Source: Burkholderiales bacterium (GTDB taxonomy: Bacteria; Pseudomonadota; Gammaproteobacteria; Burkholderiales; Burkholderiaceae_C). From it: DNA of 64,000 nt. The position numbers and the translations under genes were made by a program. The stretch covers positions 248,001-312,000 of the forward strand of contig JACPOK010000019.1 in assembly GCA_016191525.1 (NCBI GenBank). The letters run 5' to 3'. Of this stretch, positions 1 through 64,000 are shown in pieces. Below the pieces are notes generated by a model, which saw nothing but the letters and a program-made list of their open reading frames with translations, searched no databases and had not been told where the DNA came from. How positions within the stretch are numbered: the first letter of the stretch is position 1; each line of letters starts with the position of its first letter.

Positions 1-75
1 AGGTTGACAGGGGGTAAGCGGCGCGAAATATTGTTTCCCTCTTCAATGGGAGCACCAATTCTTTACAGGTGCACC

Positions 76-1326
76 ATGGAAGTCGTTGACAAGGTCCTTC
101 AGTCCCCACCCGCCGATCCAAGCCTGCCGCCCGCACTGCGCAAGCGGATCGCCCGCGAATTTACCGACCGCTGGAACACCCAGTGGGGCGGGAAGTTTGT
201 GCTGCATGGCCGGCCCGCGGGACCCAGTGCCGTGCGGCTGGACGGCAACGACTACCTGAGCGTCACCGGCCACCCCGACATCGTGCAGGCCCAGGTCAGC
301 GCACTGCGCCGGGACAGCGAGTCCGTCGTCCAGTCCGGGGTGTTCCTGCTGGAAGGCCACCCGGTGCACGCGTTCGAAAAGTCCATGGCCCGCTGGGTCG
401 GCAAGGAAGACGGCTTCCTGTGCCAGTCGGGCTATGCGGCCAACATGGGCCTGTTGCAGATCATCGCGGATGAGCAGACGCCGGTGTACCTGGATAGCCT
501 GGCCCACATGTCGCTGTGGGAAGGCGCACGCGCCGCGCGGGCCCCGGCCCATGCCTTCCGGCATAACGACCCCGCCCACCTGGAGCGCATGCTGCAGGCC
601 CATGGCCCCGGTGTCGTGGTGGTCGATTCGGTTTACAGCACCACCGGCGCCCTGTGCCCCCTGCGCGAAATCATCGAAGTGGTCGAGCGCCACGGCAGCA
701 TGATCCTGGTGGACGAGTCGCATTCGCTGGGCACCCACGGCCCGCAAGGCGCCGGCTTGTGTGCGCAGCTCGGGCTCACAAGCCGCGTGCATTTCATCAC
801 CGCCAGCCTGGCCAAGGCTTTCGCTGGCCGCGCTGGATTCTTCACGGCGCCGGCAAGCATGCGCTATTACGTGCAGATTTCCAGCTTTCCCAACATCTTC
901 AGCTCGTCCCTGTTGCCGCATGAGATCGCCGGCCTGCAGGCCACGCTGGGCGTGATCCGGGCAAGCGACGCGGCACGCCGCCGGCTGCATGCCAACACGG
1001 CCCGGATCCGCTCCAGCCTGACCGACGCCGGCTTTCCCATCCACCAGGGAACCGAACAGATCATCTCGCTGGAGGCAGGCACCGAATCGGGGGCCATGGT
1101 GCTGCGTGACGAGCTGGAGTCGCGCGACCTGATCGGCTCGATCTTCTGCGCCCCTGCCACCAGCAAGAACCGGGCGATGGTGCGGCTGACGCTGCATGCT
1201 TCGTTGACCGAGGCCGAGATGGCCCACGTGGAGCAGGTGGCGCGCGAGGTCGCGCCCGTGGTCAAGCCCTGGGACTGGCCGATCGCCCGGCGCAACCGCG
1301 CCGCCGTCAATCGCACAGAAGCCTGA
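76..1326 (+). CDS. cqsA: CqsA/LqsA-type alpha-hydroxyketone autoinducer synthase
   Basis: This is a PLP-dependent enzyme of the alpha-oxoamine synthase family, 416 aa. CqsA/LqsA condense an acyl-CoA with an amino acid or S-adenosylmethionine to give alpha-hydroxyketone signals. The sequence aligns by eye along nearly its full length with Vibrio CqsA. Shared blocks are AHMSLWEGAR, HGPGVVVVDS, LVDESHSLGTHGP, the lysine loop TASLAKAFAGRAG (Schiff-base Lys about residue 247) and CAPATSKN near the C-terminus. These blocks separate it from BioF and Kbl. The ATG at 76 was chosen because homology begins just after it; an upstream TTG (4) and ATG (46) are also in frame but have no clear Shine-Dalgarno. 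It converges on a response regulator and sensor kinase of the matching system. The subfamily is near certain; the exact product is unknown. Confidence 0.93.
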   Translation: MEVVDKVLQSPPADPSLPPALRKRIAREFTDRWNTQWGGKFVLHGRPAGPSAVRLDGNDYLSVTGHPDIVQAQVSALRRDSESVVQSGVFLLEGHPVHAFEKSMARWVGKEDGFLCQSGYAANMGLLQIIADEQTPVYLDSLAHMSLWEGARAARAPAHAFRHNDPAHLERMLQAHGPGVVVVDSVYSTTGALCPLREIIEVVERHGSMILVDESHSLGTHGPQGAGLCAQLGLTSRVHFITASLAKAFAGRAGFFTAPASMRYYVQISSFPNIFSSSLLPHEIAGLQATLGVIRASDAARRRLHANTARIRSSLTDAGFPIHQGTEQIISLEAGTESGAMVLRDELESRDLIGSIFCAPATSKNRAMVRLTLHASLTEAEMAHVEQVAREVAPVVKPWDWPIARRNRAAVNRTEA

Positions 1327-1344
1327 ACCGAAGTGGCCCGGCCG

Positions 1345-2340
1345 TCAGCCCTGGACTTCGCGCTTGTCCTGGCGCGCCAGCCAGGCGCTGAAGCTGTTGG
1401 CGACGTCCGGTGCGTGCACCGCGTCCAGGGCGAACACGGCGCCCAACAGCTTTTCGTCGTGGCCCACCGGGAACGCGGCGGTCAGCTCCGGTGCATCGGT
1501 GCGGCCCAGCGCCTGGCGCAATTCCAGGTCGGCCAGCTTGCGGCCCTGGCGGATGTCATCCAGTCCGGCCGGCGGCACGCCCTCGAGTTCCGCCAGTTCG
1601 GCCAGCGCGTTCAGCCCGTCGGCGGTTTCAAGCTGCAGCCAGCTCACCTGCCCGGCCGAATCCATGCCCAGCACGCCAAAGGGGTCGCCGATGGCCACGT
1701 GCTCGACCCACCGCTTTGCGGCAAAAGCGGCCAGGTCGCGGCCGACAGAAGGCACACGCAACAGCGCGTTCTGTTCGGGGCTGAGCGTCACGCGCCAGGT
1801 CTGGGCGTGGCGCGCGTTGGGCGTCGCCAGCAAGTGCTCCACGGCATCAATGAGGCGGCGCGAAATGTCGGGCGTCTGCTTGGCGATGAACTGGTCGATC
1901 AGCCCGCGGTTGAATGCGCGCACGGCCACCTGCTCATCGGCCTGGCCCGTCAGCAGAACCCGCGACCCCGGCCAGTCCACCAGTTCCGCCAGGGCCTGCA
2001 GGCCGTCCATCGCCGGCATGGAAAAGTCGACAACGCACACGCGGGTGAGCGCATAGCGCTCGGTGTATTTGGACCAGTAGCCCAGGATCTGGGGGATCAG
2101 CGGCTTGCCTTCGCGCCAGTGGTCTATCAGCTGCTGCTGGTTCCATGCGTCGGCTTCCCAGAAGGGCGGTTCCTGCTGCAGGTAATTGATGCATTCGCCG
2201 GGCCGCAGGAACAGCTTGACGTGCCAGTGGCGCGGCAGCACGAGCGCCAGCATTTCGAGGTAGTCCGGGTCGTCATCGAGGAAGACCACGGTGCCTGGGC
2301 GTTGAAACAGCGGAAAGGTCATTGCGGGGGCGGGTTCCAT
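1345..2340 (-). CDS. LqsR-like response regulator of the alpha-hydroxyketone system
   Basis: This 331-aa protein has an N-terminal receiver domain and no recognisable DNA-binding output. The acidic pocket is D22-D24 (LDDDPD), the phospho-acceptor is D105 in VVDFSMPAMDG, followed by the Thr of VLLTGQ and the Lys of FIAKQTPD. About 45 residues more than in CheY separate pocket and acceptor, as in Legionella LqsR, whose acceptor is Asp108. The C-terminal ~150 residues (domain containing GDPFGVLGMDSAG) have no assigned fold. It lies 24 bp downstream of the sensor kinase on the same strand and is probably co-transcribed with it. The start is either 2340 or an internal ATG at 2322; neither has a strong ribosome-binding site. 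It probably relays the kinase signal through protein contacts rather than DNA binding. Confidence 0.8.
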   Translation of the reverse strand: MEPAPAMTFPLFQRPGTVVFLDDDPDYLEMLALVLPRHWHVKLFLRPGECINYLQQEPPFWEADAWNQQQLIDHWREGKPLIPQILGYWSKYTERYALTRVCVVDFSMPAMDGLQALAELVDWPGSRVLLTGQADEQVAVRAFNRGLIDQFIAKQTPDISRRLIDAVEHLLATPNARHAQTWRVTLSPEQNALLRVPSVGRDLAAFAAKRWVEHVAIGDPFGVLGMDSAGQVSWLQLETADGLNALAELAELEGVPPAGLDDIRQGRKLADLELRQALGRTDAPELTAAFPVGHDEKLLGAVFALDAVHAPDVANSFSAWLARQDKREVQG

Positions 2341-2364
2341 GACCCGGGTTCGGTCTTCATTGTG

Positions 2365-3696
2365 CTAGGCCAGGAGCGGCAGTTCAATGGTAAAAATGGC
2401 GCCGCGCGCGGGCTCGGACTTCACCCGGATCGAGCCGCTGGCGCTCTGGATCACGCGTTGGCAGAAGGCCAGTCCGAGCCCGTGCCCGGTGCCGCGGTTG
2501 GTCGAGAAGAACGGCTCGAAGATTCGCAACTGCAGTTCCGGGTCTATGCCCACGCCGCGGTCGGTGATCACGATGCGGCCCCGGTCGTGCAGGGTGCCCA
2601 CCTCGATCAGCAGGTCGCCCGGCTGCTGCGCGGTGCTGGCCGCGGCCAGCGAGCGCAGCGCGTTCTTCAGCAGGTTGTCGATGACCTGGGCGAAAAGCGC
2701 ATGCGAGCCTTCGAACATGAAGTCGCGCCGGATCAGCACCGTCAGGCATTCCCGCTCGCGGGTGCTGCGGAACGGGTAGGCGGCGACGCCCTCGCGCACC
2801 AGTTCGGCCGCCGACACGGCTTCCTTGTGGGCGGGCAGCCGCATCAGCCGTGCGTTGGAAATCTGCATGTCGATCTGGTGGTTCATGTTGCGCACCAGCA
2901 TGTGCAGGCGCGAACCCAGCTTGTCCAGCTTCTGCGCGGTGGCATCGCCGCACTCGGGCCCCTCGGCGCGCACGGCGTCACCGATCAGCGACATCGTCGC
3001 CAGCGGCGTGCGCAGCTCGTGGGCCATGATGCCCATGGTGGTGAGCGTGTGCGCCAGGTGCTCGCGCCGCAGGTTGGCCGAGGAAATTCCGAGCAGCAGC
3101 CCCATGCTGACGCAAAAGGCAATCACCATCACGTCGGCCAGCAGGTGGGCCGTGGCCATGGGAGGGACGGCCGGGCCCCACCACTCGAACGCCAGGCGCG
3201 CCAGCACCGCGGCCAGGCCCAGGCCCATGCTGGCAATGCGCCAGTCGGTCACGAAGTAGTAGGTCAGGATCATGGCGGCCATGCTGGCCAGCCAGGCCGA
3301 GTTGCCGCCGTTGCACAAGTACATGTAGCTGAAGAGAAATGGCAGTTCGAACCAGATCACGAAGCTGAACACCTGCCCCGCCAGCCGGCTGGAGGGCTCG
3401 TTGCTCACGCGCCTGGTGATCAGCAGCAGGCCCAGCGACGATGTGAACAGCCGCAGGCCCAGGTTCTCATAGGGCTGCGGCAGCCAGACGGCCCAGACAA
3501 ACCAGAACAGGGGATGGCCCAGCAGCGTGAACAGGCCCAGGCCCTTCATGCGCAGCGGCGTCGGGTGCAGCACCGGCACCAGCGGCGACGTCACGGCCTC
3601 TTCGCGCAGCCAGCGCGTGACCTGGTGCCAGGCCGCGAAGCGCGGCACGTGGGCCGCCTCGGCAGGCCGGAATTCGCGCGAAGTGTCTTGCGTCAC
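2365..3696 (-). CDS. CqsS/LqsS-type membrane sensor histidine kinase
   Basis: This 443-aa kinase has about six membrane segments (residues ~55-205) followed by a cytoplasmic kinase core. The first membrane block (GHPLFWFVWAVWLPQPYENLGLR in two overlapping halves) resembles the start of Vibrio CqsS, including the YENLGLR motif. The H-box is MAHELRTPLA (His226), the N-box NLLKNALRSL, G1 DRGVGI and G2 GTGHGLGLAF. Unlike CqsS it has no fused receiver, so it resembles LqsS with a separate regulator, the next gene downstream. It should sense an alpha-hydroxyketone in the membrane and phosphorylate that regulator. The annotated start is a GTG only 17 bp from the divergent LuxR gene; Met50 is an alternative start that would free space for promoters. 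Confidence 0.88.
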   Translation of the reverse strand: MTQDTSREFRPAEAAHVPRFAAWHQVTRWLREEAVTSPLVPVLHPTPLRMKGLGLFTLLGHPLFWFVWAVWLPQPYENLGLRLFTSSLGLLLITRRVSNEPSSRLAGQVFSFVIWFELPFLFSYMYLCNGGNSAWLASMAAMILTYYFVTDWRIASMGLGLAAVLARLAFEWWGPAVPPMATAHLLADVMVIAFCVSMGLLLGISSANLRREHLAHTLTTMGIMAHELRTPLATMSLIGDAVRAEGPECGDATAQKLDKLGSRLHMLVRNMNHQIDMQISNARLMRLPAHKEAVSAAELVREGVAAYPFRSTRERECLTVLIRRDFMFEGSHALFAQVIDNLLKNALRSLAAASTAQQPGDLLIEVGTLHDRGRIVITDRGVGIDPELQLRIFEPFFSTNRGTGHGLGLAFCQRVIQSASGSIRVKSEPARGAIFTIELPLLA

Positions 3697-3713
3697 AAGT
3701 GGCAGTGCATCTG

Positions 3714-4427
3714 ATGGATAGGTCCATGGTATTGTCCCGGTTCTTTGAAAACACGTCGATGCAGCTACCTGTTAACTTTGACAGTGTGAGCCTTGACGGC
3801 ATCCTGAGCGACTGGGTTTGCGCGCTGCGCGAGTTTTCGGTGGAAGCTGTGGCAGTGCTCGGGCCCGACCCGTTCGGCAGCAGCGAGGACCGGCAGGTCG
3901 TCGCCGTCCATCCCCCCGTGGTGACCGATGCCGCGCAGGCCCTCGCGGAAAGCCGCGACTTCGGCGCGCCGTGGCGCGACTCCGACGCGCCGCTGGTGGC
4001 CTGGCAATACATCGCGAAGTCCGATCACCTCGGCTCCAGCCGCTGGCGCCTGTTGTGGCTGGCCCACGGCTACCAGACCGTGGTGAGGGTGGAGTTCTCC
4101 CTGCCGGCCGGCCGCGCCTTTGAATGTTTCATGTTCAGCCCCCGCGAACTCACCGACCGTTCCGAGGCGGCTTCACTGGTCTGGTCGGCGCTGAACATCT
4201 GGCCTGTGGTCAAGCGCTCGATCGCGCTGGCCCGCTCCACGCTCAGCCCGCGCGAGCGCGAATGCCTGGTGCTGGCCTTCCAGGGCCTGACGGCGCGCGA
4301 GAGCGCCCAGCGCCTGCATTGCAGCGAGCGCACCGTCAATTACCACCTGGCCAACGCCATGAGCAAGCTCAAGGTGGACAACAAGATGGCGGCGATCCAG
4401 CGGGCCTGCTGGCTGGGAGCGATCTGA
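3714..4427 (+). CDS. LuxR-family transcriptional regulator
   Basis: This 237-aa regulator has a C-terminal LuxR/FixJ helix-turn-helix (TLSPRERECLVLAFQGLTAR, then SERTVNYHLANAMSKL, residues ~170-230). The ~150-residue N-terminal region has the size and Trp/Tyr content of an autoinducer-binding-like domain (for example SSRWRLLWLAHG), but I cannot confirm the ligand residues. It is transcribed divergently from the CqsS/LqsS-like kinase with almost no intergenic space, which suggests shared or coding-embedded promoters. Possible starts are GTG 3699, ATG 3714, ATG 3726 (weak AGG upstream) and ATG 3759; 3714 is a compromise. Its position suggests control of the adjacent quorum-sensing genes, but this is inference. 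Confidence 0.75.
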   Translation: MDRSMVLSRFFENTSMQLPVNFDSVSLDGILSDWVCALREFSVEAVAVLGPDPFGSSEDRQVVAVHPPVVTDAAQALAESRDFGAPWRDSDAPLVAWQYIAKSDHLGSSRWRLLWLAHGYQTVVRVEFSLPAGRAFECFMFSPRELTDRSEAASLVWSALNIWPVVKRSIALARSTLSPRERECLVLAFQGLTARESAQRLHCSERTVNYHLANAMSKLKVDNKMAAIQRACWLGAI

Positions 4428-4464
4428 AAGGTTTATATTGCGGTCAAGCTCATCCCAGGACCCC

Positions 4465-5388
4465 ATGGAAGACCCTGACCGCACCGCGTCCCTGATGACC
4501 CCCACCAAGCTGCAGCGGGTCAAGCCGCGCGCAGCCGCCAGCCCGGCCCAATGGCTGGACCAGATGGCCGCCGATGCGGGCAGCCTGCACGTGAGGCGCA
4601 TCGGCGAGCTGCGCGGCGACCTGATGACCCAGGCCACGGCGCGTGATTGCGCGCTGGTATCCCAGCAGCTCGCGCTGCTGGAAGAAACCCTTCCCAAGCT
4701 TGATTTCAGCCTCTTGCAAACGCGCGGCTGGTGGGCCCGCACCACCGGCAAGAGCAAGAGCGCCGGAGCGGAGTTCGCCTCGCAGTTCGAGCAGATCGAC
4801 CAGGCCACGCGGGCGCTGGCATCCCAGGCGCTGGCGCTGCAGAAGACGCAGCAGGCTGCCGCCGCGGCCACCGACCGCACGCTGATGGAGCTGGAGGTGG
4901 AATACCGCGCGATCGACACGATCATCGACCAGGGCGCGCGCTGGCTGCAGGACATGCGCACGCAGCTCAAGGCACGCCACGCCGAGGCCGCAGACCCCGA
5001 GGCGCTGCGCCTGGTCAAGGACGATGCGGCCCGTTGCGAAATCCTGGTGGCGCGGCTGAAGCTTCTTCGTGCGGCCAGCAGTGCGTCCCAGCAGGCGCAC
5101 CAGCAGGCGCAGGGCGCCGCCGCACGGCGCGCGGCGCTGGTCCAGATGCTGCAGCAGGCGGTGGCCTCCGACCTCAAGGCCTGGCATGTGCGGCTGTCGG
5201 CGCTGGCTACCGCGGCCGGCGACTCCAGCGGTCCCGCGCTGGGCGTCGAGGGGCCGATGGAAACGCACCGCGAGCTGCAGTTGTGCGTCAAACAGGCACG
5301 CACCGATTGCGACCAACTGCTCGCTCAGGAAAGCGCCATGGCCCAGAGCGTGCAAACGCTGGGCCAGCAGCTTGATGCGGCAGCGTGA
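4465..5388 (+). CDS. Alanine/glutamine-rich coiled-coil protein of unknown function
   Basis: This is a 307-aa soluble protein with no signal peptide or membrane segment. It has long predicted helices with heptad-like Leu/Ala spacing, for example around residues 70-150 and 190-250, rich in Ala, Gln, Arg and Glu. The composition recalls TelA/KlaA-like toxic-anion resistance or cytoplasmic scaffolding proteins, but no diagnostic motif is visible, so no function is assigned. The ATG at 4465 was chosen because CAGGA lies 5 bp upstream; an in-frame TTG at 4438 is less likely. It ends 6 bp before coaX on the same strand, so the two are probably co-transcribed. Confidence 0.7.
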   Translation: MEDPDRTASLMTPTKLQRVKPRAAASPAQWLDQMAADAGSLHVRRIGELRGDLMTQATARDCALVSQQLALLEETLPKLDFSLLQTRGWWARTTGKSKSAGAEFASQFEQIDQATRALASQALALQKTQQAAAAATDRTLMELEVEYRAIDTIIDQGARWLQDMRTQLKARHAEAADPEALRLVKDDAARCEILVARLKLLRAASSASQQAHQQAQGAAARRAALVQMLQQAVASDLKAWHVRLSALATAAGDSSGPALGVEGPMETHRELQLCVKQARTDCDQLLAQESAMAQSVQTLGQQLDAAA

Positions 5389-5394
5389 GCGCCG

Positions 5395-6168
5395 ATGGCT
5401 TTTCTTGCGATTGATGTCGGCAATACCCGCCTGAAGTGGGCGTTCTATCCGCGGGCGGTGCCCGGCGCGGCGCCCCAGGCGCATGGTGCCGAGTTCCTTG
5501 AAAACATAGACAAGCTCGCAGACGGGGCCTGGGCGGGCATGGCCGCACCGCAGCGCATGCTGGGCTGCATCGTGGCCGCGGACGCCGTGAAGCGCCGGGT
5601 CGAGGAGCAGATGGAGGAGCTTTGGGACGTGCCGGCCCAATGGGTTGTTTCCAGCGCCGCCGAGGCGGGCCTGACCAATGGCTACGACCATCCCGCCCGC
5701 CTGGGCGCTGACCGCTGGGTGGCCATGATCGGCGCCCGGCATCGCATGCTGGCCGCCGGCGGTTCGCCCCGGCCGCTGGTGGTGGTGATGGTCGGCACGG
5801 CAGTGACGGTGGAAGCGGTGGACCCGTCCGGGCGCTTCCTGGGCGGCTTCATCCTGCCTGGCCACGGCATCATGCTGCGCGCGCTCGAGTCGGGCACCGC
5901 CGGCTTGCACGTGCCTACCGGCGACGTGCGCGAATTCCCCACCAACACCAGCGACGCGCTTACCAGCGGCGGCACCTTCGCCATCGCCGGTGCCATTGAA
6001 CGCATGGTCCAGCATGTGCGAAAGCACTGCGGCGCGGAACCGGCCTGCTACATGACGGGCGGCGCCGGCTGGAAGATGGCACCCAGCATGTCGGTTCCGT
6101 TCGAGCTGGTGGACAGCCTGATCTTCGACGGCCTGCTCGAACTCGCCCAGCGGCGCTTCACGGCCTGA
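5395..6168 (+). CDS. coaX: Type III pantothenate kinase
   Basis: This 257-aa ASKHA-fold enzyme catalyses the first step of coenzyme A synthesis, ATP-dependent phosphorylation of pantothenate, without feedback by CoA. Diagnostic motifs are the phosphate-binding DVGNTRLKW at the N-terminus, the pantothenate-site [21 protein letters not shown], and [15 protein letters not shown]. Length is normal for the family. The usual beta-proteobacterial neighbour birA is absent; the gene follows a coiled-coil gene with a 6-bp gap and has only a weak ribosome-binding site, which suggests translational coupling. It converges on the DUF2817 peptidase gene across a 14-bp gap. Confidence 0.96.
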
Positions 6169-6182
6169 GCGCGGCCGCGGCC

Positions 6183-7280
6183 TCAGGCTGCCAGGCCGGC
6201 CGCCGCCTGGAACAGCGACTCGCGCGCCTGTTCCAGAACCTTTTCCTTCCACGCATCGGTATCAGTGTAGAAAGCCTCCAGCATCTGCCGGCGGATCTGC
6301 TCCGCCAGTGCCGCCGGGGCTTCGGGATGCTGGTGCAGCCAGTGCTCGGCGCGCAGTGCCTGCAACGCCTGCATCACCGGCACGGTGCCGTATTCCATCG
6401 CGATGCCTGTGTACTCGACCTGCGGGCACTCCTCGTGCAGCGAGGTCCACATCAGTCCGGTGAGGTACGCCGAAGAAGAACTGCCGTCGTAGATCGAAGT
6501 GACCGGCGTGCGGCCGCCGCCGTCCCACCAGGCCTGCGCGCGCGCGTAGGCGGCCTCGTCCCGGGGGCCGGCATAGATTCGCTCTCCCACGCCATTGGGC
6601 CCCAGGCCCGTATGCACGTCGATCCAGCCGATGCGGGCCGCGCCGCGTGCGTGGGTGCGCAGCACTTCGCGCAGGGTGGCGTTGCTCCACGAGGCGCTGG
6701 TGCCGCCGAAAAACATGCCGCCGGGAAATTCATGCTGCCCGCGCGTGATGGCGGCCTGGTAGGCGGCTTCACCACGGGAAGCGACAAACGCGCCGATGGC
6801 CGCCGCATTGCCGGCCGTTGGCGGCCATTCCTCGGGCAGCAGCAGCGGCTGCACTTCAGCGTAGGCCTCGTTGCGCGGCAGCGGCCGGGAGAAATCGTGG
6901 AAGTTGCGGTTCAGGTCCACGTTCTCGTGCGTGGTGCGGCGCATGTGCGAAAAGCCGTAGGGGTTGAGCGCATGCACGTACAGCACCGCGACACCCGCCT
7001 CGCGGGAGCGTTCGCGCCACTCGCCGTCGCGCAGTGCCGCCACCTGCACGCCGCTGCCGCAGTAGCCTTCCACGCCGTGGCATCCGCTGCTGACAATCAG
7101 CAAGCCCCGGGCATCCGCGGGACCGTCGCGCACGATGTCCATGGCCAGCTCCTCGCCGTCGCGGCCCTTGCGCGGGTGCACCGAGGGTTCAACCTTCAGG
7201 CCGGCCGCCGCCGCTGCATCCAGGAACTTGCCGCGGGCTTGCGCGTAGGAAGATGAGAAATGCTGCCCCGCCCCGCTCAT
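6183..7280 (-). CDS. M14-like DUF2817 zinc metallopeptidase
   Basis: This 365-aa cytoplasmic protein belongs to the DUF2817 branch of the M14 carboxypeptidase/succinylglutamate-desuccinylase fold. Candidate zinc ligands are the His and Glu of GCHGVEGYCGS and the His of WIDVHTGLGPNG; the likely general base is the Glu in IAMEYGTVPV. A conserved VDLNRNFHDF block follows the first ligands. The start ATG at 7280 overlaps the stop of the upstream amidohydrolase (ATGA), so the two are translationally coupled. A longer in-frame extension is only the antisense shadow of that gene. The true substrate is unknown; an N-acyl-amino acid or short peptide would fit the neighbours. Confidence 0.88.
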   Translation of the reverse strand: MSGAGQHFSSSYAQARGKFLDAAAAAGLKVEPSVHPRKGRDGEELAMDIVRDGPADARGLLIVSSGCHGVEGYCGSGVQVAALRDGEWRERSREAGVAVLYVHALNPYGFSHMRRTTHENVDLNRNFHDFSRPLPRNEAYAEVQPLLLPEEWPPTAGNAAAIGAFVASRGEAAYQAAITRGQHEFPGGMFFGGTSASWSNATLREVLRTHARGAARIGWIDVHTGLGPNGVGERIYAGPRDEAAYARAQAWWDGGGRTPVTSIYDGSSSSAYLTGLMWTSLHEECPQVEYTGIAMEYGTVPVMQALQALRAEHWLHQHPEAPAALAEQIRRQMLEAFYTDTDAWKEKVLEQARESLFQAAAGLAA

Positions 7281-8476
7281 GCGGCGGCCTTGCGCGCCAG
7301 CCATGCTTCCGCCAGCCGCACCCAGTAGGTGGCGCCCAGGGGAATCAGTTCGTCGTTGAAGTCGTAGCTGGGGTTGTGCAGCATGCACGGCCCCGCGCCG
7401 TGGCCCATCTCGCGGTGGCTGCCGTCGCCGTTGGCGATAAAGCAATAGGCGCCGGGCCTGGCCTGCAGCATGTAGGCGAAGTCTTCCGCGCCCATGGTGG
7501 GTTCCTGCACCTCGACGTTGTTCTCGCCGACGATCGAGACCATCACCTGGCGCGCGAATTCCGCTTCGGCGGCGCTGTTGATGGTGGGCGGGTAGTTGCG
7601 GACAAATTCGAACTCGCACGCTGCCTCATGCGCGGCGCACACGTGCTCGGCGATCTGCTGCATGCGCCGCTCGATCAGGTCCAGCACTTCCAGCGTGAAG
7701 GTGCGCACCGTGCCTTGCAATTCACAGCTGTCCGGCACCACATTGGTGGCTTCGCCCGCGTGGATCATGGTGACCGATATGACGCCCGCGTCGATCGGCT
7801 TCTTGTTGCGGCTGATGATGGTCTGGAAGGCCTGCACCATCTGGCAGGCCACCGGCACCGGATCGATGCCGTTGTGCGGCAGCGCGGCGTGGCTGCCCTT
7901 GCCGCGAATGGTGATCTTGAATTCGTTGGACGAAGCCATCACCGGCCCGGGGCTCACGGCGAAGCGGCCCAGCTGGTTACCCGGCCAGTTGTGCATGCCG
8001 AACACGGCTTCTATGGGGAATTTGTCGAACAGGCCGTCCTTGATCATCTCGCGCGCGCCGCCGCCGCCTTCTTCCGCCGGCTGGAAGATCAGGTACACCG
8101 TGCCGTCGAAGTTGCGATTCTTCGCGAAGTGCTGCGCGGCCGCCAGCAGCATGGCGGTGTGGCCGTCATGCCCGCAGGCGTGCATCTTGCCGGCGTTCTT
8201 GCTGGCATGGCTGAAGGTGTTGAACTCCTGCATGGGCAGGGCGTCCATGTCCGCGCGCAGGCCGACCGCGCGGTCGCTGGTGCCGTTCCTGATGATGCCG
8301 ACGACACCGGTGGTGCCCATGCCGCGATGGATGGGAATGCCCCACTCGGTGAGTTTCTGCGCCACCACGTCGGCGGTGCGGTGTTCTTCAAAGCAGAGTT
8401 CGGGGTGGGCGTGGATGTCGCGTCGCACGGCCGCGATCGACGCGGCCTGGGTGACGATGGAGTCCAGGATATTCAT
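7277..8476 (-). CDS. M20-family amidohydrolase (hippurate hydrolase type)
   Basis: This 399-aa enzyme belongs to the M20D family, which removes acyl groups from N-acyl amino acids. Visible motifs are RDIHAHPELCFEEH, GLRADMDALPM, the metal-binding ACGHDGHTAMLL, FQPAEEGGGGA and, near the C-terminus, the Glu of TMGAEDFAYML. No signal peptide is seen, so it is cytosolic. It is the first gene of a minus-strand pair and overlaps the DUF2817 peptidase by 4 bp. It is divergent from argE across 85 bp, so two different M20 enzymes stand back to back. Homologues are often annotated hippuricase or IAA-amino-acid hydrolase; the substrate cannot be read from sequence. Confidence 0.92.
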   Translation of the reverse strand: MNILDSIVTQAASIAAVRRDIHAHPELCFEEHRTADVVAQKLTEWGIPIHRGMGTTGVVGIIRNGTSDRAVGLRADMDALPMQEFNTFSHASKNAGKMHACGHDGHTAMLLAAAQHFAKNRNFDGTVYLIFQPAEEGGGGAREMIKDGLFDKFPIEAVFGMHNWPGNQLGRFAVSPGPVMASSNEFKITIRGKGSHAALPHNGIDPVPVACQMVQAFQTIISRNKKPIDAGVISVTMIHAGEATNVVPDSCELQGTVRTFTLEVLDLIERRMQQIAEHVCAAHEAACEFEFVRNYPPTINSAAEAEFARQVMVSIVGENNVEVQEPTMGAEDFAYMLQARPGAYCFIANGDGSHREMGHGAGPCMLHNPSYDFNDELIPLGATYWVRLAEAWLARKAAA

Positions 8477-8561
8477 GGCTCGGTTCTTGTTGCGTTGGAC
8501 CTGCCAGTCTAGCTCTGGCGCGGGGCCTGCGCCATCAGGGGATATCCGCGAGAATGGGGTG

Positions 8562-9731
8562 ATGGGTGCCACAAACTTAACACCGCGTTCGCTGGAACTT
8601 GCGCAAACTTTGGTGCGCATGAACACCGTCAGCGAAAACTCCAACCTGGCGCTGATCCACTTTATCCGGGACGAGCTGGCCCGGCTGGGCGTGAAAAGCC
8701 GTCTGACATTTAATGCTGAAAAAACCAAGGCCAACCTGTTCGCCACGCTGGGTGAAGGCAAGCCGGCGGGCGTGATCCTGTCCGGCCACACCGACACCGT
8801 GCCGTGGGACGGGCAGGACTGGACGATGGATCCGCTGAGTGCCGTGGTGCGGGACGGCAAGCTGTACGGCCGCGGCAGCGCCGACATGAAAAGCTTCATC
8901 GCCATCGCGCTGGCCCATGCGCCGCTGTTGCTTGAAAGCCGTTCGCCCTTCGCCGTCCACCTGGCTTTCAGCTATGACGAGGAAGTGGGCTGCTTCGGCG
9001 TGAAGGAGCTGATCGCCGATATGCGCGAGGCCGGCGTCAAGCCTGTCGCCTGCATCGTGGGCGAACCGACGAACATGGTGCCGGCCATCGCCCACAAGGG
9101 TGTGTACCGCTACAAATGCTGTGTGCGGGGCAAGGAAGCGCATTCGTCGCTCACGCCGCAATCTGTCAACGCCATCGAGATGGCGGCGCGCATGGTCGGC
9201 AAGCTGCGCGACATGGCTGAGGGCTTCGAGCGCAGCGAGCCGCGCTACGAAGGCTTTGACGTGCCGTTCACCACGGCCAGCGTCGGCCAGTTCCACGGCG
9301 GCATCGCCGATAACGTGGTTCCGCGCGACGCGGAGTTCCGCTACGAGTTCCGCGACCTGCCCACCGCCGACGTGGTGGCGATGCAGGCCGCGATGGTGGC
9401 CCATGCACGCTCGCTGGAGCCGGCGATGAAAAAAGTGGCGCCCGACGCTGGCTTTAGCTTCGAGACGATCTGCGAGGTTCCGAGCTTTCTGGGCTCAGCG
9501 TGCGACAGCGTCACCCGCATGGCCCAGCGGCTCGCAGGCGAGCAGGGCACAACGCTGGTGGCGTTCGGGACGGAAGCGGGGCTTTTCAAGCAGTCGGGCA
9601 TTCCCACGGTGGTGTGCGGCCCGGGCAGCATCACCCAGGCGCACCAGCCCGACGAATTCGTCAGCCTCGCGCAGCTTGCGCGCTGCGAGGCATTCATGCG
9701 CGGCCTGGCGGCCACGCATGAGATCGGCTGA
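8562..9731 (+). CDS. argE: Acetylornithine deacetylase
   Basis: This 389-aa M20A enzyme hydrolyses N2-acetyl-L-ornithine to ornithine in arginine synthesis. Metal and catalytic motifs are SGHTDTVPWDGQDW (His and catalytic Asp), GRGSADMKSF (bridging Asp), SYDEEVGCFG (catalytic and metal Glu), GEPTNM and, at the C-terminus, the His of ITQAHQPDEFV. The ATG at 8562 is the first start that fits family length; upstream in-frame sequence is the antisense of the divergent amidohydrolase. Betaproteobacteria also use ornithine acetyltransferase, so a role in another N-acetyl compound is possible. It ends 8 bp from a convergent small secreted-protein gene. Confidence 0.9.
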   Translation: MGATNLTPRSLELAQTLVRMNTVSENSNLALIHFIRDELARLGVKSRLTFNAEKTKANLFATLGEGKPAGVILSGHTDTVPWDGQDWTMDPLSAVVRDGKLYGRGSADMKSFIAIALAHAPLLLESRSPFAVHLAFSYDEEVGCFGVKELIADMREAGVKPVACIVGEPTNMVPAIAHKGVYRYKCCVRGKEAHSSLTPQSVNAIEMAARMVGKLRDMAEGFERSEPRYEGFDVPFTTASVGQFHGGIADNVVPRDAEFRYEFRDLPTADVVAMQAAMVAHARSLEPAMKKVAPDAGFSFETICEVPSFLGSACDSVTRMAQRLAGEQGTTLVAFGTEAGLFKQSGIPTVVCGPGSITQAHQPDEFVSLAQLARCEAFMRGLAATHEIG

Positions 9732-9739
9732 TCAGGCGA

Positions 9740-10105
9740 TCAGGGCTTCACGCCGCTGGGGCGGTTCGGTTCCGGCGGCAGCTTGTCGGCGATCTTGTCG
9801 CCGGTGTTGCGCACCGCGGCCGCGGCGCGGTTGCCGGTGCGCTTGACGGCGTTCTTGGTTTTGCGGGCCACGCGCTTGGTAGCCTTCACCGGGCGCGAAT
9901 TCTCGGCCTTCTTGACCACGGCCATTTCCGGCTTGTTGGGGTTGGCCGCGTTCGGGTTGTTCGGGTAGGCCTCGCCGGCCTTGTTGGTATTGGTGTTGCC
10001 CGGGCCGGTGGGGTTGGTGGCCTGGGCGTTGGCGTTCAGCGCGAAAGCGGCGGCGGCCAGGGCCAGCACGGCGGGCACGGCGCGCAGCATCTTGTTATGG
10101 GTCAT
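9740..10105 (-). CDS. Small secreted Asn/Pro- and Lys-rich protein of unknown function
   Basis: This is a 121-aa protein with a clear Sec signal peptide (MTHNKMLRAVP then a hydrophobic Ala/Leu stretch, probable cleavage after ANA near residue 27). The mature part is disordered: first an Asn/Pro/Gly-rich half (NPTGPGNTNTN, NPNAANPNKP), then a strongly basic Lys/Arg/Ala half (VKATKRVARKTKNAVKR) reminiscent of histone-like tails. CGGAG precedes the ATG. It follows a branched-chain amino-acid receptor gene on the same strand, but a terminator-like hairpin separates them. No function can be assigned; periplasmic binding to an anionic polymer is only a guess. Confidence 0.75.
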   Translation of the reverse strand: MTHNKMLRAVPAVLALAAAAFALNANAQATNPTGPGNTNTNKAGEAYPNNPNAANPNKPEMAVVKKAENSRPVKATKRVARKTKNAVKRTGNRAAAAVRNTGDKIADKLPPEPNRPSGVKP

Positions 10106-10187
10106 TTTGAAGCTCCGTTGGTTGGATGAGCTTCACAGTATGGCTGTGCCAGCCGCGGCCCGAAGTCGGACAAGCGCCCGTCCGGCC

Positions 10188-10233
10188 AAAAAGGATGCAG
10201 GCCGACGCGCCCGTAGGCGCGCGCTTACATCCT
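10188..10233 (-). terminator. Rho-independent terminator after the ABC receptor gene
   Basis: Read on the minus strand, an outer stem AGGATG/CATCCT (10228-10233 with 10192-10197) encloses an inner perfect stem CGCGCC-TACG-GGCGCG (10206-10221) and is followed by TTTTT. It begins 1 bp after the stop codon of the receptor gene (10235), the right place for its intrinsic terminator. Confidence 0.7.
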
Positions 10234-10234
10234 G

Positions 10235-11365
10235 CTATTCGCGCACCTTGCCCTGCGAGTCGATCAGGCTGAGTTCCACCAGCTTGGAGCCGGTGCGGTC
10301 GTCCGCGAAATGCACGCGGAAGCCGCCCACGCTCAAGTCATCCAGCGTCTCGATGGATTTCTTCAGCCGTGCGCGGGTGGGCTCGCGCGTGATGCGGCGC
10401 AGCGCCTCGGTCAGCACCCGGGCGGCGATGTAGCCTTCCAGCATGTAGACATTGGGCTTGCCCAGCTTGGCAGCGGCCGCATCGGCCTGCAGTTCACGCA
10501 CCACGGCCACCTTGGCGTTGTCGCTCTTGGGAACCACCCGCACCACCACCACGCCAGCGCCCGCCGGGCCCAGCTCTTCGGCCAGCAGGCTTTCACCGGT
10601 GTTGGAGAAGCCGTAGATCGGGCCGCGGAAGCCCTTGGCGCGCAGGTCGCGCACGGCATTGGCCGCGCCGTTGGAATCGGCCACCACCAGCACCGATTCG
10701 GGCTTCGCGGCCATGGCCTTGTCCACGCTGTTGGCGATGCTGCCACCGGCCAGCGGCTGGTTGGCCACCAGGTTGGCGCCCATGCTGGTCATGGTGCGCT
10801 GCGCGGACTCCAGCGCGGCCATGGATTCGCCGTCGGTGCCGTGCAGGATGGCCAGCTTGCGCGCGCCCAGCGTCTCGGAATGCCGCGTGATCGCGGCGGC
10901 TTCTTCCGAATAGCCCGGCCGGATCGAATAGAGGTTGCTGTACATGGCGCCGCGGAACTCATCGGCGGCCGACATCGGCGCGAACAGCATCAGGTCGGTG
11001 TCCTTGATGAGCGGGTAGGCCGCGGTGACCTGCGGCGAGCCGTAAAACCCGAACAGGCACAGCACACCCTGCTCGATCAGCTTCTTGGTGTTGAGCGCGG
11101 TGGTCGCCGGCTTGCCGTTGTCATCGATCGTCACCAGCTCGATCTTGCGGCCGTTGACGCCGCCGCCCGCGTTGACGCGGTCGAAGTACATCTTGGCGCC
11201 CTGGTGGAAGGGCACGCCCAGCGATGAGCCGGGGCCCGCCAGCACGACCGATTGCCCGATCACGATGCTGTTCTTGGTGACCCCGTCCTCGGCGCGGGCG
11301 CCCGCCCCCGCCAGCGCGATGGCGGCTACCATGGCGCCACGCGCAACCCAAACGATGAAGTTCAT
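10235..11365 (-). CDS. Branched-chain amino-acid-type ABC transporter substrate-binding protein
   Basis: This is a 376-aa periplasmic receptor of the Peripla_BP_6 (LivJ/LivK-like) family, with a Sec signal peptide cleaved near GARAEDG (residue ~26). The mature protein starts with the family pattern SIVIGQSVVLAGPG, followed by GAKMYFDRVNAGGGVNGRKI and LVTIDDNGKP. AGGAG precedes the ATG. No permease or ATPase genes are adjacent, so this is an orphan receptor, common in Comamonadaceae, and must use a transporter encoded elsewhere. It is divergent from the molybdopterin oxidoreductase over a 62-bp gap that holds a perfect palindrome. The ligand is unknown; amino acids or aromatic acids are typical. 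Confidence 0.9.
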   Translation of the reverse strand: MNFIVWVARGAMVAAIALAGAGARAEDGVTKNSIVIGQSVVLAGPGSSLGVPFHQGAKMYFDRVNAGGGVNGRKIELVTIDDNGKPATTALNTKKLIEQGVLCLFGFYGSPQVTAAYPLIKDTDLMLFAPMSAADEFRGAMYSNLYSIRPGYSEEAAAITRHSETLGARKLAILHGTDGESMAALESAQRTMTSMGANLVANQPLAGGSIANSVDKAMAAKPESVLVVADSNGAANAVRDLRAKGFRGPIYGFSNTGESLLAEELGPAGAGVVVVRVVPKSDNAKVAVVRELQADAAAAKLGKPNVYMLEGYIAARVLTEALRRITREPTRARLKKSIETLDDLSVGGFRVHFADDRTGSKLVELSLIDSQGKVRE

Positions 11366-11401
11366 TGTTGTCTCCTCTGCGGGCCCCGATGCGGGTGTCC
11401 G

Positions 11402-11413
11402 GTTTGCGCAAAC
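11402..11413. promoter_or_regulatory. 12-bp perfect palindrome GTTTGCGCAAAC, candidate operator
   Basis: This perfect inverted repeat with a central CG pair lies in the 62-bp divergent gap between the ABC receptor and the molybdopterin oxidoreductase, just before a TATAGG element. The form resembles LacI/TetR-type operators. It could serve both promoters; no cognate regulator is identified. Confidence 0.4.
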
Positions 11414-11427
11414 TATAGGGTTACTTC

Positions 11428-13503
11428 ATGGGCGGCACCATCGGCATTCCCCCTATCGTCAGTTTCGTGAAAGCCTCGGGCGAGGTGCGCGGCGCGTGCC
11501 CCCATGACTGCCCGGACACCTGCGCGCTGGTCACCAGCGTGCGCGATGGCGTGGCATGGAAGGTACAGGGCAATCCCGGACACCGGCCCACGGACGGCGT
11601 GCTGTGCACCAAAGTGTCGCGCTATACCGAGCGCACCTACCACCCCGAGCGGCTGCTGCAGCCGCTGCGGCGAAGCGGTCCCAAGGGCTCCGGCCAGTTC
11701 GAGGCGGTGGGCTGGGACGAGGCGCTGGACGACATCGCCGGCCGCCTCAAAGCCATCGCCGCGCGCGATTCGCAGGCCATCCTGCCTTACAGCTATGCCG
11801 GCACGATGGGGCTGGTGCAGGGCGAAGGCATGGCGGCGCGCTTCTTCAACAAGCTGGGCGCCTCGCTGCTGGACCGCACCATCTGCTCCACGGCGGGCGG
11901 CGAGGGCCTGACCCAGACGCTGGGCGGCAAGGTCGGCATGAAGGTGGAGTTCTTCGCCGAGTCAAAACTCATCGTCATCTGGGGCAGCAACTCGATCGCC
12001 AGCAACCTGCATTTCTGGCGGCTGGCCCAGGCCGCCAAGCGCGACGGCGCGCGGCTGGTGTGCATCGACCCGCGCCGCACCGAAACGGCCGAGAAATGCC
12101 ACGAGCACCTGCAGCTGCGCCCCGGCACCGACGCCGCACTGGCGCTGGCGCTGATGCACGAGCTGGTCACCAACGACTGGCTGGATCACGACTACATCGC
12201 GCAGCACACCGTGGGCTGGGACGGGTTGCGTGAACGTGCCCTGCGCTGGAGCCCTGAGCGCGCCGCCGAGGTCTGCGGCATTCCCGCGCAGCAGATCCGC
12301 ACGCTGGCGCATGACTGGGCCACCACCAAGCCGGCCGCGATCCGCCTGAACTACGGCATGCAGCGGGTGCGCGGCGGCGGCAACGCGGCGCGTGCCATCG
12401 CCTGCCTGCCCGCGCTCACCGGTGCCTGGCGGCACCGCGCGGGCGGCCTGCTGCTCTCCAGTTCGGGCATGTTCCCGGTTGAGAAGGCGGCCCTGCAGCG
12501 GCCCGACCTGCTGGCCGGCCGCGCGCCGCGCATGGTCAACATGATCACGGTGGGCGACGACCTGCTGCGCGAGTCCTCGCCGGAGTTCGGCCCGAAAGTG
12601 GAAGCCGTGATCGTCTACAACAGCAACCCAGTGGCCGTGGCGCCCGAGTCGGGCAAGGTGGTGCGCGGCTTCGCGCGCGAAGACCTGTTCACCGTGGTGC
12701 TGGAACACTTCCAGACCGACACGGCCGACTATGCCGACTACATCCTGCCGGCCACGACGCAGCTGGAGCACTGGGACATCCACCTCGCCTATGGCCACAC
12801 CGACGTGCTGCTGAATCGCCCGGCCATCGCGCCCGTCGGCGACGCGAAAACCAATACCCAGGTGTTCCGCGAACTGGCGGCCCGCATGGGCTACGCCGAG
12901 CCCTGCTTTGCCGACAGCGATGAGGACATGTGCCGCCAGGCTTACGGCAGCACGGTTGATTTCGACGAGCTGCTGGACAAGGGCTTCGCCACACTGCAGA
13001 TTCCGGATGCGCCGTTTGCCGATGGAGCTTTTCCCACGCCTTCGGGCAAGTGCGAATTCTTCAGCGAGCGGCTGGCGCGCCAGGGCCTGGACGGCCTGCC
13101 CGACCACCTGCCCAACTACGAGTTGGCCGGCTCATCGAAGCACTATCCGCTGGCGATGATTTCCCCGCCGGCGCGCAACTTCCTGAACTCCACCTTCGTC
13201 AACGTCCGCAGCCTGCGCGACATCGAGGCCGAGCCGGTGCTGGAAATCCACGAAGACGATGCGCTGCCGCGCGGCATCGCCAGCGGCGCCGTGGTGCGGG
13301 TGTTCAACGACCGCGGCGAATACCGCGTCAAGGCGAAGGTGTCGCACCGCGCGCGGCCCGGCGTCGTCAACGGCCTGGGCATCTGGTGGCGCAAGCTCGG
13401 GCTCCAAGGTACCAACGTCAACCAGCTCACCAGCCAGAAGCTCACCGACCTGGGGCGCGGGCCGGTGTTCTATGACTGCCTGGTCGAAGTGCGGGCCGAG
13501 TGA
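11428..13503 (+). CDS. Molybdopterin oxidoreductase of the DMSO-reductase family
   Basis: This 691-aa protein has an N-terminal 4Fe-4S motif (ACPHDCPDTCAL with the fourth Cys in GVLCTKVSRY), then the molybdopterin domains (YSYAGTMGLVQGEGM; WGSNSIASNLHF; IDPRRTETAEKC) and a C-terminal dinucleotide-binding domain (~residues 570-690). No Tat or Sec signal is visible, so a cytoplasmic location is likely. It resembles the stand-alone oxidoreductases annotated as formate-dehydrogenase-like or assimilatory enzymes in Burkholderiales; no partner subunit is adjacent. The ATG at 11428 is used; a GTG at 11467 is possible. Its stop overlaps the GTG start of the next gene by 4 bp. The substrate is unknown. 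Confidence 0.9.
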   Translation: MGGTIGIPPIVSFVKASGEVRGACPHDCPDTCALVTSVRDGVAWKVQGNPGHRPTDGVLCTKVSRYTERTYHPERLLQPLRRSGPKGSGQFEAVGWDEALDDIAGRLKAIAARDSQAILPYSYAGTMGLVQGEGMAARFFNKLGASLLDRTICSTAGGEGLTQTLGGKVGMKVEFFAESKLIVIWGSNSIASNLHFWRLAQAAKRDGARLVCIDPRRTETAEKCHEHLQLRPGTDAALALALMHELVTNDWLDHDYIAQHTVGWDGLRERALRWSPERAAEVCGIPAQQIRTLAHDWATTKPAAIRLNYGMQRVRGGGNAARAIACLPALTGAWRHRAGGLLLSSSGMFPVEKAALQRPDLLAGRAPRMVNMITVGDDLLRESSPEFGPKVEAVIVYNSNPVAVAPESGKVVRGFAREDLFTVVLEHFQTDTADYADYILPATTQLEHWDIHLAYGHTDVLLNRPAIAPVGDAKTNTQVFRELAARMGYAEPCFADSDEDMCRQAYGSTVDFDELLDKGFATLQIPDAPFADGAFPTPSGKCEFFSERLARQGLDGLPDHLPNYELAGSSKHYPLAMISPPARNFLNSTFVNVRSLRDIEAEPVLEIHEDDALPRGIASGAVVRVFNDRGEYRVKAKVSHRARPGVVNGLGIWWRKLGLQGTNVNQLTSQKLTDLGRGPVFYDCLVEVRAE

Positions 13504-14606
13504 AGAAGGCAAGGCTGGCAATGGCTCTGGCAGGCGTGGCGGCGGTGGTGACGGCAGCGGCCCTGTGCCTGTCGGGCTGCGCCAACCTGGGCTACTACTG
13601 GCAGTCGGCCTCGGGCCACCTGAAGATGATGAACGCGGCCCGGCCGGTGGGCGAGTGGCTGGCCGATGCGCAGGCGCCCGAGCGCCTGAAGGAGCGGCTG
13701 GCCCTCAGCCAGCGCATCCGCGCATTCGCCGTCAGCGAACTGGGCCTGCCGGACAACCCCAGCTACCGCCGCTACGCCGACCTGCACCGCAACGCCGCGG
13801 TATGGAACGTGGTGGCCGCGCCGGAGTTTTCGCTGACGCTCAAGACCTGGTGCTTCCCGGTGACGGGCTGCGTCGGCTACCGCGGCTACTTCGACGAAGG
13901 CGAGGCCAAGGCGGAGGCGGCGCAACTCGCCGCCGAGGGCATGGAGGCCTCGGTTTACCCCGTGCCCGCCTATTCCACGCTGGGCTGGATGAACTGGGCG
14001 GGCGGCGACCCGCTGCTCAACACCTTCATCAACTATCCCGAGGGCGAGCTGGCGCGGCTGGTGTTCCACGAGCTCGCGCACCAGGTGGTGTACGCCAGTG
14101 GCGACACCATGTTCAACGAATCGTTCGCCACCGCCGTGGAGCGGCTGGGCAGCACCCGCTGGCTGGCCACGCAGGCCGGCGAGGCGGCGCGCAGCGAGTA
14201 CGCCGCGTACGACGGCAGGCGCGGGCAGTTCCGTGCGCTCAACCTGGGCATGCGCCGCCGGCTGGAACAGATTTACGAGGGAAAAGAGGCTGCAGAGCGC
14301 ACCCAGCAAGCACGGGCAGCTATGAAAAAGATAGCATACGACGAATACCGGGCCAGCTACCTGCGTTTGCGCGACAGCTGGGGCGGCGACCCCGCGCGCT
14401 TCCGCGGCTACGACCTGTGGGTGGAGCGGGCCAACAACGCGTCGTTCGGCGCGCAGGCCGCCTATGACGACCTGGTGCCTGCCTTCGAGGCCCTGTACCG
14501 GCGCGAAGGCGGCGACTGGCGCCGGTTCTATGATGCGGTCAAGCGCCTCGCCGCGCTGCCCAAAGATGAGCGTCACAAGCTTTTGAAGGAGATTTCCGGT
14601 GCCTGA
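13500..14606 (+). CDS. Zinc aminopeptidase-like lipoprotein (PF10023 type)
   Basis: This 368-aa predicted lipoprotein has a signal peptide ending in a lipobox (LSGC, Cys about residue 27). The zinc-protease signature FHELAHQVVY is followed by NESFATAVE, which supplies the third ligand, matching the putative predicted-aminopeptidase family PF10023. The GTG start overlaps the preceding stop (GTGA), indicating coupling; an ATG at 13521 is less likely. It probably sits in the outer membrane facing the periplasm. A 17-bp GCTAT-type repeat is embedded in the coding sequence and encodes the AMKKIAY segment. The substrate is unknown. Confidence 0.82.
   Translation: MKKARLAMALAGVAAVVTAAALCLSGCANLGYYWQSASGHLKMMNAARPVGEWLADAQAPERLKERLALSQRIRAFAVSELGLPDNPSYRRYADLHRNAAVWNVVAAPEFSLTLKTWCFPVTGCVGYRGYFDEGEAKAEAAQLAAEGMEASVYPVPAYSTLGWMNWAGGDPLLNTFINYPEGELARLVFHELAHQVVYASGDTMFNESFATAVERLGSTRWLATQAGEAARSEYAAYDGRRGQFRALNLGMRRRLEQIYEGKEAAERTQQARAAMKKIAYDEYRASYLRLRDSWGGDPARFRGYDLWVERANNASFGAQAAYDDLVPAFEALYRREGGDWRRFYDAVKRLAALPKDERHKLLKEISGA
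14319..14335. repeat. GCTAT-(7)-ATAGC short palindromic repeat inside a gene
   Basis: GCTAT-GAAAAAG-ATAGC. This is one of three 17-bp copies with the same 5-7-5 layout in this window (others at 19992 and 36642). The flanking bases GGGCAGCTAT are shared with the copy at 19992. This copy is in frame inside the aminopeptidase-like gene. Confidence 0.6.
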
Positions 14607-14976
14607 TATCCACATCCAGCGCGACCATTCCCTGGGCCTGCCGCAGGCGCGCAAGCTGGCCTTCCGCTGGGCCGAGCTGGCCGAAGAGAAGTTCGACATG
14701 GAGTGCACCTATGAAGAGGGCAAGACCTCCGACCTGGTGAGCTTCACCCGCTCCGGCGTCAACGGCGAGCTGAAGGTCACCAAGGACAAGTTCGAGCTGG
14801 ATGCGCGGCTGGGCTTCCTGCTCGGCGCCTTCAAGGACCGCATCGAGGGCGAGATCGTCAAGAACCTGGATGACCTGCTGTCGCAGAAGGAGCCGGGGAA
14901 GGCTTTCGAGAAGGCCGTGGCCAAGCACACGGCCAAGCCTGCCGCGAAGAAGCCCGCCGCCAAGAAGAAGGCCTGA
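14599..14976 (+). CDS. Polyhydroxyalkanoic acid system family protein
   Basis: This 125-aa protein is of the PHA_gran_rgn type (PF09650/TIGR02610), found beside PHA genes. It opens with the family pattern IHIQRDHSLGLPQARKLA, has a WAELAEEKFDMEC core and ends in a Lys/Ala-rich tail (AKPAAKKPAAKKKA) like many granule-associated proteins. The start is GTG at 14599 with AAGGAG 7-12 bp upstream, overlapping the previous gene by 8 bp. It is likely cytosolic and possibly associated with polyester granules. No PHA synthase is in the window, but a phasin lies at 26.1 kb. Confidence 0.85.
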   Translation: MPDIHIQRDHSLGLPQARKLAFRWAELAEEKFDMECTYEEGKTSDLVSFTRSGVNGELKVTKDKFELDARLGFLLGAFKDRIEGEIVKNLDDLLSQKEPGKAFEKAVAKHTAKPAAKKPAAKKKA

Positions 14977-14987
14977 CGGCACGCGCG

Positions 14988-15917
14988 ATGAACCTCGCGC
15001 GCTTTGACCTGGTTTCCATCCGCCTGGCCGTGGCCTGCGCGCAAAGCGGCAGCCTGACGGCCGCCGCGCGCGAAGCGCACCTGGCCCTGGCCGCCGCCAG
15101 CCGCCGGGTCCGCGAGCTGGAAGACGCGCTGGGCGAGCCGCTGTTCAAGCGCCATGCGCGCGGGCTGGAGCCCACGCCGGCCGGCCGCATCTTCGTCAAG
15201 CATGGCCTCACGCTGCTGCAGACCATGGACCAGCTGGGCGGCGAGCTGGCCGACCGGCGGTTGGGCCTGTCGCGCCACGTGCGGCTGTGCGCCAGCTCCG
15301 CCGCCATCAGCCAGTTCCTGCCGCCGCTTCTGGCCAGCTACGACCGGCTGGCGCCGCAGGTGCGGGTGGACCTGGAAGAGCAGGTGTCCGAAGGCGTGGC
15401 CGCCGCTCTGCGCGAGGGGCGGGCCGACGTCGGTGTGTTCGTGGAAGGCGCCGACAGCAGCGGGCTGGACGTGCAGCTGTTCCGCGAGGACGAGCTGGTG
15501 CTGGTGCTGCCGGCCGCGCATCGGCTCGCCAAGGGCAAGGCGGCGCTCGCGTTCAACGAACTGCTGGATGAGGACTGGATCAGCCTGAACAACGGCGCGG
15601 CCATGCTGCAGGCGCAACAACAGGCCGCGCTCGCCGCTGGGCGGCCCTTGCGCCTTCGCATGCAGGTGCGCAGCTTCGACGCGGTGTGCCACCTGGTCGC
15701 CTCCGGCCTGGGGCTGGCCATCCTGCCGCGCGCGGCGGCGCTGCCCATCATCCGCGCCATGAAGCTGCAGTGGCGCCCGTTGTCCGATAGCTGGGCCCGG
15801 CGCCGCATGCTGGTGGCCACCCGAACCGGGCTGGCCGATGCGGGCGTGCAGGCGCTGGTGGCCTTCCTGGTCGCGCCTTCGCAAAAGGCGAAGGCCCGCA
15901 GGCCGAGGCAGCAATAG
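14988..15917 (+). CDS. LysR-family transcriptional regulator
   Basis: This is a 309-aa regulator. The N-terminal winged helix-turn-helix shows SGSLTAAAREAHLALAAASR and RVRELEDALGEPLFKR, followed by a PBP2-like effector domain starting around residue 92 (VRLCASSAAISQFLPPLL). It is transcribed in the same direction as, and 34 bp upstream of, the CoA-transferase gene. It may therefore control the CoA-transferase / lyase / hydrolase / Bug set, either through a promoter inside or before it. LysR regulators are usually divergent, so the tandem layout is slightly unusual. The inducer is unknown, presumably an organic acid or its CoA ester. Confidence 0.92.
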   Translation: MNLARFDLVSIRLAVACAQSGSLTAAAREAHLALAAASRRVRELEDALGEPLFKRHARGLEPTPAGRIFVKHGLTLLQTMDQLGGELADRRLGLSRHVRLCASSAAISQFLPPLLASYDRLAPQVRVDLEEQVSEGVAAALREGRADVGVFVEGADSSGLDVQLFREDELVLVLPAAHRLAKGKAALAFNELLDEDWISLNNGAAMLQAQQQAALAAGRPLRLRMQVRSFDAVCHLVASGLGLAILPRAAALPIIRAMKLQWRPLSDSWARRRMLVATRTGLADAGVQALVAFLVAPSQKAKARRPRQQ

Positions 15918-15951
15918 ACACGTCCGCGCGGGCCCCGCACACTGCCACCCC

Positions 15952-17202
15952 ATGCAGACAACGGATTCATCGCAACAGGGCACGGGGCCGCTGGCCGGCC
16001 TCAAGGTGCTGGAGCTCGGCCAGCTGATCGCCGGCCCCTTCGCCGCCAAGACACTGGCCGACTTCGGCGCCGAGGTGGTCAAGATCGAGCCGCCCGGCGC
16101 GGGCGACCCGCTGCGCAAGTGGCGCCTGCTCAAGGACGGCACTTCGGTCTGGTGGCAGGTGCAGTCGCGCAACAAGCGTTCGCTGGCGCTCGACCTGAAA
16201 GACGCGGCGGCGCAGGACATCGTGCGCCGGCTCGCCGCCGAGGCCGACGTGCTGATCGAGAACTTCCGCCCCGGCGCCATGGAGGGCTGGGGGCTGGGCC
16301 CCGAGGCGCTGCTGCAGATCAACCCCCGCCTCATCGTGCTGCGCATCAGCGGCTATGGCCAGACCGGCCCGTACCGCGACCGCCCGGGCTTCGGCGTGGT
16401 GGCCGAGGCGATGAGCGGCCTGCGCCACCTCACCGGCGAGCCGGGCCACGTGCCGGTGCGCGTGGGCGTGTCCATCGGCGACACGCTGGCGGCGCTGCAC
16501 GGCGTCATCGGCATCCTGCTGGCGCTGCAGCACCGCCATGCCTCGGTGAGCGTTGAAGCGCCCCAGGGGCGCGGCCAGGTCATTGACGTCGCGCTCTACG
16601 AAGCGGTCTTCAACTGCATGGAAAGCCTGCTGCCCGAGTACAGCGCTTTCGGCGCGGTGCGCGGCCCGGCGGGCAGCGCGCTGCCGGGCATCGCGCCGAG
16701 CAATGCCTACGCCTGCAATGACGGCGGCTACGCGCTCATCGCGGGCAACGGCGACAGCATCTTCAAGCGCCTGATGGCCGTGATCGGCCGGGCCGACCTC
16801 GCAGCCGATCCGGCGCTGGCCGACAACGCGGGCCGCGTGGCTCGTGTGGCCGAAATCGACCAGGCGATAGGCACGTGGGCCGCGCAGCGCACGGTGGACG
16901 AAGTGCTCGCCGCGCTGGACCAGGCCGCGGTGCCCGCCGGGCGCATCTACACCGTGGCCGACATCGCGGCCGACCCGCACTACCGGGCGCGCGGCATGCT
17001 GGAGCAAGTCACGCTGGCCGACGGCAGCACGCTGGCCGTGCCGGGCATCGTGCCCAAGCTATCGCTCACGCCCGGCGGCCATCGCCGCAACGCACCCGCG
17101 CTGGGCCAGGACACCGATGCGGTGCTGCGGGAGCTGGGCCTTACCCCGGAGCAAGTCAAGGCACTGAAAGACCGCGGCATCGTCGCCGGGGGCGAATCAT
17201 GA
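15952..17202 (+). CDS. CaiB/BaiF family (type III) CoA-transferase
   Basis: This 416-aa enzyme transfers CoA between carboxylic acids. The family start LAGLKVLELGQLIAGPFAAK, the cofactor-binding DFGAEVVKIEPPGAGDP, the segment SRNKRSLALDLK and VLIENFRPGAM are all present; a catalytic Asp is expected in the HLTGEPGHVPVRVGVSIGDT region. Its stop overlaps the lyase start (ATGA). Together with an HMG-CoA-lyase-like enzyme, a hydrolase and a Bug receptor it forms a small dicarboxylate-type catabolic operon: activate the acid with CoA, then cleave it. A citramalate/itaconate-type substrate is one possibility; the sequence does not decide it. Confidence 0.93.
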   Translation: MQTTDSSQQGTGPLAGLKVLELGQLIAGPFAAKTLADFGAEVVKIEPPGAGDPLRKWRLLKDGTSVWWQVQSRNKRSLALDLKDAAAQDIVRRLAAEADVLIENFRPGAMEGWGLGPEALLQINPRLIVLRISGYGQTGPYRDRPGFGVVAEAMSGLRHLTGEPGHVPVRVGVSIGDTLAALHGVIGILLALQHRHASVSVEAPQGRGQVIDVALYEAVFNCMESLLPEYSAFGAVRGPAGSALPGIAPSNAYACNDGGYALIAGNGDSIFKRLMAVIGRADLAADPALADNAGRVARVAEIDQAIGTWAAQRTVDEVLAALDQAAVPAGRIYTVADIAADPHYRARGMLEQVTLADGSTLAVPGIVPKLSLTPGGHRRNAPALGQDTDAVLRELGLTPEQVKALKDRGIVAGGES

Positions 17203-18140
17203 AGCGCATTTATTTCAACGAAGTCGCCACCCGCGACGGCTTCCAGATCGAACCCGAATTCATCGCCACCGACACCAAGGTGGCGCTGGTGGATGCGATC
17301 AGCGAATGCGGCTACGCCAAGGTCGAGGTGACGTCGTTCACTTCGCCCCGGGCGATCTCGATGCTGCGCGACGCCGAGGAGGTGATGGGCCGCATCCGGC
17401 GCGTGCCGGGCGTGGAGTACACGGTGCTGGTGCCCAACCTGCGCGGCGCCGAGCGCGCGCTGGAAGCCAGGGCCGATGAGCTGAACCTGGTGATGTCCAC
17501 CTCCGAGACGCACAACCTGGCCAACCTGCGGATGCCGCGCGAGAAGAGCTTTGCGGCGCTGGCCGATGTGGTTCGCATGGTTGACGGGCGCACCCCGGTC
17601 AACGTGTCGCTCTCCACCTGCTTCGGCTGCCCGATGGAAGGCGCGGTGGCGCAGGACGAAGTGCTGCGCTGGGCCGGCCGCTTCGCCGCGCTGGGCGTGC
17701 GGGGCCTGACGATCTGCGACACCACCGGCATGGCACACCCGGCGCAGGTGGGCCGCATGGTCGCGGCGCTGCAGCAGGTATTCGCCGGGCTGCAGCTCAC
17801 CCTGCATTTCCACAACACGCGCGGCATGGGCCTGGCCAATGTGCTGGCGGCTGTACAAGGCGGCATCGCCCGCTTTGACGGCTCGCTCGGCGGCCTGGGC
17901 GGCTGCCCTTACGCACCGGGCGCCAGCGGCAACATCAGCAGCGAGGACGCCATCCACATGCTGGACGCCATGGGATACGACACCGGCATCGATATCGGCA
18001 AGCTGCTGGCGGTGGCGCGCCGCATGCCGGAAATCGTCGGCCACGAGGTGCCGGGCCAGGTGGCCAAGGCCGGCCGCATCACCGACCTGCATCCCGCGCC
18101 GGCTTCGGTGGCGCAGCTGCAAAAGGAGTTCAGCGCATGA
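17199..18140 (+). CDS. Hydroxymethylglutaryl-CoA lyase-like enzyme
   Basis: This 313-aa TIM-barrel enzyme of the HMGL-like DRE family cleaves 3-hydroxy-3-methyl acyl-CoA esters. Motifs include EVATRDGFQIE (metal and catalytic Arg-Asp), the metal His pair of LTLHFHNTRGMGLAN, and the flexible catalytic-loop signature GGCPYAPGASGN. It starts with ATGA overlapping the CoA-transferase stop and ends with ATGA overlapping the next gene, so the three are tightly coupled. The partner CoA-transferase argues for a related substrate such as citramalyl-CoA rather than strictly leucine catabolism. The enzyme class is secure. Confidence 0.92.
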   Translation: MKRIYFNEVATRDGFQIEPEFIATDTKVALVDAISECGYAKVEVTSFTSPRAISMLRDAEEVMGRIRRVPGVEYTVLVPNLRGAERALEARADELNLVMSTSETHNLANLRMPREKSFAALADVVRMVDGRTPVNVSLSTCFGCPMEGAVAQDEVLRWAGRFAALGVRGLTICDTTGMAHPAQVGRMVAALQQVFAGLQLTLHFHNTRGMGLANVLAAVQGGIARFDGSLGGLGGCPYAPGASGNISSEDAIHMLDAMGYDTGIDIGKLLAVARRMPEIVGHEVPGQVAKAGRITDLHPAPASVAQLQKEFSA

Positions 18141-18862
18141 CCGCTTCCGCCCGCCCGTTCCTGGCCTTCGCCTGCGCCCACATGACCGACGAGCGGCTGT
18201 ACGCGCCGCAGCTCGCCGCGCTGCAGGCCAGCCACGAATGCCGCGTGTTCGTCTTCCGCGGCCACGATTCCATGGGCGGCATGGCCGAAGAGGTGCTGGC
18301 CAACACGCCCGAACGCTTCACCCTTGTGGGCTTGTCGCTGGGCGGCTACGCGGCCTTCGAGGTCATCCGGCGGCAGCTGCACCGGCTGGAGCGGCTGGTG
18401 TTGATGGACACCACGGCGGTGGCGGATGCGCCCGCGCGCAAGGCCGGGCGCCTGGCCGACATCGCCAAGGTGCGCGAAGGCGGCATCGAGGCGCTGATTC
18501 CCGAGCTCCCGGGGCGCTGGCTGCTGCCCGCGCACGCGCAAGAGCAGGCGCTGCGCGACGTGATGGCCGGGATGGCGCGCAGCGTGGGCGCCGGCGGCCA
18601 GCTGAACCAGCAGACCGCCATGCTGGCGCGGCCCGACTCGCACGCCGACCTCGCAAAGGTGCGGGTGCCGACACTGGTGATGTGCGGCCGCCAGGACCCG
18701 GTGACGCCGGTGGCCGACCACGAGGCGATGGCGCGCTGCGTCCCCGGCTCGCGGCTGGCGCTGGTTGAAGACTGCGGGCACCTGTCCACCCTCGAGCAGC
18801 CCGAGGCGGTGAACCGCGTGCTGGTCGATTGGCTGCATGCCACGTCGCCGCCGGCCGGTTGA
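18137..18862 (+). CDS. Alpha/beta-fold hydrolase
   Basis: This 241-aa cytosolic hydrolase has the nucleophile elbow GLSLGGYAAFE (Ser ~residue 68), an acid in MCGRQDPVTPVADH and the catalytic His in EDCGHLSTLEQPEAV. The N-terminal strand lacks the usual long HG loop, and the lid is small. The start ATG overlaps the lyase stop by 4 bp. It may hydrolyse a CoA thioester or an ester in the same pathway. 109 bp separate it from the Bug pseudogene; that gap holds a T8 run but no convincing stem. Confidence 0.85.
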   Translation: MTASARPFLAFACAHMTDERLYAPQLAALQASHECRVFVFRGHDSMGGMAEEVLANTPERFTLVGLSLGGYAAFEVIRRQLHRLERLVLMDTTAVADAPARKAGRLADIAKVREGGIEALIPELPGRWLLPAHAQEQALRDVMAGMARSVGAGGQLNQQTAMLARPDSHADLAKVRVPTLVMCGRQDPVTPVADHEAMARCVPGSRLALVEDCGHLSTLEQPEAVNRVLVDWLHATSPPAG

Positions 18863-18971
18863 CCCGCCGCAAGGCCTTTTCCCAACCAATTGCTTTTCCT
18901 GCCGGTGCCGTACGCACCGGCCGGGCGGCGGCCTGCCGCGATTTTTTTTGACATCAAACCAGGAGACAACC

Positions 18972-19949
18972 ATGAACACGCTCTCTCGCAGGAATTTCAC
19001 CCGCACGGTGGCCGCGCTGGCCGCCGCGGCCTGGCTTCAGCCTGTGCGCGCCCAGCTGGCCGGCAAGCCCGTCACGCTGGTGGTTCCCTCCGCGCCGGGC
19101 GGCACCACCGACATTGCCGCGCGCATGCTGGCCGAGCCGCTGGGCCGGATCCTGCAGACCTCGGTGGTGGTGGACAACCGCAGCGGCGGCAACGGCAACA
19201 TCGCCGGCCAGATGGTGGCGCGCGCCACGCCCGACGGCACCATGCTGCTCGCGCAGTACTCGGGCTACCAGTGCATCACGCCGCTGATCCAGCCCGTGCC
19301 GGGCTTCGATCCCGGCAAGGACCTGAAGCCCATCGGCCATCTGATCGATTCGCCGCAGGTGATGGTGGTGCGCGGCAACTTCCCGGCCGCCACGTTCGGC
19401 GAATTCATCCAGTACGCCCGCGCCAACCCCGGCAGGATCAACTAAGCCTCCAGCGGCAACGGCGCGCTGCAGCATGTCACCACCGAGCTGCTGAAGGACC
19501 TGACCAAGACCTTCATGACGCACATTCCCTACCGCGGAACAGGCCCCGCGCTGAATGACCTGCTGGCCGGCACCGTGGACTTCACCATCACCACCCCGCC
19601 GCCGCTGCTGCCGCACATCCGCACCGGCAGGATCCGGGCGCTGATGGTCACGGGCCGCTCCCGGCTGCCGGCCTTGCCCACGGTTCCCACGGCCATTGAA
19701 AGCGGCGTGCCGCTGGTGGCCTCGTCGTGGTTCGCGGTCTATGGCCCCGGCGCGCTGCCGGACGACCTGGCGCAGCGCCTTACGGCAGCGGTGCGCCAGG
19801 TGGTGGAGGCGCCGGACTTCAGGAAGCGGGCCGAGGAGCTGGGCGCCAAGGCGGTCGCCATGAACGCGGCGGAGCTGGCCACGCTGGGCGCCAACGAGCG
19901 CAACATGTGGAACCGCATCGTGCGGGCGGCCAACATCAAGGCCGATTGA
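18972..19949 (+). pseudogene. Bug/TctC-family solute receptor interrupted by a nonsense codon
   Basis: The reading frame encodes a 325-codon tripartite-tricarboxylate-transporter receptor: signal peptide (RRNFTRTVAALAAAAW, cleavage near VRAQ), then TLVVPSAPGGTTDIAARMLA and the usual Bug blocks. A TAA at 19443-19445 stops it after 157 residues. The frame continues unshifted to 19949 with ASSGNGALQHVTTELLK and HIPYRGTGPALNDLLAGTVD. The family has Tyr here (INYASSGNG), so TAC or TAT to TAA is a single-base nonsense change. AGGAGA precedes the ATG. It is last in the CoA-transferase/lyase operon and would have brought the substrate to a TctAB-type carrier. Sequencing error is the main alternative. 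Confidence 0.88.
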
Positions 19950-19991
19950 GAGGGAAAAAGGCCCGCGAAGCGCGCCCAGAGCGCGTGGGCA

Positions 19992-20008
19992 GCTATCAAA
20001 AAAGTAGC
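19992..20008. repeat. GCTAT-(7)-GTAGC short palindromic repeat
   Basis: GCTAT-CAAAAAA-GTAGC, 43 bp after the Bug pseudogene stop and 6 bp from the convergent acyl-CoA-binding gene stop. It has the same 5-7-5 layout as the copies at 14319 and 36642. It is preceded by AAAAAGGCCCGCGAAGCGC, a string nearly repeated at 34338. Confidence 0.6.
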
Positions 20009-20013
20009 AATCC

Positions 20014-20268
20014 TCAGCTGAGCGAGCCGATCAGGTCGATGTACTGCTGCATGGCATCGTCGCTGGAAGTGCCCTTCAGGCCGTTCCAGGCGTCCCACTT
20101 GGCGCGGCCCACCATGTCGCCGAAGCCGGGCTTCTTCTCGGTGTTGTCGCCGGCCGTCGATTGCTTGTACAGCCCGTAGATCTTCAGCAGCGTGCCGTTG
20201 TCGGGGCGCTCGCTGAGGTTCTTTGAATTGGCAACGGCGGATTCGAAAGCGGCTTTGAGGTCGGCCAT
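20014..20268 (-). CDS. Acyl-CoA-binding protein
   Basis: This 84-aa four-helix protein binds long-chain acyl-CoA esters and presents them to acyltransferases. The family fingerprint is clear: FESAVANSKNLSERPDNGTL, KIYGLYKQSTAGD and GRAKWDAWNGLKG, with the ligand-binding Tyr and Lys residues in KIYGLYKQ and AKWDAW. GGAG lies 8 bp before the ATG. It is divergent from the wax-ester synthase with about 100 bp between them, which suggests it supplies acyl-CoA to that enzyme and to the fatty-acyl reductase further on. ACBP genes are sporadic in bacteria, so this placement is informative. Confidence 0.95.
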   Translation of the reverse strand: MADLKAAFESAVANSKNLSERPDNGTLLKIYGLYKQSTAGDNTEKKPGFGDMVGRAKWDAWNGLKGTSSDDAMQQYIDLIGSLS

Positions 20269-20372
20269 GGAAGTGCTCCTGTGTGTTCGGGTAACTTCGC
20301 GGTATCTTACGGCGAGGCGCCGCCCCAGAATAGGGGCCGCCCCCCAACAACAAGCCCCCGATGGAGACCCGC

Positions 20373-21857
20373 ATGGTTACCCGTACCGTTGCCAGCAAAG
20401 TAGCCAAGAACGCGAAGCGAGCCGCCACCGGCATGCTGGGCATGGCCGGGGAGCGCATGACCAAGGTCGACACGGCCTGGCTGCGCATGGACTCGCCCAG
20501 CAACCTGATGATGATCGTGGGCGTGTGGACGCTCAGGCCCGGCATCAGCCATGAAGCCCTGTGCGGGCGGGTGGAGGAGCGGCTGCTCAATTACGCGCGG
20601 TTCCGCCAGCGCGTGGTGGAAGACGCGGCCGGCGCCACCTGGGTGGAAGACAAGGACTTCGACATCAACCGCCATGTGCTGCGCGAAAAGCTGCCGATGA
20701 AGGCCAGGGGCCATGAGCAGGAAGCGCTGCAGGAGCACGTGGGCGCGCTGGCCATGCAGCCGCTGGACCCGCGCCGCCCGCTGTGGCAGTTTCACCTGGT
20801 CGAGGACTACCAGGGCGGCAGCGCCCTGATCGTGCGCATCCACCATTGCATCGCCGACGGCATCGCGCTGATCTCGGTGACCATGTCGCTGGTCGACGGC
20901 GGCCTGCCGCCGCCCGAGCGCAAGCGCAAGGCCGCGCCCGAGGGCGCGGAAGACTGGATTTCCGACACGCTGATCAAGCCCTTCACCGACATGACGGTGA
21001 AGGCGCTGGGCAAGGCCGGCGACGGCGCGGTGGCCTCCATGGGCATGCTGCGCGACCCGCAAAAGGGCGTGGCCGGCACGCTGGACCTGGCCAAGCTGGC
21101 TTACCAGGTGCTGAGCGACGCGGCGGCGCTGGCCCTGATGCCCGACGACTCCAAGACGCGGCTCAAGGGCAAGCCCGGCAAGACCAAGCGCGTGGCCTGG
21201 TGCGACCCGATCCCGCTCGACGAGGTCAAGGCCGTGGGCAAGGCGCTGAACTGTTCCGTCAACGACGTGCTGCTGTCCTGCGTGGCCGGGGCCATCGGCG
21301 AATACCTCAAGGCGCTCGGCGACGACATCACGGGCCAGGAAATCCGCGCCATGATCCCGGTCAACCTGCGGCCGCTGGACCAGGCCTACAAGCTGGGCAA
21401 CCGTTTCGGGCTGGTGCCGCTGGTGCTGCCCATCGGCATGGAAAACCCGATCGAGCGGGTATACGAGGTGCGCCGCCGGATGAACGCGCTCAAGGGCAGC
21501 ACGCAGCCGCTGCTGGCCTTCGGCATGCTGGCCATCGCTGGGCTTTTGATCAAGCCGGCGCAGGAAGCCATGCTCAGCCTGTTCGGCAAGAAGACCACGG
21601 CGGTGATGACCAACGTGCCCGGCCCGCGCGACAAGCTCAAGCTGCTGGGCTCCACGCTGGAGCAGAGCATGTTCTGGGTGCCGCAGTCCGGCGACATCGG
21701 GCTGGGCGTGTCCATCCTGAGCTACGGCGGCGGCGTGCAGTTCGGCGTGATCACCGACACCACGCTGTGCCCCGAGCCGCAGAAGATCATTGACGAATTC
21801 GTGCCCGAATTCGCCAAGCTCTCGCTGGTGACCCTGATGCTGCCCTGGGGCGACTGA
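20373..21857 (+). CDS. Wax-ester synthase / diacylglycerol acyltransferase (WS/DGAT)
   Basis: This 494-aa membrane-associated enzyme esterifies long-chain alcohols or diacylglycerol with acyl-CoA, like Acinetobacter AtfA. The catalytic HHxxxDG motif is HHCIADG (~residue 151). The PLW motif (RRPLWQFHLVEDY) and the ND motif (SVNDVLLSCVAGAI) are both present, as is a C-terminal TNVPGPRDKL block. The N-terminal ~25 residues are basic and Ala-rich. ATG 20373 was preferred over ATG 20361 because GGAGA lies 5 bp upstream of it. It ends 12 bp from a convergent MarR gene. With acyl-CoA-binding protein, acyl reductase, phasin and lipase nearby, neutral-lipid storage is the likely role. Confidence 0.93.
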   Translation: MVTRTVASKVAKNAKRAATGMLGMAGERMTKVDTAWLRMDSPSNLMMIVGVWTLRPGISHEALCGRVEERLLNYARFRQRVVEDAAGATWVEDKDFDINRHVLREKLPMKARGHEQEALQEHVGALAMQPLDPRRPLWQFHLVEDYQGGSALIVRIHHCIADGIALISVTMSLVDGGLPPPERKRKAAPEGAEDWISDTLIKPFTDMTVKALGKAGDGAVASMGMLRDPQKGVAGTLDLAKLAYQVLSDAAALALMPDDSKTRLKGKPGKTKRVAWCDPIPLDEVKAVGKALNCSVNDVLLSCVAGAIGEYLKALGDDITGQEIRAMIPVNLRPLDQAYKLGNRFGLVPLVLPIGMENPIERVYEVRRRMNALKGSTQPLLAFGMLAIAGLLIKPAQEAMLSLFGKKTTAVMTNVPGPRDKLKLLGSTLEQSMFWVPQSGDIGLGVSILSYGGGVQFGVITDTTLCPEPQKIIDEFVPEFAKLSLVTLMLPWGD

Positions 21858-21869
21858 GGGCTGAAGGCC

Positions 21870-22328
21870 CTAGCCGTTGTGCGCGATGACGCGCACCGTC
21901 AGCGCCTTGTAGTCGGCCAGCGGCTTGCCGGCCAGGCAGCCGAAGAATTCGTCGTCGGCGTTCTCGATCGCCACCACGGCCTGCTCCACCACCTTGCGCC
22001 CGCGCGGCGTGAACCGCACCTCGACGGCGCGGCTGTCGGCGGCCGAGGCTTCGCGCCTGACCAGCGCGTCTTCCTCCAGCTTGCGGATAGCCTTGGAAAG
22101 CGTCATCTTGTCGATGCGCGTGTGCTCCACCAGGTGGGTCTGCGTGATGGGCTCGCCCTGCTGCTCGAACCAGCGCAGCGAGGCCAGGATGGCGTACTGC
22201 GTCTGGGTGATGCCGAAGCCGCCCAGCACGCCGGCCAGCTTGCGCTGCCACAGCGCGGTGATCTTCCACAGCAGGAAGCCCGCGCTGTCGTCCGCCTTCT
22301 CATGCTTGAACGGTGATGCTCCTGCCAT
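21870..22328 (-). CDS. MarR-family transcriptional regulator
   Basis: This is a 152-aa winged-helix regulator. The DNA-binding region shows ITQTHLVEHTRIDKMTLSKA and the wing VRREASAADSRAVEVRFTPRG, typical of MarR. It overlaps the upstream SRPBCC gene by 29 bp and is co-transcribed with it. A 14-bp palindrome (GTAAAC-CA-GTTTAC) 37 bp upstream of the SRPBCC start is a good autoregulatory operator candidate. The gene converges on the wax-ester synthase. The effector is unknown; a hydrophobic or phenolic ligand would be typical. Confidence 0.92.
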   Translation of the reverse strand: MAGASPFKHEKADDSAGFLLWKITALWQRKLAGVLGGFGITQTQYAILASLRWFEQQGEPITQTHLVEHTRIDKMTLSKAIRKLEEDALVRREASAADSRAVEVRFTPRGRKVVEQAVVAIENADDEFFGCLAGKPLADYKALTVRVIAHNG

Positions 22329-22740
22329 TGGCTGCCTTCGCTATCAGTTTGTCGGTCTGCAAGGGCAGGCCGCTGGCGATATTCTCGACCACCAGCTTGC
22401 GCCACACGAAGGACAGCGGCCCTTGCACGGTCAGCGTGGTCTTGATCTCCAGTGCATCGCCGCGCTGGATCAACTCGTGCGAGTCGACCATTTTGGCCAG
22501 CGGAAAGCGGGTGATGTCCACAAACACCGAATCGCGCTCCACCTTGGCGAGCTCGATGTTGATGTCCGGGCCACCCTTGGGCCGGAACTTGAAGCTGTTG
22601 CCGCTTTCGAATTCGCCCTCCAGCCGGGCGTAGTCGATGTCGTCCTGCCATGTGTGCCACTGGTTCACGTCGGTCCACACATCCCACACCTGCTGCGCGG
22701 TGAGGCCCTTGACTGTCTTGCTGTAGCTGCTGCTCCACAT
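22300..22740 (-). CDS. SRPBCC (START/polyketide-cyclase-like) family protein
   Basis: This 146-aa cytosolic helix-grip protein has the family opening SSYSKTVKGLTAQQVWDVWTDVNQWHTWQ, and central strands such as FKFRPKGGPDINIELAKVE. Such proteins bind hydrophobic ligands in a cavity and rarely have predictable catalytic residues. AAGGA precedes the ATG. It is the first gene of a two-gene unit with MarR, and a palindrome lies in its promoter, so it is probably under MarR control. A lipid or aromatic ligand is plausible, but no specific function can be claimed. Confidence 0.82.
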   Translation of the reverse strand: MWSSSYSKTVKGLTAQQVWDVWTDVNQWHTWQDDIDYARLEGEFESGNSFKFRPKGGPDINIELAKVERDSVFVDITRFPLAKMVDSHELIQRGDALEIKTTLTVQGPLSFVWRKLVVENIASGLPLQTDKLIAKAANGRSITVQA

Positions 22741-22776
22741 GGCGGTTGTCCTTTCGAGTCATTGAAAAACTCGATA

Positions 22777-22790
22777 GTAAACCAGTTTAC
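22777..22790. promoter_or_regulatory. Candidate MarR operator GTAAAC-CA-GTTTAC
   Basis: This perfect 6-bp inverted repeat with a 2-bp centre lies 37-50 bp upstream of the SRPBCC-MarR unit. It is AT-rich in a GC-rich background and has the size of MarR sites. It would lie over or near the promoter and could mediate autorepression. Confidence 0.6.
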
Positions 22791-22818
22791 CAATTGAGGC
22801 AAGCCCTCGGAAAGAAAT

Positions 22819-23265
22819 TCAGTCGATCTTCGTGCGCAGGGTGAGGAACTCGGCTTCGTATTCCTTGGCCAGCGAGGTCTTCTGCGCCTCGGTCAGCACC
22901 TTGCCGGCTTCCTGGAAGAACTTGTTTTCTTCCTCCTTCAGGTGGTGCTCGACTTTTTCGCAGAGTTTTTTGGCGCCGGCCATCCAGCCCGGGGCGTTGA
23001 GCTCCTGCCCTTCCAGGTCTTCCACCATCTCGTCCATCTGGTGGTGCTCGTGGATCGCGTGACGCGACGCGTTCACCGTGGAATCGTGCTCGAACAGGGG
23101 CACATAGAAACAGCGCTCTTCGGCGGTTTCGTGCGCCTTCAGCTCACGCTTGAGGTCGAGGAAGATTTTGTGGCGCTCGGGGCCGTCGGGGCTGCTGGCA
23201 AGCAATTGGGCGGCCAGCGCCCGCTGGGTTTCGTGGCTGACGCGCAGGGCTTCAAAGATGTTCAT
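22819..23265 (-). CDS. Hemerythrin HHE-domain protein
   Basis: This 148-aa four-helix protein has spaced metal-ligand candidates: His in VSHETQRALA, the HETAEERCFYVPL segment (H..xE), HAIHEHHQMDEM and a C-terminal VEHHLKEEENKFF. This His/Glu pattern is that of the cytosolic hemerythrin-like domain binding a di-iron centre, used for O2/NO sensing or iron handling. No other domain is fused. It lies on the minus strand between the SRPBCC-MarR unit and the TPR gene and probably forms its own unit. Its relation to the lipid genes is unclear. Confidence 0.9.
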   Translation of the reverse strand: MNIFEALRVSHETQRALAAQLLASSPDGPERHKIFLDLKRELKAHETAEERCFYVPLFEHDSTVNASRHAIHEHHQMDEMVEDLEGQELNAPGWMAGAKKLCEKVEHHLKEEENKFFQEAGKVLTEAQKTSLAKEYEAEFLTLRTKID

Positions 23266-23327
23266 GCCCGGCAGTGTGCGCGGGCGGCAAGCTCTGCCGT
23301 GTAGGCGGGCGCCGCGAGCGCGGGCCG

Positions 23328-24101
23328 TCAGTCTTCCAGCTCGGCCTTGGCCATCTCCACGTCCAGCCGCTCCATCGCGTCCATGGGCTTGCTGTGGGCG
23401 GCCTGCTCGTAGAGCTTGGTGGCTTCCTTCATGCGCTTGTCGCCCTCCAGCATGACCATGCCGTTGGCGTACTCGATCATGCCGATGGCTGAGCCGGGGT
23501 TGATCTTCAGCGCGTCCTGGAACAGCCTGAGGCCCGTGTCCTTCTTGGCGCCATAGGTCATGCCGCCGATCAGCGAGCCGACCTTGTCGATCACCTCCGC
23601 ATGGAAAGCCGCCAGCGCGATGTGGGCGTCGGCATGCTTGGGCTGCAGCTTGATGGTTTTCTCCAGGGCTTCCTTCACCTTGCTGCCCAGGCCTTGGGCC
23701 AGCGCCTTGGCCACGCTGATGCCCTGGCTGTAGCGGCCAAGCGCATAGGCCTGCCAGTACCAGGCGTTGGGGTTGCGGCTGTCCTCGGCCGCCTGCGCCT
23801 CGGCGCGCTGCGCCACTTCGGTGAAAAGCTCCAGCTTGGTTTTTTCCTTCTTCTCGAGGTAGTTGGCGTAGATGCAGGTGGCCTTGTTGGCCACCGTGAT
23901 GCCGCCACCGCCCGCCTTCAGGCCGGCTTCGGCCGCCTTCTGGAATTCGCCGTTATGGAACAGCGTCCAGGCCTGCAGCACGGCCGCTTCGGCGGGCAGC
24001 GGCTCAGCGTCGCCCGCGTGCAGGCGCGCCCAGTTCTTGCGGACACCGGCGCTGTCGAACTCGTAGTCGCCCAGGTGGGGGAAGGCAGTCCACTTGGCCA
24101 T
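23328..24101 (-). CDS. TPR-like repeat protein of unknown function
   Basis: This is a 257-aa cytosolic, alpha-helical protein. Tetratricopeptide-like motifs are visible at ~residues 40-60 (LQAWTLFHNGEFQKAAEAG), 110-150 (PNAWYWQAYALGRYSQG) and in the C-terminal half (NPGSAIGMIEYANGMVM, KEATKLYEQAAHSKP). GGAGACAAC immediately precedes ATG 24101, so the longer in-frame extension upstream is not used. It is the third gene of a probable patatin - TetR - TPR unit (gaps of 3 and 26 bp). Partner proteins are unknown; a role in lipid-body handling would be speculation. Confidence 0.8.
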   Translation of the reverse strand: MAKWTAFPHLGDYEFDSAGVRKNWARLHAGDAEPLPAEAAVLQAWTLFHNGEFQKAAEAGLKAGGGGITVANKATCIYANYLEKKEKTKLELFTEVAQRAEAQAAEDSRNPNAWYWQAYALGRYSQGISVAKALAQGLGSKVKEALEKTIKLQPKHADAHIALAAFHAEVIDKVGSLIGGMTYGAKKDTGLRLFQDALKINPGSAIGMIEYANGMVMLEGDKRMKEATKLYEQAAHSKPMDAMERLDVEMAKAELED

Positions 24102-24127
24102 GTTGTCTCCTTGCTTTTTTTCTCTCT

Positions 24128-24793
24128 TCAGCCTTCGCTGCTTCCACTGTACGCGCCCACCAGCCCCAGCAGGTGCATGCGCTGGCCCTGTTCCAGGTAG
24201 GGCACCAGCAGGTTCAGCACGTGGTGGGCGCCGCGCAGCAGCGCCATCTGCGCGCTTTCGGGCTCCAGCGCGCGGCGCGGGTCGCGCACGTATTCGTAGC
24301 TGAGCCAGTAGGTCAGCACCACCACCATGCTGGTGGCGGTGGCTTCCACCTCGCGCGAATCGATGCTCACCGCGCCGGAGCGGCTCATGCCGTCCAGCAG
24401 GGCCTTGACGGCCCGGGTCTTGTTCTTCAGCACCCACTGGAAGTGCGTCTCCAGCCGCCGGTTCTTGGACAGCAGGTCGTTCAGGTCGCGGTACAGGAAG
24501 CGGTATTGCCAGATCAGCTCGAACAGCGAGTGCATGAAGAACCAGGCGTCCTCCACGTCGCGCACGCCGTCGCTGGCGTTCAGCAGTTCGGACAGCGACC
24601 GTTCATAGCGGTCGAACAGCGAATTGATCAGCTCGTCCTTGGCCGGGTAGTGGTAATACAGGTTACCCGGGCTGATGTTCAGCTCGGCCGAGATCAGCGT
24701 GGTGGACACGTTGGGCTCGCCGAAGCGGTTGAACAGGTCCAGCGTCACCTCGAGGATGCGCTCGGCGGTGCGGCGCGGGGCTTTCTTGACCAT
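24128..24793 (-). CDS. TetR/AcrR-family transcriptional regulator
   Basis: This is a 221-aa regulator. The N-terminal helix-turn-helix reads ILEVTLDLFNRFGEPNVSTT then ISAELNISPGNLYYHYPAKD, a textbook TetR pattern; the rest is a helical ligand-binding domain (for example AWFFMHSLFELIWQYRFLY). It starts 3 bp after the patatin gene stop and so is co-transcribed with it, which suggests lipid or acyl-CoA responsive control of the lipase unit. A palindromic cluster upstream of patatin (26077-26096) is a possible binding site. Similar TetR proteins flank lipid-metabolism genes in betaproteobacteria. Confidence 0.92.
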   Translation of the reverse strand: MVKKAPRRTAERILEVTLDLFNRFGEPNVSTTLISAELNISPGNLYYHYPAKDELINSLFDRYERSLSELLNASDGVRDVEDAWFFMHSLFELIWQYRFLYRDLNDLLSKNRRLETHFQWVLKNKTRAVKALLDGMSRSGAVSIDSREVEATATSMVVVLTYWLSYEYVRDPRRALEPESAQMALLRGAHHVLNLLVPYLEQGQRMHLLGLVGAYSGSSEG

Positions 24794-24796
24794 GGC

Positions 24797-26041
24797 TCAG
24801 GCGGCACGGCGCGTGGCCGGCCCGAGGATGTGGCCCAGGTCGTCCATCACCTCCTGCAGGGAAGAGATGGCCTGGCCGATGCGGGTGCGAGGCCTGGGCG
24901 GGGCCACCAAGTGGCGGCGCGGGTCGTCCAGCAGCTCCATGTTCAGGCTGATGCCGTGGCGTTCCAGCTTCTGCGCCAGGCTGGTGCGGCGCGAGCGCAG
25001 CATGGCGCGGGTCTGCTGGTAGGCGTGCTCGGCCAGCTGCCGGCGCCTGCCGTAGCCGAAGGTGTTGGCCAGGTACAGCTCGGGATCGCGGTGGTCGGGC
25101 TCGATCAGCACGATGTCGGTTTCAGGGTAGGCGCGCTCGTAATGCTTCATGCCCAGCTCCATGCGCGAATGGATCATGGAGCGGAAGGTCTGGCTGAGCA
25201 CCGCGGGCAGGCCGCCGTCCACGATGCGCGGGATGCTGCGCTTTTCTTCCGGCAGGCCGCGGCGCATGACCCGCGCGGTGTGCGATTCGGTGGAGTTGAA
25301 GGGAACCAGCGGGTTCAGGCACAGCATGAGGTCCACGCCGTCGTCCAGCGCCACCGAGGCGTGCATCGTCTTTTTCAGCGCACCGTCGACAAAATAGTGC
25401 TCGTCGATCTCCACCGGCGGAAAGAGGCCGGGCAGGGCGGAACTGGCCTGCACCGCTTTCGAGATGGGCACATGGTCCCAGCCCGGCCGCCCGAAGGGCG
25501 CGGCCTCGCCGGTGTCCAGGTTGGTGGCGACCAGGGTCAGGCGCGACTTCAGCTGGCGGAAGTCATTGGTGCGGCCCTCGCGGGTGAACAGGGCTGCCAG
25601 CCGCTTGTCCACTTCCGCATTGGAGAAGATGCCGGTGGGCAGGCCGGCACCCAGGCGCTCCAGCGAATGCATGACCGATTTGCGCCCCAGCGTGGCGCGC
25701 CACAGCGCGGAGGCGGCCAGGCCGGGGAACATGATGCCGCGCCGGGCGAATTCGCTGTAGGCAGGAACCATCAGCCAGGCCGGGTCGAAGATTTCGCCGC
25801 CTTGCGTGCTGCTTTCGATGAAGGAGGCGCACAGCTCGCGCGGCGTCATCCCGTTGGCCAGGCCCGCGGCGATGAAACCGCCCGCGGAGACGCCGACATA
25901 GTGGTCAAGCCGGGTGAAATCCAGGCCATCCAGCGACTCGTCCAGCGCGCACAGCGCACCGATTTCATAGATCGCCCCCAGCGGGCCGCCGCCCGCAAGC
26001 GCCAGTGCGATTTTGGGGGCCGGTTTTTTGCTGGGTCTCAT
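24797..26041 (-). CDS. Patatin-like phospholipase / lipid hydrolase
   Basis: This is a 414-aa patatin-fold acyl hydrolase with a Ser-Asp dyad. The oxyanion-hole loop is LALAGGGPLGAIYEIG, the nucleophile elbow GVSAGGF (GxSxG) and the catalytic Asp VDGALKK. The start ATG at 26041 gives a normal N-terminus (MRPSKKPAPKIALALAGGG); the longer frame upstream lacks support and would cross the terminator of the phasin gene. No signal peptide is seen, so it acts in the cytosol or on the inner face of membranes. Beside TetR and close to a phasin and a wax-ester synthase, it is a candidate for mobilising or remodelling stored lipid. Confidence 0.92.
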   Translation of the reverse strand: MRPSKKPAPKIALALAGGGPLGAIYEIGALCALDESLDGLDFTRLDHYVGVSAGGFIAAGLANGMTPRELCASFIESSTQGGEIFDPAWLMVPAYSEFARRGIMFPGLAASALWRATLGRKSVMHSLERLGAGLPTGIFSNAEVDKRLAALFTREGRTNDFRQLKSRLTLVATNLDTGEAAPFGRPGWDHVPISKAVQASSALPGLFPPVEIDEHYFVDGALKKTMHASVALDDGVDLMLCLNPLVPFNSTESHTARVMRRGLPEEKRSIPRIVDGGLPAVLSQTFRSMIHSRMELGMKHYERAYPETDIVLIEPDHRDPELYLANTFGYGRRRQLAEHAYQQTRAMLRSRRTSLAQKLERHGISLNMELLDDPRRHLVAPPRPRTRIGQAISSLQEVMDDLGHILGPATRRAA

Positions 26042-26076
26042 GAAAGGGCAGTGTAGGGGGCTTGATTGGCGCAGCG

Positions 26077-26096
26077 TGCTGCATTGCAGCAATGCA
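26077..26096. promoter_or_regulatory. Nested palindromes upstream of patatin, PhaR-like CTGC-N3-GCAG
   Basis: Two perfect inverted repeats overlap here: TGCTGC-ATT-GCAGCA (26077-26091) and TGCATTGC-A-GCAATGCA (26080-26096). The first contains CTGC-N3-GCAG, the form described for Rhodobacter PhaR sites. They lie 36-55 bp upstream of the patatin start, a promoter position. The local TetR protein is an alternative ligand. Confidence 0.5.
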
Positions 26097-26098
26097 TG

Positions 26099-26121
26099 AA
26101 AAAAGGCGCCGAAGCGCCTTT
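26099..26121 (-). terminator. Rho-independent terminator of the phasin gene
   Basis: Minus-strand stem AAGGCGC-TTCG-GCGCCTT followed by a run of T (A6 on the plus strand at 26099-26104). It lies 21 bp past the phasin stop and closes that gene before the patatin promoter region. Confidence 0.88.
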
Positions 26122-26141
26122 GCAGGGGAGCGGCTGCGGCC

Positions 26142-26624
26142 TCAAGCGGACTTGCGCGCAGCGCGCTTGGCGGGGGCCTTCTTCGCTGCGGGGCGCGGGG
26201 CCGTGCCACCCTTGGCGCTGAGCCTGGCCACATTGGCGTTCAGCTCGTCGATGCGCTTGATCAGCACGTCGATGTCCTTGGCCGAGGGCACGCCCAGCTT
26301 GTTCAGCGCCTTGGAAACACGTTCCTCGAAAATGTTTTCCAGCTTGTCCCACTGGCCCGAGGCCTTGGACGAGATGTCGGTGGCCATGTTGGCCATGCGG
26401 CTGGTGGCCTCGGAAATCTTTTCCTCGGCCGCGGCCTGGGTCTTGCGCTGGATGGAAGTGCCTTCGCGCACCAGCGCCTCGAACACCGTGCCGCCTTCTT
26501 CCTGCGCCTTGGCGAATGCGCCCAGGCCGGCCAGCCAGATCTGGCTGGCGGATTCCTTGACGGTGCCGGACAGCTGGGCGCCCGTCTTCTTTTCTTCGCT
26601 CATCTTGTTCAGTTTCTTGACCAT
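26142..26624 (-). CDS. PhaI/PhaF-type phasin (granule-associated protein)
   Basis: This 160-aa protein of the poly(hydroxyalkanoate) granule-associated family has an amphipathic helical middle (SQIWLAGLGAFAKAQEEGGT, EALVREGTSIQRKTQ), a leucine-zipper-like segment (DVLIKRIDELNANVARL) and a Lys/Ala/Pro-rich basic tail (AAKKAPAKRAARKSA) as in PhaF. Such proteins coat hydrophobic inclusions and link them to the nucleoid. AGGAGG sits 7 bp before ATG 26624, so the longer in-frame N-terminus is rejected. A strong terminator follows. Near an acyl reductase and wax-ester synthase it may coat wax-ester or mixed inclusions, though a classical PHA role is equally possible. Confidence 0.88.
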   Translation of the reverse strand: MVKKLNKMSEEKKTGAQLSGTVKESASQIWLAGLGAFAKAQEEGGTVFEALVREGTSIQRKTQAAAEEKISEATSRMANMATDISSKASGQWDKLENIFEERVSKALNKLGVPSAKDIDVLIKRIDELNANVARLSAKGGTAPRPAAKKAPAKRAARKSA

Positions 26625-26712
26625 GGTGGCCTCCTGTATCGGGGATGCGTGCACTTTAAGCCCTGCGCGGGGCGGCGGGTTAGGCATGGCCTCCTAAATA
26701 ACTAGGCGGTGA

Positions 26713-26790
26713 ACCCTAGCCGCTGCCGAGCCGCCTCAAAGCGGCTCCGCCCCCTCGGGGGGCAGCGAACGAAGTGAGCGTGGGGGCCGT
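26713..26790. repeat. Structured intergenic repeat with three stems
   Basis: An outer stem CGCTGCC/GGCAGCG (26721-26727 with 26761-26767) encloses GAGCCGC-CTCAAA-GCGGCTC (26728-26747) and a C-run/G-run hairpin (26750-26761), giving a three-way-junction layout. The tail AACGAAGTGAGCGTGGGGG follows. I recall similar GGGGGCAGCGAACGAAGTGAGCGTGGGGG strings between genes in Comamonadaceae, but could not check. It lies between the divergent phasin and acyl-reductase genes. Confidence 0.6.
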
Positions 26791-26880
26791 TTCGCCGCGC
26801 GCGGGTTTGTGCTGAATGAGCGCGCCCTGGCTTTGGGCAAGAATTGCCGCAAAGCAAATCCAATCCCTGGAGGTTCCCCC

Positions 26881-28866
26881 ATGCAGTATTTCGTCACCGG
26901 CGCGACCGGTTTCATCGGCAAGCGCCTGGTCAAGAAGCTGCTGGAGCGCAAGGGCTCGGTGGTGCATTTCCTCATCCGCAAGGAGAGCGAAGGCAAGGTG
27001 GCCGGCCTGCGCGAATACTGGGGCGCCAGCGCCTCGCGCGCCGTTCCCGTGTTCGGCGACATCACCACCAAAAAGCTGGGCGTGGCGGCGGAGGACATCA
27101 AGAAGCTCAAGGGCCAAGTCGACCACTTCTACCACCTGGCCGCCGTCTATGACCTGGGCGCGGACGAGGAAAGCCAGGTTGCCGTCAACATCGACGGCAC
27201 GCGCAACACCGTGGAATTCGCCAAGGCCATCGACGCCGGGCATTTCCACCACGTGTCGTCCATCGCCGCCGCCGGCCTGTACGAAGGCGTGTTCCGGGAA
27301 GACATGTTCGAGGAAGCCGAGAACTACGACCACCCCTATTTCCGCACCAAGCACGAGAGCGAGAAGATCGTGCGCAAGGAATGCAAGGGGCCGTGGTCGG
27401 TGTACCGGCCGGCCATGGTGGTGGGCGACAGCCAGACCGGCGAGATGGACAAGATCGACGGCCCGTATTACTTCTTCAAGCTGATCCAGCGCATGCGCCA
27501 GCTGCTGCCGCCCTGGATGCCGGCTGTGGGGCTGGAGGGCGGCCGCGTCAACATCGTGCCGGTGGACTTCGTGGTCGACGCGCTGGACTACCTCAGCCAC
27601 AAGGCCGACATCAACAAGCGCTGCTTTCACCTGGTGGACCCGGTGGGTTACCGTGTGGGCGACGTGCTGGACATCTTCAGCCGCGCGGCCCATGCGCCCA
27701 AGATGAACCTGTTCATCAACGCCGCGCTGCTGGGCTTTATCCCCAAGAGCGTCAAGAAGGGCCTGATGGCGATCGCGCCGGTGCGCCGCGTGCGCAATGC
27801 GGTGCTCAAGGACCTGGGCCTGCCCGAGGACATGCTCACTTTCGTCAACTACCCGACGCGCTTCGACTGCCGCGACACGCTGGCCGCGCTCAAAGGGTCG
27901 GGGATTGAATGCCCCAACCTGAAGGACTACGCCTGGCGCCTGTGGGACTACTGGGAGCGGCACCTGGACCCCGACCTGCACATCGACCGGTCGCTCAAGG
28001 GCACGGTGGGCGGCAAGGTGGTGCTGGTAACGGGCGGCTCCTCGGGCATCGGCCTGGCCGCAGCGCACAAGTTTGCCGAGGCGGGCGCCGTCACCATCAT
28101 CTGCGGGCGCGACCAGGAAAAGCTGGACGAGGCCTGCAAGGAGGCCAAGGCCAAGGGCTACCAGTTCGTGGCCTACGCCGCCGACATCGCCGACATGGCC
28201 GACTGCGACCGCTTCACCCAGCTGCTGGTGCAGAACCACGGCGGCGTGGACTTCCTGATCAATAACGCGGGCCGCTCCATCCGCCGCGCGATCGAGTCCA
28301 GCTACGACCGCTTTCACGACTACGAGCGCACCATGCAGCTGAACTACTTCGGCTGCCTGCGCGTGACCATGGGTCTGCTGCCCGGCATGGCGGCCAAGCG
28401 CAAGGGCCACGTGGTCAACATCAGCTCGATCGGCGTGCTGACCAACGCGCCGCGCTTTTCCGCCTATGTGGCCAGCAAGGCCGCGCTGGACGCCTGGACG
28501 CGCTGCGCCTCCAGCGAGTTCGCGGACGTGGGCATCAGCTTCACTACCATCAACATGCCACTGGTGCGCACCCCCATGATCGCGCCCACCGGCCTGTACA
28601 ACAACGTGCCCACGCTGTCGCCAGAGGAAGCGGCCGACATGATCGCCCAGGCCTGCATCTTCAAGCCGGTGCGCATCGCCACCCGGCTGGGCATCACGGG
28701 CCAGCTGCTGCACGCGCTGCTGCCGCGCATCGCCCAGATCGCGATGAACACCAGCTTCCGCATGTTCCCCGACTCTTCCGCCGCCAAGGGCGACAAGAGC
28801 GCCAAGCCGCAGCTGTCGCCCGAGGCGGTGGCCTTGCAGCAGATGATGCAGGGCATCCACTTCTGA
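26881..28866 (+). CDS. Fatty-acyl-CoA/ACP reductase (alcohol-forming, two-domain SDR)
   Basis: This 661-aa protein has the same length and layout as the Marinobacter acyl reductase Maqu_2507, which reduces acyl-CoA through the aldehyde to the fatty alcohol. The N-terminal extended-SDR domain has the NADP loop [13 protein letters not shown] and [10 protein letters not shown] (YxxxK). The C-terminal classical SDR domain has [34 protein letters not shown] and [13 protein letters not shown]. Recalled blocks shared with Maqu_2507 include [32 protein letters not shown] and [22 protein letters not shown] precedes ATG 26881. It supplies the alcohol half of wax esters to the WS/DGAT at 20.4 kb. It is not merely a dehydrogenase of unknown type; confidence in the family is high. 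Confidence 0.92.
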
Positions 28867-28890
28867 CCGCCCGGACCGGAAGGGGGCGGA

Positions 28891-28899
28891 TGCGATAAT
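28891..28899 (+). promoter_or_regulatory. Possible extended -10 (TGCGATAAT) before rmlBDAC
   Basis: TG-C-GATAAT lies 41 bp before the rmlB start in the 73-bp gap after the acyl reductase. No good -35 hexamer is 17 bp upstream (CCGGAC), as tolerated by extended -10 promoters. The same element (TGTGATAAT) precedes the RTX gene. Confidence 0.35.
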
Positions 28900-28939
28900 C
28901 TCCGGCTGTTTGCCCCGTGGCGGGCTGGAGACATTTCCC

Positions 28940-30007
28940 ATGATCCTCGTGACCGGGGGCGCCGGTTTTATCGGCTCCAATTTCGTTCTCGACTGGCTGG
29001 CCGGCAGTGATGAGCCGGTCGTCAACCTCGACAAGCTGACCTACGCGGGCAACCCGGAGAACCTGGCTTCCCTGGAGGGCGACCCGCGCCACATTTTCGT
29101 GCAGGGCGACATCGCCGACACCGACGCCGTGAACCGCCTGCTGGCGCTGCAGAAGCCGCGCGCCATCGTCAATTTCGCGGCCGAATCGCATGTGGACCGC
29201 TCCATCCATGGGCCCGAGGCCTTCATCCAGACCAACATCGTGGGCACCTTCCGCCTACTCGAGTCGGTGCGCAAGTACTGGAGCGAGCTGCAGGGCGATG
29301 CGAAGGCCGGCTTCCGGTTCCTGCATGTGTCCACCGACGAGGTCTACGGTTCGCTCTCGCCCGCAGAGGCGGCCTTTACCGAGTCGCGCCCGTTCGAGCC
29401 CAACAGCCCCTATTCGGCCAGCAAGGCCTCCAGCGACCATCTGGTGCGCGCGTACCACCACACCTACGGGCTGCCGGTGCTCACCACGAATTGCTCCAAC
29501 AATTACGGGCCGTATCACTTCCCCGAAAAACTCATTCCGCTGATGATCGTCAACGCGCTGGCCGGCAAGCCGCTGCCGATCTACGGTGACGGGCAGCAGG
29601 TGCGCGACTGGCTCTACGTGAAAGACCATTGCAGCGCCATCCGCCGCGTGATGGAAAAGGGCATTGCCGGCCAGACCTACAACATCGGCGGCTGGAACGA
29701 AAAGCCCAACCTGGAAATCGTGCACACGGTGTGCGCGCTGCTGGACGAACTGCGCCCCCGCGTTGACGGCAAGAGCTACCGCGAGCAGATCACTTACGTG
29801 AAGGACCGGCCAGGGCACGACCGCCGCTACGCGATCGACGCGCGCAAGATCGAGCGCGAGCTGGGCTGGAAGCCCGCCGAGACTTTCGACAGCGGCATCC
29901 GCAAGACGGTGCAGTGGTACCTGGCCAACCCGGAATGGGTGGCCCATGTGCAAAGCGGCTCCTACCGCGACTGGCTGCAGACCAACTACGCCGCCCGCGC
30001 GGCCTGA
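28940..30007 (+). CDS. rmlB: dTDP-glucose 4,6-dehydratase
   Basis: This 355-aa extended SDR enzyme converts dTDP-glucose to dTDP-4-keto-6-deoxyglucose, step two of dTDP-L-rhamnose synthesis. Motifs are [13 protein letters not shown] (NAD loop), [11 protein letters not shown], the catalytic STDEVYGSL (Asp-Glu pair) and [14 protein letters not shown] (YxxxK), followed by [19 protein letters not shown] lies 9 bp before ATG 28940. It heads the rmlBDAC operon (gaps 9 and 5 bp, then a 4-bp overlap). Confidence 0.97.
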
Positions 30008-30016
30008 AGCGGCACG

Positions 30017-30907
30017 ATGAAATTCCTGTTGTTCGGCAAGGGCGGCCAGGTCGGCTGGGAACTCCAGCGCAGCCTGGCGCCGCTGGGCGAGATCGTGGCG
30101 CTGGACTTTGACAGCACCGGCTTGTGCGGCGACTTCACCAACCTGGAAGGACTGGCCGCGACCGTCGCGCAAGTGCGCCCCGATGTGGTCGTCAATGCCG
30201 CGGCCCACACCGCCGTGGACAAGGCCGAGTCCGAGCCGGAGCTGGCCCGCACGCTCAATGCACTGGCGCCGGGTGTTCTCGCCCAAGCCGCCGCGAAGCT
30301 GGGCGCGTGGATGGTTCACTACTCCACCGACTATGTGTTCGACGGCAGCGGCGACCGTCCGTGGAAGGAAGGCGACCTCACCGCGCCGCTGAATGTCTAT
30401 GGCCAGACCAAGCTGGAAGGCGAGCAACTGGTGGCGCAAGGCAACCCGCGCCACTTGATCCTACGCACCAGCTGGGTCTACGCGGCACGGGGCGGCAATT
30501 TCGCCAAGACCATGCTGCGGCTGGCAAAGGAACGCGAAACGCTGACCGTGATCAACGACCAGTTTGGCGCGCCCACCGGCGCCGAGCTGCTGGCCGACGT
30601 GACCGCGCACGCCTTGCGCGCCGCGATGGCGCGCCCGGAACTGGCCGGCCTGTACCACACGGTGGCGGGCGGCGAAACTTCCTGGCACGGCTATGCGCGC
30701 TTCGTGGTCGAACACGCCGCGCGCGCGGGCGTGGCCCTGAAGACCACCGCCGACGGCGTGCAGCCCGTGCCCACCACCGCCTTCCCCACACCCGCGAAAC
30801 GCCCGCAGAACTCGCGCCTGGACACCTCCCGCCTGCAGGCTGCCTTTGGCCTGCGCCTGCCCCCGTGGCAGGACGGCGTGGCCCGCATGCTCACCGAAAC
30901 CCTCTGA
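30017..30907 (+). CDS. rmlD: dTDP-4-dehydrorhamnose reductase
   Basis: This 296-aa SDR enzyme catalyses the last step, NADPH reduction to dTDP-L-rhamnose. The N-terminal loop [42 protein letters not shown] and [13 protein letters not shown] (YxxxK) are diagnostic. It lies 9 bp after rmlB. Order B-D-A-C is common in betaproteobacteria. Confidence 0.97.
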
Positions 30908-30912
30908 ACGAA

Positions 30913-31800
30913 ATGACCCAACGCAAAGGCATCATCCTGGCCGGCGGCTCCGGCACGCGCCTGCACCCCGCCACCCTGGCCATGAGCAAGCAGCTGCTGC
31001 CCGTGTATGACAAGCCGATGGTCTATTACCCGCTGAGCACCCTGATGCTGGCGGGCATCCGCGACATCCTGGTCATCAGCACGCCGCAGGACACGCCGCG
31101 CTTTGAGCAGCTGCTGGGCGATGGCTCGCAATGGGGCCTGAACCTGCGGTATGAAGTGCAGGCCAGCCCCGACGGGCTGGCGCAGGCCTTCCTCATCGGC
31201 GAGCGTTTCGTGGGCAATTCACCCAGCGCCCTCGTGTTGGGCGACAACCTGTTCTACGGCCACGACTTCGCCCCCCTGCTGCAGCAGGCCGATGCGCAGG
31301 CCGAAGGCGCCACCGTCTTCGCCTACCACGTGCAGGACCCCGAGCGCTACGGCGTGGTGGCCTTCGACAAGGCCGGCAAGGCCAGCAGCATCGAGGAAAA
31401 GCCCGCCCAGCCCAAGAGTAGCTTCGCCGTCACCGGCCTGTACTTCTACGACAACCAGGTGGTGGACATTGCCAAGGCCGTCAAGCCCAGCGCGCGCGGC
31501 GAACTGGAGATCACCTCGGTCAACCAGGCCTACCTGGACCTGGGCAAGCTGAACGTAAAGATCATGGCGCGCGGCTATGCCTGGCTGGACACCGGCACGC
31601 ACGACAGCCTGCTGGAGGCCAGCCAGTTCATCGCCACGCTGGAGCACCGACAGGGCCTGAAAATCGCCTGCCCCGAGGAGATCGCCTGGCGCAATGGCTT
31701 CATCACCAGCGAGCAATTGGAGAAGATGGCGCAGCCGCTGGCCAAGAGCGGCTACGGCCAGTACCTGTTGCGCCTGCTGCACCAGAAGGGCTTTGCGTGA
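30913..31800 (+). CDS. rmlA: Glucose-1-phosphate thymidylyltransferase
   Basis: This 295-aa nucleotidyltransferase makes dTDP-glucose from dTTP and glucose-1-phosphate, the first step. Signature [13 protein letters not shown] with [17 protein letters not shown] forms the nucleotide and sugar-phosphate site; VLGDNLFYG carries a metal Asp and [16 protein letters not shown] follows. ATG 30913 is used; in-frame upstream sequence is the rmlD shadow. Its stop overlaps the rmlC GTG by 4 bp. Confidence 0.97.
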
Positions 31801-32351
31801 AGGCCATTCCCACCGCGATTCCCGAAGTCATCGTGATGGAGCCGAAGGTGTTCGGCGACGCCCGCGGCTTTTTCTTCGAGAGCTTCAACCAGAAGGTGTT
31901 CGAAGAGGCGACCGGTCTCGCGCCCGCCTTCGTGCAGGACAACCATTCGCGCTCGGCCCGGGGCGTGCTGCGTGGCCTGCACTACCAGATCAGGCAGCCG
32001 CAGGGCAAGCTGGTGCGCGTGGTGGAAGGCAGCGTGTTCGACGTGGCCGTCGACATGCGCCGCAGCTCGCCGACCTTCGGCAAATGGGTGGGCGAGGTGC
32101 TCAGCGCCGACAACAAGCGCCAGCTGTGGGTGCCGCCGGGCTTTGCCCATGGCTTCGTGGTGCTCAGCGACAGCGCCGAATTCCTCTACAAAACCACCGA
32201 CTACTACGCGCCGGAACACGAACGCTGCCTGATCTGGAATGACGCCGACATCGGCATCGACTGGAAGCAGGGCGGCTGGGAAGGCCAGCCTTCGCTGTCG
32301 GGCAAGGACGCGCAGGGCCTGCCGCTGTCGCAGGCCGACAAGTTCGACTGA
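31797..32351 (+). CDS. rmlC: dTDP-4-dehydrorhamnose 3,5-epimerase
   Basis: This 184-aa cupin enzyme epimerises C3 and C5 of dTDP-4-keto-6-deoxyglucose. Motifs: [16 protein letters not shown], the catalytic His in [18 protein letters not shown], and [15 protein letters not shown] with [12 protein letters not shown]. The start is GTG, overlapping the rmlA stop (GTGA), so translation is coupled. The next gene follows after 14 bp and has a visibly lower G+C content, so the conserved rhamnose cassette ends here. Confidence 0.97.
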
Positions 32352-32365
32352 AAAAGCGCAAGCAG

Positions 32366-33145
32366 ATGCGGATTCAAGATATTTGGCGAATGTTCGCACC
32401 TGCTAAAGCAGAGCCCGTTGTTGCATCGACAAAACGATGGGATGGGGAGAGTGATGACGACTATGGATATCGGCTGGCCTGCCAGTCGATATCGTCCGAG
32501 CAGTGGCCTCAAGGCGATCCATTCGGTCTTTTTGTGGAGTTGTCAGAAAAATTCGATAGGCCCCGGATCCTCGAATTGGGTACTCGACGTGCCTTGGCTG
32601 AGCTTTCCACCCGTCATCAGCGCCATTTCCCGCATGCGGGGGAATATCTTGGCACCGACATCGAGCATGGGCCCGACGTCGACTTTGTGGCGGACGTCCA
32701 TCGCCTCAGCCAAACAACCGGCGAAGAGGCGTTTGACGCCATCCTCACGGAGTCGGGGTTCGAGCACTTCAAGTATCCGCATTTAGCCGCGCACGAAATC
32801 ATGAAGGCACTACGCGTCAACGGGCTCGTGTTCGTGCAGACCCACCAGACATTCCCAATTCATGCGGTGCCTTACGACTATTGCCGTTTTTCGACGGATG
32901 CGCTGCGCTCTCTCTTCGGTCGGGCGATGGGGATGGAGGTGATCGCGTCCGCATATGCGTCACCGGCCGCCATTTACTCACGCGTCGATCCTTTGGGCAG
33001 GCGGTTTCCCGCGTTTTTGCACGTCAACGTGCTGGCTCGAAAGGTCGCAGCAACGCCCGCATGTTATGAGTTTGAGTTCGACTGTGATTTTCCTGGCGAG
33101 TCGCTCGCAGCTCAACTTTCGGGCAAACGCATGCGGTCCTTATAG
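32366..33145 (+). CDS. Class I SAM-dependent methyltransferase-like protein
   Basis: This 259-aa protein has a Methyltransf_11-like core: motif I RILELGTRRALAELS (weak, lacking the usual GxG), an acidic second strand GTDIEHGPDVDFVADVH, then FDAILTESGFEHFKYPHLAA and KALRVNGLVFVQTHQTFP. Loss of the Gly-rich loop leaves SAM binding uncertain. It lies 14 bp after rmlC, in the same direction, and has lower G+C than the rml genes, typical of variable O-antigen genes. It may methylate a sugar of the surface glycan or act on a glycan precursor. Confidence 0.72.
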   Translation: MRIQDIWRMFAPAKAEPVVASTKRWDGESDDDYGYRLACQSISSEQWPQGDPFGLFVELSEKFDRPRILELGTRRALAELSTRHQRHFPHAGEYLGTDIEHGPDVDFVADVHRLSQTTGEEAFDAILTESGFEHFKYPHLAAHEIMKALRVNGLVFVQTHQTFPIHAVPYDYCRFSTDALRSLFGRAMGMEVIASAYASPAAIYSRVDPLGRRFPAFLHVNVLARKVAATPACYEFEFDCDFPGESLAAQLSGKRMRSL

Positions 33146-33156
33146 AGGAAGAAAAG

Positions 33157-34077
33157 ATGTTGGGACAACTCTCCAGGCTCTGGCGCAAGGCAACAGTAGT
33201 TTCGCCGCCCCCGCTGACCGCGGTCAGCGCCCAGCCTGCGGCCAGTCGGCGCGATCGCCTCCTTGCACTTTTCGACAGTACGGGGCTCGGGTTGGAGGTT
33301 GGCGCCAGCTTCAATCCGCTCCTGCCCAAGAAGGACGGCTACAACATTGAGATCCTCGATCACCTAAGCGCGGAAGACCTTGTGGGCAAGTATCAGGGCG
33401 CCACGGGGGCTGACGTATCCCGAATCGAACCGGTTGACTATGTGTCGTCTGGTGGCTCGCTCTTCGACGCCATCGGCAAGCCGGGCCGCTTCGACTACAT
33501 CGTGGCTTCGCATGTGATCGAGCACACCGTTGACCTGCTAGGTTTCTTGCAGGACTGCGAGCGCCTGCTGACGCCCACAGGCGTACTCGTGCTGGCTGTG
33601 CCCGACAAGCGCTATTCCTTTGACGTGATGCGGCCGCTGACTTCCACTGGTGACGTGCTGCAAGCCAACCTGGACAAGCGAACCCGCCACAGCTTGGGCG
33701 CGTTGTTTGACGAGGTGGCGTATAACTCGCTGCGTTCCGGGGCGCCGGGGTGGGCCCCCGGCAGCGATGGTCCGCTGACTTTCGTCTGTGACCTGAGCCG
33801 CGCCAAACAGATTTTCGAAGAGACGCAGGGCAACCAGCACTTCCACGACATCCACGCCTGGCAGTTCAGCCCTTCGAGTTTTCGCCTGATCGTCAATGAC
33901 CTGCATGAAATCGGCTACCTGGGCCTGCGCGAGCAGCGTTTCGACGATGACTGCGGGGGGGAATTTTTCATTACCCTGTCTCGCCAAGGGACGGGTCCCA
34001 GTGCCTCGCGCCTTGAACTGGCGCAGCGCGCGCTGGCCGAAACGGCGCTCATAAGCACTCGTGTCTCGTCGGGGTAG
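33157..34077 (+). CDS. SAM-dependent methyltransferase of the polysaccharide locus
   Basis: This is a 306-aa class I methyltransferase. Motif I is GLGLEVGASFNPLLPK, followed by YNIEILDHLSAEDL, the catalytic-domain segment FDYIVASHVIEHTVDLLGFL and LTPTGVLVLAVPDKRYSFD. It is a clear paralogue of the gene at 40808-41692 (same HVIEHT/RVLQHT, PDKRYSFD/LDKRFAFD and AWQFSPSSFRLIVNDL/AWQFTPSSVRLIINDL blocks). A decayed copy of its 3' end lies at 36401-36636. AGGAAG precedes the ATG. It probably methylates a glycan residue or a carrier-linked intermediate. Confidence 0.85.
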   Translation: MLGQLSRLWRKATVVSPPPLTAVSAQPAASRRDRLLALFDSTGLGLEVGASFNPLLPKKDGYNIEILDHLSAEDLVGKYQGATGADVSRIEPVDYVSSGGSLFDAIGKPGRFDYIVASHVIEHTVDLLGFLQDCERLLTPTGVLVLAVPDKRYSFDVMRPLTSTGDVLQANLDKRTRHSLGALFDEVAYNSLRSGAPGWAPGSDGPLTFVCDLSRAKQIFEETQGNQHFHDIHAWQFSPSSFRLIVNDLHEIGYLGLREQRFDDDCGGEFFITLSRQGTGPSASRLELAQRALAETALISTRVSSG

Positions 34078-34224
34078 GGGTGTCGATTTGCCTCTGACAC
34101 GTAGAAGCCACCTGTCTCGGTGCATCGAAGAACTTCAAGAACCCCCGCGACCCGCCACGCCCGGAAGGTTGCAGACGCCGTCGGCGACCATCAATGTGCC
34201 GAAGCCTTTGGCCGGATTAGGCGA

Positions 34225-34246
34225 TATTTCAACAATTATTGAAATA
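34225..34246. repeat. AT-rich perfect inverted repeat TATTTCAA-(6)-TTGAAATA
   Basis: This 8-bp stem with a 6-bp AT-rich centre (CAATTA) is unusual in this GC-rich sequence. It lies at the edge of the anomalous secreted-protein insert. It could be an operator, a terminator-like hairpin or a recombination site; nothing in the sequence decides. Confidence 0.5.
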
Positions 34247-34422
34247 ATGATGTATGGCCGGTAAAAAGCGCCGAAAAGACGCCACGGCACCCTGCGCAAG
34301 GAATCTCGGACGCAGGCGTGGCGCGGCTTGCGGGCACAAAAAGGCCCGCGAGGCGCATGGATAGTGCGTGAGGGTTTCGTGAACCTTTAAAACCCGCAGC
34401 GGCCCGAGGTGTGGCGGTCAAA

Positions 34423-34439
34423 GCCCGCGAGGGCCGGGC
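34423..34439 (-). terminator. Possible terminator of the secreted-protein gene
   Basis: On the minus strand GCCCG-(7)-CGGGC is followed by TTT, 15 bp past the stop codon at 34454. The short T run makes this a weak call. Confidence 0.4.
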
Positions 34440-34453
34440 CTGAACGCTTCCTG

Positions 34454-35941
34454 CTAGTTTTCGTATGCCGCCTTCATATTGAGGATGACGTTCTCAACAC
34501 TCATCGTTCCGTAAGGCGAACTGATGACTTCGTCGTAGCGATAGGGAAACACCACGTATTTGAACGTGTAGACCTTTTCGGAACTAGGTCGCATGTTGAA
34601 TCGCGGGTTGTTGTTGAATTTTATTGATCTGAAGTACGCCGATTCCAATATTTGGTATGCGTAGTTGCCCGCGAATGTCGCTACGTCAGCGCGGAAGTTG
34701 TTCTTGTAAAACCAGGCGATGGTGTATACGTCGTTTGAATACCCTCTGACGTTCTCAAAAGAAATCCAACTCACGTCCTCATGTCGAAAGTCGCTGGCGC
34801 CTTCGTCGATCCCTAGTTGAGACACGGTAAGCGATGCGGTGCCCGTCTTGTCCGGTATGTCATGCTGGTAGATGGCTCCCGCTCGGCGCACGGTGTAGCG
34901 TCTGAAGTCTGGCTTGAAATAGAAGGTCGGTATTTCGATGGCTGCGTTTGTGAGAGTCGTCGCACCAGTGTTCTTGACCGTCAAATCAACCTCGACATAA
35001 TTATTGGATGGGGTGACAACTTGGCTGAGTTTTACAACGTCGCCCGGATTGAGTGGGCCGGGGTAGTTTGCCCCGTAGTCAAAACTTCGCATCGCGTGCT
35101 CGCCGATCTCTATGCTGGATGAAGCAGAGGAACAACTGTTGTTCAGCGTGCCGTCGCACTTAACGAAGGTGACTGTTGGACCCGACCCAGTGTTGTAGCC
35201 CGAGGCCGTAGTCCCGTTGTGAGAACACGTATTGCCAGTTTGTGTGGGATTGAAAAATCCTTGATTCCCACAGGGGTTGGTCATGAATACGGTATCGGTA
35301 CGCAGGGCAATTTGCAGCGCTTCACCCGAGTGGGGATGAATGGCGTTGTTGAAAAACGAGTTCCCGCCAAGAGTTGCCCTTAGGTTGTAGAACTCATAGA
35401 ACGCACCTCCATTGCGATCAAGTTTGAATGCATAGGTCGGCTTGCTCACAGTCACAAGACTGTTTGTGGTTTTTGGGTAGTACCACTCCGCAGCGGAAAA
35501 GTCCGAGAGCAAATAATCTTGATATGCAGAAGCTTGGGTCTGGTTGTCCTCGTAGGCATATTTGGTGCAGTCGGCTGTGACTTTCCAAAGGCGTAGGAGG
35601 ATTTGATTGGGGCTCAGTTGATCAATAGGAATCCGCATATGGCAGTACCCTTGATTGATCGTCGAACTGAGGCTGTTAGTCGGCGTGCCCAATACGGTGT
35701 CCCAGGCGGCATTCAGGAAGCACTGGCCTTGGTAGTCGGCTGTGCTGCCGATTGAATAGATCTGAGCGCTCACGCCCTTTTGCGGGCACGCGCTTCCGTA
35801 GTTAGCGCTTATCTGCACGCCCGTGCTACGGACCGCCGAACCGAAGTAGTTGACGCCTACGAGTGACTGCTGTGCAAAGGCGCATGTCGCGAAAAACGCG
35901 AACACCAAGGCAACGGCCCGACGAAAGTTTAGAGAACTCAT
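34454..35941 (-). CDS. Large secreted protein of unknown function, low G+C
   Basis: This 495-aa protein has a Sec signal peptide (residues 1-23, cleavage near CAFAQQS). The mature part is rich in Tyr, Asn, Ser, Thr and Phe with several Cys (for example GSACPQKG, KCDGTLNNSCSS), the style of an extracellular beta-sheet protein, but I recognise no family. A middle stretch (NPGDVVKLSQVVTPSNNYVE, VDLTVKNTGATTLTNAAIEI) looks like an Ig/CARDB-type fold. Base composition is far lower in G+C than neighbours, with rare codons such as ATA and AAT, a sign of transfer. It lies 10 bp after a small lipoprotein gene, probably one operon, inside the polysaccharide locus. Confidence 0.8.
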   Translation of the reverse strand: MSSLNFRRAVALVFAFFATCAFAQQSLVGVNYFGSAVRSTGVQISANYGSACPQKGVSAQIYSIGSTADYQGQCFLNAAWDTVLGTPTNSLSSTINQGYCHMRIPIDQLSPNQILLRLWKVTADCTKYAYEDNQTQASAYQDYLLSDFSAAEWYYPKTTNSLVTVSKPTYAFKLDRNGGAFYEFYNLRATLGGNSFFNNAIHPHSGEALQIALRTDTVFMTNPCGNQGFFNPTQTGNTCSHNGTTASGYNTGSGPTVTFVKCDGTLNNSCSSASSSIEIGEHAMRSFDYGANYPGPLNPGDVVKLSQVVTPSNNYVEVDLTVKNTGATTLTNAAIEIPTFYFKPDFRRYTVRRAGAIYQHDIPDKTGTASLTVSQLGIDEGASDFRHEDVSWISFENVRGYSNDVYTIAWFYKNNFRADVATFAGNYAYQILESAYFRSIKFNNNPRFNMRPSSEKVYTFKYVVFPYRYDEVISSPYGTMSVENVILNMKAAYEN

Positions 35942-35951
35942 GATTTCCCCC

Positions 35952-36134
35952 TTAGTTCGACGGCGAGGTTTTGGACGGAGCTTCCTTCACTACGATAGGA
36001 GCCATCGCAGGAGGAGGAGTCGCTCGCTGGGCTTGGGAACTGCTCGGCGGGTTATCAGATCCGCCGCAGCCCGTGAATAGCAAGCAAACGCCGATGCTTG
36101 CGATGGCGACACGCGAACGCGTGGAATATTTCAT
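35952..36134 (-). CDS. Small lipoprotein
   Basis: This is a 60-aa predicted lipoprotein with a short signal peptide and lipobox (LLFTGC, Cys about residue 22), then GGSDNPPSSSQ and a Pro/Ala/Ser-rich disordered tail. ATG 36134 is chosen over a GTG at 36140 because GGAGG lies 5 bp upstream. That Shine-Dalgarno is the 3' arm of a small hairpin. It is co-directional with the large secreted protein 10 bp away, so the pair may act together at the cell surface. No function is assigned. Confidence 0.72.
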   Translation of the reverse strand: MKYSTRSRVAIASIGVCLLFTGCGGSDNPPSSSQAQRATPPPAMAPIVVKEAPSKTSPSN

Positions 36135-36139
36135 AAACA

Positions 36140-36154
36140 CCTCCCTTTAGGAGG
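36140..36154 (-). promoter_or_regulatory. Hairpin that would sequester the lipoprotein ribosome-binding site
   Basis: On the minus strand CCTCC-TAAAG-GGAGG forms a 5-bp stem whose 3' arm is the Shine-Dalgarno, 5 bp before ATG. This could throttle translation or act as a crude thermosensor; coincidence of a purine-rich site is also possible. Confidence 0.45.
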
Positions 36155-36400
36155 CACGGTTATGACTTGTTACCTAAATCCAAACTGCGTCGTTCTGTAA
36201 AAGTCTTGTCGCTCTGCTAACGACAGGAGGGCTCAATACGTCGTTCACGTCACAGTGCGGGTCGGACCCAATTCCAGTGCGCAGCCCGTGGCGCGCGCGC
36301 TGGTTACCAAGGCTTACTGTTCGGGATTGGCTGAGCTTGCAATTCCAACGCGGTGCAATACTCGGGCATCTAGAGAGTCGGACGGAATGTCCGGGGCGCC

Positions 36401-36636
36401 AACTACGATTGGACGAACCCCGGCTCCAGCGCCTTCGAGCTTCCGCCGATCGTCAACGACCTGCGCGAAATCGGGTATCTGGGCCCGCGCGAGCAGGCAT
36501 TCCACATCGACTGCGGCAGCGATTCTTCGTCACCCTGTCCCGCCAGGGCGCGCGTCCCACGGTTTCGCGCCTGGAGATGGCGCAGCGCGCACTGGCCGAG
36601 ACCGCGCTGATCAGCACGCTGACCACGGCCGGATAG
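36401..36636 (+). pseudogene. 3' remnant of a SAM methyltransferase gene
   Basis: Read from 36401, the frame gives IVNDLREIGYLGPREQAFHI (36449-36508), close to IVNDLHEIGYLGLREQRF of the intact gene at 33157. A one-base deletion near 36521 shifts the frame, after which FFVTLSRQGARPTVSRLEMA and QRALAETALIST run to the TAG at 36634. The rest of the gene is missing or unrecognisable. Two explanations fit: an old tandem copy cut by insertion of the low-G+C pair, or a partial duplication. It has no independent start and is taken as non-functional. Confidence 0.85.
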
Positions 36637-36641
36637 CGGTT

Positions 36642-36658
36642 GCTATAAAAAATGTAGC
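36642..36658. repeat. GCTAT-(7)-GTAGC short palindromic repeat
   Basis: GCTAT-AAAAAAT-GTAGC, 6 bp after the methyltransferase remnant stop. This is the third copy of the 17-bp 5-7-5 element (others at 14319 and 19992). Confidence 0.6.
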
Positions 36659-36710
36659 GACTCACGCACAACTGGTGCGCCTTACAGGCCTTTTTTCCTC
36701 TTAAAACCAG

Positions 36711-37628
36711 TCAAGGCGGCGGGCCGCCGCGGCCGCGCAGCCCGTCGCGCAGGCCCCGGGCCAGCCATCGCAGGCGCTGCAGCCGGGGCGGCGCCAGCAG
36801 CAGCGAGGCTGCCATCCTGGCCGCCACCTGGAGCAGGTCGCTAACAAGCCACATCCTGCCGATGAAGCGGCGCGGCCACAGCAGCAGGTGGTTGCGCAGC
36901 AGCAGGTAGTTGCGCACCGGGGCATGCAGCATCAGCGAACGGCCGGCGAAGCTGATCACCCGGTCGCCGATGGCGTGGCTCATGCGGCATGCGGTGTCTA
37001 TCCCCACCTGCCAGCCCAGTGAACGGGCGCGCAGGCACCACTCGATGTCCACGTAGTCCAGGAAAAGACCCTCGTCATATGGCCCCACGTGCAGATAAGC
37101 TGCCGAAGGAATCAGGCAGCCCGATGTGATGACGTGGTCCGATGCCACCACGCCAGCGGCATCCGGCGCCGCGTGGCGGCGGCTGCCGCTCACCGGCAAC
37201 AGCACCCGCATGGCGCGGCCGGACCGTGCATCGGTCCACGCCGGCCCGATCGCGGCGAACGGCGCGGCTTGCGAGGCCTGGCTTGCATAGGCCGCCAGCA
37301 AGCTGCCGACCATGCCGGGTGCCGGCCGGCTGTCCTGGTCGAAGCTGATCAGCGCGTGGGCGCCCGCCGCCAGCGCACGCTGCCACGCCAGGTTCATCGC
37401 GCCGGCGGTGCCCTTGTTCCCGCCTGATGCGATGCAGCTGACGTTGGGCGCGGCCAGCGCCTGCAGGCCCGGCGCGACCGAGGCGGCGTTGTCCACCAGC
37501 ACGATGCATTCCACCTGCGGCGCAAGCAATTCGACCAGTTGCGCAATGGAGTCCGGCGCTGCGCGCCAGCAGACCACGCAGGCCCAGACCCGCGTGGCCT
37601 CACCCGGCGTGAACGCCTGAGTGTTCAT
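36711..37628 (-). CDS. Family 2 glycosyltransferase, rhamnosyltransferase-like
   Basis: This is a 305-aa GT-A enzyme. Motifs: VWACVVCWRAAPDSIAQL, VDNAAS, GGNKGTAGAMNLAWQRAL, the metal-binding FDQDSRP (in place of DxD) and YVDIEWCLRARSLGWQ. This pattern is that of RfbF/WsaD-type rhamnosyltransferases, fitting the rml cassette upstream. A C-terminal hydrophobic region (~residues 235-290) may attach it to the membrane. The start overlaps the previous gene by 4 bp. It is last in the minus-strand array and should add a rhamnose to the growing glycan. Confidence 0.88.
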   Translation of the reverse strand: MNTQAFTPGEATRVWACVVCWRAAPDSIAQLVELLAPQVECIVLVDNAASVAPGLQALAAPNVSCIASGGNKGTAGAMNLAWQRALAAGAHALISFDQDSRPAPGMVGSLLAAYASQASQAAPFAAIGPAWTDARSGRAMRVLLPVSGSRRHAAPDAAGVVASDHVITSGCLIPSAAYLHVGPYDEGLFLDYVDIEWCLRARSLGWQVGIDTACRMSHAIGDRVISFAGRSLMLHAPVRNYLLLRNHLLLWPRRFIGRMWLVSDLLQVAARMAASLLLAPPRLQRLRWLARGLRDGLRGRGGPPP

Positions 37629-38434
37629 CCCGATTCAGGCAAGGCGCCCAGTCGGTTGAATCTTTCGGCGAATGCCTCCGGTTGCGAAGGCTCGAACCAG
37701 ATGCCGCGCGCTGCAATGTTTTGCAGGCCGCTGAAGATCAGTCGGTCGAATAGCGGTTTCGTGCTGACGGCAAAACGGATACCACTGTTGGCCATGACCC
37801 TGGAGCACCGGAGATGCGCGTCGCCGTAAGGGTACAAGGTGCGCTCGTCATCTTGCAGCAGGTAAATCACCCGTTCACCGGGTACGCTGGCCAACACGGC
37901 CGCCGCAGTCCACCAGGAAGTGGCGACGAACGTCTCCCCGGGCTGACAATCGAGTTCGTACACCGCGTCGCCCGCAGGCGCGAACCCAAACTCGATCTCG
38001 TGCGAGAGGCTGATGGCCTGCGCCTCCAGTACGGCGCGCAGGACCGCAGGCTGGGCGCGCTCGAAGCGCGTCACAATTCGCAGCTTTGCGCCAAGGGCTC
38101 GCGCGGCCAGCGCGCCGAAGGTGAGCGACGCGGCCACTTTGCCGTCAAGGGTTTCCGCATGGACACTGTTGGTCACGAGCGTCACGCGCGCCGGCGTCGC
38201 CGCCGGCACGGTGAACAGGCGCAATGGTGTGCAACCCTCAAAATGCTTTGCCACCAACTCGCGGCCACCCACCCTGCCCTTGTCGTCCGGTAAAAGCGGG
38301 TCGGGGGCGGCCTGCGCCGAGGGATTGAGGCGCGATTTCACGCGACGCCAGATTTCGCCGCCGAGCCTTCGCGTGCCGTGGATGCGCTGGAAGCGCAGCA
38401 CTCGCTCCAAGATACTAAACATGCGTCTTATCAT
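37625..38434 (-). CDS. Shortened WsaF-type glycosyltransferase, N-terminal domain only
   Basis: This 269-aa protein matches the first half of the 387-aa neighbour at 39620: VTNSVHAETLDGKVAASL, TSWWTAAAVLASVPGERVIYLLQDDERTLYPYG and LIFSGLQNIAARGIWFEPSQP. WsaF is the S-layer-glycan rhamnosyltransferase of Geobacillus with a GT-B fold. Here the C-terminal domain, including the DMMFYARP-like start and the nucleotide-sugar site, is absent. The gene stops shortly after WFEP and overlaps the next gene by 4 bp (ATGA), so the shortening is tolerated in an operon context. It may be a decayed enzyme or an accessory subunit. Confidence 0.78.
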   Translation of the reverse strand: MIRRMFSILERVLRFQRIHGTRRLGGEIWRRVKSRLNPSAQAAPDPLLPDDKGRVGGRELVAKHFEGCTPLRLFTVPAATPARVTLVTNSVHAETLDGKVAASLTFGALAARALGAKLRIVTRFERAQPAVLRAVLEAQAISLSHEIEFGFAPAGDAVYELDCQPGETFVATSWWTAAAVLASVPGERVIYLLQDDERTLYPYGDAHLRCSRVMANSGIRFAVSTKPLFDRLIFSGLQNIAARGIWFEPSQPEAFAERFNRLGALPESG

Positions 38435-38446
38435 CTTTCGTCGCGT

Positions 38447-39610
38447 TCATGGCAGGTTGAGAGCGTTCTTGATCGTATCGAACTGCGACTCCCAGCCGTA
38501 GTCGCGTATCGCATGGTCGTGAGCCCGTTCCGCCATGGCGGCGTGGTCATCCCGCGCGACTGCCTCGCTGATGACTGAATGCCAGGCATGGGCTTGCGCG
38601 ATGAACCCGTTGTGCCCATGCGAAATGGTTTCCGCATAGACACTGCTGGGCGAAGCGATGCTGAGCGTGCCGACCGCAGCCGCCTCGAAGTACTTCAGTT
38701 CAGATTTGCAGTTTGTGAATGCGTTCACCTGCAGAGGCATGAGATTGAATTCCACGCTGCCGATGGCGCGCTGCAGGCTGACGAAGTCCATAAAGGGCCA
38801 ATAGGTCACGCGGTCGCCGAATTTCTCCAGCCGCGGGCCCGCGGAAACGTATCCGACAACCACCAGTCCCAGCCTTTCGTCCGCTGCGAGCAGTTCTTCA
38901 AGCGTGGCAGCCACGATCTGAAAGTCCTTGTTGTGGGACGGCGAGCCGCTGAAATAGCCCAGGTGGATAAGCCCCGTTTCCCCGTGGCGCCGGCCTCGCT
39001 TTTCCTGATAGACCTGTTCGGATAACTCCAGTTGCAGACGGTTCATGAAATTGGGGATCACCGCGACCGGGATGTCAGCGAACGCTTTCATCTTGGCGGC
39101 CAGGTGCACGTTGGTCGTGATCCCCGCATCGCACAGTTTCAGCGTAGCGCCCAGGCGGCTGTTGTACGAGAACCAGTCGTGCCAGACCACGCCTTCGTTG
39201 ACGTTGAGATCCAGCGTATTGATGATCAGGTGCACGTGGTCCGTGTCGAACACGAAATCGTCAATGTCGAAATAGACGGGTTTGCCTTTGGCCTTAAAGG
39301 CACGGATCAGGTAGTTGACGCGGTTGTCGTAGCGGGTCCTGCAGATCACCAGCAGATCAGCCAGTGTGGCGATTTCGTCAAGGTACCGCAGGTCTTCAAG
39401 GAAGAAATACGAAGCGCTGATCTCGCCGCCCGAATTGTTCAGGACTTCCGCCATGTTGTAGATGCGGTAGCGGAACGTGCTGTTGTCCGCGCGCTCGTAG
39501 AAATACGCTACGCGCCTGGAACCCGCCGCCAAGGTCTTCAGCCTGTCCTGCAGCGGCAGGTTCCAGGGGTCCTGATAGCCCTTTGGGGCCCGTGTTTTGA
39601 GGTTGAACAT
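38447..39610 (-). CDS. GT-B glycosyltransferase (GT4-like)
   Basis: This is a 387-aa cytoplasmic glycosyltransferase. The N-terminal half has RRVAYFYERADNSTFRYRIY and YFDIDDFVFDTDH; the C-terminal half has the nucleotide-sugar pattern IHLGYFSGSPSHNKDF, then KYFEAAAVGTLSIASPSSV, the E-x7-E-like end of GT4 enzymes. It is co-directional with its neighbours (gaps of 9 and 12 bp). Low G+C compared with the rml genes suggests exchange among O-antigen clusters. Donor and acceptor are unknown. Confidence 0.85.
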   Translation of the reverse strand: MFNLKTRAPKGYQDPWNLPLQDRLKTLAAGSRRVAYFYERADNSTFRYRIYNMAEVLNNSGGEISASYFFLEDLRYLDEIATLADLLVICRTRYDNRVNYLIRAFKAKGKPVYFDIDDFVFDTDHVHLIINTLDLNVNEGVVWHDWFSYNSRLGATLKLCDAGITTNVHLAAKMKAFADIPVAVIPNFMNRLQLELSEQVYQEKRGRRHGETGLIHLGYFSGSPSHNKDFQIVAATLEELLAADERLGLVVVGYVSAGPRLEKFGDRVTYWPFMDFVSLQRAIGSVEFNLMPLQVNAFTNCKSELKYFEAAAVGTLSIASPSSVYAETISHGHNGFIAQAHAWHSVISEAVARDDHAAMAERAHDHAIRDYGWESQFDTIKNALNLP

Positions 39611-39619
39611 TTTTTTGCT

Positions 39620-40783
39620 TTATTGACTGAGGCGCTTCACCACTTCGGCCAGCGATTGCAGCCAGTCCGTGCCCAGCCCGTTGCTTGCATGATTGGCCCG
39701 ACGGGTTTTCTGATCCAGGGCGAGTGCCACCCCTTTTCGCATCGCGTCCAGCATGGATTCAACATCAAGGTCGCCGCAGATGATGTTTTTGGAGTAGTTG
39801 CCCAAATCCCGCTTGTTAGCAAAGCGATTGGTGACGCAGACCGCGCCGCTTGCCGCGAGGTCCAGCGGCGGGTAGCTCGGATGCGGGGTATACATGAGGC
39901 TCAGTCCCAGGTCCACCGTGCCGAGAAGGGCTGCGTAGTCCGTCCATGACAGGTTCTCCATCAGCACGGGATGGACAGCGCCGCTGTTCAAGGAGACCTT
40001 GGGAATGTCCTTGCCGACAAACACGACGGACCACGCGTCGCGATCGATGACGCCGCGCGCGAACGATGCTTCGAGCACCTCAAGGCCAAAGTAGAAAAGG
40101 TTGCGCACGTTCTTTGGCCTGGCATAGAACATCAGGGTGTGCTTCGTTTTTTCCACCGCCGTGTTCCTGGCGAAAAGCGAGGGCGGGAAGGCGGGCTCGA
40201 ACCAGGTGCCGTTGCGCCCGACGTTTCCTAGCCCGCTTTGAATGAGATGCTCGAATAGCAGTTCGCTGTTCACCACGAAGGCGAGCTTTTCGTCCGCCAG
40301 TACCTCCGAGCACATGTCCTGCTCGCCTCCGGCCTCATAGAACATGCGCTCATCTTCTTGCAGCAGATACACGACGGGTTCGCTCCCAACACTCCCGCTG
40401 ACGGAGCGGGTCGTCCACCAGGACGTCGTGATGTACTTTTCGCCCTCGTGCGCATCGATTGCCACTCGTTCATCGTAAAAAGGCGAAAACGCATATTCGA
40501 TGGGTTCAGGTAGCTCGATGCCGTAGGTAAGCAGGAAGCCGTCCAGGCGCGCCCTCGCCGACTCCGACCTTGTAATGACGCGAAGTGCCGCGCCAGTTGC
40601 GCGCGCTACCAAGGCGGCCAGCAGGATGGCGGTGCCAACTCCCCCATAGAAGCTGCCCGCATTCACGCTGTCGGTGACGACGTTGACGCGCCTCCTGGCG
40701 GCCGCCACTTTCCTCAGGACTATCGGCCTGGTTGCAAGCAGATAAGCCTCGGTGGATGTTTCATTGATCTTGATTGTTGCCAT
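39620..40783 (-). CDS. WsaF-type GT-B rhamnosyltransferase
   Basis: This is a 387-aa protein. The N-terminal domain (VNVVTDSVNAGSFYGGVGTA, ITTSWWTTRSVSGSVGSEPV, YLLQEDERMFYE, GTWFEPAFPPSLFARN) and the C-terminal domain (HTLMFYARPKNVRNLFYFGL, SLMYTPHPSYPPLDLAASGA) together match WsaF-like enzymes that use dTDP-L-rhamnose. It is the full-length version of the shortened gene at 37625, so the two derive from one duplication. It is placed between a methyltransferase and a GT4-like enzyme in the array, and likely transfers rhamnose. Confidence 0.86.
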   Translation of the reverse strand: MATIKINETSTEAYLLATRPIVLRKVAAARRRVNVVTDSVNAGSFYGGVGTAILLAALVARATGAALRVITRSESARARLDGFLLTYGIELPEPIEYAFSPFYDERVAIDAHEGEKYITTSWWTTRSVSGSVGSEPVVYLLQEDERMFYEAGGEQDMCSEVLADEKLAFVVNSELLFEHLIQSGLGNVGRNGTWFEPAFPPSLFARNTAVEKTKHTLMFYARPKNVRNLFYFGLEVLEASFARGVIDRDAWSVVFVGKDIPKVSLNSGAVHPVLMENLSWTDYAALLGTVDLGLSLMYTPHPSYPPLDLAASGAVCVTNRFANKRDLGNYSKNIICGDLDVESMLDAMRKGVALALDQKTRRANHASNGLGTDWLQSLAEVVKRLSQ

Positions 40784-40807
40784 GTTTCTTGCGCCGTCCT
40801 GCTGTCC

Positions 40808-41692
40808 CTAGCCGTCTTGCGTAGCGATTTCCTTGCATTCCGCTACTGTTCCCTTAGCCAGTTGAATGCGTGGTATGCCGGGCCCCTTGCCGTTTCGTGA
40901 CAACGAAATAAAAATTTCCCCTTGTCCCGGACTGATAAACCCCGCCTGCTTGATGGGCAGATATCCGATGGCAGCCAGATCGTTGATGATGAGACGGACG
41001 CTTGACGGGGTGAACTGCCACGCGTTGATGTCGTGGAACTCGTTTGTGGCTCGAGCCTTTTCAACCAGCGAGACCGCAAGTTCCAGGTTGGATGCGAATT
41101 CGAGCTCGCCCATTTCGTCGGGATACCAAGCAACTTTTTTGTCTCTCGAGCAGTTGTACGCAATTTCGTCGAACAACGCACCGAAGCTGTGGATGCCGCG
41201 CCTGTCGAAGTGTGCCTGGAGTACCTCGCCGGTAGTGGAAACCGGCCTCAAGGCGTCAAAGGCGAAGCGCTTGTCGAGTACGGCCAGTACGAGTACCCCA
41301 CCTGGCTTGAGGAGCTTGTCGCAGTCCTGCAAGAAGCCCAGTGGATCGACGGTGTGTTGAAGTACTCGTGAGGCGACGATGAAATCATAGTTCTGCCGTT
41401 TCAGGATCGTTCCAAAAATCGAGCCGCCGTTGGTGACGTGGTCTACCGTTTCTATCTTGGAAATGTCCACGTCCGTGTCCCGGTACTTCAGGCGCAACGT
41501 CTCGGCATCGACACGATCGAGGGTTTCGACCTTATAGCCTGCGGATCTTGGAAGAAGAGGGCTGAAGCCAGGGCCGATTTCCAGGCCAAAGGCGGACACA
41601 TCAAAAAGCGATTTCAAGAGCGCAGCCCGGTCCACATGGGGTCTGTTGGGCGAAGCCGGCCCCGCTGATTTCTTTCGACGGCTAAAGAACAT
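40808..41692 (-). CDS. SAM-dependent methyltransferase, paralogue of the one at 33157
   Basis: This is a 294-aa class I methyltransferase. Motif I GLEIGPGFSPLLPRSAGY, then KVETLDRVDAETL, YDFIVASRVLQHTVDPLGFL and KPGGVLVLAVLDKRFAFDAL. AGGA lies 6 bp before ATG 41692; a long upstream extension is antisense to the preceding gene region and is rejected. It is similar along its full length to the protein encoded at 33157-34077 on the opposite strand, and to the remnant at 36401. The set suggests repeated O-methylation of rhamnose or a chain-terminating methyl group, as seen in ABC-exported O-antigens. Confidence 0.87.
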   Translation of the reverse strand: MFFSRRKKSAGPASPNRPHVDRAALLKSLFDVSAFGLEIGPGFSPLLPRSAGYKVETLDRVDAETLRLKYRDTDVDISKIETVDHVTNGGSIFGTILKRQNYDFIVASRVLQHTVDPLGFLQDCDKLLKPGGVLVLAVLDKRFAFDALRPVSTTGEVLQAHFDRRGIHSFGALFDEIAYNCSRDKKVAWYPDEMGELEFASNLELAVSLVEKARATNEFHDINAWQFTPSSVRLIINDLAAIGYLPIKQAGFISPGQGEIFISLSRNGKGPGIPRIQLAKGTVAECKEIATQDG

Positions 41693-41706
41693 TGCTTCCT
41701 TTGAGG

Positions 41707-43389
41707 CTAACGCCGCAACTTGCTCGACAACCAACGAAGTGGTGCAGTGACTCGCCAGCTTGAACTCGCAATGAGGTCGTTCACTGCCTTCTCTCGGGCA
41801 GAAGCCAGACGTTCCAGATACTCGGAGTGAACCCGTTGCTGTTCCAGGGTGAACGAAAGCTGATGGACAGTCTGGATATGCTGGTCCACCTCGCCGCGGA
41901 GTTGGATGAGAGCGGCTTCCTGCAAATCGACCCGGTACTGCAGGTCTTCGGTGGCCCACACGCGCTGCATCATTTGCCGCGCCTGGCCCGCGCTCCACAT
42001 CGACTGCCACTTCTGGTAGATCTGCTGGGTGGGGTCACCCATCGGGCCGCTGTCGTCATGCACGCCCGAGCTCTCGTGGATGCGGTAGGCGGCGCTGACG
42101 CCGGGCACGTGCGCGAAAGTGGTCAGGCGCGCCACCTGCAGCCAGAAGTCCCAGTCCTCAAAGCGGTCCAGCGCCTCGTCGAAGCGGCAGCCGCTGTCGA
42201 CGACGGCCTTGTCGAACAGCACGGCGTGGATGGGCATGAGGTTGCCCGCCAGCTGGCGGATGCCGTCAAACGGCAGGTCGGTGTCCTGTCCCAGCGGCGT
42301 GCCGTCGGGGCTGACGAGTGCGACGCCCGCGTAGGCGGCCTTGGTCAGGGGTTGCTTGAGCAGCACGGCCGCCAGCCGCGCCACATGGCCGGGCATCAGC
42401 CAGTCGTCATCGTCCAGGAACAGCAGGAACTGGCCGCGCGCTTCGGCCAGTGCCTTGTTGGCGGCGCGGCTGCGGGGCAATTGTTCATCGGTCGTGACCA
42501 GCCGCAGCGGGAACGGGCCGCAGCGCGCCGGCAGCGGGTTGTGCTCTGGCTTGGCGGCGATCACGACCACCTCGATGTTCGGGTAGGTCTGCAGCGCCAC
42601 CGAATCCAGCGCTTCGCGCAGGTGCTCGCGGTCCACGCTGCGCACCAGCACGGACACCAGCGGTGCTTGCGCATCGCCGGCCGGCCCAGAGGCCACCGCG
42701 GCGGAAACGGGGTTCGCCTGCAGCAGTGCCGGCAGGGCCGATTCGAGTTCGGCGCTGGACAGCACCAGGTAAGCCTCGGCGGCCAGTGTGCCGCGCGGCA
42801 AGGTATAGGTGCGGTATTCGTTCAGGCCGGAGATCTGCCGCTCGTAGTCCTGCTGCGCAAGCTGCGAGGCAAAGCACTGCATGGCCTGCTTCTTGGCTGC
42901 CGCGTGGGCGCTGATGTCCAGCAGCACGTTGGGCCGCAGCGGCGAACCCACTTCATAAAAGGCGACCCGCGCGCCGGTCCTGCGCGCGGCTTCCGCGGCC
43001 AGGCTGGCGGCGGCGCGGTGGTCGGGGTGGACTTCCCAGGGCGAGGGCGCATACAGCAGGTCGGCGCCGGTGTCTTGCATCTTGGCCACCAGCCGCGCCA
43101 GCATGGCTTCGTCGTGCCGCAGAGCGCGGTCAGGGGCATCCCAGAATTCCGGCTCGCCGCAACCAAGAACTGCGGCCGCGCTGCGGCTTTCAGCGGTGCG
43201 CACGCTGGCGTCTCCATGGGCCGCGCCATTGGTCAGGATGACAACGCTGACGGGCACCCCGGCCAGCACATGGGCGGCTATCGCGCCGCCGCAGCCGAAG
43301 ACTTCATCGTCCGCATGCGGTGCGAGCACAAGCGCATGCCTTGCGGGGAGGGTGGCGGTGGCCTGGTAGGGGAAAAGATCGGATTCCAC
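41707..43389 (-). CDS. PIG-L deacetylase fused to a family 2 glycosyltransferase
   Basis: This 560-aa bifunctional protein starts with a PIG-L/LmbE domain (residues ~15-215) with zinc motifs LAPHADDEVFGCGG and PSPWEVHPDHRAA, for N-acetyl-sugar deacetylation. A GT-A domain follows (~240-440) with VSVLVRSVDREHLREALDSV, the acceptor-metal motif FLDDDDWLMPGHV and FEDWDFWLQVARL. A C-terminal ~90-residue coiled coil (LQEAALIQLRGEVDQHIQTV) and an Arg-rich end complete it. The fusion implies that a deacetylated amino sugar is handled by, or coupled to, the transfer step. It lies 14 bp upstream of the methyltransferase on the same strand. Confidence 0.9.
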   Translation of the reverse strand: MESDLFPYQATATLPARHALVLAPHADDEVFGCGGAIAAHVLAGVPVSVVILTNGAAHGDASVRTAESRSAAAVLGCGEPEFWDAPDRALRHDEAMLARLVAKMQDTGADLLYAPSPWEVHPDHRAAASLAAEAARRTGARVAFYEVGSPLRPNVLLDISAHAAAKKQAMQCFASQLAQQDYERQISGLNEYRTYTLPRGTLAAEAYLVLSSAELESALPALLQANPVSAAVASGPAGDAQAPLVSVLVRSVDREHLREALDSVALQTYPNIEVVVIAAKPEHNPLPARCGPFPLRLVTTDEQLPRSRAANKALAEARGQFLLFLDDDDWLMPGHVARLAAVLLKQPLTKAAYAGVALVSPDGTPLGQDTDLPFDGIRQLAGNLMPIHAVLFDKAVVDSGCRFDEALDRFEDWDFWLQVARLTTFAHVPGVSAAYRIHESSGVHDDSGPMGDPTQQIYQKWQSMWSAGQARQMMQRVWATEDLQYRVDLQEAALIQLRGEVDQHIQTVHQLSFTLEQQRVHSEYLERLASAREKAVNDLIASSSWRVTAPLRWLSSKLRR

Positions 43390-43421
43390 GGCGTGCGGGA
43401 CGTTCCGCTGCAGCTAAACGG

Positions 43422-44783
43422 TCAATGATAGCGGGCCCAAACAGTGGCAACCAGCGCGTACAGGGCCGGCGCCGAAAACAGGCCCAGCACCGGCAGGCGC
43501 AGGAACCGGGCCCTTTGCGCATCGGGCGCGCCCAGCGCGTAGGCCGCCATGATCGCCGGCACCACGAAATAGCGCCCCTGCACGCCCGCGACCGTCACTG
43601 CCGGATGCACGGTCCAGGTCACCAGCAGGGCCAGGAAAACCATCATCGCGCTGGCAGCGGCGGCTGCCAGCACCAGCAGCCGGGCGGCCAGTTGCTCGCG
43701 GGGCGAAGCGGCGGCCAGCGTTGCCGCCGCGCACACGGCCAGGCCCGCCCACAGCAGCGGGTAGGCGAACGCCGGCAGCCGCGTGTCCAGCCAGCCGAGG
43801 ATGCCGATGAAGGAGTCGGCATAAAAGCGCGAAAGCGCGGGATCGGCCAGCGAGTTCTCGATGACCTGCACGAACGAACCGGGGCGCATTGCGTAGTAGC
43901 GCAGCAGCTCGCCCGTGCCGTGCGTGCGGGTCACACGCAGGTCAACGGTGTTGAGCAGGGCGTAGCCAATCCATCCCAGCGAAAGCGCCAGCACCGCGGC
44001 GCCCAGCCACGCATCGCGCGCGCTGCTGCGCCGCCAGGCCAGGAAAAACGGCAGGGCGACCAGCGGCATCAGCTGGATGCGGCTGGTCGCCAGGACCAGC
44101 ACGCACAGCGACAGCGCCCACGAAAGAGCCGCGCCGCCGCCCTCATTGCGCAGGCCGCGCAGGAAGAGGCTCAGTGCCAGCACGGCCAGGCAGGTCGTCA
44201 GGCCGTCCAGCGTGGGCGACAAAAGCTGGAACGCTGTCATCGGCAGCAGCAGGAGGGCCACCGCCAGCACCGGTGGCGCGAGGATGCGGAACGCGGCGGC
44301 CAGCAGCCCCAGGCAAAGACCCCAGGTGAACAGGCGGGCGAGGCGGTAGGAGTTGGCGACTGTCAGGTCCAGCGCGCGGCCCGCGAACAGCGCCGCCGCA
44401 TGAGGTGCATAGACCACGGGCAGGTAATAGCCGGTGCCGGGTACTGGAAAGAAGCGTTCCTCCTGGCCCCAGCGCAGCGACTCCGCCTGGGCTTTCTGCG
44501 CCGGGGTCAGGCGCGCGTCCGCCCGGGTGGCAATGGTCGACAGGTAGGCATCGGAAAACTGCAGCAGGCCCTGGTCCACCATGCCGCCGGTGCTGGCGCC
44601 CGGTGGCGTCTCCAGCAGCCAGTGGCCCCGCGAGATCATGTAGGCACGCATCAGGTGGCTGTGCTCGTCCGGGGACTGCACCGGCGGGATCAGGCTGGAC
44701 AGCGCGCAGCCCGCGATCAGCAGCAGCAGCCACAGCACAGACGCGCGCCTCGAGCTGCCGGCGGCGGCTTGTGCAGCCCTCAT
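43422..44783 (-). CDS. DUF2142 multi-pass membrane protein, GT-C-like
   Basis: This 453-aa protein has about ten membrane segments. After the first, a conserved periplasmic loop LIPPVQSPDEHSHLMRAY carries the acidic DE pair expected of GT-C enzymes that use polyprenyl-phosphate sugars; DUF2142 is the recognised family. It overlaps a small EamA/SMR transporter gene by 4 bp and is near a DPM1-like enzyme, forming a donor-synthesis / flipping / transfer trio. It probably adds a side-branch sugar to the polysaccharide in the periplasm. Proof of the activity is lacking. Confidence 0.85.
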   Translation of the reverse strand: MRAAQAAAGSSRRASVLWLLLLIAGCALSSLIPPVQSPDEHSHLMRAYMISRGHWLLETPPGASTGGMVDQGLLQFSDAYLSTIATRADARLTPAQKAQAESLRWGQEERFFPVPGTGYYLPVVYAPHAAALFAGRALDLTVANSYRLARLFTWGLCLGLLAAAFRILAPPVLAVALLLLPMTAFQLLSPTLDGLTTCLAVLALSLFLRGLRNEGGGAALSWALSLCVLVLATSRIQLMPLVALPFFLAWRRSSARDAWLGAAVLALSLGWIGYALLNTVDLRVTRTHGTGELLRYYAMRPGSFVQVIENSLADPALSRFYADSFIGILGWLDTRLPAFAYPLLWAGLAVCAAATLAAASPREQLAARLLVLAAAAASAMMVFLALLVTWTVHPAVTVAGVQGRYFVVPAIMAAYALGAPDAQRARFLRLPVLGLFSAPALYALVATVWARYH

Positions 44784-45130
44784 TCGAGGCTGGAGATCCA
44801 GACGCCCGCGCTGATCACGGCGGCGCCCAGCAGGGTCTGCCAGCGCAGCGGTTCATCCAGCAGCAGGTGCCCCATCACGGGCACGAAAAAGAAGGCCAGG
44901 GCGGCGAACGGGTAAGCCACGGTGAGGGGCATTTCGCGCAGCAGGCTGACCCACAGGGCGGTGGCGACACCGTACACCAGAACCGCGGCGATCAGGTACT
45001 TGTTCAGCGCCACCTGAGCCAGGCTGGGCATGCCCTGGCCGAGGCCGCGCGCGGCCAGCTTGAACAGCACCTGCCCCACGGACAGTGCAAGCACTGTGAG
45101 GATGGTGAGGGCCAGGTTGCGAAGGGACAC
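44780..45130 (-). CDS. Small four-helix EamA/SMR-like transporter (ArnE/F-like)
   Basis: This 116-aa membrane protein has four predicted helices (LALTILTVLALSVGQVLFKL, YLIAAVLVYGVATALWVSLL, YPFAALAFFFVPVMGHLLL and LLGAAVISAGVWISSL). The size and the GQVLFKLAARG motif match ArnE/ArnF-like flippases for polyprenyl-phosphate-linked sugars. A GTG at 45130 is the likely start; the ORF upstream lacks homology and runs into the preceding gene. Between a DPM-like glycosyltransferase and a GT-C-like protein, the job is likely to flip a lipid-linked sugar across the inner membrane. Confidence 0.8.
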   Translation of the reverse strand: MSLRNLALTILTVLALSVGQVLFKLAARGLGQGMPSLAQVALNKYLIAAVLVYGVATALWVSLLREMPLTVAYPFAALAFFFVPVMGHLLLDEPLRWQTLLGAAVISAGVWISSLE

Positions 45131-45140
45131 GGCGCCGGGT

Positions 45141-46127
45141 TCAGTCGGGCAGGTCGCCGTGCAGCGGCCGCCGCGGGACATTGGCCACGTCGAAACCGAT
45201 GAAGGCCAGCAGGAACTGCAGCCCCAGCAGGGTGGGCAGGGCGGCCAGCATGATTGTCCCCAGCGGCGTGGCCATGCCGGTGTAGACCGCGCGGAACCAG
45301 TGGTAGCCGCCGAACAGCAGGCCGAAGGCCAGCATGCCCGCGCCCAACACCAGTTCGAGCGACGCCACCGTCATGTCGCGCAGGAAGTAGTTGTAGACGA
45401 TGCGCTTGAACAGGTTGCGGGCGTGCTTGCCGAGGAATTCCAGCAGGATGCGGCTGATCCGCAGGCTGCTGGATTCGCTGCCGTAGGACGCATCCATCGG
45501 GATGTCGATGACCACGGCACGCACGATGTTCAGGCGGAACAGCATGTCGGTCTCGAAGAAATAGCGCTGGCTGACCTTCCCGAACGGGATGTGGCGGGCC
45601 ACTTTGGCGTGCAGCGCGGTGAAGCCGTTGGTGGTGTCGAATACGTTCCAGTAGCCGGTAGACAGCTTGGCCATGAACGACAGCACCGCGTTGCCGACCA
45701 GCCGCACCCGCGGCATCCGGCCCAGCTGCGCCAGGTCGTAGAAGCGGTTGCCCTTGGTGTAGTCGGCGCGGCCCGCCGCAATGGGCGCCACGAACTTCGG
45801 AATTAGCGAAGGGTCCATCTGACCGTCACCATCCACCTTGACCAGGATGTCCGCCCCGCCCTGCAGCGCGGCTTCGTAGCCCGCCATGACGGCGCCGCCG
45901 ACGCCTAGGTTCGTCGCGTTCTGCAGCACGGTGACTCGGGGGTCCATGCATTTTTCGCGAACCCATTGGCCCGAGCCTTCGGGGCAGGCATCATCGACCA
46001 CATAGATGAGTGCCACCTCTTCACCAATGCGTCCGAGCACGCCCAGGATGTGGGCCTTGACGCGGTAACAGGGAATAATGACGGCGATCTTGGATGGCAT
46101 GTGGGGGAGGGGCCCTCGGCGAGCCAT
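45141..46127 (-). CDS. DPM1/GtrB-like polyprenyl-phosphate glycosyltransferase
   Basis: This is a 328-aa family 2 enzyme: IAVIIPCYRVKAHILGVLG, YVVDDACPEGSGQWV, NLGVGGAVMAGYEAAL and the DxD-type VKVDGDGQMDPSLI, followed by KGNRFYDLAQLGRMPRVR. Two C-terminal membrane helices (~residues 255-315) anchor it. The pattern is that of enzymes making polyprenyl-phosphate-linked sugars. GAGG lies 8 bp upstream of ATG 46127; ATG 46100 is also possible. With the small flippase and DUF2142 protein downstream it forms a three-component glycan-decoration set. Confidence 0.9.
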   Translation of the reverse strand: MARRGPLPHMPSKIAVIIPCYRVKAHILGVLGRIGEEVALIYVVDDACPEGSGQWVREKCMDPRVTVLQNATNLGVGGAVMAGYEAALQGGADILVKVDGDGQMDPSLIPKFVAPIAAGRADYTKGNRFYDLAQLGRMPRVRLVGNAVLSFMAKLSTGYWNVFDTTNGFTALHAKVARHIPFGKVSQRYFFETDMLFRLNIVRAVVIDIPMDASYGSESSSLRISRILLEFLGKHARNLFKRIVYNYFLRDMTVASLELVLGAGMLAFGLLFGGYHWFRAVYTGMATPLGTIMLAALPTLLGLQFLLAFIGFDVANVPRRPLHGDLPD

Positions 46128-46165
46128 TGTAAGGACCTCAGGACCTAAGGACCGCCATCACCCGA

Positions 46166-47227
46166 ATGCCATCACCACGCCAGGAAGACCCCGCCATCGA
46201 GGCGCTGCGCGGATTCGCCGCGCTCATGGTCATGGCCGCGCACTACACCCACCTTGTTTCGGCGCAGCCGGGGGCCTGGGGCTTCGCCACCACCGGCGTG
46301 GACCTGTTCTTTGTGCTCAGCGGCTTTGTTTTCGGCCCGTATTTTTTCGGCAAGCCGCTGCCGCTGGTGCCCCACCTGCTGCGGCGTTTTTTCCGGCTCT
46401 ACCCGCTCTACCTGCTGGCCCTGGTGACGTATGCGGTGCTGAAAATGCCCGATCCTTCGGCCTGGCGGTATTTCGCGCTGCACGCTGTCATGGGGCACAC
46501 GCTGGATTCGCCGGCCATCGCCTTTTTCTACAACCCTGCTTTCTGGAGCCTGCCGGCGGAGGTGGAGTTCTACCTGGCGCTGCCGCTGCTGGCCTGGCTG
46601 GCGACCCGCGTGCGGTTTGCCTGGGTGTTTGGGGCCGCGCTGGCGGCGCACCTACTGCTGGTGGCCTTCGCCGTACCGGGCGAAGGCGTCACGGCGCGCG
46701 CCATCGCCACCGTGCACCTGCCCGGCCTGCTGGTGGAGTTCTGCCTGGGCGCGGCGGCCTGGTGGCTTGCGCAGAAGCAATCAGGCGGCCTGCATGGCGC
46801 GGCCAGGCTGGCCGCCGGCGTGCTGGCCGTGGCAGGCGCCTGCTGGCTCTTCGCGCGCTTTCTGGTGCCCGGCGCGCCGGAATCCGCGGTGGCCTCGATC
46901 TGGGTGGGCGGCAACATCGGGGTGATGGCCGGGCTCGGCTATGCGCTGGTGGTCAGCGCCGTGGCCGCCCGGCCCGGCGTGATGGCGCGCTGGGCGCTGG
47001 CGCTGTGCCTGCTGGCCGGGCAACTGAGCTACGGCGTCTATTTGTTCCACAACGCGGCGCCCCAGCTGCTGGGCCGCGCGGGCATGGCCATGAGCGGCGG
47101 CTTGGCGCTTGCCGCCTGCGTGCTGCTGACCGTGATGCTGGCCTTCGTGTTGCACCACGCCGTCGAGGCGCCTCTGCGCAACCTGGGCCGCGATCTCAGC
47201 CGCCGGGCGAGCCGTCCGGCCGCTTGA
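46166..47227 (+). CDS. Acyltransferase 3 family protein (OafA/YrhL-like)
   Basis: This 353-aa protein has about ten membrane segments; such enzymes O-acetylate surface sugars. The family start IEALRGFAALMVMAAHYTH includes the active-site His, and DLFFVLSGFVFG and RFFRLYPLYLLALV (the R-x10-H/RR-type motifs) follow. It is the only plus-strand gene within the glycosyltransferase region and overlaps the 3' end of the methyltransferase at 47196 by 32 bp, tail to tail. It probably acetylates the polysaccharide or its lipid-linked precursor. Confidence 0.92.
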   Translation: MPSPRQEDPAIEALRGFAALMVMAAHYTHLVSAQPGAWGFATTGVDLFFVLSGFVFGPYFFGKPLPLVPHLLRRFFRLYPLYLLALVTYAVLKMPDPSAWRYFALHAVMGHTLDSPAIAFFYNPAFWSLPAEVEFYLALPLLAWLATRVRFAWVFGAALAAHLLLVAFAVPGEGVTARAIATVHLPGLLVEFCLGAAAWWLAQKQSGGLHGAARLAAGVLAVAGACWLFARFLVPGAPESAVASIWVGGNIGVMAGLGYALVVSAVAARPGVMARWALALCLLAGQLSYGVYLFHNAAPQLLGRAGMAMSGGLALAACVLLTVMLAFVLHHAVEAPLRNLGRDLSRRASRPAA

Positions 47228-48080
47228 ACAGCAGCACTTCGATGTCGCTAGGCGCCAGCCTCAGCACGGGGTAGGCCAGGATGATCGCCAGCCAGATCAG
47301 CGGCGCCAGCCAGCGCAGGCCCGACTTCACGTAGGCAATGCGGGCATACAGGCCCTTGATGTGCAGGCTGGGCAGCGTGCCCGCTTCCACGCAGGCCAGG
47401 CCGTACTTGCCGCACAGCAGCGTGAGGTTGGCGGCGCTGAAGTAGTGAAGGTGCGGCGAAGGCAGGTCCTTTTGCCACATCCGCTCGAAAAATCCGTGCA
47501 CCCCAACCCGGTATAGCACCTTCGAAATGCGGTACAGGGCCCCGCGCGACGAAGGAAGGTTCAGCACGAGCAGGCCGGCGCCGGCCATCCGCGCCTTGCA
47601 GGCATCCAGCACGGAACCGGGGTCCGGGATGTGCTCGAAGACATCGTTGAAGACCAGCGCCTCGAATGTTTCTCCGGGCTGCAGGGCATCCGGGAAAAAT
47701 CCCTCGCGCACATTGGCGCCGCTGGCGGCCGCCTGGCTGTAGATCGCGTGGTCCGGCTCCAGCCCCAGGGCCTGCCAGCCGCCCTCCGTGGCCAGCTTGA
47801 CGAACCAGCCATGCGCGGCGCCGATGTCCAGCAGCGACGCGCCGCGGCGGCAGTGGGCCGCCATGCGAGCCAGCAGCATCGCGAAATTGGCCATGCGCAG
47901 GTTCTTCAGGCCCGTGTCGCGACCCTCCTCATCGATCAGCACGTGCGACTGGCTGCGGTTGATGGTGGGCGCGAATTCCGCCGCCTCGTAGCCGCACCTG
48001 CAGCACTGCAGGTGCCAGTCCGCCAGGCCGCGCTCCATGGGGTTGCCACAGCAGCAGCAGTTCGTGTTCTGGATTTTCAT
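47196..48080 (-). CDS. SAM-dependent methyltransferase with N-terminal Cys cluster
   Basis: This is a 294-aa protein. The first ~35 residues hold a zinc-ribbon-like cluster (CCCCGNPMERGLADW, LQCCRCGYE), then a Methyltransf_23-type core: ASLLDIGAAHGWFVKLA (motif I), LGLEPDHAIY, FNDVFEHIPDPGSVLDACK and LLVLNLPSSRG. A hydrophobic C-terminal stretch (APLIWLAIILAYPVLRLA) suggests membrane contact. It starts with ATGA overlapping the upstream glycosyltransferase stop and is last in the eight-gene export operon. A sugar O-methyltransferase role is likely. Confidence 0.87.
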   Translation of the reverse strand: MKIQNTNCCCCGNPMERGLADWHLQCCRCGYEAAEFAPTINRSQSHVLIDEEGRDTGLKNLRMANFAMLLARMAAHCRRGASLLDIGAAHGWFVKLATEGGWQALGLEPDHAIYSQAAASGANVREGFFPDALQPGETFEALVFNDVFEHIPDPGSVLDACKARMAGAGLLVLNLPSSRGALYRISKVLYRVGVHGFFERMWQKDLPSPHLHYFSAANLTLLCGKYGLACVEAGTLPSLHIKGLYARIAYVKSGLRWLAPLIWLAIILAYPVLRLAPSDIEVLLFKRPDGSPGG

Positions 48081-49168
48081 GCGATTCGGTTGAACTGGAC
48101 CCAGCGCGGGTCGTCTTCGCGGCCGGCGTCCGTAACAAGGGCCACGTAGGCGGCGGGTTCGAGCAAGGCCCACTCGCTCTCGTCAAAACGCGCGGCGGCC
48201 CGGCCCGGCCGAAAGAGGGCGGGCATCATGAGCATGGAGGGACTGAAGGCAATCACCGCCGCGTTGCCGGTCTGCCGCTCAAAATCGGCCAGCGCGCGGC
48301 AGGGCTCGGGCAGCGCGTCGAACCACTGCGCCAGGGGAACGGGCCGCGCCAGGCGTGCGAGGCGATCCAGGCCCGCCCATTTGTGGAACCGCGGATAACG
48401 CTTGCGGAAATAGGTCTGCCGGCTGTCGGCCATCATGCCGGCCTTGAAGGCCTTGTGTCGGTACTCGTGCACGGCGCTTGCCGCCGGTGCCATGGCCAGC
48501 CCAAAGCCTGCGCGCCGCAGCCGCAGGGAGAGGTCCGAGTCTTCGTAGAACATGAAGTAATCAGGATCGAAAAGGCCGCCGGCGGCCAACACCGCGTCAC
48601 GCCGCAGCATCATCACCGCGCCCGCAAGGAAGTCCACGGCGAAGGCCGCTTGCGAGGCCATCAGGCGAGCCTGCCTGGCCAGGTACAGGCGTGCCGCCAT
48701 GAACGCCAGCAGGCGAAAGCGTGAGGCGAGGGCTTGCAGGGCGCCTGCTGCCGGGGTCTGGGGAAAGGCGGCCGGCAGGAGAAAGCTGCGCTGCTCGTTC
48801 CAGAAGATCCGCGGGGATACTGCCGCGATGCGAGGGTCCGCCGCAAGAACATCGGCCAGCTTCAGCAAATCCCCCGAGCCGATACGCGCGTCGGGGTTCA
48901 GCAGCAGGAACAGCGCAGAGGTCGATTGCCCGAACGCCAGGTTGCAGCCGCGGCCGAACCCGAGGTTCGCGCCCGGCTCCAGCAGCCGCACCCACGGACG
49001 GTCCTTGGTGGCTTCGCGCAGCTGCGCGGCCTCCTGCGTGTCGTTGCTGTTTTCCACCAGCCACACGGTGCCGTGCGGCCACGGGCCGAGCACGGACAGG
49101 CAACGCTGCATGTCGCCTGCGCTGAAATAGTTGACGATGGCGATGTCAATCGAGCGTGGCGAGAACAT
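48077..49168 (-). CDS. Family 2 glycosyltransferase
   Basis: This is a 363-aa GT-A enzyme: IDIAIVNYFSAGDMQRCL, VENSNDT, GANLGFGRGCNLAFGQS, the acidic NPDARIGSGDL metal region and DPDYFMFYEDSDLSLRLRRA, as in rhamnosyltransferases of the RfbN/WbbL type. The C-terminal ~100 residues are family-atypical. It overlaps the acyltransferase-methyltransferase fusion gene by 23 bp and the next methyltransferase by 4 bp. It probably transfers a deoxysugar such as rhamnose. Confidence 0.88.
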   Translation of the reverse strand: MFSPRSIDIAIVNYFSAGDMQRCLSVLGPWPHGTVWLVENSNDTQEAAQLREATKDRPWVRLLEPGANLGFGRGCNLAFGQSTSALFLLLNPDARIGSGDLLKLADVLAADPRIAAVSPRIFWNEQRSFLLPAAFPQTPAAGALQALASRFRLLAFMAARLYLARQARLMASQAAFAVDFLAGAVMMLRRDAVLAAGGLFDPDYFMFYEDSDLSLRLRRAGFGLAMAPAASAVHEYRHKAFKAGMMADSRQTYFRKRYPRFHKWAGLDRLARLARPVPLAQWFDALPEPCRALADFERQTGNAAVIAFSPSMLMMPALFRPGRAAARFDESEWALLEPAAYVALVTDAGREDDPRWVQFNRIA

Positions 49169-51266
49169 GCAGGCTTTCGGCTTCCAGGCTTTGCCGGTCC
49201 CAATTCAGTCCGGCGGCCGCGCCCGTGCGAAGGAATTGTTCGAACTCCTCAGGCATGGGCTGGCCGGCCTGGTGCCAGCGCAGCGCCTTGAAGCCCGCCT
49301 GCGCCAGCAGCTGCTCCAGGCTGGAGCGGGTGAAAAACCGCAGGTGGGTGCCGCACAGGACACCGACGGGCAGGTAGTCAAAGCGGCCGCGCGCCAGGTC
49401 GCGGACGACGGACCAGTGCCCTACGTTCGGCACCGAGACCAGCAGCAGGCCCTGGGGCCGCAGGAAGCGTCGGGCGTCCTGCAGGGCCTTGAGCGGCTCG
49501 GGAATGTGTTCCAGCACGTCGAGAAAACTCACCGCATCGAACAGCCCCGTGTCCGCCACGGCCAGCTGTTCAAGGCGGCCGTGAAACACGCGCAGGTTGT
49601 CGGACGCCGGTGCGCGCAACGCGGCATCGCTCGGCTCGACCAGCCAGGCCTGGCCGCCGCGCCGCTCGGCGAAGCTGCGCGCGAACAGGCCCTCGCCGCC
49701 ACCCACATCGAGCAGCCGCGTCACCGAAGTGGGCAGCAGTTCCAGCATCTCCGGCCGCGCGCCCTGCTGGTAGTCGCCATAGGAGTGCACAAAGGCCCGT
49801 TCGGCCAGCACGGTCCGTTCCCTTAGCGCGAGCGGAAGTGCCTGCCATGAAACGTCCGGCTGGCCGCGCAGAAGGTCGCGAGCCCGCTGTACGTCGAGCA
49901 CGTAGGCCAGTGGCGTGCCCGCCGGTGCAAATGGCGAGTACTGCGGCAACGCCTGGCGGCGCGCCACGTAGTGCTCAACGTCAGCCTGGGTGGTGTAGCC
50001 GATGGCCCACTCACCGGAAGCGTCGCGCTGGTCGGGGCTGACGGCACAGGCCGCCTTCGCGGCTGTCAGCGCGGCTGCCAGTTCGGTTGCCAGCGTGGTG
50101 GTGGTGATCAGGTGCGGCGCGAGCAGCACCAGCAGGTGCGGGGTGTTGCAGGCTCCCAGGACCACGTCGGGGGGCATGGCGGCGCTGGCGGAGGTTTCGA
50201 GCCAGCTGCCTGCCGCGCTCAGTTGTGAACGCAGCAGGCGCTTGCCGAGCGCGAGCTCATCGGAGCCCTCCAGCGGGCTGTCGGCCAATGCCAGCACCGA
50301 GTACGCGGGCAGTGCTTGCACGGGCGCGACCAGCGGGATATTGGGCAGCAGGTCCGAGCCCCACCATCCGGCCGGCGAGGCCATGATGGCATCCGAAAAG
50401 AACCGGTAGACGGCGGACACGGCGGCATCGTCCGAGGCCGGCCCCACCGGTGCCAGTTCCAGCGAATACCTGCCGTCGCCCAGGTGCCTGCAAACATAGC
50501 CGCCGATGTCGCTGCCCGTGCTGCGGGCCATGCGCAGCGGGCCGCCCGAAAGCGAGCGCAGGCCGCCGAGGAATTCGACTTCCATCGCCACGCCGTCGGG
50601 CAACACGGGCGCATCGCCCAGGATCACCAGGCACTCGCCGTTTTGCAGCATCCGGTAGAACTGCCGCGCACCCAGTTCCAGGTCCACCACCTTGCCGCCA
50701 TTCAGGTACGGCTCCAGGCCGCGGTACTTGGCGGTGAAGTGCGCCTGCACGGCGGGGTCCACCCGCGAATCGTGCGTGACCGACGACGACATCAGGTTGA
50801 CCTTTATGCCCTGCCGTGCGAGGAACGCGACGCCTAGAAAAAAACTCTCGAAATGCGGCGTGAGCAGGACCAGGCCGCGCCCATCGCCGCGCGACGCCAG
50901 CCGCGCCCACGCGTCAGCCGGAACGATTTCGCATTCGAGTTCACCGACCCGTCCGGCCGCGACCAGGCGCGCCTCGTACTCGTCGCGCGCCTCGGTGACG
51001 AACCTGCCCGAGCTCCATGCCTGCACGGCGCTTTCCGGCGGGCTGGAGGGCAGCAGGCGATAGGCGGCGGCGCTTTGTGCGCGAATGTGCCGGAAGCCCA
51101 GCGCCATCGAGCGCCAGTCGCGCCCCACCAGGGCGTTGAAGCGGCCGCGAAGATGTGCCAGGCGAAGTCCCAGCGGCAAAGGCAGGCGCGCCATCGCCGG
51201 GAGCAGCCAGCGGAAATCAGCCCGGTGCAGGCGGCGCAGGACAGCCCAGGCAAGCCGGTTGCTCAT
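49146..51266 (-). CDS. LpxL/HtrB-like acyltransferase fused to a SAM methyltransferase
   Basis: This is a 706-aa multidomain protein. Residues ~1-310 resemble lipid-A late acyltransferases (LPLAT): LVLLTPHFESFFLGVAFLAR gives the H-x4/5-D/E-like catalytic site (here HFESFF), followed by GGKVVDLELGARQFYRML and LGDAPVLPDGVAMEVEFLGG. Residues ~310-500 have no clear assignment (ACNTPHLLVLLAPHLITTTT). Residues ~515-706 are a class I methyltransferase with RLLDVGGGEGLFARSFAERR, FDAVSFLDVLEHIPEPLKAL and LLVSVPNVGHWSVV. ATG 51266 is chosen for the ATGA overlap with the preceding gene. Fusing acyl and methyl transfer within a Wzm/Wzt operon suggests chain capping or lipid modification of the glycan, but the substrate is unknown. 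Confidence 0.8.
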   Translation of the reverse strand: MSNRLAWAVLRRLHRADFRWLLPAMARLPLPLGLRLAHLRGRFNALVGRDWRSMALGFRHIRAQSAAAYRLLPSSPPESAVQAWSSGRFVTEARDEYEARLVAAGRVGELECEIVPADAWARLASRGDGRGLVLLTPHFESFFLGVAFLARQGIKVNLMSSSVTHDSRVDPAVQAHFTAKYRGLEPYLNGGKVVDLELGARQFYRMLQNGECLVILGDAPVLPDGVAMEVEFLGGLRSLSGGPLRMARSTGSDIGGYVCRHLGDGRYSLELAPVGPASDDAAVSAVYRFFSDAIMASPAGWWGSDLLPNIPLVAPVQALPAYSVLALADSPLEGSDELALGKRLLRSQLSAAGSWLETSASAAMPPDVVLGACNTPHLLVLLAPHLITTTTLATELAAALTAAKAACAVSPDQRDASGEWAIGYTTQADVEHYVARRQALPQYSPFAPAGTPLAYVLDVQRARDLLRGQPDVSWQALPLALRERTVLAERAFVHSYGDYQQGARPEMLELLPTSVTRLLDVGGGEGLFARSFAERRGGQAWLVEPSDAALRAPASDNLRVFHGRLEQLAVADTGLFDAVSFLDVLEHIPEPLKALQDARRFLRPQGLLLVSVPNVGHWSVVRDLARGRFDYLPVGVLCGTHLRFFTRSSLEQLLAQAGFKALRWHQAGQPMPEEFEQFLRTGAAAGLNWDRQSLEAESLHVLATLD

Positions 51267-52018
51267 GCCGTGCCGGCGCGCAGGCTGCTGATGAAGCGCT
51301 CCACGTCGCCGGTCTGCTCGAGCCTGAGCCATGAGGTCTGCACCGGGAAGCGGTGCGCCCATTTGGCCTCGAAGGCGCGGCCGTTGCGCACAATGCGCTG
51401 CGCCATCGTCGCCGGGATTTCCGGGCCCGAGGGCGTGTCCGACCAATGCTCGCAGTAAGCGTCCACCACGGCAGCCTGCAGGCCGGCCGCCTGTGCCTGC
51501 AGGACGACGTCGGTGCCATAGAAATCGAATCCCATCGCGGGATCGAGCGTGAGTTCGCTGTCCGCGCTGACGGCGAACAGCAATTCATCCAGGCTGTCCA
51601 CCTCTTGCGGCAGCGGCGGGGCTTCGCGCAGAAGGTTTCCGCGGTCCAGCACATGGCCCGCCCGCGTGAAACCGGCGCCGCTTCCCGCCACGCCATAGAC
51701 ACCGGCCACCGCGAGCGCAGGCATGCGGGACTGGGCCTGCTGCAGGGCAGCCAGGAACTTCGCGTCCCAGCCTTCAGGCAGATACACGTCCTGGTGCACC
51801 CAGACCAGCCAGGTACCCGGCCGCTGTTGCGACAGGCCTTTGCGTGCGGCGTTGAATGCGTCGGCCGCGCTGCGCACGTTGTGATAAGCCACCAAAGGGC
51901 AGCCGCCCGTCTTGACGCACGGCGATTCGCACAGCCGCGCGGCCAGCACGTCCAGCCGGCTGACGCTGGTGACAAAAACGAGATTGCTCGCGGGTGCGAA
52001 AGCAGGTGTGGTGCTCAT
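51263..52018 (-). CDS. Glycosyltransferase-like protein (PF13712 type)
   Basis: This is a 251-aa GT-A-like protein. NLVFVTSVSRLDVLAARL, VAYHNVRSAADAFNAARKGL and TWLVWVHQDVYLPEGWDAK match the Glyco_tranf_2_5 family, in which the WVHQDV block carries the metal-binding Asp. DFYGTDVVLQAQAAGL follows. Both ends overlap neighbouring genes by 4 bp (ATGA), so it is strictly co-translated. It lies between a GNAT-like gene and the acyltransferase fusion in the export operon. Its sugar is unknown. Confidence 0.8.
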   Translation of the reverse strand: MSTTPAFAPASNLVFVTSVSRLDVLAARLCESPCVKTGGCPLVAYHNVRSAADAFNAARKGLSQQRPGTWLVWVHQDVYLPEGWDAKFLAALQQAQSRMPALAVAGVYGVAGSGAGFTRAGHVLDRGNLLREAPPLPQEVDSLDELLFAVSADSELTLDPAMGFDFYGTDVVLQAQAAGLQAAVVDAYCEHWSDTPSGPEIPATMAQRIVRNGRAFEAKWAHRFPVQTSWLRLEQTGDVERFISSLRAGTA

Positions 52019-53043
52019 AGGAAATCCGTGTCTCCGCCCATCAGCCACCAATTCATGCCGGGCAGTTCTGCCTCGGCCAGGCTGGATGCGCGCGGGATGC
52101 CCAGCCAGGCCGTGACGGCCGTGCTGGCACCCGAATCTTGCAGCGATTGTGTCACCGCGGGGCTGGCCCATGCCGTGAGCCATGCGGCCCCGCCGCGGGC
52201 GGCTTCGGCCCTGCAGGCCGAGGCGGCCACCGGCATGGCGCCGGGATGGCCAATCCAGTCCAGCCAGAGCGCGTTGGGCCCGTCCAGGTCCATCACCGCG
52301 ATGCCGGTGGCGCGAGCCGACCATGGGCGGCGCAATTCAAAAAACCGGCTCCGCCGCGCGGGCCGCTCGCAATAGCGCCACCGCGCGTAGGCCGCGTCGC
52401 GCTGGCCGAGGGTCAGCGCGGTCGATTGCTTTTTCATCATCTCCCAGGCAGCGTCGATGGATGGGTCAAAGCCGGCTTGTGAAGGGTCAAGCGCCGTCCA
52501 GCGCCAGGCCCAGCGCGACAGAGGAAGAGGCGGCGATGAGAGGTTCCAGCTCAAGGAGTGGATCGGCCCGCCGTCCCACAGCAGCTTGAGCGTGACGGCC
52601 AGCCGCAAATGGCGCTCACTGGGAAAGCCAAACGCAATCCGGTCTTCGGACTGGCCCGAGATGTGGCCCGAGTAAAACGCCTGCGACGCGTGAAAGAAGG
52701 GGCCGCGGCGGGTGAGGATGCCTCGCCACTGCGGCGCCACCATGACGTCGCCGATCTGGGTGCCGGCCACCGGGCGGCCCTGCCGCCAGAGCCGGCGAGG
52801 GATGCCGCCGCAGTGGGCGATGAGCACGCCGTCCTGCCAGACCCCGCTGCCTTCGCCGCCGCCGTTGCCGCCGGGCATGTATTTCCAGCGGTACCAGGCA
52901 TCGCCGGCGCCCGGGCCGAATACCTGCTCGTGCAACGCGCAAAGGCTGTCCCGGTCGGCGGCGCCCAGGTCACCGACCGTGAATTGCGTTTCACCGATCT
53001 GGACCGCGTGCCGTGCGCCGGCCTGCGGCGCATGCACGCTCAT
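52015..53043 (-). CDS. GNAT-fold acetyltransferase-like protein of the export operon
   Basis: This 342-aa cytosolic protein has an N-terminal GNAT-like half: LCALHEQVFGPGAGDAWYRW, GVWQDGVLIAHCGGIPRRLW, GTQIGDVMVAPQWRGILTRR (the acetyl-CoA loop) and AFYSGHISGQSEDRIAFGFP. The second half is less clear (SIDAAWEMMKKQSTALTLGQ) but fits a FemAB/GNAT-type second domain. It overlaps its neighbours by 4 bp at both ends. Acetylation of an amino sugar (for example a dTDP-amino-sugar) would fit the deacetylase fusion at 41707, though this is inference. Confidence 0.75.
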   Translation of the reverse strand: MSVHAPQAGARHAVQIGETQFTVGDLGAADRDSLCALHEQVFGPGAGDAWYRWKYMPGGNGGGEGSGVWQDGVLIAHCGGIPRRLWRQGRPVAGTQIGDVMVAPQWRGILTRRGPFFHASQAFYSGHISGQSEDRIAFGFPSERHLRLAVTLKLLWDGGPIHSLSWNLSSPPLPLSRWAWRWTALDPSQAGFDPSIDAAWEMMKKQSTALTLGQRDAAYARWRYCERPARRSRFFELRRPWSARATGIAVMDLDGPNALWLDWIGHPGAMPVAASACRAEAARGGAAWLTAWASPAVTQSLQDSGASTAVTAWLGIPRASSLAEAELPGMNWWLMGGDTDFL

Positions 53044-54266
53044 GCCTCCCATTCGTGGGCGAGTGTCACCAGGCCCTGCTCGAGGCCGCGTTGGGTCACG
53101 TTCAGCACCAGGCAGCGTTCGACCTGTTCGTAGACGTGAATGCCGTCTTCGGAGATGAGAAACGACGTGACGGAATACTGGCCCTTGAGCAACGGAAATT
53201 TCGGAAAGCACACTGCTGCCTTGCCGTGGCCCTGCGCATCGGCATTGAGCGTCACGCCATCGTTGTGCGTCGTCGTGCTGGCCACCGTGAGGCCGTTGCT
53301 GTCCGAAAATCCGAGTGCCACCGCAGGAACCGGCAGGCCGGGGCCGATGACGAATTCGACGGTGATGGTCAGGTCGCTTTCCGCGCTGCGCAGGTCCAGC
53401 TCGGTGCCGGTGACACCATCCGCCGAAGCGGAAACCTTGACGATTCTTCCCGTTCCCGCGCCCGCCGCTGGCAGCGCGTCCGGCGACGACGCACCGAGGG
53501 GCGTGCGGGCCGCGACGCCAGCGTTCAGGCTGGCCTGGTAGGCGCTGGTGACCTGCGCCGCCGGCCCGAACTCGCGCAAGGTGCCGCCATCGATCCACAT
53601 GGCGCGCGAACACAGCGCTTCCACCTGGTACATGGAATGCGAGCAGAAAAGAATGGTCTTGCCGGCGTCCTTGAGCTTCATGATGCGGTCGAATGACTTG
53701 CGGGCAAACGCGCCGTCGCCCACCGAAAGCGCCTCGTCGATCACGAGGATGTCGGGCTCCACGGCCGTCGCCACGGCAAAAGCCAGGCGCATGAACATGC
53801 CGCTGGAATAAGTCTTGACCGGCTGCCTGATGAAGTCGCCGATATCGGCGAAGGCCAGTATGTCGTCGAGCCGCGCGTCGACCTCGGAACGCTTCAGGCC
53901 GAGGATGGCCGCGTTCATGTAGATGTTTTCAATGCCGGTGAAATCGGGGCTGAAGCCGGCCCCCAGTTCCAGCAGCGCCGCCACGCGGCCCCTGACGTGG
54001 AGCGAGCCGGTACTGGCCGGCAAGGTGCCGCACACCATCTGCAGCAACGTGGACTTGCCTGCGCCGTTACGGCCCACGACGCCCACAACTTCGCCATGCC
54101 GGATGCCCAGGTCAATGTCGCGCAAGGCCCAGAATTCGCGGTAGTAGCGGTGCCAGCGGCCCCACATCAGCTGCTTCAGGCGGTCGGCGGGTTTCTCGTA
54201 CAGCCAATAGGATTTGCCGAGGCCGCGGGCCTCGATGGCAAGCTCTTCAACGATTTCAGACGACAT
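53040..54266 (-). CDS. wzt: Wzt-type polysaccharide ABC exporter ATPase with C-terminal sugar-binding domain
   Basis: This is a 408-aa ABC ATPase: Walker A GRNGAGKSTLL, Q-loop region, signature YSSGMFMRLAFA, Walker B ILVIDEALSVGDG and switch His LFCSHSMYQ. After ~residue 260 comes a linker and a C-terminal ~130-residue beta-rich domain (GRIVKVSASADG, LRSAESDLTITVEFVIGPGL) like the carbohydrate-binding module of Wzt, which recognises a modified chain end. ATG 54266 is the normal start; longer frames overlap wzm. It pairs with Wzm (11-bp overlap) and exports the finished polymer from the cytosol. Confidence 0.93.
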   Translation of the reverse strand: MSSEIVEELAIEARGLGKSYWLYEKPADRLKQLMWGRWHRYYREFWALRDIDLGIRHGEVVGVVGRNGAGKSTLLQMVCGTLPASTGSLHVRGRVAALLELGAGFSPDFTGIENIYMNAAILGLKRSEVDARLDDILAFADIGDFIRQPVKTYSSGMFMRLAFAVATAVEPDILVIDEALSVGDGAFARKSFDRIMKLKDAGKTILFCSHSMYQVEALCSRAMWIDGGTLREFGPAAQVTSAYQASLNAGVAARTPLGASSPDALPAAGAGTGRIVKVSASADGVTGTELDLRSAESDLTITVEFVIGPGLPVPAVALGFSDSNGLTVASTTTHNDGVTLNADAQGHGKAAVCFPKFPLLKGQYSVTSFLISEDGIHVYEQVERCLVLNVTQRGLEQGLVTLAHEWEA

Positions 54267-55059
54267 CGGCGAAACCCGGGCGGGCAGCCCGGAAGAAGGC
54301 AGCGCCGGTGGCCGCAATCACCGCGCAGGCCAGAAAATTCAGGCCCAGCGCCGGCCAGTTGGGCCAGATACCGTCGATCAGCACGTGACGCGTTTCCGTG
54401 ATGATCAGCGCCAGCGGATTCAGGAAGATCAGGCTCCGCAGCTGCACAGGCAGTGCTTCGACGGGAAAGAAGATGGGGCTGAGGAACATCATCAGGCTGA
54501 GCACCATCGCGATGACCTGGCCGACGTCCCGCACAAACGTGCCGATACCCGCCAGCCACCATCCGAGCCCGACGGTCAGCGGGATGAGCGGCAGCCAGAC
54601 CAGCGGCAGTGCAACCAGCGTTGCGGGCAATGCGCCAAGCTCCCACAGCCCCAGTCCCATGAGGATCAGCAGCGCCGTGGCCAGGTGCACCAGCGCCGCG
54701 ACTGTGCCGACCCACGGCAGGATCTCCAGCGGGAAGACCACCTTCTTGACCAGGTGCGGCTGGTCAAGCACCAGCCGCGGCGCGCGGCTGACGCACTCGG
54801 CGAAAAAATTGAAGACCGCCAGGCCCGCATACAGGCGGATGGCAAAACTCAGGTTGCTCTCGACGGTGGTGCCCCAGCGCACGCCGAACACGTGGCGGAA
54901 CACCAGGGTATAGACGCCCAGCATGAGAAGGGGGGTCAGCACCACCCAGACGGCGCCGAGCCAGGATTGCCGGTACCGGGAATGGACTTCGCGGGCGGCG
55001 AAAGTGCGGATCAGCCCGGCGTGCCGCAGGGGAAGCAGGTAGGAAATAAGCGGGCTCAC
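54256..55059 (-). CDS. wzm: Wzm-type polysaccharide ABC exporter permease
   Basis: This 267-aa inner-membrane protein of the ABC-2 family has six predicted helices. TFAAREVHSRYRQSWLGAVW and VVLTPLLMLGVYTLVFRHVF are the typical Wzm opening; FLNPLALIITETRHVLIDG is the conserved C-terminal block. It begins 0 bp after the Crp/Fnr gene stop and overlaps wzt by 11 bp. With Wzt it moves the O-antigen-like polymer across the inner membrane, in place of the Wzx/Wzy route (no Wzx or Wzy seen). Confidence 0.93.
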   Translation of the reverse strand: MSPLISYLLPLRHAGLIRTFAAREVHSRYRQSWLGAVWVVLTPLLMLGVYTLVFRHVFGVRWGTTVESNLSFAIRLYAGLAVFNFFAECVSRAPRLVLDQPHLVKKVVFPLEILPWVGTVAALVHLATALLILMGLGLWELGALPATLVALPLVWLPLIPLTVGLGWWLAGIGTFVRDVGQVIAMVLSLMMFLSPIFFPVEALPVQLRSLIFLNPLALIITETRHVLIDGIWPNWPALGLNFLACAVIAATGAAFFRAARPGFADVV

Positions 55060-55758
55060 TCAGGCTTTGGGGGGATCGACCCGCCCCTCCGCGATGTCCT
55101 TGAGCACGTCCGAGCGAACCAGCTTGAGCGTGTTGCCTTCCCTGACCAGGAGCTTGTTGAGGAAAAGGAGCTGGAAGGCGCGGGTCACGGTTTCGCGGCT
55201 GGCGTTGATCATGATGGCCATTTCCTGGTGGGTCGGCGCGTTGTCCACTGCTATCTCCTGCCCGGTCTGGCGCTGCGGCAATTGTAGGAGCAGCACGCAC
55301 AGGCGCTGGAACGGGTTAGGCAGGCCAAGGAGCGTGCGCTGGGCTGTCACCAGCCGCACCCGCTGCGCCAGCCGGGCCATCACGGCCCGCGCCAGTTCCG
55401 GGTGGAACGAGATGAGGTCCCGGGCGGCACGGGCTTCCAGGAAGGCCACCGTGGACTTGGTGGCCGCGACCACGAATTCGGACGCACCCTTGCCGTCCAC
55501 CACGGAAAGTTCGCCGAAATAGTCCCCCGGATCAACGAAATACAGGCCCACACTGCGTCCGTCCACGGTGAAATCGACCCCCTGGAGCCGGCCTTCCACC
55601 AGGAAACCCAGTTCCAGGATGGGGCTGTCCTTGGACATCACCATGGCGCGGCGGGCGAAAGCGCGAAGGCTCATCGCGGCGGAAAGGGGCTCCAAAACTT
55701 CCCTGGAAAGCGAGCGCAACAGGGGAAACTGGCTAAGCAGTTGGAGCGAGACCGGCAT
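55060..55758 (-). CDS. Crp/Fnr-family transcriptional regulator
   Basis: This is a 232-aa regulator. The N-terminal cyclic-nucleotide-binding-like barrel has LELGFLVEGRLQGVDFTVDG and FVDPGDYFGELSVVDGKGAS. The C-terminal helix-turn-helix has THQEMAIMINASRETVTRAF, whose recognition helix shares the RETVxR residues that read TGTGA in Crp. In the nucleotide pocket the usual Arg-Ser after GEL is Ala-Ser here, so cAMP binding is doubtful. There is no Fnr-type Cys cluster. It is first in the Wzm/Wzt operon and divergent from the FecR-domain gene over 149 bp holding a Crp-like site at 55796. It likely regulates both sides. Confidence 0.9.
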   Translation of the reverse strand: MPVSLQLLSQFPLLRSLSREVLEPLSAAMSLRAFARRAMVMSKDSPILELGFLVEGRLQGVDFTVDGRSVGLYFVDPGDYFGELSVVDGKGASEFVVAATKSTVAFLEARAARDLISFHPELARAVMARLAQRVRLVTAQRTLLGLPNPFQRLCVLLLQLPQRQTGQEIAVDNAPTHQEMAIMINASRETVTRAFQLLFLNKLLVREGNTLKLVRSDVLKDIAEGRVDPPKA

Positions 55759-55795
55759 TCGGCCCGAGTTTAAGGCCTTCCCCGCCCGCCGGACT

Positions 55796-55811
55796 TGTGA
55801 TCAGGCGCACA
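55796..55811. promoter_or_regulatory. Crp-like site TGTGA-TCAGGC-GCACA
   Basis: Nine of ten half-site bases match TGTGA-N6-TCACA. It lies in the 149-bp gap between the divergent crp/fnr-like and fecR-like genes, 37 bp from the first and about 96 bp from the second. A better copy lies at 60549. Autoregulation and control of the fecR operon are plausible. Confidence 0.55.
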
Positions 55812-55907
55812 TGTTTACCGGGCCGGACGTGAGAAAATCCCGTGCATCAAGCCTGCCGTTCCCACGCATCCTGCGTGCTTGCCGGCTGCTGGTCCACGAG
55901 GTAAGTC

Positions 55908-57269
55908 ATGAAATTCCGTCCGATATTTCTCCGTGCTGCCGTTGCCGCAGCGCTGGCGGGCGCGGCCGGTCTTGCCGCGGCCCAGGCAGCCCCGCTGATC
56001 GTGGGTGAAGCCACCATGGTCATCGGCGTGGCCAAGCTGTTTTCAGCCGACGGCGCCGCGCGCGACATCGAGCGCGGCACCGCCATCCGTGTCGGCGACC
56101 GGGTCGAGACCGAGGCCGGCGGGCACGTGCACTTCCGCTTTGTCGATGGCGGGCGCCTTAGCATCCGCCCGTCCAGCCGCATGCAGGTGGAAAGCTACAA
56201 CCATTCCGCCCAGCAGCCCGCGCTCACGGCCATCAAGTTCCGCCTCGACGAAGGGGTCGTCCGCTCCATCACCGGCGCCTGGGGCGAAGCCGCCCGTGAC
56301 CGTTTTCGCCTCAACACCCCCGTCGCCGCCATCGGTGTGAAGGGCACGGACTTCGTGGTCAAGTCCGACGCCGACAAGACCACCGCTTCGGTCTACACCG
56401 GCGCGATCATCCTGTCCCCCCTGGTCGCCGGCTGCGCGGCCACGCTGGGCCCCTGCCAGAGCGGCAACGAGAAGTTGCTGTCCGAGGAAATGAAGGGCCA
56501 GATGCTGGAACTCAGCCGCAAGCAGAGCAGCCCGCAGCTGGTGCCGCTGGTTGACCTGATGGCGCAGAACCGCCGCATCGTGGTGGCTTCCGAGTCCGCC
56601 GGCAAATCCGAAAAGAACCTTGGCAACGATCCGGGCCGCCAGGACATGGCGTCGGACAAGTCGGTGGTCAATGAATCGCGGTCCGCCGTGGCCGTCGCGG
56701 CGGGCAATGCGTCCACGCCCGTACCGGCAACGCCGTTGACGCCGCTGGTGCCGTCGATTCCGCAGCTGGCCTGGGGCCGCTGGGACTGGGTCAAGCCGGT
56801 GGATGGCGACACGCTTTCCCGCACCTTCGAAGAAGCCACGCAGAACGGCCGCCTGAGCACCGTGGGCAACGGCGCCTTTGGCCTGTACCGCATGGCGCCA
56901 GACGAAAACGCGCTTCTGCAGACCACGGACGCATCCGCCAATTTCAAGCTCACCGGGGGCGTCGCCCAGCTGACCAGCGCCCAGGGCCGAAACACCGTGG
57001 TGGATGCGGTGAAGGTCGATGGCGGCAGCCTGAGCGTTGACTTTTCGCGGGCCACCTTCGCAACCCAGCTGAATGTGTCCAATGCCGCAATCGGCTCCAA
57101 CAACATCCAGGCCAACGGCACTGTCCGTCCCAACGGCGTCATGCTTGGCCAGGGTGGCAATGCCTATGTGGCCGGCGCCCTGAGCCTTGACGGCAAGGAA
57201 GCGGGCTATTTCTTCGAAAAGAACCTGCCTGCGGGCAATCTGAGCGGCATCACACTCTGGGGACGCTGA
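55908..57269 (+). CDS. FecR-domain periplasmic protein
   Basis: This is a 453-aa protein with a Sec signal peptide (LRAAVAAALAGAAGLAAAQA). The FecR domain (~residues 30-170) shows GTAIRVGDRVETEAGGHVHF, GGRLSIRPSSRMQVES and NTPVAAIGVKGTDFVVK. The C-terminal ~150 residues are rich in Gly, Asn, Thr and Val (DAVKVDGGSLSVDFSRATFA), like a beta-barrel or beta-solenoid edge. AGGTAAGTC precedes the ATG. It is the first gene of a three-gene unit with the CHASE2-cyclase and the TPR/barrel protein, a known FecR-CHASE2-TPR association in proteobacteria, suggesting envelope-stress or surface sensing. Confidence 0.87.
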   Translation: MKFRPIFLRAAVAAALAGAAGLAAAQAAPLIVGEATMVIGVAKLFSADGAARDIERGTAIRVGDRVETEAGGHVHFRFVDGGRLSIRPSSRMQVESYNHSAQQPALTAIKFRLDEGVVRSITGAWGEAARDRFRLNTPVAAIGVKGTDFVVKSDADKTTASVYTGAIILSPLVAGCAATLGPCQSGNEKLLSEEMKGQMLELSRKQSSPQLVPLVDLMAQNRRIVVASESAGKSEKNLGNDPGRQDMASDKSVVNESRSAVAVAAGNASTPVPATPLTPLVPSIPQLAWGRWDWVKPVDGDTLSRTFEEATQNGRLSTVGNGAFGLYRMAPDENALLQTTDASANFKLTGGVAQLTSAQGRNTVVDAVKVDGGSLSVDFSRATFATQLNVSNAAIGSNNIQANGTVRPNGVMLGQGGNAYVAGALSLDGKEAGYFFEKNLPAGNLSGITLWGR

Positions 57270-59198
57270 TTGTCGCGTCTCTGGAAGTCGCTTGCGCCGC
57301 ACTGGGTTGGTGGCCTCGGGTTTGTCGTAGCCGGCCTCGCCTGGCTGGCGCAAGCCTTGGTTGCGCCCGGGTGGCTTTCCGAGATTGAGGAGCGCTCCGG
57401 CGACGTCGTCTGGCGGCTGACGGCGCAGAAAAAAGATGAGCGCCGGCTCATCGTCGTGGATATCGACGAGCGCAGCCTGCGCGAAGTTGGGCCCTGGCCC
57501 TGGCCCCGTGCCACGCAGGCACGCCTGGTCCAGCAAATTGCCAAGGCCGGTGCCGGTGAGCAGGTTTTCGACATCGTCTTTACGGACCAGCGTCCCGGCG
57601 AAGAGGAACTGGCCCAGGCCATCCAGCAAAACAGCGCCGTGCTTGCGCAGGTATTCGCGCTGGAGCAGGGCGGCGAGCCTTCCGCGGGCCAGCCTGGCGG
57701 CGCGCTCGACTGGGCCGCCTGCCCGGCGCCTTTTGGCGAAGCCAAGGGGTACCTGGCCAATTCGCCCAAGCTGCGCAGCGATTACGTCGGCCACATCACG
57801 CCCCGGCTGGGCAGCGATGGCTTGATCCGCCATGTGCCGGCCGTGATCTGCCACCAGGGAAAGTCTTATCCCGCGCTCGGGCTGGCAGCGTTCATGCGCG
57901 GCTCCGGCGAGCGCAGCCTGGCCCTGCAGCGCGGCGAAAGCCTGATGGACGCGCCCTGGGTGCTGACTGGCAAAAACCTGCCGCTGGGGCCTTTGCCCCT
58001 GAACGGGCGCGGCGACTTCCGGGTGTCCTGGAAGTCCCATCCGGACAGCTTCGTCAGCCTCAGCGCCTCCGACGTGCTGGCCGGCCGGGTTCCAGCCGGG
58101 CTGCTGGACAAGGCCTGGGTGCTTATCGGCAGCACGGCGTTTGGTCTGAACGACTCCATTGCCACTCCCTTCGGCTCCGCCAGCGCGGGCCTGCAGGTCC
58201 ATGCCCAGCTGATCACGGCCATGATCGACGGGCGTACCCCCTACACGCCCCGCGCGGCGCCCTGGTACCAGTTTGGCGTCGCATTGCTCGGCCTTATGGC
58301 GTTGGGCCTGCTGGGACGCGAGGGGCGCAGGTTCCCGGTATACCTGCTGCCGCTGGCAGCGTTGGTGGGCTGTGTGCTGCTGTGGGTGATTCACGCGGCG
58401 CTGATGAGCCGCAACGCGCTGTGGATGGGTTGGGCCGACCCGGCGTTTTTCATCGCCGTTGCGGGTGTCGCGATGGGAATCCTGCAGCACGCCAAGAGCC
58501 GCATTGACCGCGACCGCCTGTACATCCATCTTTCAAGCTACCTGCCCGCGCCCGTGGCCGCGGCGCTGGTTTCGCAGTCGCCGTCCAGTGCCATCAAGGC
58601 CAGCACCAAACAGGTTTCCGTGATGTTTGCCGACATCCGCAACTTTTCCGCCTATTGCGAAGCCAGGCCGCCCGAGGAGGCGGCCGCCGTGCTGCACGCC
58701 TTCTTTTCGACGGCGACGCGCATTGTCGAATCGGAAGGCGGGGTGATCGAGGCTTTCCAGGGTGATGCCATCCTGGCCGTCTGGAACGGCGACCCGGGGC
58801 CCGAAACCAGCGTTTCCGCGTCCACCCACGCCCAGCGCTCGCTCAATGCGGCCATCAAGCTGCAGGAGGCCATCCAGGGCGTCCTGCCTGATCCCGCGCC
58901 AGCGGGGCTGGAGCCGCTGTCGCTGGGCATCGGCGTGGAGACGGGGCCGGCCATGGCCGGCTCGTTCGGCCTTGCCAGCCGCCGTACCCACATGGTGCTG
59001 GGGCGCACGGTTACCATTGCGAGCCGTCTGGTGGAAATGACCGCCGACCTGGCGCATCCCATCCTGGTGGGCGAGGGGCTGGCGGCCCATGTGGGTGCCG
59101 CCGGGCTCGAGTCCATGGGCACGTTCCTCCTCGATGGCATGAGAGTTCCCCACCATATCTATGCCTATCCGCTCGTTGTCGCGCCCCGGTTGCCTTAA
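57270..59198 (+). CDS. CHASE2-domain class III adenylate cyclase
   Basis: This 642-aa membrane enzyme has one N-terminal membrane helix, a large periplasmic CHASE2 sensor (~residues 40-330: VDIDERSLREVGPWPWPRAT, QVFDIVFTDQ), three more helices (~335-400) and a cytosolic cyclase domain. The cyclase shows SVMFADIRNFSAYCEARPPE (first metal Asp), GVIEAFQGDAILAVWNG (second metal Asp) and LGIGVETGPAMAGSFG. It starts with TTG directly after the FecR stop (TGATTG), preceded by GGGG. It overlaps the next gene by 38 bp. It should make cAMP in response to a periplasmic signal, perhaps relayed by the FecR protein. Confidence 0.9.
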   Translation: MSRLWKSLAPHWVGGLGFVVAGLAWLAQALVAPGWLSEIEERSGDVVWRLTAQKKDERRLIVVDIDERSLREVGPWPWPRATQARLVQQIAKAGAGEQVFDIVFTDQRPGEEELAQAIQQNSAVLAQVFALEQGGEPSAGQPGGALDWAACPAPFGEAKGYLANSPKLRSDYVGHITPRLGSDGLIRHVPAVICHQGKSYPALGLAAFMRGSGERSLALQRGESLMDAPWVLTGKNLPLGPLPLNGRGDFRVSWKSHPDSFVSLSASDVLAGRVPAGLLDKAWVLIGSTAFGLNDSIATPFGSASAGLQVHAQLITAMIDGRTPYTPRAAPWYQFGVALLGLMALGLLGREGRRFPVYLLPLAALVGCVLLWVIHAALMSRNALWMGWADPAFFIAVAGVAMGILQHAKSRIDRDRLYIHLSSYLPAPVAAALVSQSPSSAIKASTKQVSVMFADIRNFSAYCEARPPEEAAAVLHAFFSTATRIVESEGGVIEAFQGDAILAVWNGDPGPETSVSASTHAQRSLNAAIKLQEAIQGVLPDPAPAGLEPLSLGIGVETGPAMAGSFGLASRRTHMVLGRTVTIASRLVEMTADLAHPILVGEGLAAHVGAAGLESMGTFLLDGMRVPHHIYAYPLVVAPRLP

Positions 59199-60519
59199 AA
59201 GGGCTTTCAAGGTCGCGATCCTCGGAGGCCTGGTGGGCCCGGCGCTGGCTCTGGCGGCCTGCGTCGTACCCGATGACGTGGCTGACGACGCCGCCCTGGA
59301 CGCCGTGCTGGAGCAGCTGCCCCAATGCCAGCGTGATGCCGGCTACCTGGCTTCCGTCGGCCACCTTCTCAATCAGCACCGGCGCTATGTCGAGGCGGCG
59401 GACCACCTCGAGCGCGCCCTGATGCTTGAGCCGGAAATGAAGGGGGCCAAGCTCGATTACGCGATTTCGCTGTCCGGCGCCGGGGATGTGGTTGCCGCGA
59501 AGTCCCTTTTGGGCCAGCTGCTTGCCGATCCGACGCTTCCCGCGCAGCTCCGGCCGGCGCTGGAGCGCCAGCAGGCGGCCTGGATCGCCCCTACCGACTG
59601 GCAGCACCGCGTGCTGCTGAATGCCCGTGTGGGGCACGACAGCAACCTTCTGGGTTCGCCCAACCTGTCGGCGCTGACGCTGACTTTCCCGGGCCAGTCG
59701 ATCGAGCTGCCGCTGGACGATACCTACCGGGCGCGCGCGGGCCTGTATTACCGGGTCGATCTGCAGCTGGAATTGCGCCGAGACACCCCTGGCGGGGGGC
59801 ATTGGGAGTCGTATGCCGGTATCCGCACCCGGCGCAGCCCCTCGGTGCCCGATGCCAATTCGCTGCACATGGACGCCGCTTTTGAATACAGCAGCCGGCG
59901 CCGCGGAACCGCAGCGCAGGGCTATTACGTCGGCGGCTCGGTCGCCGACCTGGATGCGCGTTCAGGCATCAAATACCGGTCTTATGGCGCTGCGGGCGGG
60001 TGGAGTTCTGCCTCATTGATGAGCGGCTGCGAGGCTAAAACAGGCGCTGAAGTCCAGGAACGCCGCTATCTGAACAACGACTTGTTGTCTGGGCGCTACA
60101 GTGGTCTGTCGGCCTCACTTTCATGTGATCGCAACGCCGGCAGCCAGTGGCTGGTCAGCGCCAAAGGCGGCAGCGACAGGGCGCGCAACGCGGACCGGGC
60201 GGGGGGCAACCAAGCCCAATACGCACTGCGCACCGTCGGGGTCGTGCCGGCCAAGGTGTTCGGCCTGCCGCTGCAAGGCCAGTTGTGGCTGGATCTGGAG
60301 CTGAATTACTCCCGTGATTCCTCCAGTTATAGCCCTTTGCTTGATAGTGGGCGCTTACGGTCCGTACAACGCGCCAACGCGCGGGTTGAGTATCAGTTCC
60401 CGCTGGGCGGCACAGCCCAGGGCGTGCTCGGCGCCGAATGGGCGCAGCAGCGCTCCAGCCTGGCACTTTTCACCAGCCGCAGCTGGGGCCCTTACGCCGC
60501 AGTGCGCATGGCCTGGTAG
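59161..60519 (+). CDS. TPR protein with C-terminal outer-membrane beta-barrel
   Basis: This is a 452-aa protein with a signal-peptide-like hydrophobic N-terminus (AFKVAILGGLVGPALALAAC). TPR repeats run through ~residues 60-140 (GYLASVGHLLNQHRRYVEAA, ALMLEPEMKGAKLDYAISLS). From ~residue 165 the sequence alternates hydrophobic and polar residues in the style of an outer-membrane barrel (HRVLLNARVGHDSNLLGS, YYRVDLQLELRRDT) and ends in aromatic AAVRMAW, as barrels usually do. The form resembles surface lipoprotein assembly modifier (Slam/DUF560)-type or porin-like TPR proteins. It starts 38 bp inside the cyclase gene, so they are coupled. A secretion or anchoring role for surface proteins is an attractive guess. 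Confidence 0.8.
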   Translation: MPIRSLSRPGCLKRAFKVAILGGLVGPALALAACVVPDDVADDAALDAVLEQLPQCQRDAGYLASVGHLLNQHRRYVEAADHLERALMLEPEMKGAKLDYAISLSGAGDVVAAKSLLGQLLADPTLPAQLRPALERQQAAWIAPTDWQHRVLLNARVGHDSNLLGSPNLSALTLTFPGQSIELPLDDTYRARAGLYYRVDLQLELRRDTPGGGHWESYAGIRTRRSPSVPDANSLHMDAAFEYSSRRRGTAAQGYYVGGSVADLDARSGIKYRSYGAAGGWSSASLMSGCEAKTGAEVQERRYLNNDLLSGRYSGLSASLSCDRNAGSQWLVSAKGGSDRARNADRAGGNQAQYALRTVGVVPAKVFGLPLQGQLWLDLELNYSRDSSSYSPLLDSGRLRSVQRANARVEYQFPLGGTAQGVLGAEWAQQRSSLALFTSRSWGPYAAVRMAW

Positions 60520-60548
60520 CTGGGCAGGCCCATGAATATGTCGGGCCG

Positions 60549-60564
60549 TGTGATCGCGATCACT
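60549..60564. promoter_or_regulatory. Crp-like operator TGTGA-TCGCGA-TCACT
   Basis: The core GTGATCGCGATCAC (60550-60563) is a perfect 14-bp palindrome and nine of ten half-site bases match TGTGA-N6-TCACA. It lies 207 bp before the RTX gene start in the 251-bp gap. Its centre is about 103 bp upstream of the start site predicted from the -10 at 60648, a spacing used by class I Crp promoters. Confidence 0.65.
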
Positions 60565-60644
60565 TGTCCCGAACCCCCGGCTTCCCTACACTTCGAGCCA
60601 AGTTGGCAAAAGGCAACGGCACAGGCAGCGGTAGTAACTCTGTA

Positions 60645-60653
60645 TGTGATAAT
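60645..60653 (+). promoter_or_regulatory. Possible extended -10 (TGTGATAAT) of the RTX gene
   Basis: TG-T-GATAAT with a poor -35 region 17 bp upstream (activator-dependent type). A start near 60660 would leave a 5' leader of about 110 nt ending in CTAAGGAAGATCAC before the ATG. The T-rich run at 60740-60747 is in the leader. Confidence 0.4.
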
Positions 60654-60770
60654 GCCCGGCGAACTTGTAAAGGTCGGGACTCAATGGCTTGCGTTCTCAC
60701 GACGGTAAGCTCTTGAATCCCGGTCGGTAACTGGTTTCATTTTTTTCTTCAACCTTCTAAGGAAGATCAC

Positions 60771-63092
60771 ATGCCCGCACAAGTATTTGGCGCACAAGCC
60801 AACGCCATTCAGCTGTACCAAGCCTTCTATGGCGCTGCTCCCAGCAACCCCATCTACCAAAACTACGTCGCAGTGCAAGCTGCTTCGAGCCCCCAAGCCT
60901 TGGCCCTGACCATCGGCAATCAGTTCTCCACGACCTCTGACTCGGCCCTGGCCACTCAGATCCTGACGAACCTGGGCATCACCGCCACCACCGTGGCTGC
61001 TGCTTCCTACACCGCCCTGCAAACCGCACTGACGCAAGCTTTCGCGGCTTACCCCACGCAACGCGGCATCGTGGTGCTGAACCTGTCGAACATCCTGACC
61101 GGCCTGGAATCTGACACCACTTTCGGTTCCGTTGCACAGACGTACAACCAGTCGATTACCGCTGGCTACACCTACGCTGCCAACACCGCCAACACCACGA
61201 CGCAAACCACGGGTGGCATCACCACCACCGTGCCCCTGTCCGTGAACGCTGGCGACATCGTCAATGGCACCGCCGGCAACGACACCATCAACGGCAACCT
61301 GTTCTTCAACGCACCGTCCGGCACCTACATCCAGACCCTGCAGTCGAGCGACTCCATCAGCGGCGGTGCGGGCACCGACACGCTGAACCTGGGCCTCGGT
61401 GGCACGGGCACGTCGGTTGGTCCGTTCACCCCGGCTGCCATGACCAGCGTTGAAATCATCAATTTCACCAACACCGGCACGGCCGCTACGACCGTTGACC
61501 TGATCAACGGCACGGGCACGACCACCATCAGCTCGACCAACAGCACGGTTTCCACGGTCTTCCAGAACCTGAGCACCCTGGTGACCAGCCTGTCGCTGAA
61601 CTCGCAAGCCGCCGGCGGCGGTGTGACGCTGACCCACACCACCGCTACTGTGGCCGGTACCGCTGACGCTATCGCTCTGAACCTGAACGGTGCCACTGGC
61701 GCCGCAGCAGTGTCCCTGGCTGGTTACGAAACCATCAACCTGGCCAGCAACGGCACGGTTGGCAATTCGGTCACCCTGACCGCCGCAAACGCCACCACCC
61801 TGAACGCCACCGGCGCGATCGGCGTGGCCGTCACCAGCGCCAACACGGCTCTGGTGAACATTTCCGGCGCTGGCCTGACGGGCACGACCGCCACCACCGG
61901 CGGTTTGTCGTTCACCACGACGGCCACCAGCAACCTGAATGCCACGGGCAGCGGTGCCAACGACACCTTCACTCTGGGCACCACGTACACCACGCTGGAC
62001 ACCATTGCTGCGGGCGCCGGCACGGACACCATCTCCCTGGCAGAAGCCTCGGTTCAGGGTATCGCCGCCAGCCAGACCAACCTGACCGGGTTTGAAGTTC
62101 TGAGCTTGTCCACGGCTACGACAGCTGCCGGCGTCTATACGCCTGGGGCCTTTGGCGGCGCTACGGGTCTGACCGAGACTGTTGCCAGTGCATTTGCGCA
62201 CACCGTGAATTACGGTTCCGGCACAGGCACGCTGACCTTTGGCGGCGCTCAGACTGGCGCCACGGTCACGGTGAATGCTTCGGGCTCGGCCTCTACCGAC
62301 GCGCTGACGCTGACGCTGGGTGGCTTCGCTCACACTGCCAACATCGCTTCGACGGGTTTCGAAACCATCAACATGTCGTCGGGCACGGCAGCCAATACCA
62401 TCGGCACCATCACGATGGCCAACACGGCTGCGAATGAAACGCTGAACATCACGGGTGCCCTGAACCTGAATGTTGGCGTGATCACTGCCGATACCGTCAA
62501 CGCTGGCACCTTCGCGGGCTCCCTGGTGATGACCACGGGCACGACCGCCGCTGGCGGCGCAGGCGTTGCTATCACCGGTGGTACCGCCAACGACACGCTG
62601 TTCGGCAGCGCTGGCGCTGACGTGATCCTGGGTGGCGCCGGCAACGACCGTGTCGTCACTGGCACGGGCGCTGACGTGAACACGCTGGGCGCGGGTACTG
62701 ACACCTATGTGCTCAACGGTACGGCTCAGTACTTCTTCACGGACTCACTGGCCACTACCGCTGGTATGGACTCGATTACCGACTTCGTGGTCGGCTCCGA
62801 CAAAATCGCTCTGGTCAACACCGGTACGGCTGTGACGTCGGTGATCGTGACGGCAGTCACCATTGCCACGGCTGCTGACGTCGCTACCCTGTTGACGGCA
62901 ATCAACAACAGCGTTGCCGCGAGCGCCGGTGCGGTCGAGCAAGTTGGCCTGATCACGGTGTCCGGTGGCCTGATGGCTGGTACATACCTGCTGATCAACG
63001 ACAACGCAAATGCTGCTGCGGCTGCCGATACGCTGGTGAACATCACTGGCGTGACGGGCACTGTGACCGCTAACGACTTCGTGTTCGTTTAA
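60771..63092 (+). CDS. S-layer-like RTX surface protein
   Basis: This 773-aa protein has no Sec signal, no Cys, no Trp, only one Lys and two Arg, and is very rich in Thr, Ala, Gly, Asn and Ser, so strongly acidic. The N-terminal ~110 residues (AIQLYQAFYGAAPSNPIYQN, YPTQRGIVVLNLSNIL) resemble the cell-anchoring end of RTX S-layer proteins. Beta-strand repeats fill the middle. A calcium-binding RTX block lies at ~605-650 (GGTANDTLFGSAGADVILGG, AGNDRV), followed by a Type I secretion-like end (DSITDFVVGSDKIALVNTG). Architecture matches Caulobacter RsaA. AAGGA precedes the ATG and a strong terminator follows, so it is its own abundant transcript. No Type I transporter is in the window. Confidence 0.85.
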   Translation: MPAQVFGAQANAIQLYQAFYGAAPSNPIYQNYVAVQAASSPQALALTIGNQFSTTSDSALATQILTNLGITATTVAAASYTALQTALTQAFAAYPTQRGIVVLNLSNILTGLESDTTFGSVAQTYNQSITAGYTYAANTANTTTQTTGGITTTVPLSVNAGDIVNGTAGNDTINGNLFFNAPSGTYIQTLQSSDSISGGAGTDTLNLGLGGTGTSVGPFTPAAMTSVEIINFTNTGTAATTVDLINGTGTTTISSTNSTVSTVFQNLSTLVTSLSLNSQAAGGGVTLTHTTATVAGTADAIALNLNGATGAAAVSLAGYETINLASNGTVGNSVTLTAANATTLNATGAIGVAVTSANTALVNISGAGLTGTTATTGGLSFTTTATSNLNATGSGANDTFTLGTTYTTLDTIAAGAGTDTISLAEASVQGIAASQTNLTGFEVLSLSTATTAAGVYTPGAFGGATGLTETVASAFAHTVNYGSGTGTLTFGGAQTGATVTVNASGSASTDALTLTLGGFAHTANIASTGFETINMSSGTAANTIGTITMANTAANETLNITGALNLNVGVITADTVNAGTFAGSLVMTTGTTAAGGAGVAITGGTANDTLFGSAGADVILGGAGNDRVVTGTGADVNTLGAGTDTYVLNGTAQYFFTDSLATTAGMDSITDFVVGSDKIALVNTGTAVTSVIVTAVTIATAADVATLLTAINNSVAASAGAVEQVGLITVSGGLMAGTYLLINDNANAAAAADTLVNITGVTGTVTANDFVFV

Positions 63093-63094
63093 TA

Positions 63095-63168
63095 CGACCG
63101 AGGTCGGAGCCTGCCTTAACCGGCAGGCGTCTGCAAAAAACCCGCCCCGCAAGGGCGGGTTTTTTTTT
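63095..63168 (+). terminator. Strong rho-independent terminator with preceding hairpins
   Basis: The last hairpin CCCGCCC-CGCAA-GGGCGGG (63141-63159) is followed by nine T. Two hairpins come before it: CGAC-CGAG-GTCG (63095-63106) and GCCTGCC-(6)-GGCAGGC (63109-63128). The A6 before the final stem makes it able to work in both directions. Confidence 0.93.
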
Positions 63169-63201
63169 AATGAATGGCATCAAGCCACTCAACTCACGCT
63201 C

Positions 63202-64000
63202 ATGAAATCACAATCCCGGATTGACGAAGCACTGGCCCATCTCGGGCGCGGAGAGATAACCGCAGCCATTGAAGCCTTTCGGACGGCGTTGGCGGTAGAC
63301 CCTGATCGGGCCGATGCCTGGAACAACCTGGGCGTGCTGCTCAAGGATCGCGCTCCCGTATCCGAACGGATTGTTTGCTATCAACGGGCTGTCACCCTGC
63401 AACCACAGTCCCCCCAGTTTCAAACCAATCTTGCAAGTGCGCTGCTCCTGGCGGGGCGCTTCGAAGACGCAAGGATGCATTCCCAGCTGGCAGTCGAACG
63501 CGATCCGCGCAGCGCGGCGGCTTGGTTCAACCTTGGGCACGCGTCGCACAACCTGCAACTCTTTGACGCCGCGCGGGAAGCTTTCACCAAAACAGTGGAC
63601 CTCGACCCGCGTAACGTGGAAGCGTGGCTTTCGCTGGGGACCGCGCATCTCGCGTTGTCCTCCTATGAGCGCGCAAGAAATTCGTTCAATCAGGCGGAGA
63701 TATTGGCGCCAGACAGTGCGCTAGCTAAAATGTGGGCCGTTCGCGGCAGGATGGAGGTAGCGGACTGGAGCCGTTTCGCTGAGGACAGCGCTAGTTCCGA
63801 GCGGTCGGCCAGGTCCGGACTAGCCGTGCTGCATCCATTCAGCCTGCTCGCAAACCCACGCCTTACCGGGGGCGACCACTTGAAGGCTGCCGCTGCTTAT
63901 GCGGCAGCGGAATTTGCATCCGAATTCGCCAGCCCTTCGCCACGGCGCGTGAGAACGCCCCGGCAACAACCCAGGGTTGGCTACCTCGCCGCCGACTTGC
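63202..64000 (+). CDS. TPR protein, N-terminal part of a SPINDLY/O-GlcNAc-transferase-like enzyme (partial)
   Basis: This open frame of 266 codons runs off the window end. TPR motifs repeat every ~34 residues from residue 5 (IDEALAHLGRGEITAAIEAF, RADAWNNLGVLLKDRAPVSE, AAWFNLGHASHNLQLFDAAR, VEAWLSLGTAHLALSSYERA). After ~residue 180 the sequence changes to a linker, and the last residues PRVGYLAADL match the start of the SPINDLY/OGT catalytic region (family pattern RVGYVSADF). Such GT41 enzymes add a sugar to Ser/Thr. Placed 109 bp after the Thr/Ser-rich RTX surface protein, it is a candidate to glycosylate it. The catalytic half is outside the window. Confidence 0.75.
   Translation, partial: MKSQSRIDEALAHLGRGEITAAIEAFRTALAVDPDRADAWNNLGVLLKDRAPVSERIVCYQRAVTLQPQSPQFQTNLASALLLAGRFEDARMHSQLAVERDPRSAAAWFNLGHASHNLQLFDAAREAFTKTVDLDPRNVEAWLSLGTAHLALSSYERARNSFNQAEILAPDSALAKMWAVRGRMEVADWSRFAEDSASSERSARSGLAVLHPFSLLANPRLTGGDHLKAAAAYAAAEFASEFASPSPRRVRTPRQQPRVGYLAADL

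Follow-up and report, generated by a model that had tools for sequence, protein, structure and literature searches.

Do the genes crowded between positions 20014 and 28866 of the window, the whole stretch of 64,000 nucleotides that we analysed, form one lipid-storage system, or are they chance neighbours? The source genome belongs to the same genus as Ramlibacter ginsenosidimutans, and this block encodes an acyl-CoA-binding protein (ACBP), a wax ester synthase/diacylglycerol acyltransferase (WS/DGAT), a MarR-family regulator, an SRPBCC protein, a hemerythrin, a TPR protein, a TetR-family regulator, a patatin, a PF05597 phasin and a two-domain fatty acyl-CoA reductase (FAR). We consider it likely that the block is the wax-ester storage system of a Ramlibacter-group bacterium, probably serving triacylglycerol storage as well. 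The first-pass annotation had named ACBP, WS/DGAT, FAR, phasin, patatin and the two regulators; all of them are encoded where it placed them and pass the curated profile cut-offs, and their family assignments were borne out by curated profiles together with intact motifs. It had omitted three genes inside the block, those for the SRPBCC protein (22300-22740), the hemerythrin (22819-23265) and the TPR protein (23328-24101), all on the minus strand.

The 84-residue ACBP (20014..20268, minus strand; PF00887, 102 bits) is separated by a gap of 92 bp (20269..20360) from the divergent WS/DGAT gene (20361..21857, plus strand), which encodes 498 residues as called. The start of WS/DGAT is uncertain because more distant relatives match it only from about residue 23-30 onward. 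The protein matches TIGR02946, PF03007 and PF06974, the first over its full length with 364 bits against a curated cut-off of 310. Its motifs HHCIADG (the catalytic HHxxxDG), PLW, NDVL and NVPGP are intact, and HHxxxDG was found at every one of the 102 loci that encode a near-full-length relative, a count that includes some genomes twice. Judged by its family, the enzyme most likely makes wax ester or triacylglycerol. The 661-residue FAR (26881..28866, plus strand; NF005539, PF07993 and PF00106) scored 1020 bits against NF005539 (cut-off 549), an NCBIfam model titled only 'SDR family oxidoreductase', and carries NAD_binding_4 and adh_short on one chain. Its start is better placed at 26881 than at 26809 because most of the listed relatives have 661 residues. 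Each half has a Gly motif (GATGFIG at 7 and GGSSGIG at 385) and a candidate YxxxK motif, YFRTK at 153 and YVASK at 529 in the C-terminal half; this Gly/YxxxK pattern recurred at all 105 loci whose relative is near full length, again with some genomes counted twice. YFRTK is the candidate catalytic YxxxK of the N-terminal half, and FAR is expected, as a member of its family, to form alcohol from acyl-CoA.

Between these enzymes lie the genes for the presumptive coat and lipase. The 160-residue phasin (26142..26624, minus strand; start probably at 26624) matched PF05597 with 165 bits (cut-off 28.8) and TIGR01837 with 108 bits (cut-off 94.7). PF05597 is presumably the family of the mcl-PHA phasins PhaF and PhaI, and PhaF has a tail rich in Lys, Ala and Pro. 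The window protein likewise joins a phasin domain to a Lys/Ala/Pro-rich C-terminal tail; unlike PhaF and PhaI, it is encoded next to FAR and patatin and not next to a PHA synthase. The patatin-like lipase/phospholipase (24797..26041, minus strand; 414 residues, start probably at 26041; PF01734, 103 bits) retains both catalytic motifs, GVSAG (GXSXG) and DGA (the DG[AG] dyad), as did the relatives at all 78 loci where the protein is near full length (some genomes counted twice).

The TetR-family regulator (24128..24793, minus strand; PF13972 type, 145 bits) stays at the locus both with and without the wax genes and is the best candidate for a local regulator. The MarR-family regulator (21870..22328, minus strand; PF12802, 43 bits) and the SRPBCC protein of polyketide cyclase/lipid transport fold (PF10604, 32 bits) are not conserved in the block: at the threshold used, loci L001-L277 contained no relative of either besides the window's own, and the assignment of MarR to the system is not supported. 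The hemerythrin HHE protein (PF01814) is kept, by synteny, in Ramlibacter and a few relatives. Beyond FAR, an rmlB/rfbB-like gene (28910..30007, plus strand), so named by likeness, serves as a flanking marker outside the system; it follows FAR in 17 of 73 FAR loci and lies beside the phasin gene in 14 of 23 FAR-less loci.

The TPR protein (257 residues) is a candidate lipid-binding TPR protein of the RMDN/PTPIP51 type. Its gene adjoins that of TetR on the same strand in all 126 loci holding both (some genomes counted twice) and was found at 126 of 160 TetR loci, some of which are cut by contig ends. The overall fold is that of the PTPIP51 lipid-transfer TPR domain. Against PF21033 the protein scored 14.6 bits, below the cut-off of 26.7; the model matched 8 of 16 TPR members, the window's included, at E <= 0.1 (best 2e-4), general TPR models matched more of the 16, and a newer precomputed Pfam version assigns PF21033 on the 120 rows listed, as read by eye. 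In a profile search of solved structures, designed TPR proteins led with E 9e-6, and 7cc7 reached E 0.09. The window protein is 14-19% identical to the PTPIP51/RMDN3 TPR domain and to bacterial TPR proteins of the sterol-transporter/TatT type, and differs from these in being a bacterial protein of 257 residues with no signal peptide obvious by eye. It is a possible lipid carrier.

Do these genes travel together? Among 399 genomes of the family, 170 had both WS/DGAT and FAR, 18 WS/DGAT alone, 9 FAR alone and 202 neither, at thresholds of 1e-60 for WS/DGAT, where some distant homologues were scored present, and 1e-90 for FAR, where the count includes G050, matched over the C-terminal half only, and G166, with a similar score. 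WS/DGAT is therefore present in 170 of 179 FAR genomes and FAR in 170 of 188 WS/DGAT genomes. Seven of the nine FAR-only genomes are less than 90% complete, and G031 and G040 carry a piece of WS/DGAT at a contig edge. At least four genera mix genomes that have both genes with genomes that have neither, and in seven genera, among the genomes listed, WS/DGAT occurs without FAR alongside genomes with both; these within-genus comparisons cover the listed genomes that bear a genus code and, for genomes without matches, the first 20. WS/DGAT and FAR are mostly inherited together, and the co-inheritance is not strict; the FAR-less WS/DGAT genomes could make only triacylglycerol. Outside the family, nine genomes of a 299-genome sample of the phylum have a FAR 53-60% identical, and all nine have WS/DGAT. 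Linkage of FAR to a phasin is the exception there, with a shared contig in three genomes, different contigs in five and no PF05597 in one; G632 packs a weak phasin match, WS/DGAT and FAR into about 6.3 kb.

Gene order was compared in a table of 73 FAR genomes, from which short phasin matches (e.g. G071) and the C-terminal-only FAR match of G050 were excluded, in which G040 and G031 were scored for WS/DGAT from contig-edge pieces, and in which two pieces in G094 count as one. Two divergent pairs are nearly fixed: phasin-FAR in 70 of the 73 genomes and ACBP-WS/DGAT in 73 of the 74 loci with room. The whole block is not fixed in this way: WS/DGAT lies within 10 kb of FAR in just 14 of the 73 genomes (14 of the 31 with both on one contig), and a fixed compact neighbourhood is not supported. 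The full block was seen in Ramlibacter, Caenimonas and some relatives, the named loci of the survey being the best 80 of 595 matches. R. ginsenosidimutans has neither WS/DGAT nor FAR and lacks patatin at the locus, which retains the order phasin-TetR-TPR-HHE-ACBP. That the genes form one system, which the first-pass annotation had put forward from proximity, is supported by these computed observations on intact genes, on WS/DGAT-FAR co-occurrence and on the two pairings.

A first tree of TetR, phasin, TPR and ACBP from 88 genomes gave one change for WS/DGAT and four for FAR, so that co-occurrence would rest on very few events; this tree mixed ACBP and TetR copies drawn from two separate loci. 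On a tree built from 109 phasin loci FAR changed 16 times, a count set aside as inflated by contig ends and by scoring FAR at the locus only. With clearer states, a tree of 71 rows gave seven FAR changes, and four WS/DGAT changes over 53 of its loci; that 53-locus subset alone gave six for FAR, four for WS/DGAT and eight for patatin. Trees of the neighbouring genes thus range from four to seven FAR and one to four WS/DGAT changes, varying with rows and genes. They describe neighbour genes and not species, and gain and loss look alike on them. For the 71 rows, monophyly of those without FAR was rejected (p-AU 6e-14, for a group defined after the trees were inspected). Sign tests on independent pairs were not significant, with two to three pairs changing the same way, none oppositely and two to three without difference in the 53-locus set, and zero to one, none and two to three, respectively, on the 88-genome tree. 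Co-changes of FAR and WS/DGAT are repeated, but few. Distance correlations were moderate (0.61 for FAR-WS/DGAT, 0.78 for phasin-TetR) and are left out of the argument because they are uncontrolled for shared ancestry.

In the phasin/FAR intergenic region (26625..26880), two dyads are visible by eye in the sequence of G000, TTAGG-N8-CCTAA (26680-26697) and CTAGG-N8-CCTAG (26702-26719), and the consensus of 73 sequences contains the aligned block CTAG.G.g....ctCTA; the dyads may be functional. Conserved blocks occur within both the FAR/phasin and the ACBP/WS-DGAT regions, and palindrome sampling returned different motifs for the two; this sampling and one shared word yielded no operator common to both. 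The word, GGTTAGC, was exact in 5/73 FAR/phasin regions against 3/73 shuffled, and in 2/75 ACBP/WS-DGAT regions against 1/75 shuffled. As it is no commoner than in shuffles, we do not claim a common regulon.

How else might the block be read? The main store could be triacylglycerol, with WS/DGAT acting mostly as a diacylglycerol acyltransferase and FAR bleeding off acyl-CoA or serving another use of alcohol. WS/DGAT enzymes are often bifunctional, 18 of 188 WS/DGAT genomes lack FAR, and patatin and phasin still adjoin WS/DGAT in three FAR-less loci (G009, G027 and G113); FAR, however, is rarely found without WS/DGAT, and we regard this reading as rather unlikely. Alternatively, the phasin and patatin might serve polyhydroxybutyrate granules beside which the wax genes merely happen to lie, as the naming of PF05597 for PHA granules, the absence of FAR from 36 of 109 tabulated phasin genomes and the presence of PhaC in 148 of 150 genomes would allow. 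Against this, PhaC and PhaP are near universal (148/150 each), whereas PF05597 occurs in 110/150 genomes and in all 73 FAR genomes. Patatin, scored at the locus only, was at none of 23 phasin loci from genomes lacking both FAR and WS/DGAT; these come from 30 such tabulated phasin genomes, and 20 of them have at most about 4.6 kb downstream. The phasin gene also lies away from the polyhydroxybutyrate genes, PhaC being on contig C39 and PhaP on C30 of the source genome. We judge a polyhydroxybutyrate role unlikely. Chance proximity of genes that do not act together would suit the full block being a minority arrangement, but two near-fixed divergent pairs and co-occurrence over 399 genomes already make it highly improbable.

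The preferred reading, a wax-ester storage system, follows a known pathway, of which there were earlier hints in Burkholderiales. Marinobacter combines WS/DGAT with a pair of acyl-CoA/aldehyde reductases, in M. aquaeolei Maqu_2507 and Maqu_2220; the shared scheme is reduction of acyl groups to alcohol followed by esterification, here predicted from the genes. In Marinobacter, wax esters almost disappeared when both reductase homologues were deleted (PMC6308636), and low nitrogen induces them (PMC6308636, PMC9113324). The idea that such neighbourhoods were new for betaproteobacteria is not supported: the ws/dgat section of PMC10351704 describes Burkholderiales ws/dgat adjoining ACBP, and close by either a FAR resembling MAQU_2507 or a phasin, in six metagenomic sequences from relatives of Rhodoferax ferrireducens and Ideonella. 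Two of the scaffolds encode a PHA-system protein together with an SDR that has 58.8-59.2% identity to MAQU_2507, and another encodes a phasin; our block resembles them in having ws/dgat beside ACBP and a FAR-type SDR or phasin nearby. The paper treats wax ester/triacylglycerol storage in betaproteobacteria as a potential; that section gives neither a FAR-phasin pair nor family-wide counts, and the main text does not mention TetR, TPR, MarR or patatin. A single sentence of a 2008 paper (PMC2667194), with no data there, places Polaromonas among accumulating gram-negative bacteria. Our literature search, mostly at listing level and with subscription papers outside its scope, found no wax ester measurement for the family. 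What this analysis adds is the set of co-inheritance counts, the phasin-FAR pairing and the TPR protein with a PTPIP51-type fold, for which sequence support is weak.

By family membership, ACBP would hold long-chain acyl-CoA, part of which FAR would convert to fatty alcohol, and WS/DGAT would join this alcohol, or diacylglycerol, to acyl-CoA. The gene neighbourhood suggests that the phasin would coat the growing droplet, its basic tail perhaps tying the droplet to the nucleoid, that patatin would hydrolyse the stored ester on demand, that TetR is likely an acyl-responsive regulator and that the TPR protein beside it may carry lipid. Phasin, TetR, TPR and ACBP can persist, whole or in part, where WS/DGAT, patatin and FAR are missing. 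A bolder and rather unlikely reading is that storage-lipid synthesis was added to an older core of granule-service genes, with the TPR protein as a cytosolic lipid-transfer counterpart of PTPIP51 carrying phospholipid or acyl lipid to the surface of storage droplets.

If so, bacteria would have in this TPR protein a supplier dedicated to lipid droplets; the protein makes bacterial droplet lipid supply directly testable. R. ginsenosidimutans, which lacks the synthesis genes and keeps their neighbours, would offer a natural comparison strain. If the storage reading holds, neutral lipid would have a phasin-type coat of its own, and some 43% of the family genomes in the sample (170/399, sampled evenly and not weighted by abundance) would be able to store wax esters or triacylglycerol.

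All the genes that the first-pass annotation had listed for 20014-28866 are encoded there, as judged by curated family matches, together with three further genes. The genes for a phasin, a patatin, a TetR regulator, a candidate lipid-binding TPR protein, a hemerythrin (HHE), an SRPBCC protein and a MarR regulator follow one another in that order on the minus strand, with successive gaps of 100, 3, 26, 62, 78 and -29 bp. The acyl-CoA-binding protein (ACBP) gene, also on the minus strand, diverges from that of the wax ester synthase/diacylglycerol acyltransferase (WS/DGAT), and the two-domain fatty acyl-CoA reductase (FAR) gene on the plus strand diverges from that of the phasin. The main enzymes score above curated family cut-offs in profile searches. 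Catalytic motifs are intact in the window and its relatives for WS/DGAT (102 of 102 loci), FAR (105 of 105) and patatin (78 of 78), counted over loci with a near-full-length protein, where certain genomes enter twice. The hemerythrin (22819-23265) weakly matches the PA2171 family, whose members are persister proteins that bind ribosomes, scoring 44 bits where the cut-off is 190. A second WS/DGAT homologue of the same genome (L002, G000:C30:339253-339711) lies far from the block, and many family genomes have such distant second copies among the matches listed. Elsewhere in the window, beyond rfb-like genes, 32366-42010 has a lower GC content (0.53-0.60 across much of the stretch) and encodes methyltransferase and WsaF-type glycosyltransferase domains; it is probably a variable surface-polysaccharide locus.

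Within its 5.0 Mb genome, the window corresponds to contig C8. Genus mate G097 and the Ramlibacter ginsenosidimutans locus L260 have identical gene matches; the window's genome therefore belongs to the same genus as R. ginsenosidimutans, the genus being as drawn by the genome collection.

The block is probably best explained as a wax-ester/triacylglycerol storage system. One report describes Burkholderiales ws/dgat genes that adjoin an ACBP gene and are accompanied by a phasin or PHA-system protein and by an SDR 58.8-59.2% identical to the Marinobacter reductase MAQU_2507 (PMC10351704), and a 2008 paper lists Polaromonas, with a single atf gene, among gram-negative bacteria accumulating TAG or wax esters (PMC2667194). 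Given these precedents, a wax-ester interpretation is of a kind already described. The block phasin belongs to PF05597 and carries a Lys/Ala/Pro/Arg-rich tail; these residues make up on average 76% of the last 24 positions at 103 loci with FAR in view versus 64% at 52 loci without it. PF05597 was found in 110 of 150 family genomes, including all 73 with FAR. The polyhydroxybutyrate set is separate from the block, residing on other contigs in the window's genome; PhaC and PhaP each occur in 148 of the 150 genomes (PhaP above the cut-off in 147).

Two divergent pairs recur across the family. Phasin and FAR are neighbours no more than 640 bp apart in 70 of 73 FAR genomes, the exceptions being G143, with a gap of 3.1 kb, and G011 and G094, where they lie on separate contigs; ACBP and WS/DGAT diverge within 700 bp at 73 of 74 loci with room. 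The phasin/FAR intergenic region contains two adjacent dyads with CTA-type half-sites (26680-26719), possibly a regulator site, and a similar block appears in the 73-genome consensus. At two loci (L217 and L232), the FAR match adjoining phasin is split into more than one piece, possibly through duplication or as broken copies. TetR, present at 160 loci, neighbours the TPR gene on the same strand at all 126 loci at which both were found, and this pair adjoins WS/DGAT in some genomes and phasin in others; within the stretches read, TetR stands at either place in 55 of 69 genomes and TPR in 50 of 69. Patatin was seen at 46 of 73 FAR loci. One compact module, as proposed, was borne out in the Ramlibacter group and in certain relatives but not across the family at large, in which WS/DGAT and FAR lie within 10 kb in only 14 of 73 FAR genomes. 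In the Ramlibacter group, the two genes are 4.0 to 7.1 kb apart in all five genomes with both. The block ACBP-WS/DGAT-HHE-TPR-TetR-patatin-phasin-FAR is common to Caenimonas soli, R. albus, R. cellulosilyticus and R. alkalitolerans. MarR, previously counted as a block member, appears incidental: at the threshold used, neither it nor SRPBCC has a counterpart at any other of the loci L001-L277. The two overlapping genes (21870-22740), confined among these loci to the window strain's block, are possibly a recent insertion.

WS/DGAT and FAR largely occur together. Among the 150 genomes, WS/DGAT was found in 77, FAR in 73, both in 71 and neither in 71; among 399, counted with stricter E-values, the numbers were 188, 179, 170 and 202, leaving 18 with WS/DGAT only and 9 with FAR only (Fisher 2e-78, a value that ignores shared ancestry). 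Members with both genes and with neither coexist in at least four genera (g1, g16, g53 and g129), WS/DGAT is variable in g38 and g59, where no FAR was found, and g32 includes one genome with FAR and a mere contig-edge piece of WS/DGAT. Strict co-inheritance is contradicted by seven genera mixing both-gene and WS/DGAT-alone genomes (g12, g83, g98, g107, g121, g125 and g127). Trees indicate few independent changes, 4 to 7 for FAR and 1 to 4 for WS/DGAT, and the independent-pair test was without power. In a 299-genome phylum sample, nine non-family genomes have FAR at 53-60% identity, all with WS/DGAT. A PF05597 match shares a contig with FAR, within about 10 kb, in G632, G675 and G589 (strong in G675 only), lies on another contig in five more, and was not found in G429. 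Linkage in three of nine makes the FAR-phasin pairing, within this sample, mainly a feature of the window's family.

Part of the block persists when the wax genes are missing. R. ginsenosidimutans keeps phasin-TetR-TPR-HHE-ACBP in the gene order of the block; no FAR or WS/DGAT orthologue was found genome-wide, and no patatin at the locus. In a 109-locus tree, it groups with R. cellulosilyticus and R. alkalitolerans. ACBP-TPR-TetR-phasin is retained at five Variovorax loci and in Xenophilus (a sixth Variovorax locus ends before ACBP), and TPR-TetR-phasin in Acidovorax soli. At the 23 phasin loci read, out of 30 tabulated phasin genomes without FAR and WS/DGAT, TetR adjoins phasin at 19, ACBP is nearby at 9, TPR at 7 and patatin at none, most of these stretches being short. 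The TPR protein (23328-24101) has the fold of lipid-binding TPR proteins such as PTPIP51, a bacterial sterol transporter and TatT. The core can occur without the wax genes, which occupy separate points of it. This phasin-TetR-TPR-ACBP core, with its candidate lipid-carrier TPR protein, is the most interesting point.
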